Assembly: GCF_020382885.2 (NCBI RefSeq)
Contig: NC_058516.1
Coordinates: 11,089,902 to 11,153,901, forward strand
DNA length: 64,000 bases
From: Scatophagus argus
Taxonomy: Eukaryota; Chordata; Actinopteri; Scatophagidae
Direction: 5' to 3'
Part shown: piece after piece, positions 1-64,000 of the stretch
How the letters are laid out: each line of letters starts with the position of its first letter
Position numbering within the stretch: position 1 is the first letter of the stretch
Notes under the pieces: model-generated
Database searches by the model: none
What the model was told of the DNA's origin: nothing
What the model saw: the letters and a program-made list of their open reading frames with translations, nothing else
Translations under genes and position numbers: made by a program

Positions 1-875
1 CAGCAATTTGATTATCTGGAGAAATTTGGATGAATGTCAAACTGTATGGATCTGAATCAGAGAACCTAATGGGTGATATAATAATTAATCAGTGTCTCAT
101 TTACAATCTTTACGGAAACCTTGTGCATCATTATCATTATTATTTTCAGGCTAGCTTGAGATTTTAGTGTCACTCTCAATGTTTGTTTTTACGATTAAGG
201 TAAAAATTCTCAGATTAATGTCTGCCGTCACAGTAATGCATGTCACTAAGTTGACTTCTTTGTGTTTTCTCGTCTCACAGGTTCCCATGGATCGTGTTTA
301 GACCTCCTGCTGTGGTCATGCTTGACACAGACTGCTGTTATATTTGCTATATTACTACTACTACTACTGTTATCTTTATTACCATTGTTAATATTGTTTT
401 TTTTATCATTTCAATACTCTTATTTTTGTTTTTATTATTTACATTTCTGTCTTAAATGTTATAAAACTTCCAATTTAATCTCAGAAAACTAATTCCAAAT
501 TCTGGTCATCTGATTTTTGCCTCAAAATTCCCAGACTAAAATCGAGACGAAGTGTAAAAGTCAAAAAAAGTCTTGAACTTTCTTGAAAATATATTTTATT
601 ACATATTCTGCCTGTCCATCACTTACATGTTTCTTAGTATGTCTGTCCAAATAGCAGGGCTTTTGTTCGCCAGCAGTGGTCAGCTTTCCTTGATTTAGTC
701 ACCTATCATTACTACTCAGCCTGTCTGCCTTCCTGTTGCTCCTCCCCTGTGGTTTGTTTGTGTGTGTGTGTGTGTGTGTGTGAATGCGCGCGCACACAAA
801 CTGCCAACACTTGTCTGTCCTACATCATCTTAAGCGTCTTTGACAACCTACCACAAGTCCCTCACCATAGGCAGG

Positions 876-911
<36 letters not shown>

Positions 912-1201
912 TGGTATGCATGGCAATTAAACAGTGCTTTCACAAGGTTGCTATGAAGACAAGCCAGCTCTTATTACCTGTAACAGCAAATGTTGATGTC
1001 CTGCATGTGTCCTTGTCTGAGCTTTTTATGTACCAACTAAAATATATATGAATTTGTATTAGATATTAAACATGATCTATTCTACATTTTGACTGAGACA
1101 ACTTTATATGAAATTGACCATGAAATTTGCTGATAATTTTCCTGATGAATAGGTTTTATCGTTTGGTCGATGAAATGTGGGGAAAAAAAGGGAAAAGTGA
1201 T
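1..1201. other. Unique flank left of the tandem array, with two GT microsatellites
   Basis: I see no gene here. The stretch contains two (TG)n tracts at about 760-782 and 879-910 separated by about 100 bases of ordinary sequence. The short open frames that cross it owe their length to these repeats. Homology with the 2.7-kb unit begins abruptly at about 1202. Confidence 0.7.
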
Positions 1202-3914
1202 TGTGGCAAATGATCAATATTGTCACTGATGTTCTTTCTGATATGAACGGTCATCAAAATTCTTTCCAATTAATTTTGTAGTAATTGTTGCACCTCTAAT
1301 CTACTGTATGTCTTATTTTCATTGTTGCGGTGACCAAAAGTACTTCTCACTCAGCACAGATTCTACTTTACTTTGACTTAACACAGTAGAATGTAGAAAA
1401 ACCTCTGAGGAGCTTTTTCACTGTGGACATGCTGCCCTCTTGTGGTGCTGAAGGAAATTGCATGTAGGCCTCACATCTCACCTACAGTAACAGCTATGTT
1501 TATCCATTAATTATTAGAGCATATACCAAACTGACATTTGGTATTAGCCTCAGGTTTGTTAAGAGAGCTCAAAAACATCCCCTTAAGCTTTGTGAAAATT
1601 CACTGAAGTTGAGCAATCAGTGCATCTCCAAAATTACAAAATAGTCTCTTGGTACCATACTCACACAAAGTTGGCCATTTTCAATTTTGGTGGTTTTTTA
1701 ATCGTAATGCACACAAATGTTTACAGAAGCAGTTGTTTTGTTAAACCAATGTGCATCAGTATGAATATTTGTGGTTTATTTTGAAGGCGTTTTTTTTTTT
1801 TTAGTTTTTTTTCCGTTTTGTATTTTGTATTATAAACTTTTTGTACTATCATTTAGATGTTTGTTTACAGGAATAATTGAGTTTTGCTCACGTTAACAGT
1901 TACACAAGTCTAGAGTGTGATTTCACTGATTCGTCTACATCCTGCATCGTCAGAAGTAATTTACAGTGTGCTGTCATTCTGTTGCTGCTGTCATTGTAAT
2001 ACATTTATTTAAATCTGACCCATAAGTGTGGCTTGTGTTTAGGTTATTATACTGCTTATAAATGTAGTGAAGTAAAGGGTAACAATGGTTAAAAAAAACG
2101 GGCAATCATAGTGGAGTGGAAGTGTGAAGAAACGCGTTAGAGCTTAATTTAAACGCAGCAAAATACAAACTTTCCACAAGAGGGCGCCATTTCACACCTC
2201 ACGGCCCATCCCGCCTTATATTTCTTCCTAACGTGCTATGAGTTTAGTAAAGCTAACCTTGATGTTTCACAATATAGCTTCCTGAATACGCCGAAAATGA
2301 GTCAGGTCACAATTTAGGTTCCTTCGTGAGTTATTGTACATTTTTAGATTAAGTTTAAATGTAACTTGCTCGCGGGTGTATGGTAGTGTTTTTGTTCACG
2401 TTGAACTGTTTTTTCATGCAAATTTTACTGCAAAACTTCAAAAATACGTGTCGCACCTGTTCCCGTGTACAAAATGCTTCAAACAGGGATTGGACTGCGC
2501 ATTTGCTTTTGTTTTGAAACGGCGGAAGTACTTCCTCTAACTGTAACACACAGCTTGACAGGGTCACGCTGCAAATCCAGCCGGATGTTTTGAGTCGCCA
2601 GTGTGTGATGGGAACATTTCCTCGTTTTGTTTGTTTGTTTGTTTTAAAGAAAAACTTCTCCAGCGGCGGCCATTGATCAGGTGAGTACCCCCAAACATTG
2701 TTAGCCGGCAAGAGCCGCAGAGAGGTCGTGACGGTGTTGGTTTGGTTTATTGCGCGTTCACCCAACATTTATAATATAGTTTGTGCTTCAACAGGCAAGG
2801 GGACGGGGATGCGTTTAAAGGCAGCATCGATCATTTACTTTGATGTGTTCAAGTGCGCCTCATTGTGGGAAAGTCGCTAGTTTAAATGCTACAAGTGGCT
2901 AATCTTGGTTTGTGTATTTTAGGGCCTGTGAGACTCCTGTTTTCCCATGTAATGTTATAATGTGCTACAATTAATGTTATAGTTAAGTCTGATGTTAAAG
3001 AACCTTTGAGTTTTAAGGGTCACTCCGGGAGTGGGAAGCCGTGTAGTAAAAGTGCAAAGCTAAACCAATCTAAACCTTGGAAATGAGTTTTAACGATATG
3101 AATGTTCATATTAGTAATAGTGTTATATAAGAGCCACTTTGAAAAGAAAAAAAATACTATTTTAACATGATCAGTAGTGTTTTTAACCTCAGACTTATGA
3201 GAAAGAGGTCGCCGTCCGGGCTCGTGTCGATGCAGTGAGACCTTCACCTGCTACCTGGAAATAAAGCCAAACGCAGGACAAGCAAGGAGGCTGACAAACC
3301 GAAGGTAGTGTTAGATTTTTCACTTGTTTACTTATATGTCAAGTTAAAAGTTTGGTCCAGACTTTCTCTACTTGGAAAGTGTCATGAGACAACTTTTGGT
3401 GTGATTTGGCGCGATACAAACCGAACTGAATTGCAGTGAAATTATAGTTAGTGGCTGCTTTATTAAAAGGGTTATTGAATTCATTCTTATGCCGAAAATA
3501 GTTACAGGAAGCTCTCGCTCCTTCATGAAAAATGGAAACATCTTTATATCAATGAGATATTATAATGGGGATATATTAGAATAAACCAAAAGTTAATGAA
3601 TTGGAGTTCCTTCCAACAAAATGCTTCCTGGGAGCTGGAACACACTGCAACACATAACAATAAATATATAATATAATAACAAAAATATGTTGTATATACT
3701 TGTATGTGTGTATACTTGTTGATATGTGCAGTTGCCCGTCACAGCCACAAGAGGGCGCTTCAGATGGAGGCGACCTACAGGTCTGAGCTCCACCTGATGG
3801 GGAGCAGAGCGACGACCCGCCTGAAGCGACTCGGAGTCACAGCTTGCGAATCACCGGCAGAGGACTGCGAGTAGACACCGGAAATGCACAGGAAAACGTT
3901 TCGGTTTCCACATT
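1202..3914 (+). repeat. Tandem unit 1
   Basis: Edge copy. It lacks 13 bases present in the other units just after GTGTTGGTTTG (the CACGCGCG segment) and 4 bases at GATCA/TTTACT. CTCF-like motifs: about 1433-1450 (reverse; here TGGTGCTG instead of TGGCGCTG), 2174-2188 (forward) and 3745-3758 (forward). Donor after the GC island at 2681. The 36-codon frame is 3764-3874. It carries block variant A. Confidence 0.95.
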
Positions 3915-6646
3915 TGTGGCAAATGATCAATATTGTCACTGATGTTCTTTCTGATATGAACGGTCATCAAAATTCTTTCCAATTAATTTTGTAGTAATTG
4001 TTGCACTGTATGTCTTATTTTCATTGTTGCGGTGACCAAAAGTACTTCTCACTCAGCACAGATTCTACTTTACTTTGACTTAACACAGTAAAATGTAGAA
4101 AAACCTCTGAGGAGCTTTTTCACTGTGGACATGCTGCCCTCTTGTGGCGCTGAAGGAAATTGCATGTAGTTAATGGCCTCACATCTCACCTACAGTAAAA
4201 ACAGCTATGTTTATCCATTAATTATTAGAGCATGGACCAAACTGACATTTGGTATTAGCCTCAGGTTTGTTAAGAGAGCTCAAAAACATCCCCTTAAGCT
4301 TTGTGAAAATTCACTGAAGTTGAGCATTCAGTGCATCTCCAAAATTACAAAATAGTCTCTTGGTACCATACTCACACAATGTTGGCCATTTTGAATTGTG
4401 GTGGTTTTTGAATCGTGATGCACACAAATGTTTACAGAAGCAGTTGTTTTGTTAAACCAATGTGCATCAGTGTGAATATTTATGGTTTATTTTGAAGGCA
4501 AGGTTTTTTTTTTTAGTTTTTTTCCGTTTTGTATTTTGTATTATTAACTTTTTGTACTATCATTTAGATGTTTGTGTACAAGAATAATTGAGTTTTGTTC
4601 ACGTTAACTGTTACACAAGTCTAGAGTGTGATTTCACTGATTCGTCTACATCCTGCATCGTCAGAAGTAATTTACAGTGTGATGTCATTCTGTTGCTGCT
4701 GTCATTGTAATACTTTTATTTATATCTGACCCATAAGTGTGGCTTGTGTTTAGGTTATTATGCGGCTTATAAATGTAGTGAAGTAAAGGGTAACAATGGT
4801 TAAAAAAAACGGGCAATCATAGTGGAGTGGAAGTGTGAAGAAACGCGTTAGAGCTTAATTTAAACGCAGCAAAATACAAACTTTCCACAAGAGGGCGCCA
4901 TTTCACACCTCACGGCCCATCCCGCCTTATATTTCTTCCTAACGTGCTATGAGTTTAGTAAAGCTAACCTTGATGTTTCACAATATAGCTTCCTGAATAC
5001 GCCGAAAATGAGCCAGGTCACAATTTAGGTTCCTTCGTGAGTTTTTGTACATTTTAGATTAAGTTTAAATGTAACTTGCTCGCAGGTGTATGGTAGTGTT
5101 TTTTTCACGTTGAACTGTTTTTTAATGCAAATTTTACTGCAAAACTTAAAAAATACGTGTCGCACCTGTTCCCGTGTACAAAATGCTTCAAACAGGGATT
5201 GGACTGCGCATTTGCTTTTGTTTTGAAACGGCGGAAGTACTTCCTCTAACTCTAACCCACAGTTTGACAGGGTCACGCTGCAAATCCAGCCGGATGTTTT
5301 GAGTCGCCAATGTGTGATGGGAACATTTCCTCGTTTTGTTTGTTTGTTTGTTTGTTTTAAATAAAAACTTCTCCAGCGGCGGCCATTGATCAGGTGAGTA
5401 CCCCCAAACATTGTTAGCCGGTAAGAGCCGCAGAGAGGTCGTGACGGTGTTGGTTTGCACGCGCGTGTTTGGTTTATTGCGCGTTCACCCAACATTTATA
5501 ATATAGTTTGTGCTTCAACAGGCAAGGGGACGGGGATGCGTTTAAAGGCAGCATCGATCAGCCATTTTACTTTGATGTGTTCAAGTGCGCCTCATTGTGG
5601 GAAAGTCGCTAGTTTAAATGCTACAAGTGGCTAATCTTGGTTTGTGTATTTTAGTGCCTGTGAGACTCCTGTTTTCCCATGTAATGTTATAATGTGCTAC
5701 AATTAATGTTATAGTTAAGTCTGATGTTAAAGAACCTTTGAGTTTTAAGGGTCACTCCGGGAGTGGGAAGCCGTGTAGTAAAAGTGCAAAGCTAAACCAA
5801 TCTAAACCTTGGAAATGAGTTTTAACGATATGAATGTTCATATTAGTAATAGTGTTATATAAGAGCCACTTTGAAAAGAAAAAAAATACTATTTTAATAT
5901 GATCAGTAGTGTTTTTAACCTCAGACTTATGAGAAAGAGGTCGCCGTCCGGGCTCGTGTCGATGCAGTGAGACCTTCACCTGCCACCTGGAAATAAAGCC
6001 AAACGCAGGACAAGCAAGCAGGCTGACAAACCGAAGGTAGTGTTAGATTTTTCTCTCGTTTACTTATATGTCAAGTTAAAAGTTTGGTCCAGACTTTCTC
6101 TACTTGGAAAGTGTCTTGAGACAACTTTTGGTGTGATTTGGCGCGATACAAACCGAACTGAATTGCAGTGAAATTATAGTTAGTGGCTGCTTTATGAAAA
6201 GGGTTATTGAATTCATTCTTATGCCGAAAATAGTTACAGGAAGCTCTCGCTCCTTCATGAAAAATGGAAACATCTTTATATCAATGAGATATTATAATGG
6301 GGATATATTAGAATAAACCAAAAGTTAATGAATTGGAGTTCCTTCCAACAAAATGCTTCCTGGGAGCTGGAACACACTGCAACACATAACAATAAATATA
6401 TAATATAATAACAAAAATATGTTGTATATACTTGTATGTGTGTATACTTGTTGATATGTGCAGTTGCCCGCCACAGCCACAAGAGGGCGCTTCAGATGGA
6501 GGCGACCTACAGGTCTGAGCTCCACCTGATGGGGAGCAGAGCGACGACCCGCCTGAAGCGACTCGGAGTCACAGCTTGCGAATCACCGGCAGAGGACTGC
6601 GAGTAGACACCGGAAATGCACAGGAAAACGTTTCGGTTTCCACATT
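3915..6646 (+). repeat. Tandem unit 2
   Basis: CTCF-like motifs at about 4135-4151 (reverse), 4885-4899 and 6477-6490 (forward). Donor at 5394. The 36-codon frame is 6496-6606. It carries block variant A. It lacks the CCTCTAATCTA stretch found after TTGTTGCA in units 1, 3 and 6. Confidence 0.95.
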
Positions 6647-9381
6647 TGTGGCAAATGATCAATATTGTCACTGATGTTCTTTCTGATATGAACGGTCATC
6701 AAAATTCTTTCCAATTAATTTTGTAGTAATTGTTGCACCTCTAATCTACTGTATGTCTTATTTTCATTGTTGCGGTAAAAGTACTTCTCACTCAGCACAG
6801 ATTCTACTTTACTTTGACTTAACACAGTAAAATGTAGAAAAACCTCTGAGGAGCTTTTTCACTGTGGACATGCTGCCCTCTTGTGGCGCTGAAGGAAATT
6901 GCACGTAGTTAATGGCCTCACATCTCACCTACAGTAAGAACAGCTATGTTTATCCATTAATTATTAGAGCATGGACCAAACTGACATTTGGTATTAGCCT
7001 CAGGTTTGTTAAGAGAGCTCAAAAACATCCCCTTAAGCTTTGTGAAAATTCACTGAAGTTGAGCAATCAGTGCATCTCCAAAATTACAAAATAGTCTCTT
7101 GGTACCATACTCACACAAAGTTGGCCATTTTGAATCGTAATGCACACCTTATGTTGAAAATGTTTACAGAAGCAGTTGTTTTGTTAAACCAATGTGCATC
7201 AGTATGAATATTTGTGGTTTATTTTGAAGGCGTTTTTTTTTTTTTTTAGTTTTTTTTCCGTTTTGTATTTTGTATTATAAACTTTTTGTACTATCATTTA
7301 GATGTTTGTGTACAGGAATAATTGAGTTTTGCTCACGTTAACAGTTACACAAGTCTAGAGTGTGATTTCACTGATTCGTCTACATCCTGCATCGTCAGAA
7401 GTAATTTACAGTGTGCTGTCATTCTGTTGCTGCTGTCATTGTAATACTTTTATTTAAATCTGACCCATAAGTGTGGCTTGTGTTTAGGTTATTATGCTGC
7501 TTATAAATGTAGTGAAGTAAAGGGTAACAATGGTTAAAAAAAACGATCAATCATAGTGGAGTGGAAGTGTGAAGAAACGCGTTAGAGCTTAATTTAAACG
7601 CAGCAAAATACAAACTCTCCACAAGAGGGCGCCATTTCACACCTCACGGCCCATCCCGCCTTATATTTCTTCCTAACGTGCTATGAGCTTAGTAAAGCTA
7701 ACCTTGATGTTTCACAATATAGCTTCCTGAATACGCCGAAAATGAGCCAGGTCACAATTTAGGTTCCTTCGTGAGTTATTGTACATTTTTAGATTAAGTT
7801 TAAATGTAACTTGCTCGCAGGTGTATGGTAGTGTTTTTGTTCACGTTGAACTGTTTTTTAATGCAAATTTTACTGCAAAACTTAAAAAATACGTGTCGCA
7901 CCTGTTCCCGTGTACAAAATGCTTCAAACAGGGATTGGACTGCGCATTTGCTTTTGTTTTGAAACGGCGGAAGTACTTCCTCTAACTCTAACCCACAGTT
8001 TGACAGGGTCACGCTGCAAATCCAGTCGGATGTTTTGAGTCGCCAATGTGTGATGGGAACATTTCCTCGTTTTGTTTGTTTGTTTGTTTGTTTTAAATAA
8101 AAACTTCTCCAGCGGCGGCCATTGATCAGGTGAGTACCCCCAAACATTGTTAGCCGGCAAGAGCCGCAGAGAGGTCGTGACGGTGTTGGTTTGCACGCGC
8201 GTGTTTGGTTTATTGCGCGTTCAACCAACATTTATAATATAGTTTGTGCTTCAACAGGCAAGGGGACGGGGATGCGTTTAAAGGCAGCATCGATCAGCCA
8301 TTTTACTTTGATGTGTTCAAGTGCGCCTCATTGTGGAAAGTCGCTAGCTTAAATGCTGCAAGTGGCTAATCTTGGTTTGTGTATTTTAGGGCCTGTGAGA
8401 CTCCTGTTTTCCCATGTAATGTTATAATGTGCTACAATTAATGTTATAGTTAAGTCTGATGTTAAAGAACCTTTGAGTTTTAAGGGTCACTCCGGGAGTG
8501 GGAAGCCGTGTAGTAAAAGTGCAAAGCTAAACCAATCTAAACCTTGGAAATGAGTTTTAACGATATGAATGTTCATATTAGTAATAGTGTTATATAAGAG
8601 CCACTTTGAAAAGAAAAAAAATACTATTTTAATATGATCAGTAGTGTTTTTAACCTCAGACTTATGAGAAAGAGGTCGCCGTCCGGGCTCGTGTCGATGC
8701 AGTGAGACCTTCACCTGCCACCTGGAAATAAAGCTAAACGCAGGACAAGCAAGCAGGCTGACAAACCGAAGGTAGTGTTAGATTTTTCACTTGTTTACTT
8801 ATATGTCAAGTTAAAAGTTTGGTCCAGACTTTCTCTACTTGGAAAGTGTCATGAGACAACTTTTGGTGTGATTTGGCGCGATACAAACCGAACTGAATTG
8901 CAGTGAAATTATAGTTAGTGGCTGGTTTATGAAAAGAGTTATTGAATTAATTCTTATGCCGAAAATAGTTACAGGAAGCTCTCGCTCCTTCATGAAAAAT
9001 GGAAACATCTTTATATCAATGAGATATTATAATGGGGATATATTAGGATAAACCAAAAGTTAATGAATTGGAGTTCCTTCCAACAAAATGCTTCCTGGGA
9101 GCTGGAACACACTGCAACACATAACAATAAATATATAATATAATAACAAAAATATGTTGTATATACTTGTATGTGTGTATACTTGTTGATATGTGCAGTT
9201 GCCCGTCACAGCCACAAGAGGGCGCTTCAGATGGAGGCGACCTACAGGTCTGAGCTCCACCTGATGGGGAGCAGAGCGACGACCCGCCTGAAGCGACTCG
9301 GAGTCACAGCTTGCGAATCACCGGCAGAGGACTGCGAGTAGACACCGGAAATGCACAGGAAAACGTTTCGGTTTCCACATT
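6647..9381 (+). repeat. Tandem unit 3
   Basis: CTCF-like motifs at about 6874-6890 (reverse), 7619-7633 and 9212-9225 (forward). Donor at 8130. The 36-codon frame is 9231-9341. Block variant A. It shares with units 4 and 5 a marker near 7130 (CACACCTTATGTTGAAAATG in place of the GTGGTGGTTTTT stretch). Its right two-thirds is nearly identical to unit 4. Confidence 0.95.
7955..8129 (+). promoter_or_regulatory. Promoter-like GC island ending in a splice donor (unit 3; present in all units)
   Basis: The segment contains GCGGAAGTACTTCC (two overlapping ETS-type GGAAG cores as a palindrome), then GGCGGCCATTGATCAG, a YY1-like CCAT context, directly followed by GTGAGTACC, a near-consensus 5' splice site. 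The donor lies at 2681, 5394, 8130, 10837, 13541, 16261 and 18961 in the seven units. A matching acceptor (GTGCTTCAACAG) follows about 130 bases later, at 8246-8257 in this unit. A TATA-less promoter with first exon is my inference; no transcript can be seen from DNA alone. Confidence 0.35.
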
Positions 9382-12089
9382 TGTGGCAAATGATCAATAT
9401 TGTCACTGATGTTCTTTCTGATATGAACGGTCATCAAAATTCTTTCCAATTAATTTTGTAGTAATTGTTGCACTGTATGTCTTATTTTCATTGTTGCGGT
9501 GACCAAAAGTACTTCTCACTCAGCACAGATTCTACTTTACTTTGACTTAACACAGTAAAATGTAGAAAAACCTCTGAGGAGCTTTTTCACTGTGGACATG
9601 CTGCCCTCTTGTGGCGCTGAAGGAAATTGCACGTAGTTAATGGCCTCACATCTCACCTACAGTAAGAACAGCTATGTTTATCCATTAATTATTAGAGCAT
9701 GGACCAAACTGACATTTGGTATTAGCCTCAGGTTTGTTAAGAGAGCTCAAAAACATCCCCTTAAGCTTTGTGAAAATTCACTGAAGTTGAGCAATCGGTG
9801 CATCTCCAAAATTACAAAATAGTCTCTTGGTACCATACTCACACAAAGTTGGCCATTTTGAATCGTAATGCACACCTTATGTTGAAAATGTTTACAGAAG
9901 CAGTTGTTTTGTTAAACCAATGTGCATCAGTATGAATATTTGTGGTTTATTTTGAAGGCGTTTTTTTTTTTAGTTTTTTTTCCGTTTTGTATTTTGTATT
10001 ATTAACTTTTTGTACTATCATTTAGATGTTTGTGTACAGGAATAATTGAGTTTTGCTCACGTTAACAGTTACACAAGTCTAGAGTGTGATTTCACTGATT
10101 CGTCTACATCCTGCATCGTCAGAAGTAATTTACAGTGTGCTGTCATTGTAATACTTTTATTTATATCTGACCCATAAGTGTGGCTTGTGTTTAGGTTATT
10201 ATGCTGCTTATAAATGTAGTGAAGTAAAGGGTAACAATGGTTAAAAAAAACGGGCAATCATAGTGGAGTGGAAGTGTGAAGAAACGCGTTAGAGCTTAAT
10301 TTAAACGCAGCAAAATACAAACTCTCCACAAGAGGGCGCCATTTCACACCTCACGGCCCATCCCGCCTTATATTTCTTCCTAACGTGCTATGAGCTTAGT
10401 AAAGCTAACCTTGATGTTTCACAATATAGCTTCCTGAATACGCCGAAAATGAGCCAGGTCACAATTTAGGTTCCTTCGTGAGTTATTGTACATTTTTAGA
10501 TTAAGTTTAAATGTAACTTGCTCGCAGGTGTATGGTAGTGTTTTTGTTCACGTTGAACTGTTTTTTAATGCAAATTTTACTGCAAAACTTAAAAAATACG
10601 TGTCGCACCTGTTCCCGTGTACAAAATGCTTCAAACAGGGATTGGACTGCGCATTTGCTTTTGTTTTGAAACGGCGGAAGTACTTCCTCTAACTCTAACC
10701 CACAGTTTGACAGGGTCACGCTGCAAATCCAGTCGGATGTTTTGAGTCGCCAATGTGTGATGGGAACATTTCCTCGTTTTGTTTGTTTGTTTGTTTGTTT
10801 TAAATAAAAACTTCTCCAGCGGCGGCCATTGATCAGGTGAGTACCCCCAAACATTGTTAGCCGGCAAGAGCCGCAGAGAGGTCGTGACGGTGTTGGTTTG
10901 CACGCGCGTGTTTGGTTTATTGCGCGTTCAACCAACATTTATAATATAGTTTGTGCTTCAACAGGCAAGGGGACGGGGATGCGTTTAAAGGCAGCATCGA
11001 TCAGCCATTTTACTTTGATGTGTTCAAGTGCGCCTCATTGTGGGAAAGTCGCTAGCTTAAATGCTGCAAGTGGCTAATCTTGGTTTGTGTATTTTAGGGC
11101 CTGTGAGACTCCTGTTTTCCCATGTAATGTTATAATGTGCTACAATTAATGTTATAGTTAAGTCTGATGTTAAAGAACCTTTGAGTTTTAAGGGTCACTC
11201 CGGGAGTGGGAAGCCGTGTAGTAAAAGTGCAAAGCTAAACCAATCTAAACCTTGGAAATGAGTTTTAACGATATGAATGTTCATATTAGTAATAGTGTTA
11301 TATAAGAGCCACTTTGAAAAGAAAAAAAATACTATTTTAATATGATCAGTAGTGTTTTTAACCTCAGACTTATGAGAAAGAGGTCGCCGTCCGGGCTCGT
11401 GTCGATGCAGTGAGACCTTCACCTGCCACCTGGAAATAAAGCTAAACGCAGGACAAGCAAGCAGGCTGACAAACCGAAGGTAGTGTTAGATTTTTCACTT
11501 GTTTACTTATATGTCAAGTTAAAAGTTTGGTCCAGACTTTCTCTACTTGGAAAGTGTCATGAGACAACTTTTGGTGTGATTTGGCGCGATACAAACCGAA
11601 CTGAATTGCAGTGAAATTATAGTTAGTGGCTGGTTTATGAAAAGAGTTATTGAATTAATTCTTATGCCGAAAATAGTTACAGGAAGCTCTCGCTCCTTCA
11701 TGAAAAATGGAAACATCTTTATATCAATGAGATATTATAATGGGGATATATTAGGATAAACCAAAAGTTAATGAATTGGAGTTCCTTCCAACAAAATGCT
11801 TCCTGGGAGCTGGAACACACTGCAACACATAACAATAAATATATAATATAATAACAAAAATATGTTGTATATACTTGTATGTGTGTATACTTGTTGATAT
11901 GTGCAGTTGCCCGTCACAGCCACAAGAGGGCGCTTCAGATGGAGGCGACCTACAGGTCTGAGCTCCACCTGATGGGGAGCAGAGCGACGACCCGCCTGAA
12001 GCGACTCGGAGTCACAGCTTGCGAATCACCGGCAGAGGACTGCGAGTAGACACCGGAAATGCACAGGAAAACGTTTCGGTTTCCACATT
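9382..12089 (+). repeat. Tandem unit 4
   Basis: CTCF-like motifs at about 9602-9618 (reverse), 10326-10340 and 11920-11933 (forward). Donor at 10837. The 36-codon frame is 11939-12049. Block variant A at 11294-11396. It lacks a 17-base TCTGTTGCTGCTGTCAT stretch present in units 1, 2, 3 and 6. Its left third matches unit 5 and its right part matches unit 3. Confidence 0.95.
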
Positions 12090-14786
12090 TGTGGCAAATG
12101 ATCAATATTGTCACTGATGTTCTTTCTGATATGAACGGTCATCAAAATTCTTTCCAATTAATTTTGTAGTAATTGTTGCACTGTATGTCTTATTTTCATT
12201 GTTGCGGTGACCAAAAGTACTTCTCACTCAGCACAGATTCTACTTTACTTTGACTTAACACAGTAAAATGTAGAAAAACCTCTGAGGAGCTTTTTCACTG
12301 TGGACATGCTGCCCTCTTGTGGCGCTGAAGGAAATTGCACGTAGTTAATGGCCTCACATCTCACCTACAGTAAGAACAGCTATGTTTATCCATTAATTAT
12401 TAGAGCATGGACCAAACTGACATTTGGTATTAGCCTCAGGTTTGTTAAGAGAGCTCAAAAACATCCCCTTAAGCTTTGTGAAAATTCACTGAAGTTGAGC
12501 AATCGGTGCATCTCCAAAATTACAAAATAGTCTCTTGGTACCATACTCACACAAAGTTGGCCATTTTGAATCGTAATGCACACCTTATGTTGAAAATGTT
12601 TACAGAAGCAGTTGTTTTGTTAAACCAATGTGCATCAGTATGAATATTTGTGGTTTATTTTGAAGGCGTTTTTTTTTTTTAGTTTTTTTTCCGTTTTGTA
12701 TTTTGTATTATTAACTTTTTGTACTATCATTTAGATGTTTGTGTACAGGAATAATTGAGTTTTGCTCACGTTAACAGTTACACAAGTCTAGAGTGTGATT
12801 TCACTGATTCGTCTACATCCTGCATCGTCAGAAGTAATTTACAGTGTGCTGTCATTGTAATACTTTTATTTATATCTGACCCATAAGTGTGGCTTGTGTT
12901 TAGGTTATTATGCTGCTTATAAATGTAGTGAAGTAAAGGGTAACAATGGTTAAAAAAAACGGGCAATCATAGTGGAGTGGAAGTGTGAAGAAACGCGTTA
13001 GAGCTTAATTTAAACGCAGCAAAATACAAACTCTCCACAAGAGGGCGCCATTTCACACCTCACGGCCCATCCCGCCTTATATTTCTTCCTAACGTGCTAT
13101 GAGCTTAGTAAAGCTAACCTTGATGTTTCACAATATAGCTTCCTGAATACGCCGAAAATGAGCCAGGTCACAATTTAGGTTCCTTCGTGAGTTATTGTAC
13201 ATTTTTAGATTAAGTTTAAATGTAACTTGCTCGCAGGTAGTGTTTTTTTTCACGTTGAACTGTTTTTTAATGCAAATTTTACTGCAAAACTTAAAAAATA
13301 CGTGTCGCACCTGTTCCCGTGTACAAAATGCTTCAAACAGGGATTGGACTGCGCATTTGCTTTTGTTTTGAAACGGCGGAAGTACTTCCTCTAACTGTAA
13401 CACACAGCTTGACAGGGTCACGCTGCAAATCCAGCCGGATGTTTTGAGTCGCCAGTGTGTGATGGGAACATTTCCTCGTTTTGTTTGTTTGTTTGTTTGT
13501 TTTTAAATTAAAAACTTCTCCAGCGGCGGCCATTGATCAGGTGAGTACCCCCAAACATTGTTAGCAAGAGCCGCAGAGAGGTCGTGACGGTGTTGGTTTG
13601 CACGCGCGTGTTTGGTTTATTGCGCGTTCACCCAACATTTATAATATAGTTTGTGCTTCAACAGGCAAAGTGACGGGGATGCGTTTAAAGGCAGCATCGA
13701 TCAGCCATTTTACTTTGATGTGTTCAAGTGCGCCTCATTGTGGGAAAGTCGCTAGTTTAAATGCTACAAGTGGCTAATCTTGGTTTGTGTATTTTAGTGC
13801 CTGTGAGACTCCTGTTTTCCCATGTAATGTTATAATGTGCTACAATTAATGTTATAGTTAAGTCTGATGTTAAAGAACCTTTGAGTTTTAAGGGTCACTC
13901 CGGGAGTGGGAAGCCGTGTAGTAAAAGTGCAAAGCTAAACCAATCTAAACCTTGGAAATGAGTTTTAACGATATGAATGTTCATATTAGTAATATCGCCT
14001 GAAATGTCACAATTCTGTCAGAAGTAAAACAGTGTTATGTGCTTGTTTTTCTGCATGATAGCGAAGTGGGATGAAAGCGGGCTCGTGTCGATGCAGTGAG
14101 ACCTTCACCTGCCACCCAAGTGCCACCTGGAAATAAAGCCAAACGCAGGACAAGCAAGCAGGCTGACAAACCGAAGGTAGTGTTAGATTTTTCACTTGTT
14201 TACTTATATGTCAAGTTAAAAGTTTGGTCCAGACTTTCTCTACTTGGAAAGTGTCATGAGACAACTTTTGGTGTGATTTGGCGCGATACAAACCGAACTG
14301 AATTGCAGTGAAAGTATAGTTAGTGGCTGCTTTATTAAAAGGGTTATTGAATTCATTCTTATGCCGAAAATAGTTACAGGAAGCTCTCGCTCCTTCATGA
14401 AAAATGGAAACATCTTTATATCAATGAGATATTATAATGGGGATATATTAGGATAAACCAAAAGTTAATGAATTGGAGTTCCTTCCAACAAAATGCTTCC
14501 TGGGAGCTGGAACACACTGCAACACATAACAATAAATATATAATATAATAACAAAAATATGTTGTATATACTTGTATGTGTGTATACTTGTTGATATGTG
14601 CAGTTGCCCGCCACAGCCACAAGAGGGCGCTTCAGATGGAGGCGACCTACAGGTCTGAGCTCCACCTGATGGGGAGCAGAGCGACGACCCGGCTGAAGCG
14701 ACTCGGAGTCACAGCTTGCGAATCACCGGCAGAGGACTGCGAGTAGACACCGGAAATGTACCGGAAAACGTTTCGGTTTCCACATT
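12090..14786 (+). repeat. Tandem unit 5
   Basis: CTCF-like motifs at about 12310-12326 (reverse), 13035-13049 and 14617-14630 (forward). Donor at 13541. The 36-codon frame is 14636-14746. It carries block variant B at 13995-14080, and a small extra duplication of the CCACC segment just after it. Confidence 0.95.
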
Positions 14787-17499
14787 TGTGGCAAATGATC
14801 AATATTGTCACTGATGTTCTTTCTGATATGAACGGTCATCAAAATTCTTTCCAATTAATTTTGTAGTAATTGTTGCACCTCTAATCTTCTGCATGTCTTA
14901 TTTTCATTGTTGCAGTGATCAAAAGTACTTCTCACTCAGCACAGATTCTACTTTACTTTGACTTAACACAGTAAAATGTAGAAAAACCTCTGAGGAGCTT
15001 TTTCACTGTGGACATGCTGCCCTCTTGTGGCGCTGAAGGAAATTGCACGTAGTTAATGGCCTCACATCTCACCTACAGTAAAAACAGCTATGTTTATCCA
15101 TTAATTATTAGAGCATGGACCAAACTGACATTTGGTATTAGCCTCAGGTTTGTTAAGAGAGCTCAAAAACATCCCCTTAAGCTTTGTGAAAATTCACTGA
15201 AGTTGAGCAATCAGTGCATCTCCAAAATTACAAAATAGTCTCTTGGTACCATACTCACACAAAGTTGGCCATTTTGAATTGTGGTGGTTTTTTAATCGTA
15301 ATGCACACAAATGTTTACAGAAGCAGTTGTTTTGTTAAACCAATGTGCATCAGTATGAATAGAAGGCGTTTTTTTTTTAGTTTTTTTTCTGTTTTGTATT
15401 TTGTATTATTAACTTTTTGTACTATCATTTAGATGTTTGTGTACAGGAATAATTAAGTTTTGCTCACGTTAACAGTTACACAAGTCTAGAGTGTGATTTC
15501 ACTGATTCGTCTACATCCTGCATCGTCAGAAGTAATTTACAGTGTGCTGTCATTCTGTTGCTGCTGTCATTGTAATACTTTTATTTACATCTGACCCATA
15601 AGTGTGGCTTGTGTTTAGGTTATTATGCTGCTTATAAATGTAGTGAAGTAAAGGGTAACAATGGTTAAAAAAAACGATCAATCATAGTGGAGTGGAAGTG
15701 TGAAGAAACTCGTTAGAGCTTAATTTAAACGCAGCAAAATACAAACTCTCCACAAGACGGCGCCATTTCACACCTCACGGCCCATCCCGCCTTATATTTC
15801 TTCCTAACGTGCTATGAGTTTAGTAAAGCTAACCTTGATGTTTCACAATATAGCTTCCTGAATACGCCGAAAATGAGTCAGGTCACAATTTAGGTTCCTT
15901 CGTGAGTTATTGTACATTTTTAGATTAAGTTTAAATGTAACTTGCTCGCAGGTGTATGGTAGTGTTTTTTTTCACGTTGAACTGTTTTTTAATGCAAATT
16001 TTACTGCAAAACTTAAAAAATACGTGTCGCACCTGTTCCCGTGTACAAAATGCTTCAAACAGGGATTGGACTGCGCATTTGCTTTTGTTTTGAAACGGCG
16101 GAAGTACTTCCTCTAACTGTAACACACAGTTTGACAGGGTCACGCTGCAAATCCAGCCGGATGTTTTGAGTCGCCAATGTGTGATGGGAACATTTCCTCG
16201 TTTTGTTTGTTTGTTTGTTTGTTTTAAATAAAAACTTCTCCAGCGGCGGCCATTGATCAGGTGAGTACCCCCAAACATTGTTAGCCGGCAAGAGCCGCAG
16301 AGAGGTCGTGACGGTGTTGGTTTGCACGCGCATGTTTGGTTTATTGCGCGTTCAACCAACATTTATAATATAGTTTGTGCTTCAACAGGCAAGGTGACGG
16401 GGATGCGTTTAAAGGCAGCATCGATCAGCCATTTTACTTTGATGTGTTCAAGTGCGCCTCATTGTGGGAAAGTCGCTAGTTTAAATGCTACAAGTGGCTA
16501 ATCTTTGTTTGTGTATTTTAGGGCCTGTGAGACTCCTGTTTTCCCATGTAATGTTATAATGTGCTACAATTAATGTTATAGTTAAGTCTGATGTTAAAGA
16601 ACCTTTGAGTTTTAAGGGTCACTCCGGGAGTGGGAAGCCGTGTAGTAAAAGTGCAAAGCTAAACCAATCTAAACCTTGGAAATGAGTTTTAACGATATGA
16701 ATGTTCATATTAGTAATATCGCCTGAAATGTCACAATTCTGTCAGAAGTAAAACAGTGTTATGTGCTTGTTTTTCTGCATGATAGCGAAGTGGGATGAAA
16801 GCGGGCTCGTGTCGATGCAGCGAGACCTTCACCTGCCACCTGGAAATAAAGCCAAACGCAGGACAAGCAAGGAGGCTGACAAACCGAAGGTAGTGTTAGA
16901 TTTTTCGCTTGTTTACTTATATGTCAAGTTAAAAGTTTGGTCCAGACTTTCTCTACTTGGAAAGTGTCATGAGACAACTTTTGATGTGATTTGGCGCGAT
17001 ACAAACCGAACTGAATTGCAGTGAAATTATAGTTAGTGGCTGCTTTATGAAAAGGGTTATTGAATTCATTCTTATGCCGAAAATAGTTACAGGAAGCTCT
17101 CGCTCCTTCATGAAAAATGGAAACATCTTTATATCAATGAGATATTATGATGGGGATATATTAGGATAAACCAAAAGTTAATGAATTGGAGTTCCTTCCA
17201 ACAAAATGCTTCCTGGGAGCTGGAACACACTGCAACACATAACAATAAATATATAATATAATAACAAAAATATGTTGTATATACTTGTATGTGTGTATAC
17301 TTGTTGATATGTGCAGTTGCCCGCCACAGCCACAAGAGGGCGCTTCAGATGGAGGCGACCTACAGGTCTGATCTCCACCTGATGGGGAGCAGAGCGACGA
17401 CCCGGCTGAAGCGACTCGGAGTCACAGCTTGCGAATCACCGGCAGAGGACTGCGAGTAGACACCGGAAATGCACAGGAAAACGTTTCGGTTTCCACATT
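14787..17499 (+). repeat. Tandem unit 6
   Basis: CTCF-like motifs at about 15018-15034 (reverse), 15750-15764 (forward; AAGACGG instead of AAGAGGG, a core change) and 17330-17343 (forward). Donor at 16261. The 36-codon frame is 17349-17459, with GAT replacing GAG at codon 8. Block variant B at about 16719-16804. Confidence 0.95.
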
Positions 17500-20173
17500 T
17501 GTGGCAAATGATCAATAATTGTCACTGATGTTCTTTCTGATATGAACGGTCATCAAAATTCTTTCCAATTAATTTTGTAGTAATTGTTGCACCTCTAATC
17601 TACTGTATGTCTTATTTCCATTGTTGCAGTGATCAAAAGTACTTCTCACTCAGCACAGATTCTACTTTACTTTGACTTAACACAGTAAAATGTAGAAAAA
17701 CCTCTGAGGAGCTTTTTCACTGTGGACATGCTGCCCTCTTGTGGCGCTGAAGGAAATTGCACGTAGTTAATGGCCTCACATCTCACCTACAGTAAAAACA
17801 GCTATGTTTATCCATTAATTATTAGAGCATGGACCAAACTGACATTTGGTATTAGCCTCAGGTTTGTTAAGAGAGCTCAAAAACATCTCGTTAAGCTTTG
17901 TGAAAATTCACTGAAGTTGAGCAATCAGTGCATCTCCAAAATTACAAAATAGTCTCTTGGTACCATACTCACACAAAGTTGGCCATTTTGAATTGTGGTG
18001 GTTTTTGAATCGTGATGCACACAAATGTTTACAGAAGCAGTTGTTTTGTTAAACCAATGTGCATCAGTATGAATATTTATGGTTTATTTTGAAGGCGTTT
18101 TTTTTCTGTTTTGTATTTTGTATTATAAACTTTTTGTACTATCATTTAGATGTTTGTGTACAGGAATAATTGAGTTTTGCTCACGTTAACAGTTACACAA
18201 GTCTAGAGTGTGATTTCACTGATTCGTCTACATCCTGCATCGTCAGAAGTAATTTACAGTGTGCTGTCATTGTAATACTTTTATTTAAATCTGACCCATA
18301 AGTGTGGCTTGTGTTTAGGTTATTATGCTGCTTATAAATGTAGTGAAGTAAAGGGTAACAATGGTTAAAAAAAACGGGCAATCATAGTGGAGTGGAAGTG
18401 TGAAGAAACGCGTTAGAGCTTAATTTAAACGCAGCAAAATACAAACTCTCCACAAGAGGGCGCCATTTCACACCTCACGGCCCATCCCGCCTTATATTTC
18501 TTCCTAACGTGCTATGAGCTTAGTAAAGCTAACCTTGATGTTTCACAATATAGCTTCCTGAATACGCCGAAAATGAGTCAGGTCACAATTTAGGTTCCTT
18601 CGTGAGTTATTGTACATTTTTAGATTAAGTTTAAATGTAACTTGCTCGCGGGTGTATGGTAGTGTTTTTGTTCACGTTGAACTGTTTTTTAATGCAAATT
18701 TTACTGCAAAACTTAAAAAATACGTGTCGCACCTGTTCCCGTGTACAAAATGCTTCAAACAGGGATTGGACTGCGCATTTGCTTTTGTTTTGAAACGGCG
18801 GAAGTACTTCCTCTAACTGTAACACAGAGCTTGACAGGGTCACGCTGCAAATCCAGCCGGATGTTTTGAGTCGCCAGTGTGTGATGGGAACATTTCCTCG
18901 TTTTGTTTGTTTGTTTGTTTGTTTTAAATAAAAACTTCTCCAGCGGCGGCCATTGATCAGGTGAGTACCCCCAAACATTGTTAGCCGGTAAGAGCCGCAG
19001 AGAGGTGACGGTGTTGGTTTGCACGCGCGTGTTTGGTTTATTGCGCGTTCACCCAACATTTATAATATAGTTTGTGCTTCAACAGGCAAGGGGACGGGGA
19101 TGCGTTTAAAGGCAGCATCGATCAGCCATTTTACTTTGATGTGTTCAAGTGCGCCTCATTGTGGGAAAGTCGCTAGTTTAAATGCTACAAGTGGCTAATC
19201 TTGGTTTGTGTATTTTAGGGCCTGTGAGACTCCTGTTTTCCCATGTAATGTTATAATGTGCTACAATTAATGTTATAGTTAAGTCTGATGTTAAAGAACC
19301 TTTGAGTTTTAAGGGTCACTCCGGGAGTGGGAAGCCGTGTAGTAAAAGTGCAAAGCTAAACCAATCTAAACCTTGGAAATGAGTTTTAACGATATGAATG
19401 TTCATATTAGTAATAGTGTTATATAAGAGCCACTTTGAAAAGAAAAAAATTACTATTTTAATATGATCAGTAGTGTTTTTAACCTCAGACTTATGAGAAA
19501 GAGGTCGCTGTCCGGGCTCGTGTCGATGCAGTGAGACCTTCACCTGCCACCTGGAAATAAAGCCAAACGCAGGACAAGCAAGCAGGCTGACAAACCGAAG
19601 GTAGTGTTAGATTTTTCACTTGTTTACTTATATGTCAAGTTAAAAGTTTGGTCCAGACTTTCTCTACTTGGAAAGTGTCATGAGACAACTTTTGGTGTGT
19701 GATACAAACCGAACTGAATTGCAGTGAAATTATAGTTAGTGGCTGCTTTATGAAGAGGGTTATTGAATTCATTCTCATGCTGAAAATATGAAAAGGAAGC
19801 ATCTTTATATGAGTACATCTTTATATCAATGAGATATAATAATCAGGATATATTGGGGTAAACCAAAAGTTAATGAATTGGAGTTCCTTCCAACAAAACG
19901 CTTCCTGTGAGCCGGAAGACACTGCAACAGAAAAAAATATGTCGTATATGCTTGTATGTGTGTTTACTTGTCGATATCATTAACAGTGCAGTTGCCCGTC
20001 ACAGCCACAAGAGGGCGCTTCAGATGGAGGCGACCTACAGGTCTGAGCTCCACCTGATGGGGAGCAGAGCGACGACCCGGCTGAAGCGACTCGGAGTCAC
20101 AGCTTGCGAATCACCGGCAGAGGACTGCGAGTAGACACCGGAAATGCACAGGAAACGTTTCGGTTTCCACATT
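17500..20173 (+). repeat. Tandem unit 7 (right edge copy)
   Basis: CTCF-like motifs at about 17732-17748 (reverse), 18450-18464 and 20005-20018 (forward). Donor at 18961. The 36-codon frame is 20024-20134. Block variant A. The stretch 19700-19990 is clearly more diverged than in other copies, with several indels, as expected for an edge unit that escapes homogenisation. The following 36-codon segment is nevertheless conserved. Confidence 0.95.
20007..20134 (+). other. Exon-like segment with a conserved 36-codon frame (unit 7 copy)
   Basis: After an AG acceptor-like site (GTTGCCCGTCACAG) a frame of 36 codons begins at 20024 (MEATYRSELH...) and ends at TAG. It is rich in Arg, Glu, Ser and Thr and I do not recognise it. 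The same frame is intact in all seven units. Within its 111 bases I find two variable positions: CGC/CGG (both Arg) and one Glu to Asp change in unit 6. The frame is open upstream, so it could be the last coding part of a spliced gene. The overlapping CTCF-like motif could equally explain conservation at its 5' edge. Confidence 0.3.
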
Positions 20174-21300
20174 TGTTTGCCGAGTGTGTATTTGTGTGTG
20201 TGAAATGAAATATAAAATGAAATATCTACACTGGACGTGGCAAACGAGAATTAGCAGGCCTGCGAATGAGCCACAACATTACAACCGCTGTAAGTGGATT
20301 TTGAAAAGTATAGCAAACTGTCTGTAGACAAATGAAAGCTTTATTGGCTGTGAATAAAAGCTGTCAAGCGATGGAAAATAAAACAGAAAAAGCAGTTGTG
20401 GAGGAGAACAACATGTTGTATTTCCTTCTTCTTCATGTCACGTCAGTCAGTCGTGTCCTCTTTAATTGCAGTCGCAACCGGATTTTAATTTGCATTTGTC
20501 AGGGTTTGTGGTCGACGTGAGAAGAAATGTCAGTCCAAGATCCCAAACTCATGAGGGAAAGCGAGAGGACATAGAGATGGTAGAAGGACTGCATGGAGAT
20601 TCGATTACAGACAGGCTAAAAGGTCAATAATAATGTCGTCATAACCCTGTCCGTCCTGTCTGTGTGTCCTGTCTCTTACATGTTCCTCCAACATCCAGCA
20701 AGCAAACAGGTCTTATTCACAACAGTCTGTGTGTGTGTGTGAGTGAAAAAACAGAAAGAAGTAAAAGTAAAATAGATGCCGGCACTCCCTCTAGCGGTCG
20801 ACTTCTGGAATAGCATAAAAGGTGTAACAGCAGTATGAATACACTTGATTGTACTGATGTCAAATCATACTGGCTGACGGAGGACAGACCCTGTAAGAAT
20901 ACTGCGAGTGTTCAGGTTTAAAAAAAGCATAAAGAAACACAAAGCAATTATTTAATTAAAGATAAGGTTGCTCTTTGTTGCAAAAATAATCATGTTTTTG
21001 TTTTTTGATGACTTTTAATTGGAGCTGTGAGGAACCAAGCGAAGGTCCAAATGTTGACATGAACTAAAGGTGACAAAGCATTAAAAGGATTCCAGTGTGT
21101 CGCACGCACAGCAGCAGCTCAGCGAGACGAGCAGCTGATGGAGCTGCTGTTCCCTTCAAAGTTTTCTTTTCACTAACGTAAACAATAAAGCAGGAGATTC
21201 GGCGGTCCATGTTGAGGTATCGCTGCATACCTCAACACGATAAGCTCCTGCCCGGTGACGTTATTACGTTATCCATCTTCAATTACGTATTGTCGCTGCA
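20174..21300. other. Intergenic, no gene recognised
   Basis: The sequence after the array holds a short GT tract near 20728-20741 and a CTCF-like CCCTCTAGCGGTCG at about 20787. Open frames are short and carry no recognisable domain. Confidence 0.5.
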
Positions 21301-21370
21301 CAGGTGCGTATCCTCCATGCGATTGGCTGCTTGTAACGAGTCACAGGTGTCTGTTAATGAGGCGGGCCAG

Positions 21371-22885
21371 TATAAAAGCGACAGTCCTTCCCCTGCTTCT
21401 TTCTTTGCGCCCTGTCATCTCTTCCGGGTCGGAGGTCGTTTGGCCCGTCAGGTATGTCCGCGTGCTGCTTTGTGTTTTCTTACTGCTCTTAAAGCGTCGT
21501 TGTTGTTCTTGTGTTGCAGGGCGACTGCTCGTGTGCGGCTCCGTTTGTTGGCTGAGGTAAGTGTCTTCTTTCTTTACGCTACGGTCGATGCTCTCAGGTG
21601 TCTGACGCTATTGTTCCTGCAGGTAAACGCCGGTGGCTGCCAGGAGTCCTGTCCCTTTGTCCGCTCCTGCCTCCTGTTGTGTGAGGGTGTGTGTCCGCTA
21701 ACAAGGTTTGTATGTGTGCTGTAGCGTGCGCCTCAGTATTGTTTTCAGCGTAGTTAACAATAGTAAAAGCGTTACGGCGAGAGGCGGGTGCACCGTGAAC
21801 CGGCTGCCGGTCAGTCGCAGTGCCGACACACGAAAACGCACACGCTCAGTCACACGAAGGGGCCATGCAGAGTAGCGTGCATGTTTCGAGGAGGAAACCC
21901 ACGCAGGCACAGGGTGAACATGCAAAGTCCACACAGAAGGCCCACACCGGGGTGTGATAAAAGCGATGCAGACGTTAGCCTAAGATCACATGTTGGGACA
22001 CGGAGTCTAAATCAGTATCCGTAGTAGAAGTAAGTTGGTATCTGTAAAAATAAGTGTCTTTATGCAAGTACATATAAGTATATTAGTCTAAGTATCGGTA
22101 ATATAAATGTAACAGTCTAATGGAGCGTGTGAGTTCAGTCTTAAAGGGGGACGAGAGCTACTTTGACAAACTGTGGGCTCCCTTTTTGAATCGCCTACCA
22201 GGTGACGTAGCGACTCCAGTACGCAGAGGTGGCTGCAGTATGGACCGGCGCCCCTATAGTGTTGTTTTTATCTTGTTTTTCCCTGTTTTTATAGTTTTTA
22301 TTTCATGCAGGTAAAGTGCTGCTCCACCTCCACTGTCGTTGGTCCCAGCTGAGCCTGGTTGTGCAGCGGTGTCACCTGTTTATTTGTCTGCGCTTGGCAC
22401 AGAACGGTGATCTGTGTGGTAAGTCGAGGTGCTGCTATGGCGGAGTAAGTGTTGGCAGTATGTTAGTTCATGCATTTATTTATGTATGTTTGTGTTTTTG
22501 TATGTCAGCACGTGAATGTGTAGCAGGTAGAGTAGTATTAGTTGCAAAGTATTTATGGTTGCATGTCATGTGAATGTGTAGCAGGTGGAGTGCTGCTCCA
22601 GCTCCACTGTGACAGGGTGTCACTTGTTTATGGCTGCTTAGCTTCTTATGTTTCATGAGCCTGAGTGTTGTGGTATACAAATGTGGTTTATTCCTTTTCC
22701 AGGGCAGGAGCTGAGAGGCAGTTGCTCCTGGTGGTGTTTCCCCTCTCACTCACCATAACTTGGTGTGGCATGTGGTGATTTGGTTTGTAGTGTCCTTGCC
22801 CTGCCTTTGTCTGTTTCCAAACTGTTTATTTTGTCCCTCTGTATTGTAAGTCATTTGTAATAAATGAATATAAGCTAAATGTGTG
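21371..22885 (+). ncRNA. Putative spliced long noncoding RNA unit with TATA box and poly(A) signal
   Basis: A TATAAAAG box lies at 21371-21378, with an ATTGG (inverted CCAAT) about 50 bases upstream. Good splice signals follow in order: donor CAG/GTATGT after 21451; acceptor TTGTGTTGCAG before 21520 and donor GAG/GTAAGT after 21556 (a 37-base exon); acceptor TTCCTGCAG before 21623; acceptor TTTCATGCAG before 22311 with donor GTG/GTAAGT after 22418; acceptor GTGTAGCAG before 22585; acceptor TTCCTTTTCCAG before 22703. AATAAA lies at 22859-22864. Open frames across the region run through these junctions and show no known domain, so I read it as noncoding. The exon starts at 22311 and 22585 are related (both continue GTGCTGCTCCA), suggesting internal duplication. 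Exon pairing is inferred. Confidence 0.5.
21776..21957 (+). repeat. Diverged fish dispersed repeat inside the noncoding unit
   Basis: Segments such as GCGAGAGGCGGG, GGTCAGTCGCAG, AAACCCACGCAGGCACAGG and GAACATGCAAA match, in order, the full-length dispersed repeats at 42170-42530 and 59993-60348. This copy is older or more rearranged and lacks the CCATTTTCTATACCGC start. Confidence 0.8.
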
Positions 22886-22992
22886 TGACCTCATTGTAAC
22901 AAAGGTACGGCTCAAAGTTAACTAACTTTACAGCTTTCCCTCCTTAAGCAAGAGCTGAGACACAAAGATTGGCAACATTGTTTCAACAGTGC

Positions 22993-22998
22993 TTTATT
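22993..22998 (-). other. Minus-strand poly(A) signal candidate
   Basis: TTTATT on the plus strand gives AATAAA on the minus strand, about 130 bases past the plus-strand signal at 22859. This would fit a convergent minus-strand transcript whose 3' end crosses the minisatellite, such as the former STAT1 copy. One hexamer is weak evidence. Confidence 0.25.
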
Positions 22999-23059
22999 GA
23001 AAGGTCAGTCTTCCAAAAACCAGTTGAAGTACAATAATCTGTAAAAAAAATTTTTTAAC

Positions 23060-26000
23060 CAAGTATTTACTCTAAATTTTTCACTAAGTATTTACTCTAA
23101 ATATTTCACTAAGTATTTACTCTAAATATTTCACCAAGTACTTACTCTAAATATTTCACTAAGTATTTACTCTAAATATTTCACCAAGTACTTACTCTAA
23201 ATTTTTCACCAAGTACTCTAAATATTTCACTAAGCACTTACTCTAAATATTTCACTAAGTATTTACTCTAAATATTTCACTAAGCACTTACTCTAAATTT
23301 TTCACTAAGTACTTACTCTAAATTTTTCACTAAGTACTTACTCTAAATTTTTCACCAAGTACTTTAAATATTTCACTAAGTATTTACTCTAAATTTTTCA
23401 CCAAGTACTTTAAATATTTCACTAAGTATTTACTCTAAATATTTCACTAAGTACTTACTCTAAATTTTTTCTAAATATTTCACCAAGTATTTACTCTAAA
23501 TATTTCACTAAGTATTTACTCTAAATATTTCACTAAGCACTAAGTATTTACTCTAAATATTTCACTAAGTACTTACTCTAAATTTTTTCTAAATATTTCA
23601 CTAAGCACTTACTCTAAATTTTTTCTAAATATTTCACCAAGTATTTACTCTAAATATTTCACTAAGTACTTACTCTAAATTTTTCTAAATATTTCACTAA
23701 GTATTTACTCTAAATATTTCACTAAGCACTTACTCTAAATATTTCACTAAGTATTTACTCTAAATATTTCACTAAGCACTTACTCTAAATTTTTCACTAA
23801 GTACTTACTCTAAATTTTTCACCAAGTACTTTAAATATTTCACTAAGTATTTACTCTAAATATTTCACTAAGCACTTACTCTAAATTTTTCACCAAGTAC
23901 TTTAAATATTTCACTAAGTATTTACTCTAAATATTTCACCAAGTATTTACTCTAAATATTTCACTAAGCACTTACTCTAAATTTTTTCTAAATATTTCAC
24001 CAAGTATTTACTCTAAATATTTCACTAAGCACTTACTCTAAATTTTTCACCAAGTACTTTAAATATTTCACTAAGTATTTACTCTAAATATTTCACTAAG
24101 TACTTACTCTAAATTTTTTCTAAATATTTCACCAAGTATTTACTCTAAATATTTCACTAAGCACTTACTCTAAATTTTTCACCAAGTACTTTAAATATTT
24201 CACTAAGTATTTACTCTAAATATTTCACTAAGCACTTACTCTAAATTTTTCACTAAGTACTTACTCTAAATTTTTCACCAAGTACTTTAAATATTTCACT
24301 AAGTATTTACTCTAAATTTTTCACCAAGTACTTTAAATATTTCACTAAGTATTTACTCTAAATATTTCACTAAGCACTAAGTATTTACTCTAAATATTTC
24401 ACTAAGTACTTACTCTAAATTTTTTCTAAATATTTCACCAAGTATTTACTCTAAATATTTCACTAAGCACTTACTCTAAATTTTTCACCAAGTACTTTAA
24501 ATATTTCACTAAGTATTTACTCTAAATATTTCACTAAGCACTAAATATTTACTCTAAATATTTCACTAAGTACTTACTCTAAATTTTTCAGTAAGTACTT
24601 TAAATATTTCACTAAGTATTTACTCTAAATATTTCACCAAGTATTTACTCTAAATATTTCACCAAGTACTTTAAATATTTCACTAAGTATTTACTCTAAA
24701 TTTTTCACCAAGTACTTTAAATATTTCACTAAGTATTTACTCTAAATTTTTCACCAAGTACTTTAAATATTTCACTAAGTATTTACTCTAAATATTTCAC
24801 TAAGCACTAAGTATTTACTCTAAATATTTCACTAAGTACTTACTCTAAATTTTTTCTAAATATTTCACCAAGTATTTACTCTAAATATTTCACTAAGCAC
24901 TTACTCTAAATATTTCACTAAGTATTTACTCTAAATATTTCACTAAGCACTAAGTATTTACTCTAAATATTTCACTAAGTACTTACTCTAAATTTTTTCT
25001 AAATATTTCACCAAGTATTTACTCTAAATATTTCACTAAGCACTTACTCTAAATTTTTTCTAAATATTTCACCAAGTATTTACTCTAAATATTTCACTAA
25101 GTACTTACTCTAAATTTTTCTAAATATTTCACTAAGTATTTACTCTAAATATTTCACTAAGCACTTACTCTAAATTTTTCAGTAAGTACTTTAAATATTT
25201 CACTAAGTATTTACTCTAAATATTTCACTAAGTACTTACTCTAAATTTTTTCTAAATATTTCACCAAGTATTTACTCTAAATATTTCACTAAGCACTTAC
25301 TCTAAATTTTTCACTAAGTACTTACTCTAAATTTTTCACCAAGTACTTTAAATATTTCACTAAGTATTTACTCTAAATTTTTCACCAAGTACTTTAAATA
25401 TTTCACTAAGTATTTACTCTAAATATTTCACTAAGCACTAAGTATTTACTCTAAATATTTCACTAAGTACTTACTCTAAATTTTTTCTAAATATTTCACC
25501 AAGTATTTACTCTAAATATTTCACTAAGCACTTACTCTAAATTTTTCACCAAGTACTTTAAATATTTCACTAAGTATTTACTCTAAATATTTCACTAAGC
25601 ACTAAATATTTACTCTAAATATTTCACTAAGTACTTACTCTAAATTTTTTCTAAATATTTCACCAAGTATTTACTCTAAATATTTCACTAAGCACTTACT
25701 CTAAATTTTTTCTAAATATTTCACCAAGTATTTACTCTAAATATTTCACTAAGTACTTACTCTAAATTTTTCTAAATATTTCACTAAGTATTTACTCTAA
25801 ATATTTCACTAAGCACTTACTCTAAATATTTCACTAAGTATTTACTCTAAATTTTTCAGTAAGTACTTTAAATATTTCACTAAGTATTTACTCTAAATAT
25901 TTCACTAAGCACTAAGTATTTACTCTAAATATTTCACTAAGTACTTACTCTAAATTTTTTCTAAATATTTCACCAAGTATTTACTCTAAATATTTCACTA

Positions 26001-29000
26001 AGCACTTACTCTAAATTTTTCACCAAGTACTTTAAATATTTCACTAAGTATTTACTCTAAATATTTCACTAAGCACTTACTCTAAATTTTTCACTAAGTA
26101 CTTACTCTAAATTTTTCACCAAGTACTTTAAATATTTCACTAAGTATTTACTCTAAATATTTCACTAAGCACTTACTCTAAATTTTTCACCAAGTACTTT
26201 AAATATTTCACTAAGTATTTACTCTAAATATTTCACCAAGTATTTACTCTAAATATTTCACTAAGCACTTACTCTAAATTTTTTCTAAATATTTCACCAA
26301 GTATTTACTCTAAATATTTCACTAAGCACTTACTCTAAATTTTTCACCAAGTACTTTAAATATTTCACTAAGTATTTACTCTAAATATTTCACTAAGTAC
26401 TTACTCTAAATTTTTTCTAAATATTTCACCAAGTATTTACTCTAAATATTTCACTAAGCACTTACTCTAAATTTTTCACCAAGTACTTTAAATATTTCAC
26501 TAAGTATTTACTCTAAATATTTCACTAAGCACTTACTCTAAATTTTTCACTAAGTACTTACTCTAAATTTTTCACCAAGTACTTTAAATATTTCACTAAG
26601 TATTTACTCTAAATTTTTCACCAAGTACTTTAAATATTTCACTAAGTATTTACTCTAAATATTTCACTAAGCACTAAGTATTTACTCTAAATATTTCACT
26701 AAGTACTTACTCTAAATTTTTTCTAAATATTTCACCAAGTATTTACTCTAAATATTTCACTAAGCACTTACTCTAAATTTTTCACCAAGTACTTTAAATA
26801 TTTCACTAAGTATTTACTCTAAATATTTCACTAAGCACTAAATATTTACTCTAAATATTTCACTAAGTACTTACTCTAAATTTTTCAGTAAGTACTTTAA
26901 ATATTTCACTAAGTATTTACTCTAAATATTTCACCAAGTATTTACTCTAAATATTTCACTAAGTACTTACTCTAAATTTTTCTAAATATTTCACTAAGTA
27001 TTTACTCTAAATATTTCACTAAGCACTTACTCTAAATTTTTCACCAAGTACTTTAAATATTTCACTAAGTATTTACTCTAAATTTTTCACCAAGTACTTT
27101 AAATATTTCACTAAGTACTTACTCTAAATTTTTCACCAAGTACTTTAAATATTTCACTAAGTATTTACTCTAAATATTTCACTAAGCACTAAGTATTTAC
27201 TCTAAATATTTCACTAAGTACTTACTCTAAATTTTTTCTAAATATTTCACCAAGTATTTACTCTAAATATTTCACTAAGCACTTACTCTAAATTTTTCAC
27301 CAAGTACTTTAAATATTTCACTAAGTATTTACTCTAAATTTTTCAGTAAGTATTTACTCTAAATATTTCACTAAGTACTTACTCTAAATATTTCACTAAG
27401 TACTTTAAATATTTCACTAAGTATTTACTCTAAATATTTCACTAAGTACTTACTCTAAATTTTTCACTAAGTATTTACTCTAAATATTTCACTAAGTACT
27501 TACTCTAAATTTTTCTAAATATTTCACTAAGTATTTACTCTAAATATTTCACTAAGCACTTACTCTAAATTTTTCACTAAGTACTTACTCTAAATTTTTC
27601 ACCAAGTACTTTAAATATTTCACTAAGTATTTACTCTAAATATTTCACTAAGTACTTACTCTAAATATTTCACCAAGTATTTACTCTAAATATTTCACTA
27701 AGCACTTACTCTAAATATTTCACCAAGTACTTTAAATATTTCACTAAGTATTTACTCTAAATTTTTCAGTAAGTATTTACTCTAAATATTTCACTAAGTA
27801 CTTACTCTAAATATTTCACTGAGTACTTACTCTAAATTTTTCACTAAGTACTTTAAATATTTCACTAAGTATTTACTCTAAATATTTCACTAAGTACTTA
27901 CTCTAAATTTTTCACCAAGTACTTTAAATATTTCACTAAGTATTTACTCTAAATATTTCACTGAGTACTTACTCTAAATTTTTCAGTAAGTACTTTAAAT
28001 ATTTCACTAAGTATTTACTCTAAATATTTCACTAAGTACTTACTCTAAATTTTTCACCAAGTACTTTAAATATTTCACTAAGTATTTACTCTAAATATTT
28101 CACTAAGTACTTACTCTAAATTTTTCTAAATATTTCACTAAGTATTTACTCTAAATATTTCACTAAGCACTTACTCTAAATTTTTCACCAAGTACTTTAA
28201 ATATTTCACTAAGTATTTACTCTAAATTTTTCACCAAGTACTTTAAATATTTCACTAAGTACTTACTCTAAATTTTTCACCAAGTACTTTAAATATTTCA
28301 CTAAGTATTTACTCTAAATATTTCACTAAGTACTTACTCTAAATATTTCACCAAGTATTTACTCTAAATATTTCACTAAGCACTTACTCTAAATATTTCA
28401 CTAAGCACTTACTCTAAATTTTTCACCAAGTACTTTAAATATTTCACTAAGTATTTACTCTAAATATTTCACTAAGTACTTTAAATATTTCACTAAGTAT
28501 TTACTCTAAATATTTCACTAAGTACTTACTCTAAATTTTTCTAAATATTTCACTAAGTATTTACTCTAAATATTTCACTAAGCACTTACTCTAAATATTT
28601 CACCAAGTACTTTAAATATTTCACTAAGTATTTACTCTAAATATTTCACTGAGTACTTACTCTAAATTTTTCACCAAGTACTTTAAATATTTCACTAAGT
28701 ATTTACTCTAAATATTTCACTAAGTACTTACTCTAAATTTTTCACTAAGTACTTTAAATATTTCACTAAGTATTTACTCTAAATATTTCACTAAGTACTT
28801 ACTCTAAATTTTTCTAAATATTTCACTAAGTATTTACTCTAAATATTTCACTAAGCACTTACTCTAAATTTTTCACTAAGTACTTACTCTAAATTTTTCA
28901 CCAAGTACTTTAAATATTTCACTAAGTATTTACTCTAAATTTTTCACCAAGTATTTACTCTAAATATTTCACTAAGTACTTACTCTAAATTTTTCACCAA

Positions 29001-29229
29001 GTACTTTAAATATTTCACTAAGTATTTACTCTAAATATTTCACTAAGTACTTACTCTAAATTTTTCTAAATATTTCACTAAGTACTTACTCTAAATTTTT
29101 TCTAAATATTTCACTAAGTACTTACTCTAAATTTTTCACCAAGTACTTACTCTAAATTTTTCTAAATATTTCACTAAGTACTTACTCTAAATTTGTCTAA
29201 ATATTTCACCAAGTACTTACTTTAAATAC
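23060..29229 (+). repeat. AT-rich minisatellite, about 25-bp monomer, 6.2 kb
   Basis: The monomer reads CACTAAGTATTTACTCTAAA plus TATTT (25 bases). A 21-base form lacks ACTC (CACCAAGTACTTTAAATATTT). Other variants carry CTAAGCAC, a TTTTTTCTAAATATTT junction, or CAGTAAG. Roughly 250 monomers are present. Variants recur in the same order over blocks of about 70-250 bases, so the array has higher-order structure. The plus strand is C-rich relative to G (about four C and one G per monomer). No protein-coding frame or transposon part is present, and the lack of unique spacers excludes a CRISPR array. Confidence 0.98.
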
Positions 29230-29399
29230 AGATTCCAGACAGACATATGTACAGTGGATGTGGCTGAGGTTCCTCCGACTGCAACTGTTCAACCTCACAG
29301 TTTCAAGGCTGCATATTATTTCAAAAGAACAATGGGTCCAACACAAAGTACAGTCTCAAGACATGGATGAAGTTCTGCTGTCCTCACTTTTGCTCCTCA

Positions 29400-30468
29400 A
29401 ATTCTGCACTCATCTGAAAGGAAGAAATAAATCATTTCATCATTGTTGTGACACTTCTGAGAACATCCACATTAACTCCATTTCATCTAAAACACTAACA
29501 ATCGCAAGTATGTTGGCTGTGAATGATACCTACCGTTCGGAGACAGAAATCAGCTCCGTCTTCATGTAGCCCGTCCCCTCTGCATTCCCCCATTGACTCT
29601 GGAGCTGGAAGTCAGTTACACTTTTGTGTCAAAAGGCAGAAACAAAACATTCCCAAAGAGATAACAGTGCTCTTCATAAACAACACATTTCAAGGACAAA
29701 GTACTGCTTTCTTTAGCAACTTACTCTCAGAGGGTTTGGGCTAGTACTTCCCAAAGGCCTTGTCTTTTCGCATGTCGGGTAGAGGAAGCAGGTTCGCGGG
29801 GATGTTCTTGGCAGCCGTCACCTGGTAAGTGCAGATGATGTCTGGCAGAGGGAAAGTGCACAGAGCATTCGAGGACGACCTCGGAGTACCCAACGCCGGC
29901 TGCGGACGTCGTGTTCGATCCAGGCGAAGGTGATCGCACCCTCTCTGCCGCGCTCGCTGAACCGGGACACTTGACTCGCTGATGAAAAGAAAAAGGAAAA
30001 AAAAAAAAAACACCACCACATACAAGGGCCATCTAAAGAAAGTTACTTCAACACATATATTCAAATGGTTTGGACACATGACATACCTTTTTATTGACAT
30101 CTCATGAGCTGGTAGTTGAACTTCTGCAGCAGGAACCTGAGAGGAAACAACAACATTAACATTCAAGGGGCTTTATTGTCATTTCACACATGTAAAAAAA
30201 ACATGAAGTGGAAAAAAATTACTTTCCCTGATCCTGGTATAAGCCCAATAACCTACGAAATACATAAAATAATTGTAAATATAAAACAACCACAATAAAA
30301 AATATAAACAGTGAACAGAGATGACAACAATATGTACAGCAGTATGTGCAAATGAGAAACAGTAGTGTGCAAATGGAAGAGTCGTGCAAAGTTTCTGTGC
30401 AAGATGGCTGCATTGTGCAATGTTCTGAGTGTTTCTCAGGGAAGGGAGAGGGAGGGTGATGGGTGTGT

Positions 30469-30520
<52 letters not shown>

Positions 30521-30923
30521 GGGAGTGGGGATGGGGTAAACTAACTAATTTACTAAAACATACACATCTACAGAGCCTCAACACTTACTGCCTCGTTCAT
30601 TTTCATGTTACTATACACACACACACACACTTCTTCACGTTTCTAATCTGGGTAACAGTTACTTTTGAGCTGGGGCACAGTGCCATCCAATGCCTGACGG
30701 ATACTGACGGAGGAAGAAGAGGAAGAAGAGACATGAGGAAGGACAGCTTGAGGTCATTGTGGACCGACAAAGCCTCACCAGTTCGCAGTTGGCAGGCGTT
30801 GGGCGGACTGCCGATGCAGGCGATCTGGTGCCGCTGCTTCCACTCCGACGGCTCCTCGGACATCAGTTTGGACAGCGACGCCTGCGTGACGTTCAGCAGC
30901 TCGCTCAGCTGGGTCACCACATC
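29400..30923 (-). pseudogene. stat1: STAT1-like gene relic (collapsed, frame-broken)
   Basis: Five blocks in STAT1 order lie on the minus strand. (1) 30923-30779, flanked by TTGTCAG and GTGAGG, encodes end-of-coiled-coil sequence with EWKQRHQIACIGSPPNAC, where STAT1 has EWKRRQQ-ACIGGPPNACLD; the two residues after NAC are missing. (2) 30136-30087 encodes FLLQKFNYQL, like the DNA-binding-domain FLLKLQELNYQL, and then a stop. (3) 29978-29725 encodes SH2 pieces RFSERGREGAITFAWIE and FPLPDIICTYQVTAAKNIPA...DKAFGKY in different frames, with TAG where Tyr-Ser is expected. (4) 29604-29534 encodes GTGYMKTELISVSE, the tyrosine-phosphorylation site. (5) About 29410 encodes MSAEFEE, possibly the transactivation-domain MSPEEFDE. 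Most DNA-binding and linker exons and all N-terminal exons are absent. At least two frameshifts and two stops make a normal STAT protein impossible. Confidence 0.85.
30462..30517 (+). repeat. (GT)n microsatellite
   Basis: About 27 GT dinucleotides, almost uninterrupted, inside an intron-like part of the STAT1 relic. Confidence 0.98.
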
Positions 30924-31023
30924 CTGACAAATGCAGTAGAAAACATTTCAAAACTTTCCAAAGCCTGGCATCGTTCAAAGTTTTCAGTTGAAGTCTTGAT
31001 TAATTTGACCATGTGTGTGTAAG

Positions 31024-31463
31024 ATAAGATGTACTTTATTGATCCCGCAGTGGGGGAATTCACCTGCCGTGGCAGCTCACAAGAACAGAAAAAGAGTGCA
31101 AAAAGTGTGCAAAAACAGTTACAAAAAACATACAGGTAAAATAAATTAACAATTTACAAAGTACAGTAAACACAGGACAACATACAGCTATATACAAGTC
31201 CACATAAGGGAGGAAAAGAGGACCAGACCACTGAATTATACAGTCTAACAGCACTGGGAATGAAGGACCTGCGGTAGCTCCTTCCTACACTGAGGGTGTA
31301 GCAGTCTGCCGCTGAAGGAGCTGCTCAGAGCCTCCACTGTCCGATGCAGACGGTCAGAGGTGTTGTCCATGATGGATGTCAGCTTGGCTAACATCCTGCT
31401 CTCACCCACCTCCTCCACGGAGTCCAGTGGGCAGCCCAGGACAGAGCTGGCCCTCCCGACCAA
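31024..31463 (-). mobile_element. LINE 3' end, minus orientation
   Basis: The minus strand encodes the tail of a fish non-LTR reverse-transcriptase ORF (ASSVLGCPLDSVEEVGESRM, then a conserved SFSGRLLHPQC) and then the typical 3' sequence CACTGCGGGATCAATAAAGT with GATAAG-type repeats at the very end. The frame is decayed. I think it belongs to the Rex1 or a related fish LINE group, from memory. Confidence 0.75.
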
Positions 31464-31494
31464 CTTCTTAAGCCTCTTTGAAGTTGTTTTTACT

Positions 31495-31648
31495 TGCCGT
31501 GTAAATTGTTAATTTATTTTACCTCTACATTCTTTTGTAACTGTTTTTGCACACTCTTTGCTTTTTGCACTCCTTTTCTGTCCTTGTGAGCTGCCACAAC
31601 AGGTGAATTTCCCCACTGCGGGATCAATAAAGTTCATCTTATTCTTAT
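31495..31648 (+). mobile_element. LINE 3' tail, plus orientation
   Basis: TTGTAACTGTTTTTGCACAC through CACTGCGGGATCAATAAAGT and TTCATCTTATTC matches, in reverse complement, the element at 31024-31160. The two tails form an inverted repeat with arms of about 130 bases. Confidence 0.8.
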
Positions 31649-31649
31649 T

Positions 31650-32500
31650 ATTCCTGTCCCGGTCCCCAACAGACCACAGCGTAGTGAGTAGCAGACTTTG
31701 GCCCACCATGTTTAGGGCCCACTTCTACTACCATCTCTGTTTTTTGTTTTTTTTTTTGTCCAAGATCATACATACAACAACTCACTACCACCAAAATCCA
31801 CGCCCAACACTTTCAACTGTAAGGTTAACGCTGTCCAAGATGCTACAATGCTACATCCTACCGAAACAGTTTGCACTTATTCATTAGCACCTTAGCACTG
31901 ACAACATAACTCACGGATGCTTGCCTCTTATAAAGCAACGATTCACGAAGACATTACATTTCAGCACAACTTGCGTCAGTATGCAAGTTCAAGCTCAAGC
32001 TAAACCTGGACATGCTAGCCTAGCCGTGTGCTCCATGCACGCCGTAGCAACACTTAGCATCGCCGACTCAAGTAACACACAAACACTCCAGCTTCTTGAC
32101 TTCGGTCGAACATTTAATACTCACCGTTAATACTCTTCGTCGTGTTACAGGCGTCCAAAAGCTTCCATACGGACACACAGTTCACCGACGCTCCACCAAC
32201 ACCGACATCTCTTGATTGAAAGCACCTGCACGTGACGACGCTCGTACTCGTACTCCGTACTCTCGCCGACTCGCGCGAGACTTTCCTTCTCATATAAAAG
32301 ATGAGTGGCTCATCGCGACTGTTATCGTCATCATAACAGGCTTCGAACTAAACTTGCCACAAACACGAACAGGGTTCGTTTGTTTGTTGCATGCTGAAGG
32401 CAGAAGTAGACACTGTGTCTACTTTTTGAAAAGGCCGCCGGTTTTATGGACTTTTTGGAAAGGCCAACGGTTTAGCTGTTAATAGTGGGGAGTAAATGAC
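31650..32500. other. CpG-bearing region with a possible 5' exon of the STAT1 relic
   Basis: On the minus strand, a CpG-containing stretch (32260-32126) ends in AACG/GTGAGTATT at 32125, a good 5' splice site. Its position upstream of the STAT1 blocks makes it a candidate untranslated first exon. A plus-strand TATAAAAG at 32293-32300 points the other way. From 32430 to 32470 there is a short imperfect duplication (CTTTTTG(G/A)AAAGGCC). Nothing else is recognised. Confidence 0.3.
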
Positions 32501-32601
32501 CCCCGTGCAGACACGTCGGGGAGGCGCGGGAGAGCCGAGAGGGGGGAGGGGTGCCCCCCCAAACGACCCCACACCACGTCAAACCGGGTGTAGGGATCCC
32601 C

Positions 32602-32691
32602 GGGCGTGATAACGTAATGAGTTTCGAACCCGGCACCCATACACTCATTCGATGGTTGCCGCGTTCTTAACCCTCTACGCCACCACGCCCA
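32602..32691 (-). repeat. tRNA-like SINE remnant
   Basis: The minus strand reads GGGCGTGGTGGCGTAGAGGG (A-box-like), then GCCGGGTTCGAAACTC (B-box), and ends CACGCCC, which pairs perfectly with the first seven bases. The segment between B box and acceptor end is too long, and no anticodon stem forms, so I do not call a tRNA gene. Confidence 0.4.
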
Positions 32692-32994
32692 GGTTGTTGG
32701 GAGGTGGGTTTGGGTGTTGCACTACACACACCTGTCTCTATGAGGCAGGGATGGACAGAATATTCAGACGACAATTTTTCGGTCGGATTAAGTCAAGTGG
32801 TGTCTCTTCAGAAACACAAATACAATAAAGCAGCCACACATGAATATATATATACATATTTTTTATATATTATTTTTTCCCCTTTCACCGAGTCGTGGTA
32901 GACCTCGAATTTGAATTTGAATAAAGTATCTGTCTATCACAGTTTCACCACCTCTGTTGGACACGTCGAACGCATAGTGAGAACACCAGGACAG

Positions 32995-33115
32995 GTGAGT
33001 GTACCTGTAGCTCAGTTGGTAGGGCGTGCGCTCTATGTTTTGAGGCTGTCTGTCCTCTGCAGCGGTCAAAGGTTCGACTCCTGCGTGTGGCTCATTTACT
33101 GCATGTTGTAAAACA
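32995..33115 (+). mobile_element. tRNA-derived SINE head
   Basis: TAGCTCAGTTGGTAGGGCG (A box, from 33008) and GGTTCGACTCC (B box, from 33071) are both well preserved. Between them lies GAGGCTGTCTGTCCTCTGCA, which pairs poorly with a tRNA cloverleaf but is familiar from dispersed fish SINEs, as is the following TGTGGCTCATTTACTGCATG. The tail is truncated. Confidence 0.7.
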
Positions 33116-33375
33116 AATCATATTACTGAATAGTTTCCTTTTTTTTTTACAGGAGAATGTGAAGGAAAGAAAGCTTAATGTTACTGTGGAGAGGACTGTT
33201 CCAGGTGAGCTTGGTGCTCTCTTAAGGTTGCACTTACACACACTTGTCTCTCTGGGGCAGCCAACGGATGAGTCGCCACCACGCCACGACTCCTGAAAAT
33301 AGTGCCTTTATTTTCAAGTAAACTTCCTGACCGAACTGCTTGTTTAGAGACGGAGTATACAGGTCAGTCATCGTG

Positions 33376-33595
33376 GTTTTTGTGGACTGGTGTGAGAGAA
33401 ACCACCTGTGCTGAAACACCAGTAAAACCAAAGAGATGGTGATTGACTTTCAGAGAAGGACATTACCACATACATTTTACCTGTGTATTTTTTGTAACTG
33501 TTTTTGCACACTTTTTGCACTCTTTCTGCTCTTGTGAGCTGCCGCGTCAAGTGAATTTCCCCACTGTGGGATCAGTAAAGTTCATCTTATCTTCG
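33376..33595 (+). mobile_element. Internally deleted LINE copy
   Basis: 33376-33465 encodes a reverse-transcriptase-like stretch (WCERNHLC.. then KTKEMVIDFQR, imperfect frame). It passes directly into the same 3' tail seen at 31495-31648 (CACTGTGGGATCAGTAAAGT). The C-terminal part of the ORF is therefore missing between the two. Confidence 0.65.
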
Positions 33596-34490
33596 TATAT
33601 AGTATATACTCTTCTATATTATACACTGATTAGGAGCGTCCTCTCTCAGAGTGATGCTGAAAAACTTGTCCATGCTTTCATTACTTCTAGGTTGGATTAC
33701 TGCAATTCACTATTGTCAGGATGTCCAAATTACTCTATTAATAACCTGCAGCTGAATGCAGCAGCTAGAGTTTTAACAGGAATCAGTAAAAGGGATCACA
33801 TCTCCCCCATCTTAGCTTCTCTTCACTGGCTTCCAGTAAAATTCAGAATAGAGGTAAATGATGGTAGGCATAGTTTCACTCACCTCATGCTATATAGCCA
33901 CAGGTAGAATAGGTCTGACTAACTGTTAATCTTTAAATCTCTATCATAGCTAAGCTGCTATAGGCCTATGCTGCCGGGGGACACAAACATGATCCACCAA
34001 GCAGTTTCCCCTCCTCCTTCTCCTCTTCTATCCTCTCCCCTCGTCAGATTAACATAAAATTCATTAATTTAAGTCACTGTGTGTCCAGTTCTCCTCGTAG
34101 TCTTGTGTCTCTCCCTCCCTTTCTCTCTCTCTCTCTCTGTATCTTTCTGCAGGTATCTCTCCATCCAGATCTTCATGTTGAACTGTAGCCGGCTCTATGA
34201 CCAACCCAATGTCTACTGTTGACATCTGCCTGTCATTCCTCTGTGTACCGACTATCAGCAGGGTGGTTCTCCCTTGCGGGCCGAAATTGAACTGAATAGA
34301 ATTGATAGGATAGTGATTTTCAACAGCACATAAAAAATACATGAATGATACAGCATTTCATTATAATTTCAGTCTTGTGAAATGTTAAAATCATATTGAG
34401 GTGGTATCAAAAGTTCTGTTATGTTATGTTAAGCCCTTTGAGACAAACTGCTTGTAAAAATGGGCTATACAAATAAAGGTGTCTTGTCAT
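33596..34490 (+). mobile_element. L2-like LINE 3' part
   Basis: The frame at 33620-33860 encodes the end of a fish L2-type reverse-transcriptase ORF: SRLDYCNSLLSGCP, NAAARVLTG and ILASLHWLPV are hallmark strings. About 600 bases of 3' region follow, ending with CCCTTTGAGACAAACTGCTT and GGGCTATACAAATAAAG, the usual L2 terminus. It is 5'-truncated. Confidence 0.85.
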
Positions 34491-34499
34491 GATGTCCAT

Positions 34500-35030
34500 G
34501 TGCCTCCACACACATGGAAGCGTTCATGTAAAACATACTGTAACGTATACATACAATAATATGTATGGATGTACGTACATAAATACAAGCTAACATGATA
34601 TACACAACATACTATAACACACTTACCTACGTTCAACACAACATGCACATAACATAATATGTATGGATGTATCTGTGTGAGTATGTGTGTATGCGAGTAC
34701 TTAAACACACAATAACATGAGATCTTGAACGTACGACATATAAAACACACTATGACATACTTAACTACCTACCATATAACATGTATGTGTGAGTTTGTAT
34801 GTAAGCACATCTACACACGATAACATGACACAAAGAACATAGTATAACGCAGACATTTAATAACACACTTCCCTACATACAACACAACATACATACAATA
34901 ACACTGATGTAAGTACATAAACACACAGAATAACCTGACATACAGAACAAACTATCACAATAACATACTTAAGCACCATATGAACTTACCTCTGTACAGT
35001 ATGTATGTATGATTCCAGCTGTTTTGCAGA
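34500..35030. repeat. ACAT-rich low-order repeat region
   Basis: Loose repetition of ACATAACA, ATGTATGGATGTA and AACACACAATAACATGA words with a period of very roughly 100-130 bases. A related stretch occurs alone at 39225-39290. It looks like a decayed minisatellite rather than a gene. Confidence 0.6.
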
Positions 35031-35189
35031 GACACTACAATTAATAAAAAACATCCATTTGTTTTATCTTTTATCTTGATTCTGCAATTTAATAAGTTTT
35101 TAATTATGATTTCTTGATTTTCGATTTATTTTCATTGTTTTAAAATGATGTCTCCGATGTATGAAAATCACCAAACCGATGACGACCGA

Positions 35190-35820
35190 GAAACAAGGGT
35201 GACGCTGGAAAAACAGCTGACCTCCAGGAAAGACTGGTGTGGGTGTGTGGGGCCAGCAACCCCATACACAGCACTCGCAAGAGGACACCAAGCAAGCTAC
35301 TAAAGTACCACACAAGCAACACCCCCAGAGTCTCCCGAGAGGTTATGGCCAGGACAGGAACCAGGACACGGAGAAGGCTCATCCAAACCACCACAACTGG
35401 GAAGGCACCAGAGGTAAAATGCCCCTGTTGCAGACACAGGTCTAGAACCCGGTGAGACGCAGGAAATCCCCAACCAGGAAGCACCCCATAGCCCTGGGGA
35501 TTTCTCAGCACCTTTGTCACCTACATCCCAAGGGAGCATTTCCACAGATGTCACAGCCTGAACCCGTGAAGGAGAGGATAAAGTGGCCAAAGACGTCTGA
35601 CACGTAGGAGTGGCTCAGCTTTGAGGAAGACCTGCACAGAGTCCTTGAAGTCACATCAGCGGGAGTCTTCGAGAGCACCTCAGGAGGCTAAGAAAGGCAG
35701 AAAGGACAAGGAAACTGAGCAGCACCTGGAGAGAGGGATCATCACTGGATGCACAATCCCTCCCATCCTGTTTGTCATGGGCATGAACCTCATCATCAAA
35801 GCAGGGGAAAAGGAATAGAT
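35190..35820 (+). mobile_element. Non-LTR retrotransposon fragment
   Basis: The frame ending at 35818 encodes ERGIITGCTIPPILFVMGMN, matching the reverse-transcriptase palm region of a fish LINE (related copies read GIVTGCTIS-LF-MGMN). Upstream, 35230-35450 encodes basic sequence with CPCCRHRSRTR that may be an N-terminal finger of the same element. The pieces are not contiguous in one frame. Confidence 0.55.
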
Positions 35821-36090
35821 GAGACGCTAGTCAGCTCAGCTCGGTTATGTTTTTCTCTCTGACCGAGGTTGGTGTAAATAAGCAAGTTTTAATGCTTTCT
35901 CAAGGTATTTGACCTTCCTCAAGTCTGCTTGTTGTTTATTTGAGCTAGTGGTTGGTGTACTTTATGGAATCATTTGACTAACTCGGCTCTAAATATTAAA
36001 TACCCATCAAACTGAGCACTGAATCAAACTGTATTTCTGTCTATATTATAGATCAGTTTGATCAAGTTAGCATTTTTCAGAGGCCTGTGA

Positions 36091-36275
36091 ATATTCTCAT
36101 TCACCCAGCTCATGGTTATCTCAAGGAAATTCAATCAAACGCAACTTGACTTAGTTATTAGAACTGAACATGAACTGATGAAGCCTCTTGGATGAGAGGT
36201 GAAACGTCTTCAAAGACAAATAACTAATATAATAATAAGTCCAGTTGCGTTGGATTGAATTTCCTTGAGATATTT
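36091..36275 (+). mobile_element. Penelope-like element end with inverted repeat
   Basis: 36175-36225 encodes TDEASWMRGETSSKTNN, a string I associate with the C-terminus of fish Penelope-like elements. It is bracketed by an inverted repeat of about 35 bases: ATCTCAAGGAAATTCAATCA at 36118 and its complement ending near 36272. Family assignment is from memory. Confidence 0.5.
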
Positions 36276-36792
36276 TTCAGAGGGCATTTTTCAATCGTTT
36301 ATCCGTTACCTCTGACTAACCACTTCAACTGGAGAGGTGCCAGTTCACCTCTGGGGCAGCGCCTCTGTCTCTCCACATTAACTGCATGTGTATGTGTTTA
36401 TGTGTTTATGTAAAACTGCTAACAGGGAAAAAAAAGAATTTTCCCAAAAGGCAAATGTGATATTTATTTATTTTATCAATAAAACTGTGCAGAAGAATGG
36501 CCCAGTATTAGCAGAGGTACACAAGCATCGTTATGACGACAGACAATCAGAATTTTGGCTGAAGGTTATCACATGCATCAAAGGCAACAGAATTCTCTGC
36601 TTTGAAACTGCCAGAATTCTGAGGCCCATAAAGAGCACTGACACAGAGAATTCATTTCACTCTTAGGAGTAACACTAGCTCAAACTCACACCAGTGACGG
36701 CACGTTGTCCTAAGAAAAGACATTTTTCAGAGAGACCGCTTTGTCTTTGTTCAAATTATTGCAAGTTTGCAACTGCTCCTTGCACTGTAACG

Positions 36793-37416
36793 ATGGACGG
36801 AGAAGGAGATGGACTGTGGATTGGCTCTGACAATGGGCCCGTCGACAGAGAAGCTCTGGACATACTTTATATGTTTTTCAATGAACAAGACGCCAGAGAA
36901 AGAGATGCACAAGGAGACTGGGAAGAGGTCTGGAACTTCATACCGCCATCTGAAGATCCTGGACCGGTCTTCCAGCAGGACAACAACGTGGCTGCCGACG
37001 AGGCTCACCTTGCTCCACAGGCTGCTCCACAAGAACAACCGCAGCCCAGTGGATCCAGGCGGCGACCTCGTGAAGAAGATGATGAGGAAGAGGAGAGAAG
37101 CAGTCGACGATTCAGATGGTGGGATGAATTTGCAGACAGCGACTCAGACAACGACTGGGACAGTGAGGACAGTGATGAAGATGAGGGAGTGTCAGAGGAA
37201 GAAGACGAGGATGAGGAGAAAAGCAGTCAAAGACTTGCGTCGCAGGATGAAACTGCAGACCGCAACTCGGACAGCTTCTGCTCCCGTAAGGCTGGCGATG
37301 AGGCTAAGGATGAGGGAACGTCAGAGGAAAGAGAGCAGGACCCACTTCCTGAAAGAAAAAGAAAGAGAGAAAGTGATGAGGATGAGGAGAGCAGCGGTAA
37401 AAAACTCAAGTGGTGA
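36793..37416 (+). CDS. Hypothetical acidic protein, single exon, 207 residues
   Basis: I choose the ATG at 36793 (MDGEGDGLWIG); an in-frame ATG at 36694 would add 33 residues. The first 60 residues look globular and Trp-rich (DWEEVWNFIPP). A proline/glutamine-rich hinge follows, then two long Asp/Glu runs, each opening or closing with a basic-aromatic motif (RRFRWWDE near residue 115 and KKLKW at the C-terminus). Such acidic-plus-KKRK composition suits a nuclear chromatin or nucleolar protein. Fish Pim-like kinases carry similar N-terminal tails, but no kinase domain follows in the next kilobase. The stop falls exactly where the second copy of the RW-DE motif would continue, so the gene may be a truncated copy. 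No function is assigned. Confidence 0.45.
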   Translation: MDGEGDGLWIGSDNGPVDREALDILYMFFNEQDARERDAQGDWEEVWNFIPPSEDPGPVFQQDNNVAADEAHLAPQAAPQEQPQPSGSRRRPREEDDEEEERSSRRFRWWDEFADSDSDNDWDSEDSDEDEGVSEEEDEDEEKSSQRLASQDETADRNSDSFCSRKAGDEAKDEGTSEEREQDPLPERKRKRESDEDEESSGKKLKW

Positions 37417-38267
37417 GATGAGAAAGAGGGGCAAATCCAGACTGTAACACTACCACTCACTGCGACAGATACCTCCTCTACCTCGACCACATGACATCCC
37501 CTCACCCACCATCGCACCATCGGCCCACTTCTGGCACCACCACCAGCTGACTGTCCCGGAGGGGATCCCTCTTTGAGTAGGCTGTAAGTAGTTTTTCCTT
37601 GTTCTCATTGAGAGTCCATGGGGGGGGGGTAACTGTACTGCACTGTAACAGTAACTGTACTCCATTGACTAAAATATGCATGAAAGCGAATTCAAACTGC
37701 AAAATATGCTGCCAGCTCTGAGAACAGTTTGATAATCAGTAGAAGAACTTAAAAAGATCAACCATTTTAACTGTGTCATCTGTTTCATCTCCCATCTCGC
37801 CTCGCATCAACAGGACTGCAATGACTCCTGAAATACTCAACATTCAAACAAGCAATACGTCTCCTGCAAGAAATCATTCAATCCATTTTGAATGTCAAGT
37901 AAGTAAAAAAGGGATTCCTTCCTGTTGTAATTTTCATCATTTATCTTACACGCTCACCACGGCACATTTTCATAAATTGCAGTTTGTCAAGTACAGTATA
38001 ACCAATTTCAGCCAGTTTCCCTGCATGTCCTCATCTCCATATTCCTGTCTCATTCGGTTTTAATTACAGCTGCTAGGATTCATACCGGACTCCTCAGATC
38101 AGCCGTAACCACCGTGTTTACGACCACATTTTAAAGATGCTGCACCTAAGACTCGGTCGAAATTACGCCGCACGTGTACGCAGCCTTCCTTCCTTTCTCA
38201 GTTCTGTGAAAATAAAAGCACCAATATACTGTATGTACAAATATCCCTGGGTTACAGCCACTTGCTT

Positions 38268-38271
<4 letters not shown>
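37417..38271. other. Intergenic, nothing recognised
   Basis: There is a run of nine G at 37620-37628. Short open frames show no domain. A possible 3' untranslated region of the acidic gene cannot be delimited; no AATAAA lies close downstream. Confidence 0.4.

Positions 38272-38329
<58 letters not shown>
38272..38329 (+). repeat. (AG)n microsatellite
   Basis: About 29 uninterrupted AG units. Confidence 0.98.
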
Positions 38330-38333
<4 letters not shown>

Positions 38334-39224
38334 TTCAGAAAAATTCCATCCGGGGTGTCTTTAGCTTGCAGGGATGAAGCCTGAATATTTTATTTCACTC
38401 TCAAGAAAAGACACGCACAAAATATAAACAAATAAAATGAAAAAAAACTGCTCCAGCGTCTAAACGAGTCAACGTGTTTAAAGGTTCTCCACTTCGCTTG
38501 ATTGTATCCTCCACACGTCTTACATATGGGTTTTGTGGCACCAGTCCAACTATGCAATCATGTGCGTGGAACATTCTTTACTGGGCGACCATTTTGCAAG
38601 TAGTGTAACTGAGCTGTGTTGGGTTTAAATAGTATGTTGCTAATAACAGTGTCAGGTCTGCTAAAATCACATTCAACATTTCTGATTGGACTGAGGTGAG
38701 ATTTTGTACAGACATTCATAAGGTTGTCAGAAGTATCAATACTATCAAATGTCAGTACTTTGACTCATGAGCTTCTTCATGAACTATTGCTATTTTTCAA
38801 GCTGATATTTTCACTTTTATCAGAAACTTTTTTTTGCAAAGCCTGCGAATCACACTGCACTGTGGACCTGAACAGTCATGCCTCTTATAAACTGGGGAGC
38901 AGTAATTGATCACTCAATAAAGACAAGTTATAACATGGAGTTTGGAAGTTCCGACAAATGATTTAATGACAGAGACTTTGTGCTACAGCTGTCACCTGAT
39001 TGATGTGTGGGGAAATGTGCTGAAAATGCCATTTCTTGCACACAGCCGTCAAGCATGGCCAGCCTTTTGTGGCACAAATAGCATGGCTCATGCACAATGG
39101 TACAAAATGTAAATATCCTGTTCCTATCTTTAGCAGATATCTTGATGTACAGTGAGTAGGAAGACTAGGCTGGAAACATGCAAAACAGACAGGGAAACAC
39201 TTGCTGCTCACTCAAAAAATGACC

Positions 39225-39290
39225 TGAACACACAATAACATGACATCTTGAACGTACTACAACACAGACACATACAGTAACACACTTACT
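39225..39290. repeat. Isolated copy of the ACAT-rich repeat
   Basis: AACACACAATAACATGACAT, then CTTGAACGTAC and ACACACTTACTTAC match 34700-34760 almost word for word, 4.5 kb away. The stretch 38330-39224 before it holds no gene I can recognise. Confidence 0.6.
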
Positions 39291-39406
39291 TACAGCCACA
39301 GCAAAATGTGTTATGTTAACTTTCAAGACTTTTGTAGCCAAGTGTTTTAAATCAGTTTCAGTCCACTTTGTGCTATTAATCAATCATACAGATACTCAAC
39401 TTGTTT

Positions 39407-40192
39407 TTAGTAAAAATGTGGCCAAACTTCACACAGGGGACCAAACTTCCTGATAAGCTGAGGGTAATGTTCCACAAAGTGGTGTTTTGGCCTCAAACGA
39501 AAATCTGGAAAGGTTAGCTGTAGCAAGTGTCTGTGCTCTGCAGTCTTGCAGTCCAGGAAATACAGTGTCTCCTCAGTATGCCTTGGTGCTACAGCTAACT
39601 CCACAGTGTCCTTGAGAAGCATGAGGATTTTCCAAGTGTTGTCAGCTTCAGGGACATAGTGAACAATAAGAAGTGGAAGGAGCGTTATGAGACAGCAGTT
39701 CTCATGGACATTTCCACCAATTGTCCCTCTGGTGGAAAATTCCTTGCCAATCGTCTGAGGTCGATCTGTTCTGTCACTAAATGTGTACTTAAAGAACCTG
39801 ATGGCCTGATTCAGCACATCGAGCGTAAAATAACTCTTGTCTAACAGGTCTTAAAGACACAGTGACACCTTGGTTGGAACAATGCCTTCCAAGATATCGT
39901 GTAAGATGTCAGGAGGGTACCCACTCACCACATGAAAGTGCTTAATATTTTGAGTCAAGGGACATGCTCCTTTCACACCATAAGACCGACCCAATCCAGG
40001 ATCCCCTCGCATCTGCTTATCATGGGACTCTTTATCTCGCATGTGAAAGAAACCAGAACATACATCATGCTCCTGAATGTCACTTCTGCTGGCTGAACAG
40101 AATCTGCAGAATTTCTCCACACTGAAGTTCTCCAAGAATCCTGCAAGGGAGTGAGCAGAGCAGTGAGCAAGATTGTCAGCTGCAAAATACAA
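39407..40192 (-). pseudogene. DNA-transposase-like protein relic
   Basis: One minus-strand frame, interrupted once, runs through the whole stretch after an acceptor-like TATTTTGCAG. It contains FCRFC (near the start), HVVSGYPPDILHDILEGIVP, TIGGNVHEN, and FRLRPKHHFVEHYPQLIRKF. I recognise these as motifs of a multi-copy fish and invertebrate protein that behaves like a DNA-transposon product; CACTA/EnSpm TNP2-like proteins share the PD-LHDLLEG pattern, but I cannot fix the family. Homology stops after GPLCEVW, where related copies continue TMRFE, so the 3' part is missing. Confidence 0.6.
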
Positions 40193-41178
40193 AACAGCAC
40201 CTGACCTTATGGTTTACTCTTAAGATGCACAGAATGCATGTCAGTGGAAAAACACGCTCTCTGAGGAAAAGTCAGCAAACTCACATCACTGACAACTAAA
40301 CTGTACTGGTCCATCTGCTGGTTGCTGATCTGGAGTTTTGGTATGAATGCGGGACAAGCACACTTTAAGTGTATTTAGCAATTTAAACGTACACAAACAT
40401 TCCTGATGTAAACAAGGAAATGGCTCTGTTCTCGCGTAACTTCCATGTTTGAGTCTATGATGCTGAAACAGCTGTGCTCTCTTTTCACAGCAAAAAGCAC
40501 AATACTTGCACTTCCAAATCGCTGTGTTTGAAATCTGTTTTGAACGGTGGTCTGTAACGTCTGGACTTTGAAACTGTTTGTTTCTAATGTCCCCTAATTA
40601 GCCAACATTACCCCAAGTGTCCTTCTGAGGGCCACTGTGGTCAAATTTATGAACTGACAAGTATCAGCAGCAAAGCGAAGAATAACGACTGGGCGGCGTT
40701 TCCTCTCTCCCTACACATGGAGAGACCACCTCGAAGAACCCCGTCGTCTCAGTCGAGATTCCGGTGTGTTATCTATAGCGGTGAAACTCATTACAGTGAT
40801 ATTTTATTGCTCATAAATCTACTACCGTGAGAAAACTAGCTCTATGATCTCTGACTCGACAAGCACTGACTTGAAGTCTGAAGGCAGTAAGTGCTATTTG
40901 TTGGGGTAGTATTGTCGGGCGTTAACTTGACTTTTGAAATAAGTACATGTCACTTTTGGGGGGTGACTGCATATGACCAATGCATAAGAGAAGGAAATCA
41001 CATCCAGATCACCTCAAATGGAGACACTGATGATTGCTTTGTTCATAAGTGCTTCTCTTTGGGGTTGTCTTTGTTGTGACTTGGTCACCTGACAAATACT
41101 GAGGCTGTGTATTTACAATATTCGTTGCATGACTAGCCAAAAGCCTAAACTTGTCCCCAAAATCACCCAAACACAAGC

Positions 41179-41264
41179 ACTGTGTTCTGCAGATGTCCCT
41201 GGTGGCCAAATCTGGTAGCACACTCAGAGGAGCCAACTTTTGTTTTTCCAGTATTACATTCCAT
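41179..41264 (-). pseudogene. Fragment of a C2H2 zinc-finger gene exon
   Basis: Minus-strand translation gives ECNTGKTKVG..ECATRFGHQGHLQN, matching [24 protein letters not shown] of the gene at 55022-57181. At DNA level the 85 bases align with 55477-55560 without large gaps. Homology ends abruptly on both sides; a run of ATTT repeats flanks one end. Confidence 0.75.
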
Positions 41265-42169
41265 TACAGACTTATTATTTATTTATTTATTTATTACAGA
41301 CTTACAGATTTTGGTTTGGCAGAGGATATAAACTTGATGGAGATGAAATTCGGCCTTGGAGTGCTTGTCAGAGTTAAGTCAGTTAGATGTAGACCAATCA
41401 ACCAGTTTTATTTTTTTATGAACCCAACTGTGAACTATCATAACAACAGTTAAATTACTAGTCCATAACCCAGACAGAAATACCTTCAAAGTGATCATTT
41501 ACTGAAGAATGCAGGATCTCAGTGAGTAGTGAGATATCTGGGTTTGCCTGAGAAACTACTACCTTAACATGCAAAAAATTTAGAGAATATAAATACTACA
41601 TTAAAACTTACCAGAAATAAACTCTCAGTCACTTCATTTCCCACCCTCACTGACAATAATTTTAAGACATCACCAGTACATAGGATGGCAAAGTTCTTAT
41701 AATACCTTTAATGAAGTAATCAACAAACCCAGTGTTCAAATAAAACTTGTTTCCTGCAACAACAGGGCTTCCTGGTTGATTCACAAGACTCTTAGGCAGT
41801 TCATAAAATGCAGGGGTGACAGAATTCTCTTCTTTTACAAGCTCATATTGAGCTTTTGTAATCCATTTTATCTCCAAGCCTCTAATAGGCATCTAATATG
41901 CAATGTGAGAAAACTGTCACAGCCTTTGGAACATATCACTACAGCTCCCTTATTTGACATTTTAATCATAATATTATTAGACTAAGATTAGATTATTAAT
42001 TTAATGTTTTTAAAACACGCTTAAAATGCTGTATTTTGGCGAAACCATTCATCTTTAGACAAACTATTTTCACACAATTCAAGAGCTGATGTGTTAGATT
42101 TATAAAGTTCTTATAGGTTCACAGGCTCAGATTATGATGTTTTGCACAAAACAGACTGTTAAGAAGATC

Positions 42170-42530
42170 CATCCATCCATTTTCTATACCGCTTATCCGT
42201 CAGGGTCGCGGGGGGAGTTGGAGCCTATCCCAGCTGACTACGGGCGAGAGGCGGGGTTCACCCTGGACTGGCCGCCAGTCAATCGCAGAGCCAACACACA
42301 AAGACAGACAACCACACACTCTCACACTCACAATGGGGCAATTTAGAGTAGCCAATTAACCTAATGTGCATGTTTTTGGTATTGTGGGAGGAAGCCGGAG
42401 TACCCAGAGAAAACCCACGCAGGCACAGGGAGAACATGCAAACTCCACATAGAAGGGCCCAGACGGGGATTCGAACCTGGAACCCTCTTGCTATGAGGCG
42501 ACAGTGCTAACCTCTGCACCACCACTGTTA
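42170..42530 (+). repeat. Dispersed fish repeat, full-length copy
   Basis: It starts CCATCCATTTTCTATACCGC, passes through GGTCGCGGGG, GGAGCCTATCCCAGCTGA, GGAAGCCGGAGTACCCAGAG and GGGGATTCGAACCTGGAA, and ends GACAGTGCTAACCTCTGCAC. A second full copy is at 59993-60348. The repeat is common in fish genomes; I do not know its class with certainty. It has no coding capacity. Confidence 0.85.
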
Positions 42531-42595
42531 AGAAGATCCCCAGCTTATACCTCTAACTCAGACTGCTGAAGTCTTGTATTAAATTCCCCTACTTT

Positions 42596-42720
42596 TTAAT
42601 ATAATCCTTAATATAAAGAGACCCATCATTCACCCATGAGTAAGCATCTGGCAGCAGTGGTGAGGAAAAACTACCTTTTAGCAGGGAGAAACCTCAAAGC
42701 TGACACTGGCTCCAGGTGGG
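42596..42720 (-). mobile_element. L2-like LINE 3' region, minus orientation
   Basis: GAGTAAGCATCTGGCAGCAG, AAACTACCTTTTAGCAGGGA and GAAACCTCAAAGC match the copy at 61818-62045 in the same orientation, with more substitutions. Confidence 0.7.
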
Positions 42721-43109
42721 TGGCCATCTGCCTGGACCGGATGGGTTGAGAGAACGAGACGAAACGGACAGAGGGTTCACCTCCTGTACCTCACATGGCA
42801 GCTTGCTCCCTCTTCAGTCAGAAGACTGTCCTCCATGGCTGCTCCCATCACCAAGTTCCCTCCATCATCTGACTCTCAGCTCCCTTTTCATCCTGCTCTG
42901 TCTGCACACACACTCCACTCTCAAAGTATTAGCATGATGTTTTTTGATTTTCTTTTTCATCATAAGACAGAAGAGACCAAGCTGACATTAACAAATTAAT
43001 AACTAAATAACAATAAAAACACAACACGGCAAGATATTTAAATAAAAAGTACAATGTCGTTTTCACAACAAAAAGCATAGACTGTGTACAAGAAGGGGAT
43101 GAGCAGACT

Positions 43110-43920
43110 CAGTTCCCGAGGAAGCTGAGATCCTTCAACGTGTGCAACAAGATGTTGGAGATCTTCTACCAGTCTGTTGCTGTCAGCGCCATTTTTTTCT
43201 GCTGTTGTGTGTTGGAGCAGCAGCATCAGAGCCAGCGACGCTAATAGACTTGATAAGATCATCTCAAGAAGTCTGGATCTGTGCTTGGGCTTAGGCTGGA
43301 GTCTTTTGAGACCGTGGTGGAGATGAGGTCGCTGAACAAACTGTTGTCCATCATGGATAATGACCATCACACAGTAGACAGACAGCGGAGCACCTTCTCC
43401 CATAGGCTGCTACAGCTCCACTGTCAAAGGGACTGATACAGGTAATCTTTCTTGCCACATACCATCACACTGTACGATAAGATAATCCTTTATTAGTCCC
43501 ATAAGTGGGAAATTACAGTATTACAGCAGCAAACAGGATATAGAGGGTGCAACACAAGCAAGGATAAGGGAAGGATGTGCATTCAAAAAGAATAAATACA
43601 CAGAAAACAAGTACTTGCAGCTGTACACAGTACAGAAAAGAAAAAGAGTGGACAGCTAAACTGTGGTCATAGCATACAGTTATTAGTCACTTTATATGTT
43701 TTTACACACACGGTTCACTGCACCTTACATTCCATTTTATTTATTTTGCACAACATTAAACTGCTTATTTGTTGTATATACACTTTTTTATATTGCTATT
43801 TTTAACATGTTTTGTATAGCTTATTCTTTTTCTTTCACGGTATCACCATTGTGTGTATTGCTGCTGCTGCACTGTAATTTCCCAGCCTGGGATCAATAAA
43901 GTACATCTATCTAGCTAGCT
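43110..43920 (+). mobile_element. LINE 3' part carrying a nested LINE tail
   Basis: 43110-43470 encodes a decayed reverse-transcriptase C-terminus (KLRSFNVCNKMLEIFYQSV, SGSVLGL, NKLLSIMDND). After 43680 comes its 3' untranslated region, ending GCCTGGGATCAATAAAGTAC and ATCTATCTAGCTAGC. Between them, 43472-43665 is a separate LINE tail in opposite orientation (GATAAGATAATCCTTTATTA), so this is one element inserted into another. Confidence 0.75.
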
Positions 43921-45429
43921 ATATGATGAAAAAGAAAAAAATACATAAAAAAATATATTAAAATAAATGATTTCTATTCCTCCCTGTCCTTAGCCAGCCA
44001 TTCAACATTCAAACACTTTTTTTTCTGAATAAACTCATTTCTTCAGTCCCTTGTAATACTAATGTGAATGAAGGATTTTCAGATGGAATGGAAAGCCTTC
44101 CTTTTACATTTAAGAATGAAATTTCCTGCATTGAGAAGCAGGAAGACATCTCCTTGAGCCACTAGCCAATGCATGGTCTCCTTATATTTTTCCATGATAA
44201 TACTACAAGATTATTATATGTCACTTTACTTAAATAAATGTCATTTTACTTGAATAAATGCAACAAGAAGTTTTGCATGGAGGTAGAACATATTAACTGA
44301 GGCTTTCTTTGGTTTGGATAAGTAGATAGTATAATCAACTTGTGGTGTAGAGATACATTTGTTCAAGTCACTTTGATTATTGCATTTAATTTAATTATTG
44401 CACCAAAAGTGTTTCTCTGTACGCAGTTTGACTGGGGTTGTACAAGTGTGCATTTTGCAGATGAAATTGTCATAGCTTGTGTTGACCATTTGACTACGGG
44501 CTGTCAAACATACACACCTCTAAGGAGATATCTTCCTGTATGTGCCCTTTCCAAGCATTTAGTTGGTCCAAAAAGGATTCAGTGGATCCAGAGAGATTTC
44601 CTATCTACCTTTAAAAACAGCTAGAGATCGCTGTCTCCACTGAAGACAAATAGGGAACAGTTAAGCTGCATTTTCACATTTTTGGCACCCTTCTGTAACA
44701 AGTATGGTTTAAGCCACGCCCCGTGCTGTCTGTTGATTGGTCGATAAGGAGTTGTCACTCCCGTGCAACAATGTTATAATACAATACAAACACACTGCAG
44801 CCTTTTCTCAAACAAAGCTTGCATGTACTGCTTGACGGAAATGGGCCCTTAGTTTTTAATTAAGGGTCCCTCTTAATCATTACTTCTCTGCTACATCAAT
44901 TCTGCTATCAATACACCTCTATCTTCTTTTTCTACTATTAAAACAAAGCTCATTGAGACTTACTGCTGGCAAGTCACAGAGATGTAACATTATTTCTTTT
45001 AGGCTAACAAAACTATATTGGCACGGAGACTAGCTTGCTATAACCAAAACAAACATTCAGATATAACACTTCTTGGTTGATTGGAGGTGTTTGGCAAAAT
45101 GGAATTCCTTCCATATATTACAGATGACATGTATATATCTCTATCTATCTATCTATTATATTCCATATGTCACATAACCTTTCTGTTCAAAGATGAGATG
45201 AGTGTCACCCTACTTTTGTAAAGTCACAAGTCAACATGTGTGTTCACAGCAAGGAAGATCACTTCTGTGCTCAGTTAGGTAATCAATAACACAATTTACA
45301 CCCCATAACTGAGTCAAATGTCTTCGCTAAGTTTTGAGTCTGTGTTGTAACAGCTTTTCTGAACTTGCCCCTTTTTTGAACAGCTTATATGCTTGAGAAA
45401 ATATATCACCAGTGTGTGGAGACTCCTTC
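43921..45429. other. Intergenic, no gene recognised
   Basis: It includes a short (ATCT)n tract at about 45140-45160. No conserved frame is seen. The left part may hold the 3' untranslated region of the NLR gene. Confidence 0.4.
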
Positions 45430-45965
45430 CTATAGAGAACACAGGGACACAGATGAACCAGCCAAAAACCCAAACCCAAACCCAGGATAGAGAGGTGAAG
45501 TGAACGTGGTGTTGTAGGTGTGGAGGTGGATCTGTGTGTCAGATGAGATTTTGTAGAAGGACAGAGTGCCAGCATGATGGTCCACATACACTGCCACTCT
45601 ATTTGAGGCAGTGGATGAGGGGATGGATGTTCTACTGTTATTGTGCCAGACATAGAAGCGACCACCATCAGCGCAGATCAGTCTCCAGGACTGGTCATTC
45701 TCTCCAAACACAGAGTCATCACTGTCTCCTTTCCTGCCGATTCCTCTGTAACTCACTGATATAGAAACTCTTCCTGTCCACTCAACTTCCCAGTAACTAC
45801 GACCAGTCACACTATTTCTACAGAGCAGCTGTGGACAGATGTCAAATCTGTCTGGATGATCAGGATATGACTGCACCTCCCCCACGTATGTCACCTTCCT
45901 GTTGTTGTCCGACAGTTTGATCTTCCTGTTTACTGTGTTTGTGTCAAGAGTGAGTTCACAGGAAT
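45430..45965 (-). CDS. NLR exon 10: PRY-SPRY (B30.2) domain
   Basis: The last exon encodes [20 protein letters not shown] (PRY start), [19 protein letters not shown] and the SPRY core to LYPGFGFGF, ending SLCSL and a stop. B30.2 modules bind peptide or other ligands in TRIM and NLR proteins; here the ligand is unknown. Confidence 0.93.
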
Positions 45966-48900
45966 CTGATTGAGAGAACGAGACACGATACAGCTGTCGT
46001 TATTAATCTATTATCTGTTCATTCATTAACAATTCAGTGATGGCATCAGACAACTGAAAGAGTGATGTCACAGTTTGAAGATGTGTTGTTTTGTTTTACA
46101 CTTACACTTCCTTAAGCCTGGTTTTAACCATTGGACTCCACCAGGCTCCACACTGAAAAGAGGACAGGACAGGGGTCAGACCAGGACATCTAATTTCAGC
46201 GTGCAAACATGGATATTACATTACTCTCAAATACTAATACTACAAATACTCACAATACGTGTAATCAGCCTGCTTCATGTCTGCCACTCACGCACAGACC
46301 TCTATCATAACACCAGGTGACAATGACTCCAAGACTATTTCCATCCAAAACCTCACAAGTCTCAAAAACGTATTAGGACAGGAGTGTCGCAATGTTATTG
46401 GCATTGGTTATATTTAAAGAATGAAATATTAATACACATAAGTTCACAAGAGAGAAAGCCCACATTAAAAAAAGATTAGTCTGACTGAAAGCATCGTTTT
46501 TTTGTATTTGATATAGATATATCACAATAATGCTCATTCATTCATTTTCTATACCGCTTATCCAGTTCATATATCTATAGCCTATATTTATATATATAGC
46601 TTATATATCTCAAATGTCCTAACTTGTCCAGTAGTTGTCAGTTTCAGTCACAGTTTTAGATAAATACTATTGTTCTGGTGTTATTGGAAGGCTTACTTTT
46701 TCAAATGTAATGGAGCTAAGATAGCATTTCCAGTTGTTGTGCTAAACCAGAATAAACACAATACAGCTATCTCTATGCTGACATGACATTAATTTGAAAA
46801 AATATATATATTTCTCAAAATGACAGACAGTTTCCTTTGCATGTATCATTTCCAACAGAAAATTCAAATTTTTATTCCTGGAGATGCTTTTCTTGGAGAC
46901 CTCCTATTCAATCAGCGTGTTGATAAAGTCAAAAGGCTTCCTACATGATTGTTTGTATGTTCATCAGCACCACCATTAACCAACAATGAAAATGTTTCCA
47001 GCTCTTTCATCTCTATCATACTGATTGTCTATGGCTGCAGCCATCCTCTTCATACCTGAGAGTTTCCAGTCTCCAGTCTGGATTTTCCAGCCCATCAGAC
47101 AGCGGCTTCACTGCCGAGTCTCTGAGATTATTGTAGCTCAGATCCAGCTCTCTCAAGTGGGAAGGATTGGAGCTCAGAGCTGAGGCCAAAAAAGCACATC
47201 CTTCATGTGTGATCAGACAGCCTGACAGCCTGCAAATGCACAAACACAAAAATAGCTCATGGCAGATCATCATGGCAGGGTTTTACTCGTCAAATACAAG
47301 AAGAAACTGTTTATAAATAAATAACTTAAAAATACAATTACTAATGTAGGGAGTTAATAGTGAATACATTGTGATCTAAAGAGTCTACTGTCATGCTTGC
47401 TACTACTACATACTAGCTAAATGGTAAGAGCACAATGACAACGTGACATCTTGTTCCATGTTTCGATTTCATGCTTTGCAGGTACAATGTTGGTTGCTTG
47501 TTAGGTGATCCGCGTTAGACTTAAAGTACAGCTGAGGATGGTGGAAAATGTTATTAATTTTGCAGGTATTTGGTTGTAAACAAATTATTGACAAATTAAT
47601 ATGTAAACCTGATGATGGTGCCAGATGAAAGCCAGAGTGTGGTTCAGGGGATCATGAAGGTCTGAACCACACTCCCACATCCCTATCCATCCATTAGTTT
47701 CTGAAACATTTCAATCAGAACCAAAGTGGAAAACTGACTAACAAAACTACATTACAAACTACATTATTGAGGACTCTGAAAATAAAATATGACTTCCCAC
47801 TGGTAGATAAAATTAGTCACCAGACAGAGGAAACTAGTGTATTCTTTATCCTCTCCTGTGAACATTTGGTGTAAATTTTGTTACATTTCAGAATACAACT
47901 CAGAATAAATGTTTACAATTATCTCCTGCATTTAATAATTCATCAATGAAAGCAAAAATTTAGTCAAATGTCCTTGGAAAAATTAGCAGATATAATCCTA
48001 CATAGCTAATCAGCTAATGTAAATCAAGACTTAAAATGGTCATCAGTTGAATGTATTGATGAATTCTGACCTGAGACTTTCCAGTCTACAGTGTGGACTC
48101 TCCAGTCCAACAGATAACAGCTTCACTCCTGAATCCTGCAGGTTGTTGTCACTGAGGTCCAGCTCTCTGAGACTAGAGGACTGAGAGCTGAGAACTGAGA
48201 TCAGAGCTTCACAGCTTCTTTCCGAGAGGTTACAGCCACTCAGTCTGGAGAGGCAACAGTAAGGAAACAAGTAATAAGTTGTTTATCCTTCACTCTAGTT
48301 GAGAGATAGAAATTTATTGATAAATATATCCCACTTACAGAGCTTTGTTTGAGGCTTTGACTACTGGCAGCAGCCTCCAAAGGGCCTCCTCTGAAGATGA
48401 GTATTTCTTCAGGTCAAATATATCCAGATCTTTTTCTGATGACAGCAAGATGAAGACCAGAGCTGACCACTGAGCAGGAGACAGCTTATCAGTGGAAAGT
48501 CTTCCTGAACTGAGGGACTGTTGGATATGCTCCACAAGAGAGCGATCATCCAGTTCATTCAGACAGTGGAAGAGATTGATGCTTTTCTCTGCAGAGGGAG
48601 TCTCTTCAATCTTGTTCTTGATGTACTCAACTGTTTCCTGACTGGTTAAGGAGCTACTTCCTGTGTGTGTCAGCATGCCTTGAAGGAGAGTCTGATTTGT
48701 CTGCAGTGAAAGGCCCAACAGGAAGCGGAGTAACAAGTCCAGGTGTCCATTTTGACTCTCAAGGGCCTTATCCACAGCACTCTGGTAAAAATGTGTCTCA
48801 GATTCATATTTTGTTCTTTCAGATTTCTGGGATGTTGACTGTTCTAACAGCAAACTGACACCCAAGCTGGTGAATGTCATATGGACATGAAGAGCAGCCA

Positions 48901-51900
48901 GAAACTCCTGAACACTCAGGTGGACAAAACAGAAAACCCTGTCCTGGTACAGTCCTCTCTCCTCTTTAAAGATCTGTGTGAACACTCCTGAGTACACTGA
49001 GGCTGCTCTGATATCAATGCCACACTCGCTCAGGTCTGATTCATAGAAGATCAGATTGCCTTTCTGCAGCTGCTCTAAAGCCAGTTTTCCCAAAGACGCA
49101 ATCATCTTCCTGTTGTCTGAATTCCAGTGTGCATCTGTCTCAGCTCCTCCTTTATACTTGACATTCTTCAGTTTAGTTTGAACCACAAGAAAGTGGATGT
49201 ACATCTCAGTCAGGGTCTTGGGCAGCTCTCCTCCCTCTCTGGTCTTCAACATATCCTCCAGAACTGTTGCAGTGATCCAGCAGAAGACTGGGATGTGGCA
49301 CATGATGTGGAGGCTTCGTGATGTCTTGATGTGAGAGATGATTTTGTTGGCCTGCTTCTTATCTTTTAATCTCTTCTTGAAGTACTCCTCCTTTTGTGGG
49401 TCAGTGAACCCTCTGACCTCTGTCACCATGTCGACGCACCTAGGAGGGATCTGATTGGCTGCTGCAGGTCGTGTGGTTATCCAGAGGCGAGCAGAGGGAA
49501 GCAGGTCGCCCCTGATGAGGTTTGTCAACAGAACATCCACTGTGGTGGACTCTGTGACATCAGTCAGGATCTCATTGTTGTGAAAGTCCAGAGGAAATCG
49601 ACACTCATCCAGACCGTCAAAGATGAAGACAACATCAAATTCTTCAAACTTGCAGATTCCTACTTCTTTGGTTTCAGTGAAGAAGTGATGAACAAGTTGC
49701 ACTAAGCTGTACCTTTTCTCTTTCAGAACATTCAGCTCTCTGAATGTGAATGGCAATGTGAACTGTATGTCCTGGTTGGCTTTGTCTTCAGCCCAGTCCA
49801 AAGTGAACTTCTGTGTTAGGACTGTTTTCCCAATGCCAGCCACTCCTTTTGTCAGCACTGTTCTGATTGGTTTAACTCTCGCAGGTGAGGGTTTAAAGAT
49901 GTTTTCAAGTCTGATTGTTGTTTCGGGTCCATCTCGTTTCCTGGATGCTGTTTCAATCTGTCTGACCTCGTGTTCTTTATTGACCTCTCCAGAATCTCCC
50001 TCTGTAATATATAGCTCTGTGTAGATCTCATTCAAAAGGGTTGGGTTTCCTGCTTTAGAAATCCCCTCAAACACACATTGGAATTTCCTCTTCAGTTTGG
50101 ATTTTAGTTTAGACAAGTCTAGACCGACTCCAGCTTGACTTCCTGAATGAATACACAACAAGATCAATAAATATTTCATACAGTTCACCTTAGTGAATGT
50201 TCCTTTTATCCATCACGTTAAATCTTGAAATCGTGAAATTCTCTTACTGCTCTGCAGCATGTCTGCTAGCTTGTCCCGCCCCATTCTTCTCAGGAAGTGG
50301 ACCGTGATCCTCTGAAATGCCTCTCTGTTGTTCCTCCTCTGCTCTTCCTCCTCACTGTCCAACATCTCCTCATCCTCCCTCTGATTTACTAAGCAATCTG
50401 GGTCATCTAAACTCAAAACCTTCCGGAACCTCTTCAGTTCATTCTTTACAAAGGCGACAATGTTCTCCTCCAGCAGCTGGAATATTGCATGAATGACACA
50501 ATCAAATTACATATACTGGTCTAAAAAGTGCAGCATGGAGGTTACTGTGAGAAGAAAAGCTGGGAAAGTAACTGTTGTACATGCACAGACCATAAATACG
50601 CAGTCCAAGTGTGTTTGATGCTGCTGGGCAGGCTGACCGCTGGACACCTCTGAGATCTTTTGGTCAACTCTGTGGAAGAATCATGACAAAATTTCCTCAG
50701 GCTCTCAGTGATGGTTCATTCCAGCTGATTACAGTCCAACAGGTATCACTGCCACTTTTCTATTTATGTTACATTACTAAAAACTCGAACTTGCACAGTT
50801 TGCATTTGTGGTCATTGCTTCCATGTTGGTTTTGTTTTGTAGTTTTGTTACAGCATGATCAACACCTTTTTTTTTTCTTCACAAAAGCACATTTAAAAGG
50901 CAAAACTTAGTTATTATAACAGCTTACCTCTTTGCAGGGAAGGGTTGTTCTCCTTTAAAATCGTAGAAACGCTCAAGTGACTGCTCACTCTTGAACGACA
51001 GACAGCTGAGTTTAGACTCAGGATCAGATAGAGGTTCAGCGGTGGCTGGTCTCTTACAGATCCTGCTAGGGGAAGACCACCAGGGACAGAAATTCACATT
51101 TTAGTCTTAAGGAAAAGTCTGCTGGAAAAAAACTAGGAGCTAGAAACCAAAAAAGGATCAATCAATGCACCAAAGTTCAATAAAAAGTGAAGCTGATTGA
51201 TTTCGGTCTTCAGTCACTTCAGTTATTTCTGAGAAAATTTTACTGTTATTGACAGATAATAGGGATACACTTGTGAATTTATGGGCTAATATCAATGTTC
51301 AAAAAAACAATTTGGTTAATAGCCAGTGCTGGTATCACTTTTTTGTTGTTGTATATTAGAGGTCCAACCAGTATCACTTGCATTTCTTTCTTTCTTTGTA
51401 ATAAGCTAAAAAAAATCTCTTATCATTTTAATCTCTCAGTTCATCTGCATCTTTGCTCAATGGTCTTCTTGTCGAAATATGTAAAATTTCACCACTCTAT
51501 CTTCATTTTCTACAGAATGCTATTTTCAACAACTGCTCACACACTATTGAGCCAATCATTGCAAAACTGTGGCAGAATCATCTACAGACTTCAATTTCGA
51601 TGTCAGTCGACCACAAGAGGGCGCCACAAATGTAAAAAGCAAAAACATAAAAGCAACTTACTGTCTGTCAGATAGATGTATTTGTTTAAAATCAATAAAA
51701 AAATCCTTTGAACAGTTGCTCTGGAAAGACATACAGCTGGGTTCAGGTCCAGGACAGTCTTGTATGTGCCGCTGCTCCGTAACTGATCGATGACCTTGTT
51801 TAAAATCAATAATAAAATCCTTTGACTGGTGGCTCTGGAAGGACACACAGCTGGGTTCAGGTCCAGGACAGCCTGGAGTGTTCTGCTGCTCTGGAACTGA

Positions 51901-52208
51901 TCGATGACCTTGTTTAAAATCAATAATAAAATCCTTTGACTGGTGGCTCTGGAAGGACACACAGCTGGGTTCAGGTCCAGGACAGTCTTGCGTGTGCTGC
52001 TGCTCTAGACTTGAACACAACACACAAAGAGCTTTGAGAGTGAATAATGATGGTGAAGTGATCTGAGTGCTGAGCTGTGACATGGAGACGAGTCATGGAC
52101 ATGTTACTGATCCTCTCACCTCTGAGCTTTGGTCTGGCAGTCATGTTCCCGACCCAGCGTGGTTTTAGAGGGGAGGATTCCCTCCTCTCTGTCCTCACAC
52201 TGATTCAT
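45430..52208 (-). CDS. NLRC3-like NOD-like receptor (FISNA-NACHT-LRR-B30.2), ten coding exons
   Basis: Cytosolic innate immune sensor or regulator of the fish-expanded NLR-C class. Exons, minus strand: 52208-52120, 52009-51662, 51062-50928, 50669-50591, 50476-50248, 50143-48340, 48244-48071, 47229-47056, 46152-46106, 45965-45430. All junctions are GT-AG and phases agree; total 3615 nt, 1204 residues. The start [10 protein letters not shown] is the usual one for this family. Order: three 37-residue repeats ([16 protein letters not shown]), a fourth related one, FISNA, NACHT with Walker A GVAGIGKT (about 393-400) and Walker B FIFDGLDE (about 466-473), ITTRPAA sensor, two LRR exons of exactly 174 nt, a linker [20 protein letters not shown], and B30.2. 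No disabling change is seen. Two LRR exons is few for the family. The donor of exon 4 (ATG/GTCTGT) is weak. Individual orthology among the many paralogues cannot be set. Confidence 0.95.
48340..50143 (-). CDS. NLR exon 6: FISNA and NACHT ATPase domain
   Basis: The 1804-base exon begins [14 protein letters not shown] (FISNA, through [10 protein letters not shown]) and covers the NACHT, winged-helix and superhelical parts. [17 protein letters not shown] occupies the region that contains the regulatory histidine in other NLRs. ATP-dependent oligomerisation is known for NACHT proteins; catalytic residues of both Walker motifs are present. The exon ends AAAGCTCT/GTAAGT, phase 2. Confidence 0.93.
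51662..52009 (-). CDS. NLR exon 2: three N-terminal 37-residue repeats
   Basis: The exon contains three copies, spaced 111 bases, of PEPSC(V/M)SFQS-x-SKDF-IDFKQ. The two right-hand copies are almost identical in DNA, so one arose recently. I place the acceptor at TTGTGTTCAAG/TCTAG because only this joins exon 1 in frame. Such repeats are typical of fish NLRs and vary in number between paralogues. Confidence 0.85.
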
Positions 52209-53060
52209 GTTAATGGACTCGCATCCACATTAGCTCTTGCACACTTTTATCTGGTGAGGAAACATTAAATTAAATCATCTTTTATATGAAAAAATATCAC
52301 CTTCGCATCCAGTGATTGGCTGTTATTTTTTTCTTTCATATAAGTGATAGGTAGAGATGCACAATAATGTCAACACTCCTTCAGTGCCCCATCCTGACCA
52401 CAAGATGGCGACTGTAACACACAAGCAACAAGCTGCAAGCAGCTGAAAACAGTGGAAACTGAGTCGTTAATGAGTCACCTGAAACTGTTAATGACAGAGA
52501 GAATAGACAAGTGGAGGAGAAGGTGGTAGTGTGTATAGGAATATCAAAAAAAAAGAAAAAGAAAAAGAAAAAAAAACTTGTCTTGGCAGTTTTGCCCAAA
52601 AAAGAAGGGTACGAATTTGGAAAGTGGGGTAACTTTTGAACTATCAGTCATTATAGCTGATTATGATATGAATTAATTAACCTTGACTGTCCTTTAGGAA
52701 GCCTTTTTTCTCGGAAATATAACAACCCTCCACAAAGCAAAGCCTGCTTAGCAAACCGAAACCGTCACGACTCTTTCATTTTGTAACGGAGCCGAAAAAA
52801 AAAACAAAAAAAACAGCGAATCAGGTAAAAGATCCTTTCTACCTACCTTAAATTCGTCATAATGGACGAAGGAAGTGACTTAATATGTAGACACATATTT
52901 ACACAAGAGAGACTGTCCAGATGTAGTTCTGACCTCAGATAAACGTATGAAAACATCGTTCAGACATGTTACGCTACCTTCTGTTGGAGGTTTAAACGGA
53001 GAAAATGATCTGCGCGACGATGGCTCGAGAGCAGGAACCGGAAGTAAAGGGAAAGAGGCG
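52209..53060 (-). promoter_or_regulatory. 5' region of the NLR gene
   Basis: An acceptor-like TTTCCTCACCAG precedes 52250, so the start-codon exon likely carries 42 untranslated bases and an upstream noncoding exon exists. CpG-rich sequence at 52990-53060 is a candidate promoter. A CCACAAGATGGCGACTG motif (YY1/CTCF-like) lies at about 52398. A poly(A)/AAAAG tract is at 52545-52578. The exact first exon is not resolvable. Confidence 0.4.
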
Positions 53061-53442
53061 GGCAGCTGGCATCCGCTTTGCTTTTTCTTTTTTTTTAAAC
53101 AGAAATTGTGCCATAATGTGCCCACTGTGCTCCTATTTTCCTTTACTGCATTGCTATTTATTTTCATGTGTGAATTTCCTTATATACTTTTTTTTTTTAA
53201 AAAATTTTGATAGTAACACGGAGGCGTGTGAGCCTTCTTACTCATATCCGTTAACTACCAGTGAGAAAAAATTCACAAATTCCATGTACTAATACGAAGA
53301 TAGGTAACTGAGTTGATTAAACAGACAGATTGTGATGTACTTTATTTTGTCGTAAAAAGAAAATAAAGCTGAAATGCTTACACAGCTCATAAAGTGAGTG
53401 GAAAAGTTGGATGTGACTGCGAATGAAGTTCAGTGTGACACT

Positions 53443-53462
53443 GCTGCCATCTAGTGGACATT
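53443..53462 (-). promoter_or_regulatory. CTCF-like site
   Basis: CTGCTGCCATCTAGTGGACA on the plus strand is the complement of the vertebrate CTCF core CCACTAGATGGCAG. It lies between the NLR and zinc-finger genes. The prediction is from motif alone. Confidence 0.5.
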
Positions 53463-54721
53463 TGAGAAAATGGCATCATGGCAATAATGAAGGAGGTATT
53501 CCAACAGTACTGATGTAGTTTACTTAATTATGTTTCTCACACTGTGCAGCAGAAAGAAATTTTAAAGTATGGGTTGTATGTGGATTTTATGTGTGTGAGT
53601 GAACCTATATTAGAAACAAGCATGTGCTGATCATCATCAATAAGGTCAGCCATGTTGCTGATATTGGATATTGTACTTTATTCTGAAAATGTGTATATAT
53701 ACTGTACTGTATAGAAACAGGCTTAATCTGAACCGATGCTTTAAAGGCAACATGACATTCGAATCATTTGAATAAAATAATAAATAAACTGAAAATAATT
53801 TATTCTAAAAACTTTGAATTTGATCAAAAACACACAAATGAACTGAACTCAGACAAGTCATAACTCGCCGTTCAACAACTGCCATTTTTTTTTTGGTGCA
53901 AGTTTCAAATTGTTGCATCTCTGTAGTTTTCAATCTGTTCGCTTTGCCAACTGTACTTCGTTGTTTTATTTTTGTTGTTGAAGCGATTTGTTTTCCAGTC
54001 GCACTTGAATACATCCGTCCCAGTTCGCGCCCATACACTTTGCGGTACAAAGCGATGTAGATTACGGAGTTTACGAGGTGTACCTGAACGCACCATGGCG
54101 CTCCTGTGTGTATCAAACTCCAACATGGAGCACAAGATAGAAGGAAAAACACCCATAAATGACATAAAAACACTGTAAATATTCTCAACATAGTTTTATT
54201 GTTATGTGACCATTTTGGTACAAATATTTTCCCGCCAGTGTGGTTAAATACTTTAGCAGATTTACTCACCAAACAAGAGATCTGCTCACATTTTGACATT
54301 TGGTAGAAGTTAATTTTGAATGGTATTAGCATTATTGCAGTCAGACAACTGAGCTAGGTTTTATGCATGTTAGTGGAGTCAATTTAAAGGAGACTTTTAC
54401 TTTTACCAGAAAAAAATGGCGGCTGCTTCTTTTGTAACATATTGTGAGAAACAGACATATGGTGTCAGCTCATATCTATTACAGGCCCCTGAATTAAATC
54501 AAATCTATATCATCGGGTCATATGGAAACTAGCTTTAGAAGGGCTTGAGAAAATAGCATTTTGACGCTAAAACATGCTTACAGGGAGCAACAGCGGCAGC
54601 ATGGTACCCATCCTTAGATGCCCTAGCGGTCAAAAAAAACGCTTTCCCTTCCGGGGTCACACAACACCTGATGGCACCCGATTTCCCATTACATATATAC
54701 CCTTTATGGCCTGAATGACCA

Positions 54722-54740
54722 CAGCGCCCCCTGTGGTACC
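54722..54740 (-). promoter_or_regulatory. CTCF-like site
   Basis: CAGCGCCCCCTGTGGTACC is the complement of a CTCF-type core (CCACAGGGGGCGCTG). It is the second such site in the NLR/zinc-finger interval. The surrounding 53070-55021 holds no gene I recognise. Confidence 0.5.
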
Positions 54741-55021
54741 CACAACAAATACAGAGTCACCATGCTTCCCCATAACATTGCGTTTGGCTCCTACATTTCC
54801 ATTGAACCAAATCTAAATCATATGGCGCCAGACTAACAATTACTGTATTGTTGTCCACAGAAACAACATATCATGATGAAATGATATACACTCCTAAGAG
54901 TTAATGGTGTTTAAATCCAAGTCAAGCGTAAAGTCATCAAATCTGCGACGAGTCCAAGTCATGTGATTCAAACCTGACACTTTCAGTATACTTTAAGTGA
55001 ATAACAAGGACCTCCGGAGCT

Positions 55022-57181
55022 TCATTTACCTCCTCTACCTGCACTAATACACTTATGCTTTTTGAACGAATGTTGCCATGTAAACCTTTTATCACAAACA
55101 CTGCAACCAAACGGCTTCTCCCCGGTATGCATTCTCATGTGTTTGGACAAAGTGTTTCGGAGAGTGAAACTCGCTTTGCAAACTGAGCACGTAAAGGGTT
55201 TTTCACCCGTATGGCCTCTCAGGTGTGAGGCTAAAGCCGAGCTTTGCGTGAATCCTCTACCGCAGACGGAACATCTGAAGGGTTTTTCCCCCGTATGGAT
55301 TCTCATGTGCCTCACTACATCACCTTTCCACGGGAAGGTTTTTTTACAAAATGCACAGCTGAAACATTTTCCTTCAGAATGAAGTCTCATGTGAGTTCTT
55401 AAGGAGTTCTTCCGGGGGTATCGCTTACCACAAACCGAACAACTAAATGGTTTCAAATCCATTTGCATTCTATCGTGTTCCTGCAGATGTCCAGAGCGGC
55501 CAAACCTCGTCGCACATGCGAAGGAGTCAACTGATGTTTTCCCAGCATTACATTCCTTATCACTTTCTAGGACTCCATTGTTTTGTAAGACGTTTAAACC
55601 TGACCGAGGTTCCCTTGTCTCCTCCCACTCACAACTATTATCAGTTTCAGATTCGGAGGATTGTGACATCTTGGCTGGTTCTGATCCCCCACAGTCCTCT
55701 CCGTCAGTTTTCAATTGCCACGCATCTCCGTTCTCTTCAGTCTGACTTTGATGAAGCTCTGAGGACCGACAACGACCATACTCGTGACATTTGAGTTGAT
55801 ATACCCAGGAGAATCTTTTGCCACAATCACTGCAGCTGTATCGCTTCAAACCTGTGTGGAGTTCCATGTGCTGTGTCAGATGTACCTTTTGTATAAATGT
55901 TTTACTGCAAACTGAGCAATTAAACGGTTTCTCTCCTGTGTGAATTCTCATGTGTCTCCTAAGATTTGAGTTTTTAAGGAACTGTTTACCACACTCAGAG
56001 CAGCTTGAGGATTTCTCACCAATATTACACCCTCTCTCCTCTTCCATAACCTTTAAACTTGACTGAGCTTCACTTCTTTTCTTACAATCACCACTGTCAT
56101 CGATATTTGGTTGCAAATTAGTGTTCACGACCGGTTCTGCTCCGCCACAGCCCTCTCCATCACCTGTTTCCACGAGTCCAGTTTGTCTTTGACATAGTTG
56201 TGAGACCTGAGGCTCCCCTTCGTCATCATCTTCATTCTTAACAGCGACAGGAGTGAATATAAACTTGGTGACGTCAGCTTCCTTCAGCCCTTGAAGCTGC
56301 GCTCCCTCCTGACTGGTGCAGAGTTCCTCCTGTTCCTCTTTAATGTGCGGCAGCTCCGGCTGGTCCCTGTGGTCCAGACTGGAGCCAGACACTTGCTTCT
56401 CAGGAGGGGCCTCTTCTTTAGTCACCAACAGTTGCTGGACATCTGTGGAGAACAATTAAACAAGGTCAGCAGCATTTCCAAATATCTCCATTTTAGGTGT
56501 AGCGAAGTAGTGTGGATATAATTGTAAAACATAGCAAAAAAACATGTTTACATGGACAAATGTTTTGAATGTTCAGTACTCATCCTTACACATATTGTGT
56601 TTATATTAAACTCACTGAACTTTTCTTCTTCTAAATTTAACATCAAACCAATGAATGAACTAAAACTTCAGCCACATGGTACAATTGGGCAGCTGATAAA
56701 TTTCGTTTCCTATAGATTTTTCACAATAAAAGCCTCGATTGAATAGTTGAGTAGTTAAAATTAACCCAATCTGCAACATACACAGACATAACACAGAAGT
56801 AATATCATAAAACATCACACCATTTGACTGAGTACTTTTACTTTTCACACTTTAACTTAATTTCTGAAAGCAGGTTTTGAATGCAGAACACCTATTTGTA
56901 ATGAGGTGCTTTCAGTGTGGTATTACTACTTTTACTATCACGTCATTGCTGCTTTCCAAGAAGTTTGAAGTGAGAACAACGAATGATATAAATAATGAAT
57001 AAATGTACAAACCTGCTCTGTATAACCGGACTTCGGGAATGAAAGCAGCGTAGAGTGCGCGTTGTCGAAAAAGTTCCTCTTCATACTCTGCTATCGTTCT
57101 TTTAAACAGTTCAAATATCTCATCAGAAGCTGCTGATAGTCGCTGGTTGACAAAGGCTCTCAGGGTTTGGATTTTAAGCAT
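55022..57181 (-). CDS. C2H2 zinc-finger transcription factor, two exons, 529 residues
   Basis: Exon 1 is 57181-57013 and exon 2 56442-55022, joined GCAG/GTTTGT and CTCCACAG/ATGTCC in phase 1 (1590 nt in total). The N-terminus [26 protein letters not shown]...EEELFRQR is the coiled leader common to many fish zinc-finger proteins. An acidic [15 protein letters not shown] segment follows. Fingers: a first group of three ([24 protein letters not shown]), the third ending His-x3-Cys-type; one decayed finger ([15 protein letters not shown], lacking its first Cys); then five (CSVCGKRY to CSVCDKRF) with TGEKPF linkers, the last lacking its final His. About seven fingers can bind zinc normally. It probably binds DNA in the nucleus; targets are unknown. 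Frame and splice sites are intact. Confidence 0.93.
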
Positions 57182-59015
57182 GTTTGTTTTTACAAATTTA
57201 CAGCATCTTCTCCTTCGGGTACATTACGTTAAATCAGTTTTGGCCACTCTTGCGCATGCTGTGTTGCTTAATGAGAACGTTGTTATCCGTACATTACCAA
57301 CTAGCTAGCCAAAGACGCTATGGAGGTTTTGAGTACATGAAAAACTACAGCTTGGTCTCTCCTGCAGCTAGTCCGACTAGCACTGCAATGCCGAATTCTT
57401 TCCGTCTATTTACAGATACCAAGCGACACTAATCTCCATGCAGTCTGGGTTTACAGGAGGTGAAACATTACGAAAGTGTACCCAAAGTCCACTTAAAGGA
57501 ATTTATCAATGCACGAATGCTCTGCTGGTTCGCTTTAGACTGTACTTCATGCTAATCCACGCGAGACCTAACCGGAAAAGCGCTTCCTCTTTCTTCCTCG
57601 AGTGCATTTCCGGCAGGTTGTAGCGTAATACTGCCCTCCACCGTTACAAAGGAGTCACTTCAGCTCATAATTGAAATTGTGTAATGAATAGTATAACTCA
57701 ATAAAATTCGATACACATATATCGATATAATTAATAATAATAATTGTTTCTAAAAGTAAACAATGACTTAATTGAAAAGAGAGACACTTTCAAATCTGGC
57801 ATTACGTGTGCTGTATGCTGTACATTAAGAAATAGTGATCTTGAGTTAAGGTTGAAAGTTTTTTTTTTGTTTTTTTGTCAAACAGGGCTCTTTTGTCGTA
57901 CAATAAGGATCACAAGAATAGGAGACCAACGATTCTTTCACTCCACACTCAAATCTTAGCTTGCACACTGCTTAGTGTTAACAGCAAAGGTGTGAACTTG
58001 CTTGAGTCACATGACTGAGTCCAACTGTGAATCTGGTGACTTGTCAAAAAGAAAAAAGGCTAAGTGCAACACCAGTTACTGGTGACTGAACTTAGACTGA
58101 ATCCTGATTTGGAACGACCTGATATCCTCCCATAGAGTGTTAAAACTTGTATCACAGAATAAATAAATTAAAAAAAAAAACTACCTGATCATATTTGAAA
58201 ATACATGAATACATCTTTGAATCTATCCAACAGCAGCCAATCACATTACACGAGCAGCAGTGAGCGGTGCATTTAACGCAGACCTGCTGACAGATAAATA
58301 ATGACTGTTTCAGGACTCAAAACACAAAGTGAATTTGATTTTTGTTTTTGTACACATGTCTAAGTACACATTTGAAAAGTGTTGAAAAATTATAAATATG
58401 TCAACTGACACCTTTAAGTTTGTCTGCCAGAATAGTTTGCATCCCGTGAATGTGTTTTTAAAGTTTTTAAACCAAAATTATTATGTATATAGTTTTTCAA
58501 GCATCTTAAACCTGCAGTACAGAACCTTTGTCTCCCTCTTCTGGCAGTGAGAGTAATTACACAAACACTGTTGATGTACTTACAAAGAAATACTCTGGCG
58601 ATAACAGGTTTAACCAACAATGTGTGAACTCAAATTGAAAGGGCTTGAATATAACAGACACTAGAGGCTTGAAACTTCTTAAAGGAGCGTGCCAGAGTTT
58701 TTGTTTGGATGTTTTAGCTAATTAAATTGCTTAAACTTTGAATGAACTATTTTCCAAAGTACTGTGTTTTAGAAATCTGAAGAGGTTGTTGAAGGGAAAC
58801 AAATCAGAATGAAACTGTAAAACAAACTATTTTATTGTCACATCTGCTTACAGCTGGTGCTCATGATCATAGTTAAGAACAATTTAAACTGGACGTATTT
58901 ACACGTGAAGTCACATGTCAAACTGTATGTCATGCAGTATTTTGTGTGGCATGCTGGTTGTTTCTGTCCATCAGTCCCGTGCCAGAGTCCAGATCTCCTT
59001 CTTCTCTGTTCACAG
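57182..59015. other. Intergenic between zinc-finger and KCNH genes
   Basis: It contains the zinc-finger gene's upstream region (57182-57610, several CpG). No TATA box is obvious. The rest is AT-rich with poly(A) and poly(T) tracts and no recognisable gene. The far end (58815-59015) probably includes the KCNH 3' untranslated region on the minus strand. Confidence 0.4.
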
Positions 59016-62000
59016 TTAGGGCTCTCCTTCATTGATGAAGCTGAGCTGGGTGGTGTGCTCCCCCCACTCCACCTCTTGCAGGTTCAGGAGAGGTTCTCGG
59101 GGGCGCAATGCCATGCTGGAGGGTTGGGAAATGGAGCGGGGACGTGACCTAGGTTTAAACTCAGACTTGGGATGGAACTGGAGCTGGGTCTCTGACTGGG
59201 ACATGGGTGGGAGGTGAGACTCACTAACAGGTCCAGGTGATAAGTCTACCAAAAGGGGAGTGATAGATGACGGGTGCCTTAATGAAGATAGAGAAGGGAT
59301 GGAAGGGGAGGAGCAAGGATGTGACATAGCTAGGTGGTGCTCATGGGGAGAACTGTTGAGGGACGGGGGAGCTGAGCAATGAGAGACTAAGGGAGCGGCA
59401 CTGGCCCGATGAGAATTCTTTGAGGAGACGGGTTGAGGGGGTGACCACTGAAGCGGATCGAACTCTCCTTGTAAGACCTTTATCACACTCAGCGGAGGAG
59501 AGGACTGTTCGGGTACCAGGATGGATGGAGGATTTTGTTCGTCTGAACAGTCCGCAGGTGCATGTTGGGTAAGAAGAGGTGGGGCAGGGGAGCAGCTGTG
59601 TGAGGATACGCTGGGAGGCGGAGTCACCAGCAGCGTGGAGGTGTTTTGGAGCAGGGGTTTGAGAAGACGCGTCATTTCCTGTAGCTCCTGACTGACTGCA
59701 GTCACCTGACGGGAGAGGACGTTCATCTGGAGAGAGTCACAAACAAACGCTGGTGTCTTTGCGTTCTGAGGAAGTCCACTTACACTTCAAATTGAGGTTA
59801 TTGTAATGCAACTGAGTCAGATGCTGCCTCATAGCGGCAATTAGATACAGCAATTTAGATTGAGCTGAATTAATTCTCTCACACTTTCAGTCTTGGCTCA
59901 AGAATTGCATTTTTGTATTAAATTTGCTTGTATTTATGAATGCATTCTTTCTCTCTTTTATTGAACAACCACAGGGGGTGTACTATAAAGTATCCATCCA
60001 TTTTCTATACCGCTTATCCGTAAGGGTCGCGGGGGAGCTGGAGCCTATCCCAGCTAGCTAAGGGCGAGAGGCGGGGTTCACCCTGGACTGGTCGCCAGTC
60101 AATCGCAGGGCCAACACACAAAGACAGACAACCACACACTCTCACACTCACACCTAGGGGGCAATGTAGAGTAGCCAGTTAACCTAATGTGCATGTTTTT
60201 GGGATTGTGGGAGGAAGCCGGAGTACCTGGAGAAAACCCACGCAGGCACAGGGAGAACATGCAAACTCCACATAGAAGGGCCCAGACCGGGATTCGAACC
60301 TGGAACCCTCTTGCTATGAGGCGACAGTGCTAACCACTGCACCACGTTCAGAGGTTACGCAAAGTGTCTCAGACTGACATCGCCTATAAACCGCTCTGCC
60401 GTTTCACTGACCCTCTATGAGCTATATAGCAATATAAATTCAGTAGCTAATAACTTGCTGAGCCGTACATTAGGGATGTCACCAAACAAAGTGGATCAAT
60501 ATGGATTCAGCTGGTGATGCAGAAAGTCGCTTGTTCCTCCTGCTTGCTTCGGGTAATAGTAACATTTAAAATTTTACACAGCATATCCTTCCATGCATGA
60601 AAAGAACGATGAAGGCACAGCAACCGCAGACCAGTCTGGATGGAGTCCATTTTAAACTGTTTAGAAAATGGGACAGCGTTAATGCAGTATAATGTTTAAA
60701 TGTACTGCATCGACTTTAAGGTTTTAGGACTCCCTGATGTGCATTTGTCATGTTAATAATAAACAAATAAATGGGACGCTGAGAGTGCATTTAGTGGTAA
60801 AATAAATATATAAAATTAGGAACCAACCACCACTTTTGTGTGAAAACTGACAGAAGCAGAAGGCCTGAGTTAATAAAGATGGGAGATAATCACTGCTGTT
60901 TTCCTCTTCATCTCTGACTGTTAGGTTTTGTTGAGCCAGCTCACGTAAAGAAAGAAAACAAGTAAACATTTGAATAGAAAGACCACATTAAAGATTAATG
61001 AGGCGTCATATTCGTACAGTGAAATCTGTGAGGTTTTTTTTGGGAGGGGGGGTGCATCTGATAGAAACTCCAGGTTTCTAACAGCATCATAAACAATTAA
61101 ACAGGTGAAATTTGATACAACAACGGCGAATGATCTGAATGGACTTGTAAATTATTTAAAAAATCACTTTACATTAATCAGCTCTTTATAGCCTCTGGAC
61201 TAATAATAATAATAATAATAATAATAATTTTGAAATACATAACAGCATTTAACCAGGGGATCATGGCCAGTTAGGTTTTGTCAGCACATTATTAGCATTT
61301 CATAAACTATTTTGTCATTTCTAATTAACAATATTGTATTTTCTTTTCCTGTAAAATCAAGCCTCACCTCATGTTTTAGCTTAGCGATAGCCTGCACGGT
61401 GTCATCCTCATCGTGGGCTCCTGTAGACATAACATGCAAGTGAAGACAACAATTAGATTCATTTTAAAAAAAATTTCTTTGTAGCTCCATAGACCGAAGA
61501 TGGTATTTCATTTTAATGCGATAAGGTCAGGATATGTGTGTGTGTGTGTGAACCTGAGGCTGCTGAACCAGGGCTGGGTAGGAAAGTCTGAGGAGAAAAA
61601 TCAAACTTCTGAACCGACCCGCTTTGGTTTTCTGCCTCGATGCCATCCACAAACCTGAGGACGGATGGGAAGAGCGAATCGATGATTTTCATACTCAACA
61701 ACAAGTTAACAAAGCAAGTAATTCTCACGTGAAACATCTGACTTGAAAACCTAGAGATGGAGTTAAACTTCTAAATCTCACATCAGTAAACAGCGCTGTT
61801 TAAAACAAAGGAACCAATAATTCAATTCAATTCAGTTTATTTATATAGCGCCAATTCACAACAAAAGTTATCTCATGACACTTTCCAATTAGAGCAGGTC
61901 TAGACCAAACTCTTTAATTAAATTGTAATACAGAGAGCCCAACATTCCCCCTTGAGCAAGCACTTGGCGACAGTGGCAAAAGGAAAAACTGCCTTTTAGA

Positions 62001-63311
62001 AGGCAGAAACCTCGGAGCAGACCCCGGCTCAAGATGGGCGGCCATCTTGACTTGTTTAGCTTGTTTGTTTCCACCTGCTCCTTATATAGATAACATAAAA
62101 GATCCCACATATCCCTTGTGACTTTATATTGTTGATAAAAGCATGATGGTTTCATCAATAAAGCGACAAATAAAATGTCATGGGATTCATCTTCAGGGGA
62201 CGACCAATATCAACAAATAATAACTGTTTTGTTTGTAATAAAGATTTAATATTTTAAGTAGGGCAAAAATAAGCCTGTCTAACTGTGCAGCGTACTCGCT
62301 CTGAATCTTTTTTCCTCTCGTTACTGAACGTGTAAGCTGATCGTACAAGCGTTTCACTGCCCGATGAAGCTGCGTGTCGAGTAAACAAGTGAAAACAGCA
62401 TAAATTAAATCAGAACAACAAACAAAAATGTTTGAAGCGACGAGGAAGGCCTTTTGTTTCCGCTATCTACAAAGCATCACACTGTTCCTGCTCTCTACAA
62501 ACTCTATCACATCATCAAGATATCAAACTGATAGTCACAGTTGACAGGTGTAGTATTACATAATGGGATTTTCTTTTTTTCACATCTGTCATCTCAGAGC
62601 AAAGACCAAACATAGAAATATGGACTTTTTCTGTGAAATGGTTTGCTGTAAGTGCACTGGACACTATATTAGTTAATATTTAAGGGAATTGCATAAGGCT
62701 TATATTTCAGACTTAGAATTCTGAGTTATAGAGCGTACGAGTAAGCGCAGGCCAGCCAATATTAAAATGATTTATTTAATCAAATCAAATTTAAATTTTA
62801 CTTTTGTGCTGTGTGATGTATGACAAAAAAAACAAATTTTCAGGGTACTTAAAAGTCAAACACTACTATGATAGTGATATGAGCTCTGATGTGGGCTTCA
62901 CAGGGGGGATTGGTCAGTTAAATATAAAAGACAAAAAAAGATCAAATTATGAAATGCGAGTACTGTAAAAAAAAAAATCCTCACAAGTCACAAAGAAAGC
63001 AGATGAAATTCTACCACTAAATAAATGGTTCCTTACCGAGGGCTGAGGTCCGGCTGCAGGCAGCTGAAGCTCACCACTGGGATCTGCAGGCTGGCAGGCC
63101 GGGTTTGATCGCTCGCTGGCCTGAAGGTTCTCGCCGGCAGCAGCGGGGAACGCAGAGGGGAACGCAGGGGAGATCGCAGGCCCCGCCCTAACCTACCCGG
63201 GGGAGGCATCTTGGGGAGAGGGGAATGTTCACCCTCCGACCCTGATCCCTCTTCATCCTCCTTGATGGATGGAAGCTTCTTCATAATCCCGCCATTGCTC
63301 TCACAATCTGC
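59016..63311 (-). CDS. KCNH voltage-gated potassium channel, ELK subfamily, C-terminal four exons
   Basis: Exons 63311-63037, 61654-61554, 61420-61368 and 59726-59016 join in frame (1140 nt, 379 residues plus stop). ELK channels (KCNH3, KCNH4, KCNH8) are plasma-membrane tetramers that set neuronal excitability. Diagnostic strings are MKKLPSIKEDEEGSGSEGE, DLSPR/FVDGIEAEN (other ELKs read LSPR-VDGIEDG), and a coiled coil AIAKLKHEMNVLSRQVTAVS continuing to RLLKPLLQ. A long Ser/Pro-rich low-complexity tail then ends FINEGEP. The transmembrane, PAS and cyclic-nucleotide-binding-like parts lie outside the window to the right. The coil is closest to KCNH4 or KCNH3 in my reading, but I do not assign a paralogue. 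A triple RSPL repeat (LRSPLRSPLRSPL) is unusual. Confidence 0.88.
59993..60348 (+). repeat. Dispersed fish repeat in the last KCNH intron
   Basis: Full-length copy of the repeat at 42170-42530, starting ATCCATTTTCTATACCGC and ending CAGTGCTAACCACTGCACCA. The two agree closely, suggesting recent spread. Confidence 0.88.
61200..61228 (+). repeat. (AAT)n microsatellite
   Basis: About ten TAA/AAT units in a KCNH intron. A (GT)n tract also sits at about 61535-61550, next to the donor of the upstream exon. Confidence 0.95.
61818..62045 (-). mobile_element. L2-like LINE 3' end in a KCNH intron
   Basis: AATTCAATTCAATTCAGTTT and TATATAGCGCCAATTCACAA are the complement of the classic fish L2 terminus (TTGGCGCTATATAAATAAA with ATTG repeats). 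The body follows to GGGCGGCCATCTTGAC. It is 5'-truncated, with no ORF left. Confidence 0.85.
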
Positions 63312-63320
63312 CTGAGGAGT

Positions 63321-63343
63321 GGGGGGGGGGGGGGGGGGGGGGG
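63321..63343 (+). repeat. Poly(G) tract, 23 bases
   Basis: An uninterrupted run of G on the plus strand. On the minus strand it is poly(C) and forms the polypyrimidine tract of the KCNH acceptor ACTCCTCAG at 63312. Confidence 0.95.
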
Positions 63344-64000
63344 CAAGATATGATAAAACCAAAAGTAATTACTTGGAAAAGAGAACAATGGAGAATTGGA
63401 TGGAGAATTTCCACAAATCAAATGTGTAAAATATGCATTTTGACGGTTTTTGTGTGGTATGAGAGACACAAGGATTTTTGAGAGCAGCAGTTCACTCTTT
63501 GACCAGGTGGGGGAACTATTGAGCCACTGAAAGCATCACTGACACTGAAACAGTTCACCATTCACAATAACTGCAATGGCGCTGATATCCATTCAGTTTA
63601 TAGGCAGTGCTGAGTTCTCATTCATTCTCATTCAAAAACCAAGCAAGCATCCATATTCTTCCTTACCGCAAGTTTTTTTTTCCTGTATTCTCACATGAAC
63701 TCTGTTTATGACTTCTAACTAGTCATATCTGAACAGACTGTACAATTACAATTACAGTATTCAGCCTGCTGTTACTGGTAATATTATTTATATTTATTAT
63801 TTATATTCTCAGCACCTTCTCTGGACGCATCTGATGAAAACACCAGCAACCAAATTACATTTTCTCTTTTCCCTCTTTTATTTCCCCCACTACTCCCATC
63901 CCCCTCCCCTCCATTTCCCCCATTACCACCACTCTTCCTTGTCTCTCCCCTCTATTTGTTGTCTTCTCCATCCTGTCTTTTTTGCTCACGTGCCCGGCTG
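63344..64000. other. KCNH intron, nothing further recognised
   Basis: The sequence has ordinary composition and then a pyrimidine-rich stretch at 63870-63990 (CCCTCTTTT, CCCCCTCCCCTCC). No exon can be supported before the window ends. Confidence 0.4.

Follow-up and report, generated by a model that had tools for sequence, protein, structure and literature searches.

To our knowledge, CTCF-bearing macrosatellites have been described from mammals, and the best-studied of them is tied to X inactivation. DXZ4 is X-linked and adjoins PLS3, whereas the array reported here, which lies in a 64,000-nucleotide stretch of Scatophagus argus DNA (the window), has recognised flanking genes of the SATB and KCNH types. 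A search of the titles and abstract openings of open-licence PMC papers found no CTCF macrosatellite in fish. A passage of PMC3218863 defines macrosatellites by a unit of 2 to over 12 kb. Such arrays occupy one or two genomic places, and their copy number differs among individuals. The CTCF motifs of mouse Dxz4 share one orientation, and those of human DXZ4 form two oppositely oriented sets according to PMC5899087. The same paper credits FIRRE with many CTCF sites, similar in number in each orientation by motif search, a likeness to the fish array, although FIRRE, on the mammalian X, encodes a long non-coding RNA. Multi-kilobase tandem units that bind CTCF are described, in part of PMC4041453, for the tRNA VNTR at human 1q23.3, and such binding is predicted for the fish array; the human unit differs in being GC-rich, 7.3 kb long and tRNA-bearing, whereas ARAGORN found no tRNA in the window. 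D4Z4 has a unit of about 3.3 kb and is reported, in sections of PMC2639723 and PMC3616921, to be a CTCF-dependent insulator; it is subtelomeric and encodes DUX4, whereas the array frames checked by Pfam contained no comparable gene.

DXZ4 and the fish array have in common units of about 3 kb, an uninterrupted tandem arrangement, a CTCF-type site in each unit and a possible internal promoter. They differ in base composition (62% GC in a lemur stretch given in part of PMC3218863, compared with 39% in the fish) and in the three sites per unit, of mixed orientation, that are found in the fish array. In addition, binding and folding were established by experiment at DXZ4, whereas both are predicted for the fish array. 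Because it is AT-rich, with opposed orientations and three sites per unit, and has neither the GC-rich unit nor the single motif orientation, the array is not DXZ4. The first-pass annotation had proposed CTCF-type sites in a fish macrosatellite and likened them to DXZ4; the sites are well supported, and the likeness holds only for the way in which the array would operate.

Results

The array consists of seven head-to-tail, in-phase units at positions 1201-20176 of the window (18.98 kb), which bears out the seven 2.7-kb units recognised earlier between 1202 and 20173. Units 1 to 7, all on the forward strand, lie at 1201-3913 (2713 bp), 3914-6645 (2732 bp), 6646-9380 (2735 bp), 9381-12088 (2708 bp), 12089-14785 (2697 bp), 14786-17498 (2713 bp) and 17499-20176 (2678 bp), and the last of them closes in phase, with a final TTGT that repeats the start of the unit. 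The consensus has a GC content of 39.2%, and the pairwise identity between units is 95.5-99.8%. The turnover of the array is recent, given the 99.8% identity of unit 3 to unit 4. In the one assembly examined, the seven units, of 2678-2735 bp, fall within the size range of macrosatellites, and among the scored genome matches no full-length unit lies outside the array, in keeping with the restriction of this class to one or two genomic places. The array is best explained as a macrosatellite of modest size in a teleost, in which a 2.7-kb segment was multiplied to seven copies.

No second full-length unit was present among 43 scored matches (39 of the 357 first-look candidates were scored, and the array itself was outside this list). 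The remaining scored matches were partial copies or short dispersed repeats, and every relative that exceeded a short dispersed repeat in length lay on C24, the chromosome that bears the array itself at 11.09-11.11 Mb. Single relatives lie there at about 9.51, 10.06, 10.40 and 10.62 Mb. The right flank of the array (20177-21678) is duplicated together with the unit end at about 10.06 and 10.40 Mb, with identities of 96.4% and 95.1%, and both alignments reach the edge of the examined loci.

Each unit contains three CTCF-type cores, of which A and C are forward and B is reverse; the core search thus agrees with the one reverse and two forward cores noted previously. The 12-mer CCACAAGAGGGC is exact at 20 of the 21 expected positions. 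The first-pass annotation had counted 19 unchanged cores, with exceptions in units 1 and 6. The exception in unit 6 is real and is the sole core change in the array (one G to C in site A), while that in unit 1 is the base just 5′ of the core in site B and therefore lies outside it. The scan that had been proposed was performed using a vertebrate CTCF matrix, with the surrounding 185 kb and genome-wide pattern counts as the background. With this matrix, all 21 sites score at least 16.5 bits and 20 of them at least 19.4 bits. The A sites, on the forward strand, consist of the core only, and an upstream half-site was found at none of the seven. They lie at 2171-2189 and 4882-4900 in units 1 and 2 (21.8 bits each), at 7616-7634, 10323-10341 and 13032-13050 in units 3 to 5 and 18447-18465 in unit 7 (22.1 bits each), and at 15747-15765 in unit 6, where the altered core CCACAAGACGGC scores 16.7 bits.

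These scores are well above the chance expectation. Five matches of at least 19 bits were obtained in 3 Mb simulated from the dinucleotides of unit 2, or 0.0046 per unit, compared with three in unit 2 itself. In the 224 kb around the window, of which 20 kb are N, 21 matches of at least 16.5 bits lie inside the 18.98-kb array and 13 outside, an approximately 16-fold density in the array when computed over the 185 kb free of N. The 14-mer CCACAAGAGGGCGC occurs 46 times genome-wide, 13 of them in the array, and its reversed control does not occur. The sequence that sites A, B and C of one unit have in common is limited to the 12-14 base core, which indicates that the three sites arose separately; we therefore rejected the idea that they are internal duplicates of each other.

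A feature new to this analysis is that 14 of the 21 sites, namely all B and C sites, carry the upstream half of a bipartite CTCF site. The half-site TGCA(A/G)T is found at 7/7 B sites with a gap of 11 bases to the core and at 7/7 C sites with a gap of 12, and all 14 bipartite sites are intact. The B sites, on the reverse strand, lie at 1430-1462 in unit 1 (19-mer 1430-1448 plus half-site, 19.4 bits) and, with 20.8 bits each, at 4132-4164, 6871-6903, 9599-9631, 12307-12339, 15015-15047 and 17729-17761 in units 2 to 7. The C sites, on the forward strand and scoring 20.9 bits each, lie at 3727-3760 (19-mer 3742-3760), 6459-6492, 9194-9227, 11902-11935, 14599-14632, 17312-17345 and 19987-20020 in units 1 to 7. 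In the whole genome, TGCARTN{11,12}CCASNAGRKGGC is found 275 times and its reversed control once, compared with 12 times for TGCARTN{14,15} followed by the same core, the control of which does not occur. The 14 array sites fit the spacing that the genome prefers. Among 11 non-array cores in the examined loci, one has a loosened half-site at a gap of 11 and one has two loosened half-sites, at gaps of 17 and 22. Other clusters of bipartite sites may exist in the genome, since 100 of the 275 matches were located.

In published work, the optimal upstream site is TGCAATCCC or TGCAATACCC with a spacing of 5-6 nt (PMC10287918). Part of PMC12885311 describes the upstream motif as typical of insulator and barrier CTCF sites, cites a screen in which 2-4 tandem copies were needed, and gives a consensus resembling CAGCTGTTCC. 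The half-sites of the array have no letter match to the consensus as given in that part, which counts against the explanation proposed below.

The strong site A is kept in both same-chromosome relatives that cover it and site C in two of three, its position in the 9.51-Mb relative being weak (12.0 bits); no relative covers site B. The two single-unit relatives keep site A despite an adjoining 16-base length difference, and their core difference falls at a matrix position where both letters are allowed.

The genome has two ctcf loci (C1 and C7), whose zinc-finger exons are close to those of human CTCF. Given the matrix scores, the half-site at the preferred spacing and the two CTCF genes, the CTCF-type sites are well supported, and CTCF very likely recognises them, judging from these sequences.

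Immune-type genes, among them a FISNA-NACHT gene identified by Pfam, are also present in the window, as is a large AT-rich satellite. Two array frames among ten submitted proteins gave no Pfam match above cut-off, and coding for a known protein was rejected for the array on this ground; five further window frames (33443, 36694, 53805, 59016 and 21209) likewise gave nothing above cut-off. Rfam reported nothing at the gathering threshold over 160 kb of flanks, and the array was rejected as a carrier of a tRNA or known RNA family, as none was found there. A nearby miR-430 pair is a 324-bp piece; at all ten loci of the miR-430 cluster that were compared, its best match is 97-99% identical. The FISNA-NACHT gene and miR-430 both point to a fish host. 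The miR-430 cluster is on the same chromosome as the array and its relatives, at 12.51-12.56 Mb; as it is 1.4 Mb away, the array region was rejected as a miR-430 locus. An exon at locus L011, which we take to be dazl-like, had no match among solved structures.

Discussion

According to PMC8438036, TAD insulation in zebrafish requires CTCF, and boundary motifs are preferentially convergent. In the array, site C of one unit and site B of the next converge at a distance of about 400 bp, forming six such pairs, while sites B and A inside one unit point away from each other. We propose that three CTCF sites, each of separate origin, were already present in the 2.7-kb segment before its tandem multiplication to seven copies. 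If the DNA is unmethylated, CTCF would then bind all 21 sites, most firmly the 14 that are bipartite (B and C). Because the C/B pairs converge and the B/A pairs diverge, loop-extruding cohesin should be stopped at the array from either side, which would make the array a redundant boundary or insulator that works in both directions and separates the SATB-gene side from the NLR/KCNH-gene side. We infer the occupancy, the cohesin stalling and the boundary function from this layout, and consider the chances of a macrosatellite that is bound by CTCF at the predicted sites and acts as a two-way boundary to be about even.

A serious rival is recent neutral amplification, in which an ordinary tandem duplication carried three CTCF sites by chance and seven copies do no more than one; CTCF may bind, and the copy number drifts. 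It is serious because variation is about as frequent in the motif columns as in the remainder of the unit: of 57 motif columns 3 are variable, compared with 171 of 2568 ungapped columns elsewhere (P of 3 or fewer = 0.47). This comparison across the seven units found no extra constraint on the motifs, and we rejected conservation within the array as proof of selection. The recent turnover seen in units 3 and 4, the array ends, which are in phase and share four bases as a plain duplication would leave them, and the further segmental copies on the same chromosome also agree with such an origin. It is less easily reconciled with the 14 intact bipartite sites, or with the retention of site A in two single-unit relatives past the length difference and with a core change that the matrix tolerates. 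In our view, neutral amplification is a substantial possibility that falls short of probable.

The unit could also be primarily a CpG-rich promoter with a first exon, belonging to a non-coding RNA or a broken gene family of this chromosome, with the CTCF sites as promoter accessories. A promoter-like stretch lies at consensus positions of about 901-1700 (approximately 4814-5613 in unit 2), where CpG observed/expected is 0.88-1.22 in 200-base windows, compared with 0.54 for the whole window, and most of it persists in the relatives at 9.51 and 10.62 Mb. A possible splice donor, CAG/GTGAGT, is present in the unit and in the 9.51-Mb copy, and GGAAACCGAAACGT, which we presume to be ISRE-like, is identical near the end of all seven units. 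However, the donor is changed in the 10.62-Mb relative, the longest open frame in unit 2 is 156 aa, and the two array frames had no Pfam match above cut-off. A promoter would be compatible with CTCF binding, because DXZ4 has both; as the main role of the array we consider it unlikely. It is decidedly doubtful that the array is the hub of a chromosome-restricted family of CTCF elements that folds this small chromosome, as an independent non-mammalian counterpart of DXZ4 and FIRRE.

A silent array, with methylated or heterochromatic sites that CTCF rarely binds, is highly improbable. In its favour, macaque DXZ4 is heterochromatic on the active X, CTCF being bound on the inactive one (PMC3218863), the AT-rich satellite and immune-type genes share the window, and the cores of A and C contain a CpG. 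Against it, CpG is undepleted around site A and CCACAAGAGGGCAGC of site B has none. The undepleted CpG suggests that the stretch around site A is unmethylated in the germ line.

The two-way boundary is, on the present sequence evidence, the best reading of the array, which may serve as a dense insulator. With its opposed bipartite pairs, the fish array would offer a test of whether multiplied CTCF sites alone build a strong boundary, and it would allow such a test in a vertebrate without X inactivation.

Results

Comparison of the window with itself bore out the seven-unit tandem array claimed in the first-pass annotation, with the units arranged head to tail from 1201 to 20176. The seven units are 2678-2735 bp long and align pairwise at 95.5-99.8% identity. 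Units 3 and 4 are almost identical, and short stretches of other sequence occur near alignment column 500 in units 3-5 and near column 1960 in units 5-6. The array starts and ends in phase with a unit boundary, and four bases of the unit start (TTGT) recur at its right edge, the pattern that a simple tandem duplication would leave if it was multiplied later. The oligomer GGAAACCGAAACGT at each unit end (for example 3896-3909, minus strand) is identical in 7/7 units and is ISRE-like.

Each unit contains predicted CTCF sites A and C in forward and site B in reverse orientation. The claim of 21 regularly placed cores stood, in that the 12-mer CCACAAGAGGGC was found at 20 of the 21 expected places, against an earlier tally of 19 unchanged cores. 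A CTCF matrix scan of the array had also been proposed, and with JASPAR MA0139.1 all 21 sites scored 16.7-22.1 bits, the lowest being site A of unit 6 (16.7 bits). In the 224 kb around, 20 kb of which is N, there were 21 matches of at least 16.5 bits inside the array versus 13 outside; single non-array sites in the window at 51608 (24.6 bits) and 53442 (22.2 bits) outscore those of the array. A 3-Mb simulation with the dinucleotides of the unit gave 5 matches of at least 19 bits, or 0.0046 per unit, compared to the 3 seen in unit 2. Sites A, B and C of one unit have no common sequence outside the core, and therefore have separate origins.

When the zinc-finger stretch of human CTCF was matched piece by piece, it identified a ctcf locus on each of contigs C7 (25.574-25.577 Mb) and C1 (15.429-15.431 Mb). 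The zinc-finger exons of both are well preserved, and the two loci match the CTCF pieces better than other zinc-finger genes do. Pieces inside one exon are ~82-96% identical to this query, and pieces that overrun exon ends score lower and in some cases show a stop there. Because these zinc fingers are near the human ones, the vertebrate matrix is likely applicable to this host.

Sites B and C are bipartite: a half-site, TGCAAT 11 bases ahead of the core at B and TGCAGT 12 bases ahead at C, is kept at 14/14 B and C sites and was found at 0/7 A sites. Excerpts of PMC10287918 give the upstream motif optimum as TGCAATCCC or TGCAATACCC, separated from the core by 5 or 6 nt, a spacing likewise present in excerpts of PMC9004084. 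In the excerpted text of PMC12885311 the motif is written as resembling CAGCTGTTCC, the letters of which do not match the array half-sites; ~13-15% of CTCF sites are said there to carry it, insulator CTCF sites typically do, and a cited screen required 2-4 tandem copies. We infer that the published 5/6-nt spacing and the 11/12-base gap of the array are the same register. This register is supported by the fish genome, in which the pattern TGCARTN{11,12}CCASNAGRKGGC, fitted by all 14 bipartite array sites, has 275 matches (reversed control, 1), versus 12 at a gap of 14-15 (reversed control, 0). Places were listed for 100 of the 275 matches, a subset that ended before contig C24, which holds the array. 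Fifteen entries in this subset represent a single, nearly identical sequence of contig C2, and the 246 remaining matches are still ~20-fold more than 12.

At C2:26043049-26783698 (740 kb; loci L025 and L026), the bipartite CTCF-type site TGCAATACCTACATTGTTCCACCAGATGGC is present in at least 15 copies, one copy being one base off, in the order 11 forward and then 4 reverse. Two copies that were compared have common blocks of 1.3 kb at 98.9% and 0.7 kb at 99.7%. This series is a second, dispersed route to multiplied CTCF-type sites.

The assembly searched comprises 570.7 Mb in 48 contigs, with 13.2 Mb in C24, where the window occupies 11089902-11153901. No further full-length unit was found among the 39 of 357 candidates scored and, short dispersed repeats aside, partial relatives among the scored matches lie on C24 only, at 9.51, 10.06, 10.40 and 10.62 Mb. 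Those at 10.06 and 10.40 Mb contain the unit end and the array's right flank at 95-96% identity, with site C plus half-site exact. In the 9.51 and 10.62 Mb relatives, site A is CCACAAGATGGCGCC (23.3 bits), with 16 extra bases relative to the array directly upstream, and at 9.51 Mb the position expected for site C has only a weak match (12.0 bits). Site B is outside the coverage of all four. An additional match at C24 4.38 Mb overlaps a dispersed-repeat stretch and contains no CTCF-type site. Beside the 10.62 Mb relative, locus L037 (C24:10609183-10617182) has frames that we take to resemble a zc3h12-type gene.

A SATB-type homeodomain exon (locus L014) lies left of the window and a KCNH-type channel exon (locus L017) right of it. 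Between the array and the right window end, a FISNA-NACHT gene (48335-50188), a PRY-SPRY frame (45430-45894) and a C2H2 zinc-finger gene (55022-56455), all on the minus strand, form immune-gene-like surroundings. At 21340-21720, in the duplicated right flank, TATA-box-like and splice-like sequences seen by eye possibly mark an unnamed gene. A 6.2-kb AT-rich satellite (23054-29228; ~25-base units, 23% GC) has a plus strand poor in G (GC skew about -0.62), and a 355-bp sequence occurs twice, at 42171-42522 and 59992-60345 (94.6% identical). A 324-bp miR-430 piece with two hairpins (40859-41182) is a stray copy of the main cluster, to which its identity reaches 99% in a comparison of ten loci and which lies 1.4 Mb off at C24:12.514-12.558 Mb; with 65 of 141,356 candidates scored, 62 of 64 miR-430 matches fell in the main cluster and the other two in the window.

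Discussion

The predicted sites C and B form convergent pairs across the six unit junctions, and B and A divergent pairs within each unit, such that cohesin would be blocked from either side. Judged from the sequence, blocking of cohesin by the array from both sides would be its most likely working. In zebrafish, according to excerpts of PMC8438036, CTCF loss weakens the insulation of TADs, at whose boundaries the motifs show a preference for convergent orientation.

The main finding counter to a blocking role is that the motif columns vary about as much as the remaining unit columns (3/57 versus 171/2568), and for this reason neutral, recent amplification is a serious rival. A promoter array is also allowed, with a CpG-rich stretch and donor-like sequence in the unit in its favor.

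The literature search, judged by title or abstract start, returned no fish CTCF-bearing macrosatellite. The parallel previously drawn to DXZ4, the CTCF-bound macrosatellite of the mammalian X, would be one of operation, not of common ancestry; the array differs from DXZ4, as described in the excerpts of PMC3218863 and PMC5899087, in its base composition and in how many sites there are and how they are oriented. If the array were a promoter array, the likeness to DXZ4 would become closer rather than weaker.
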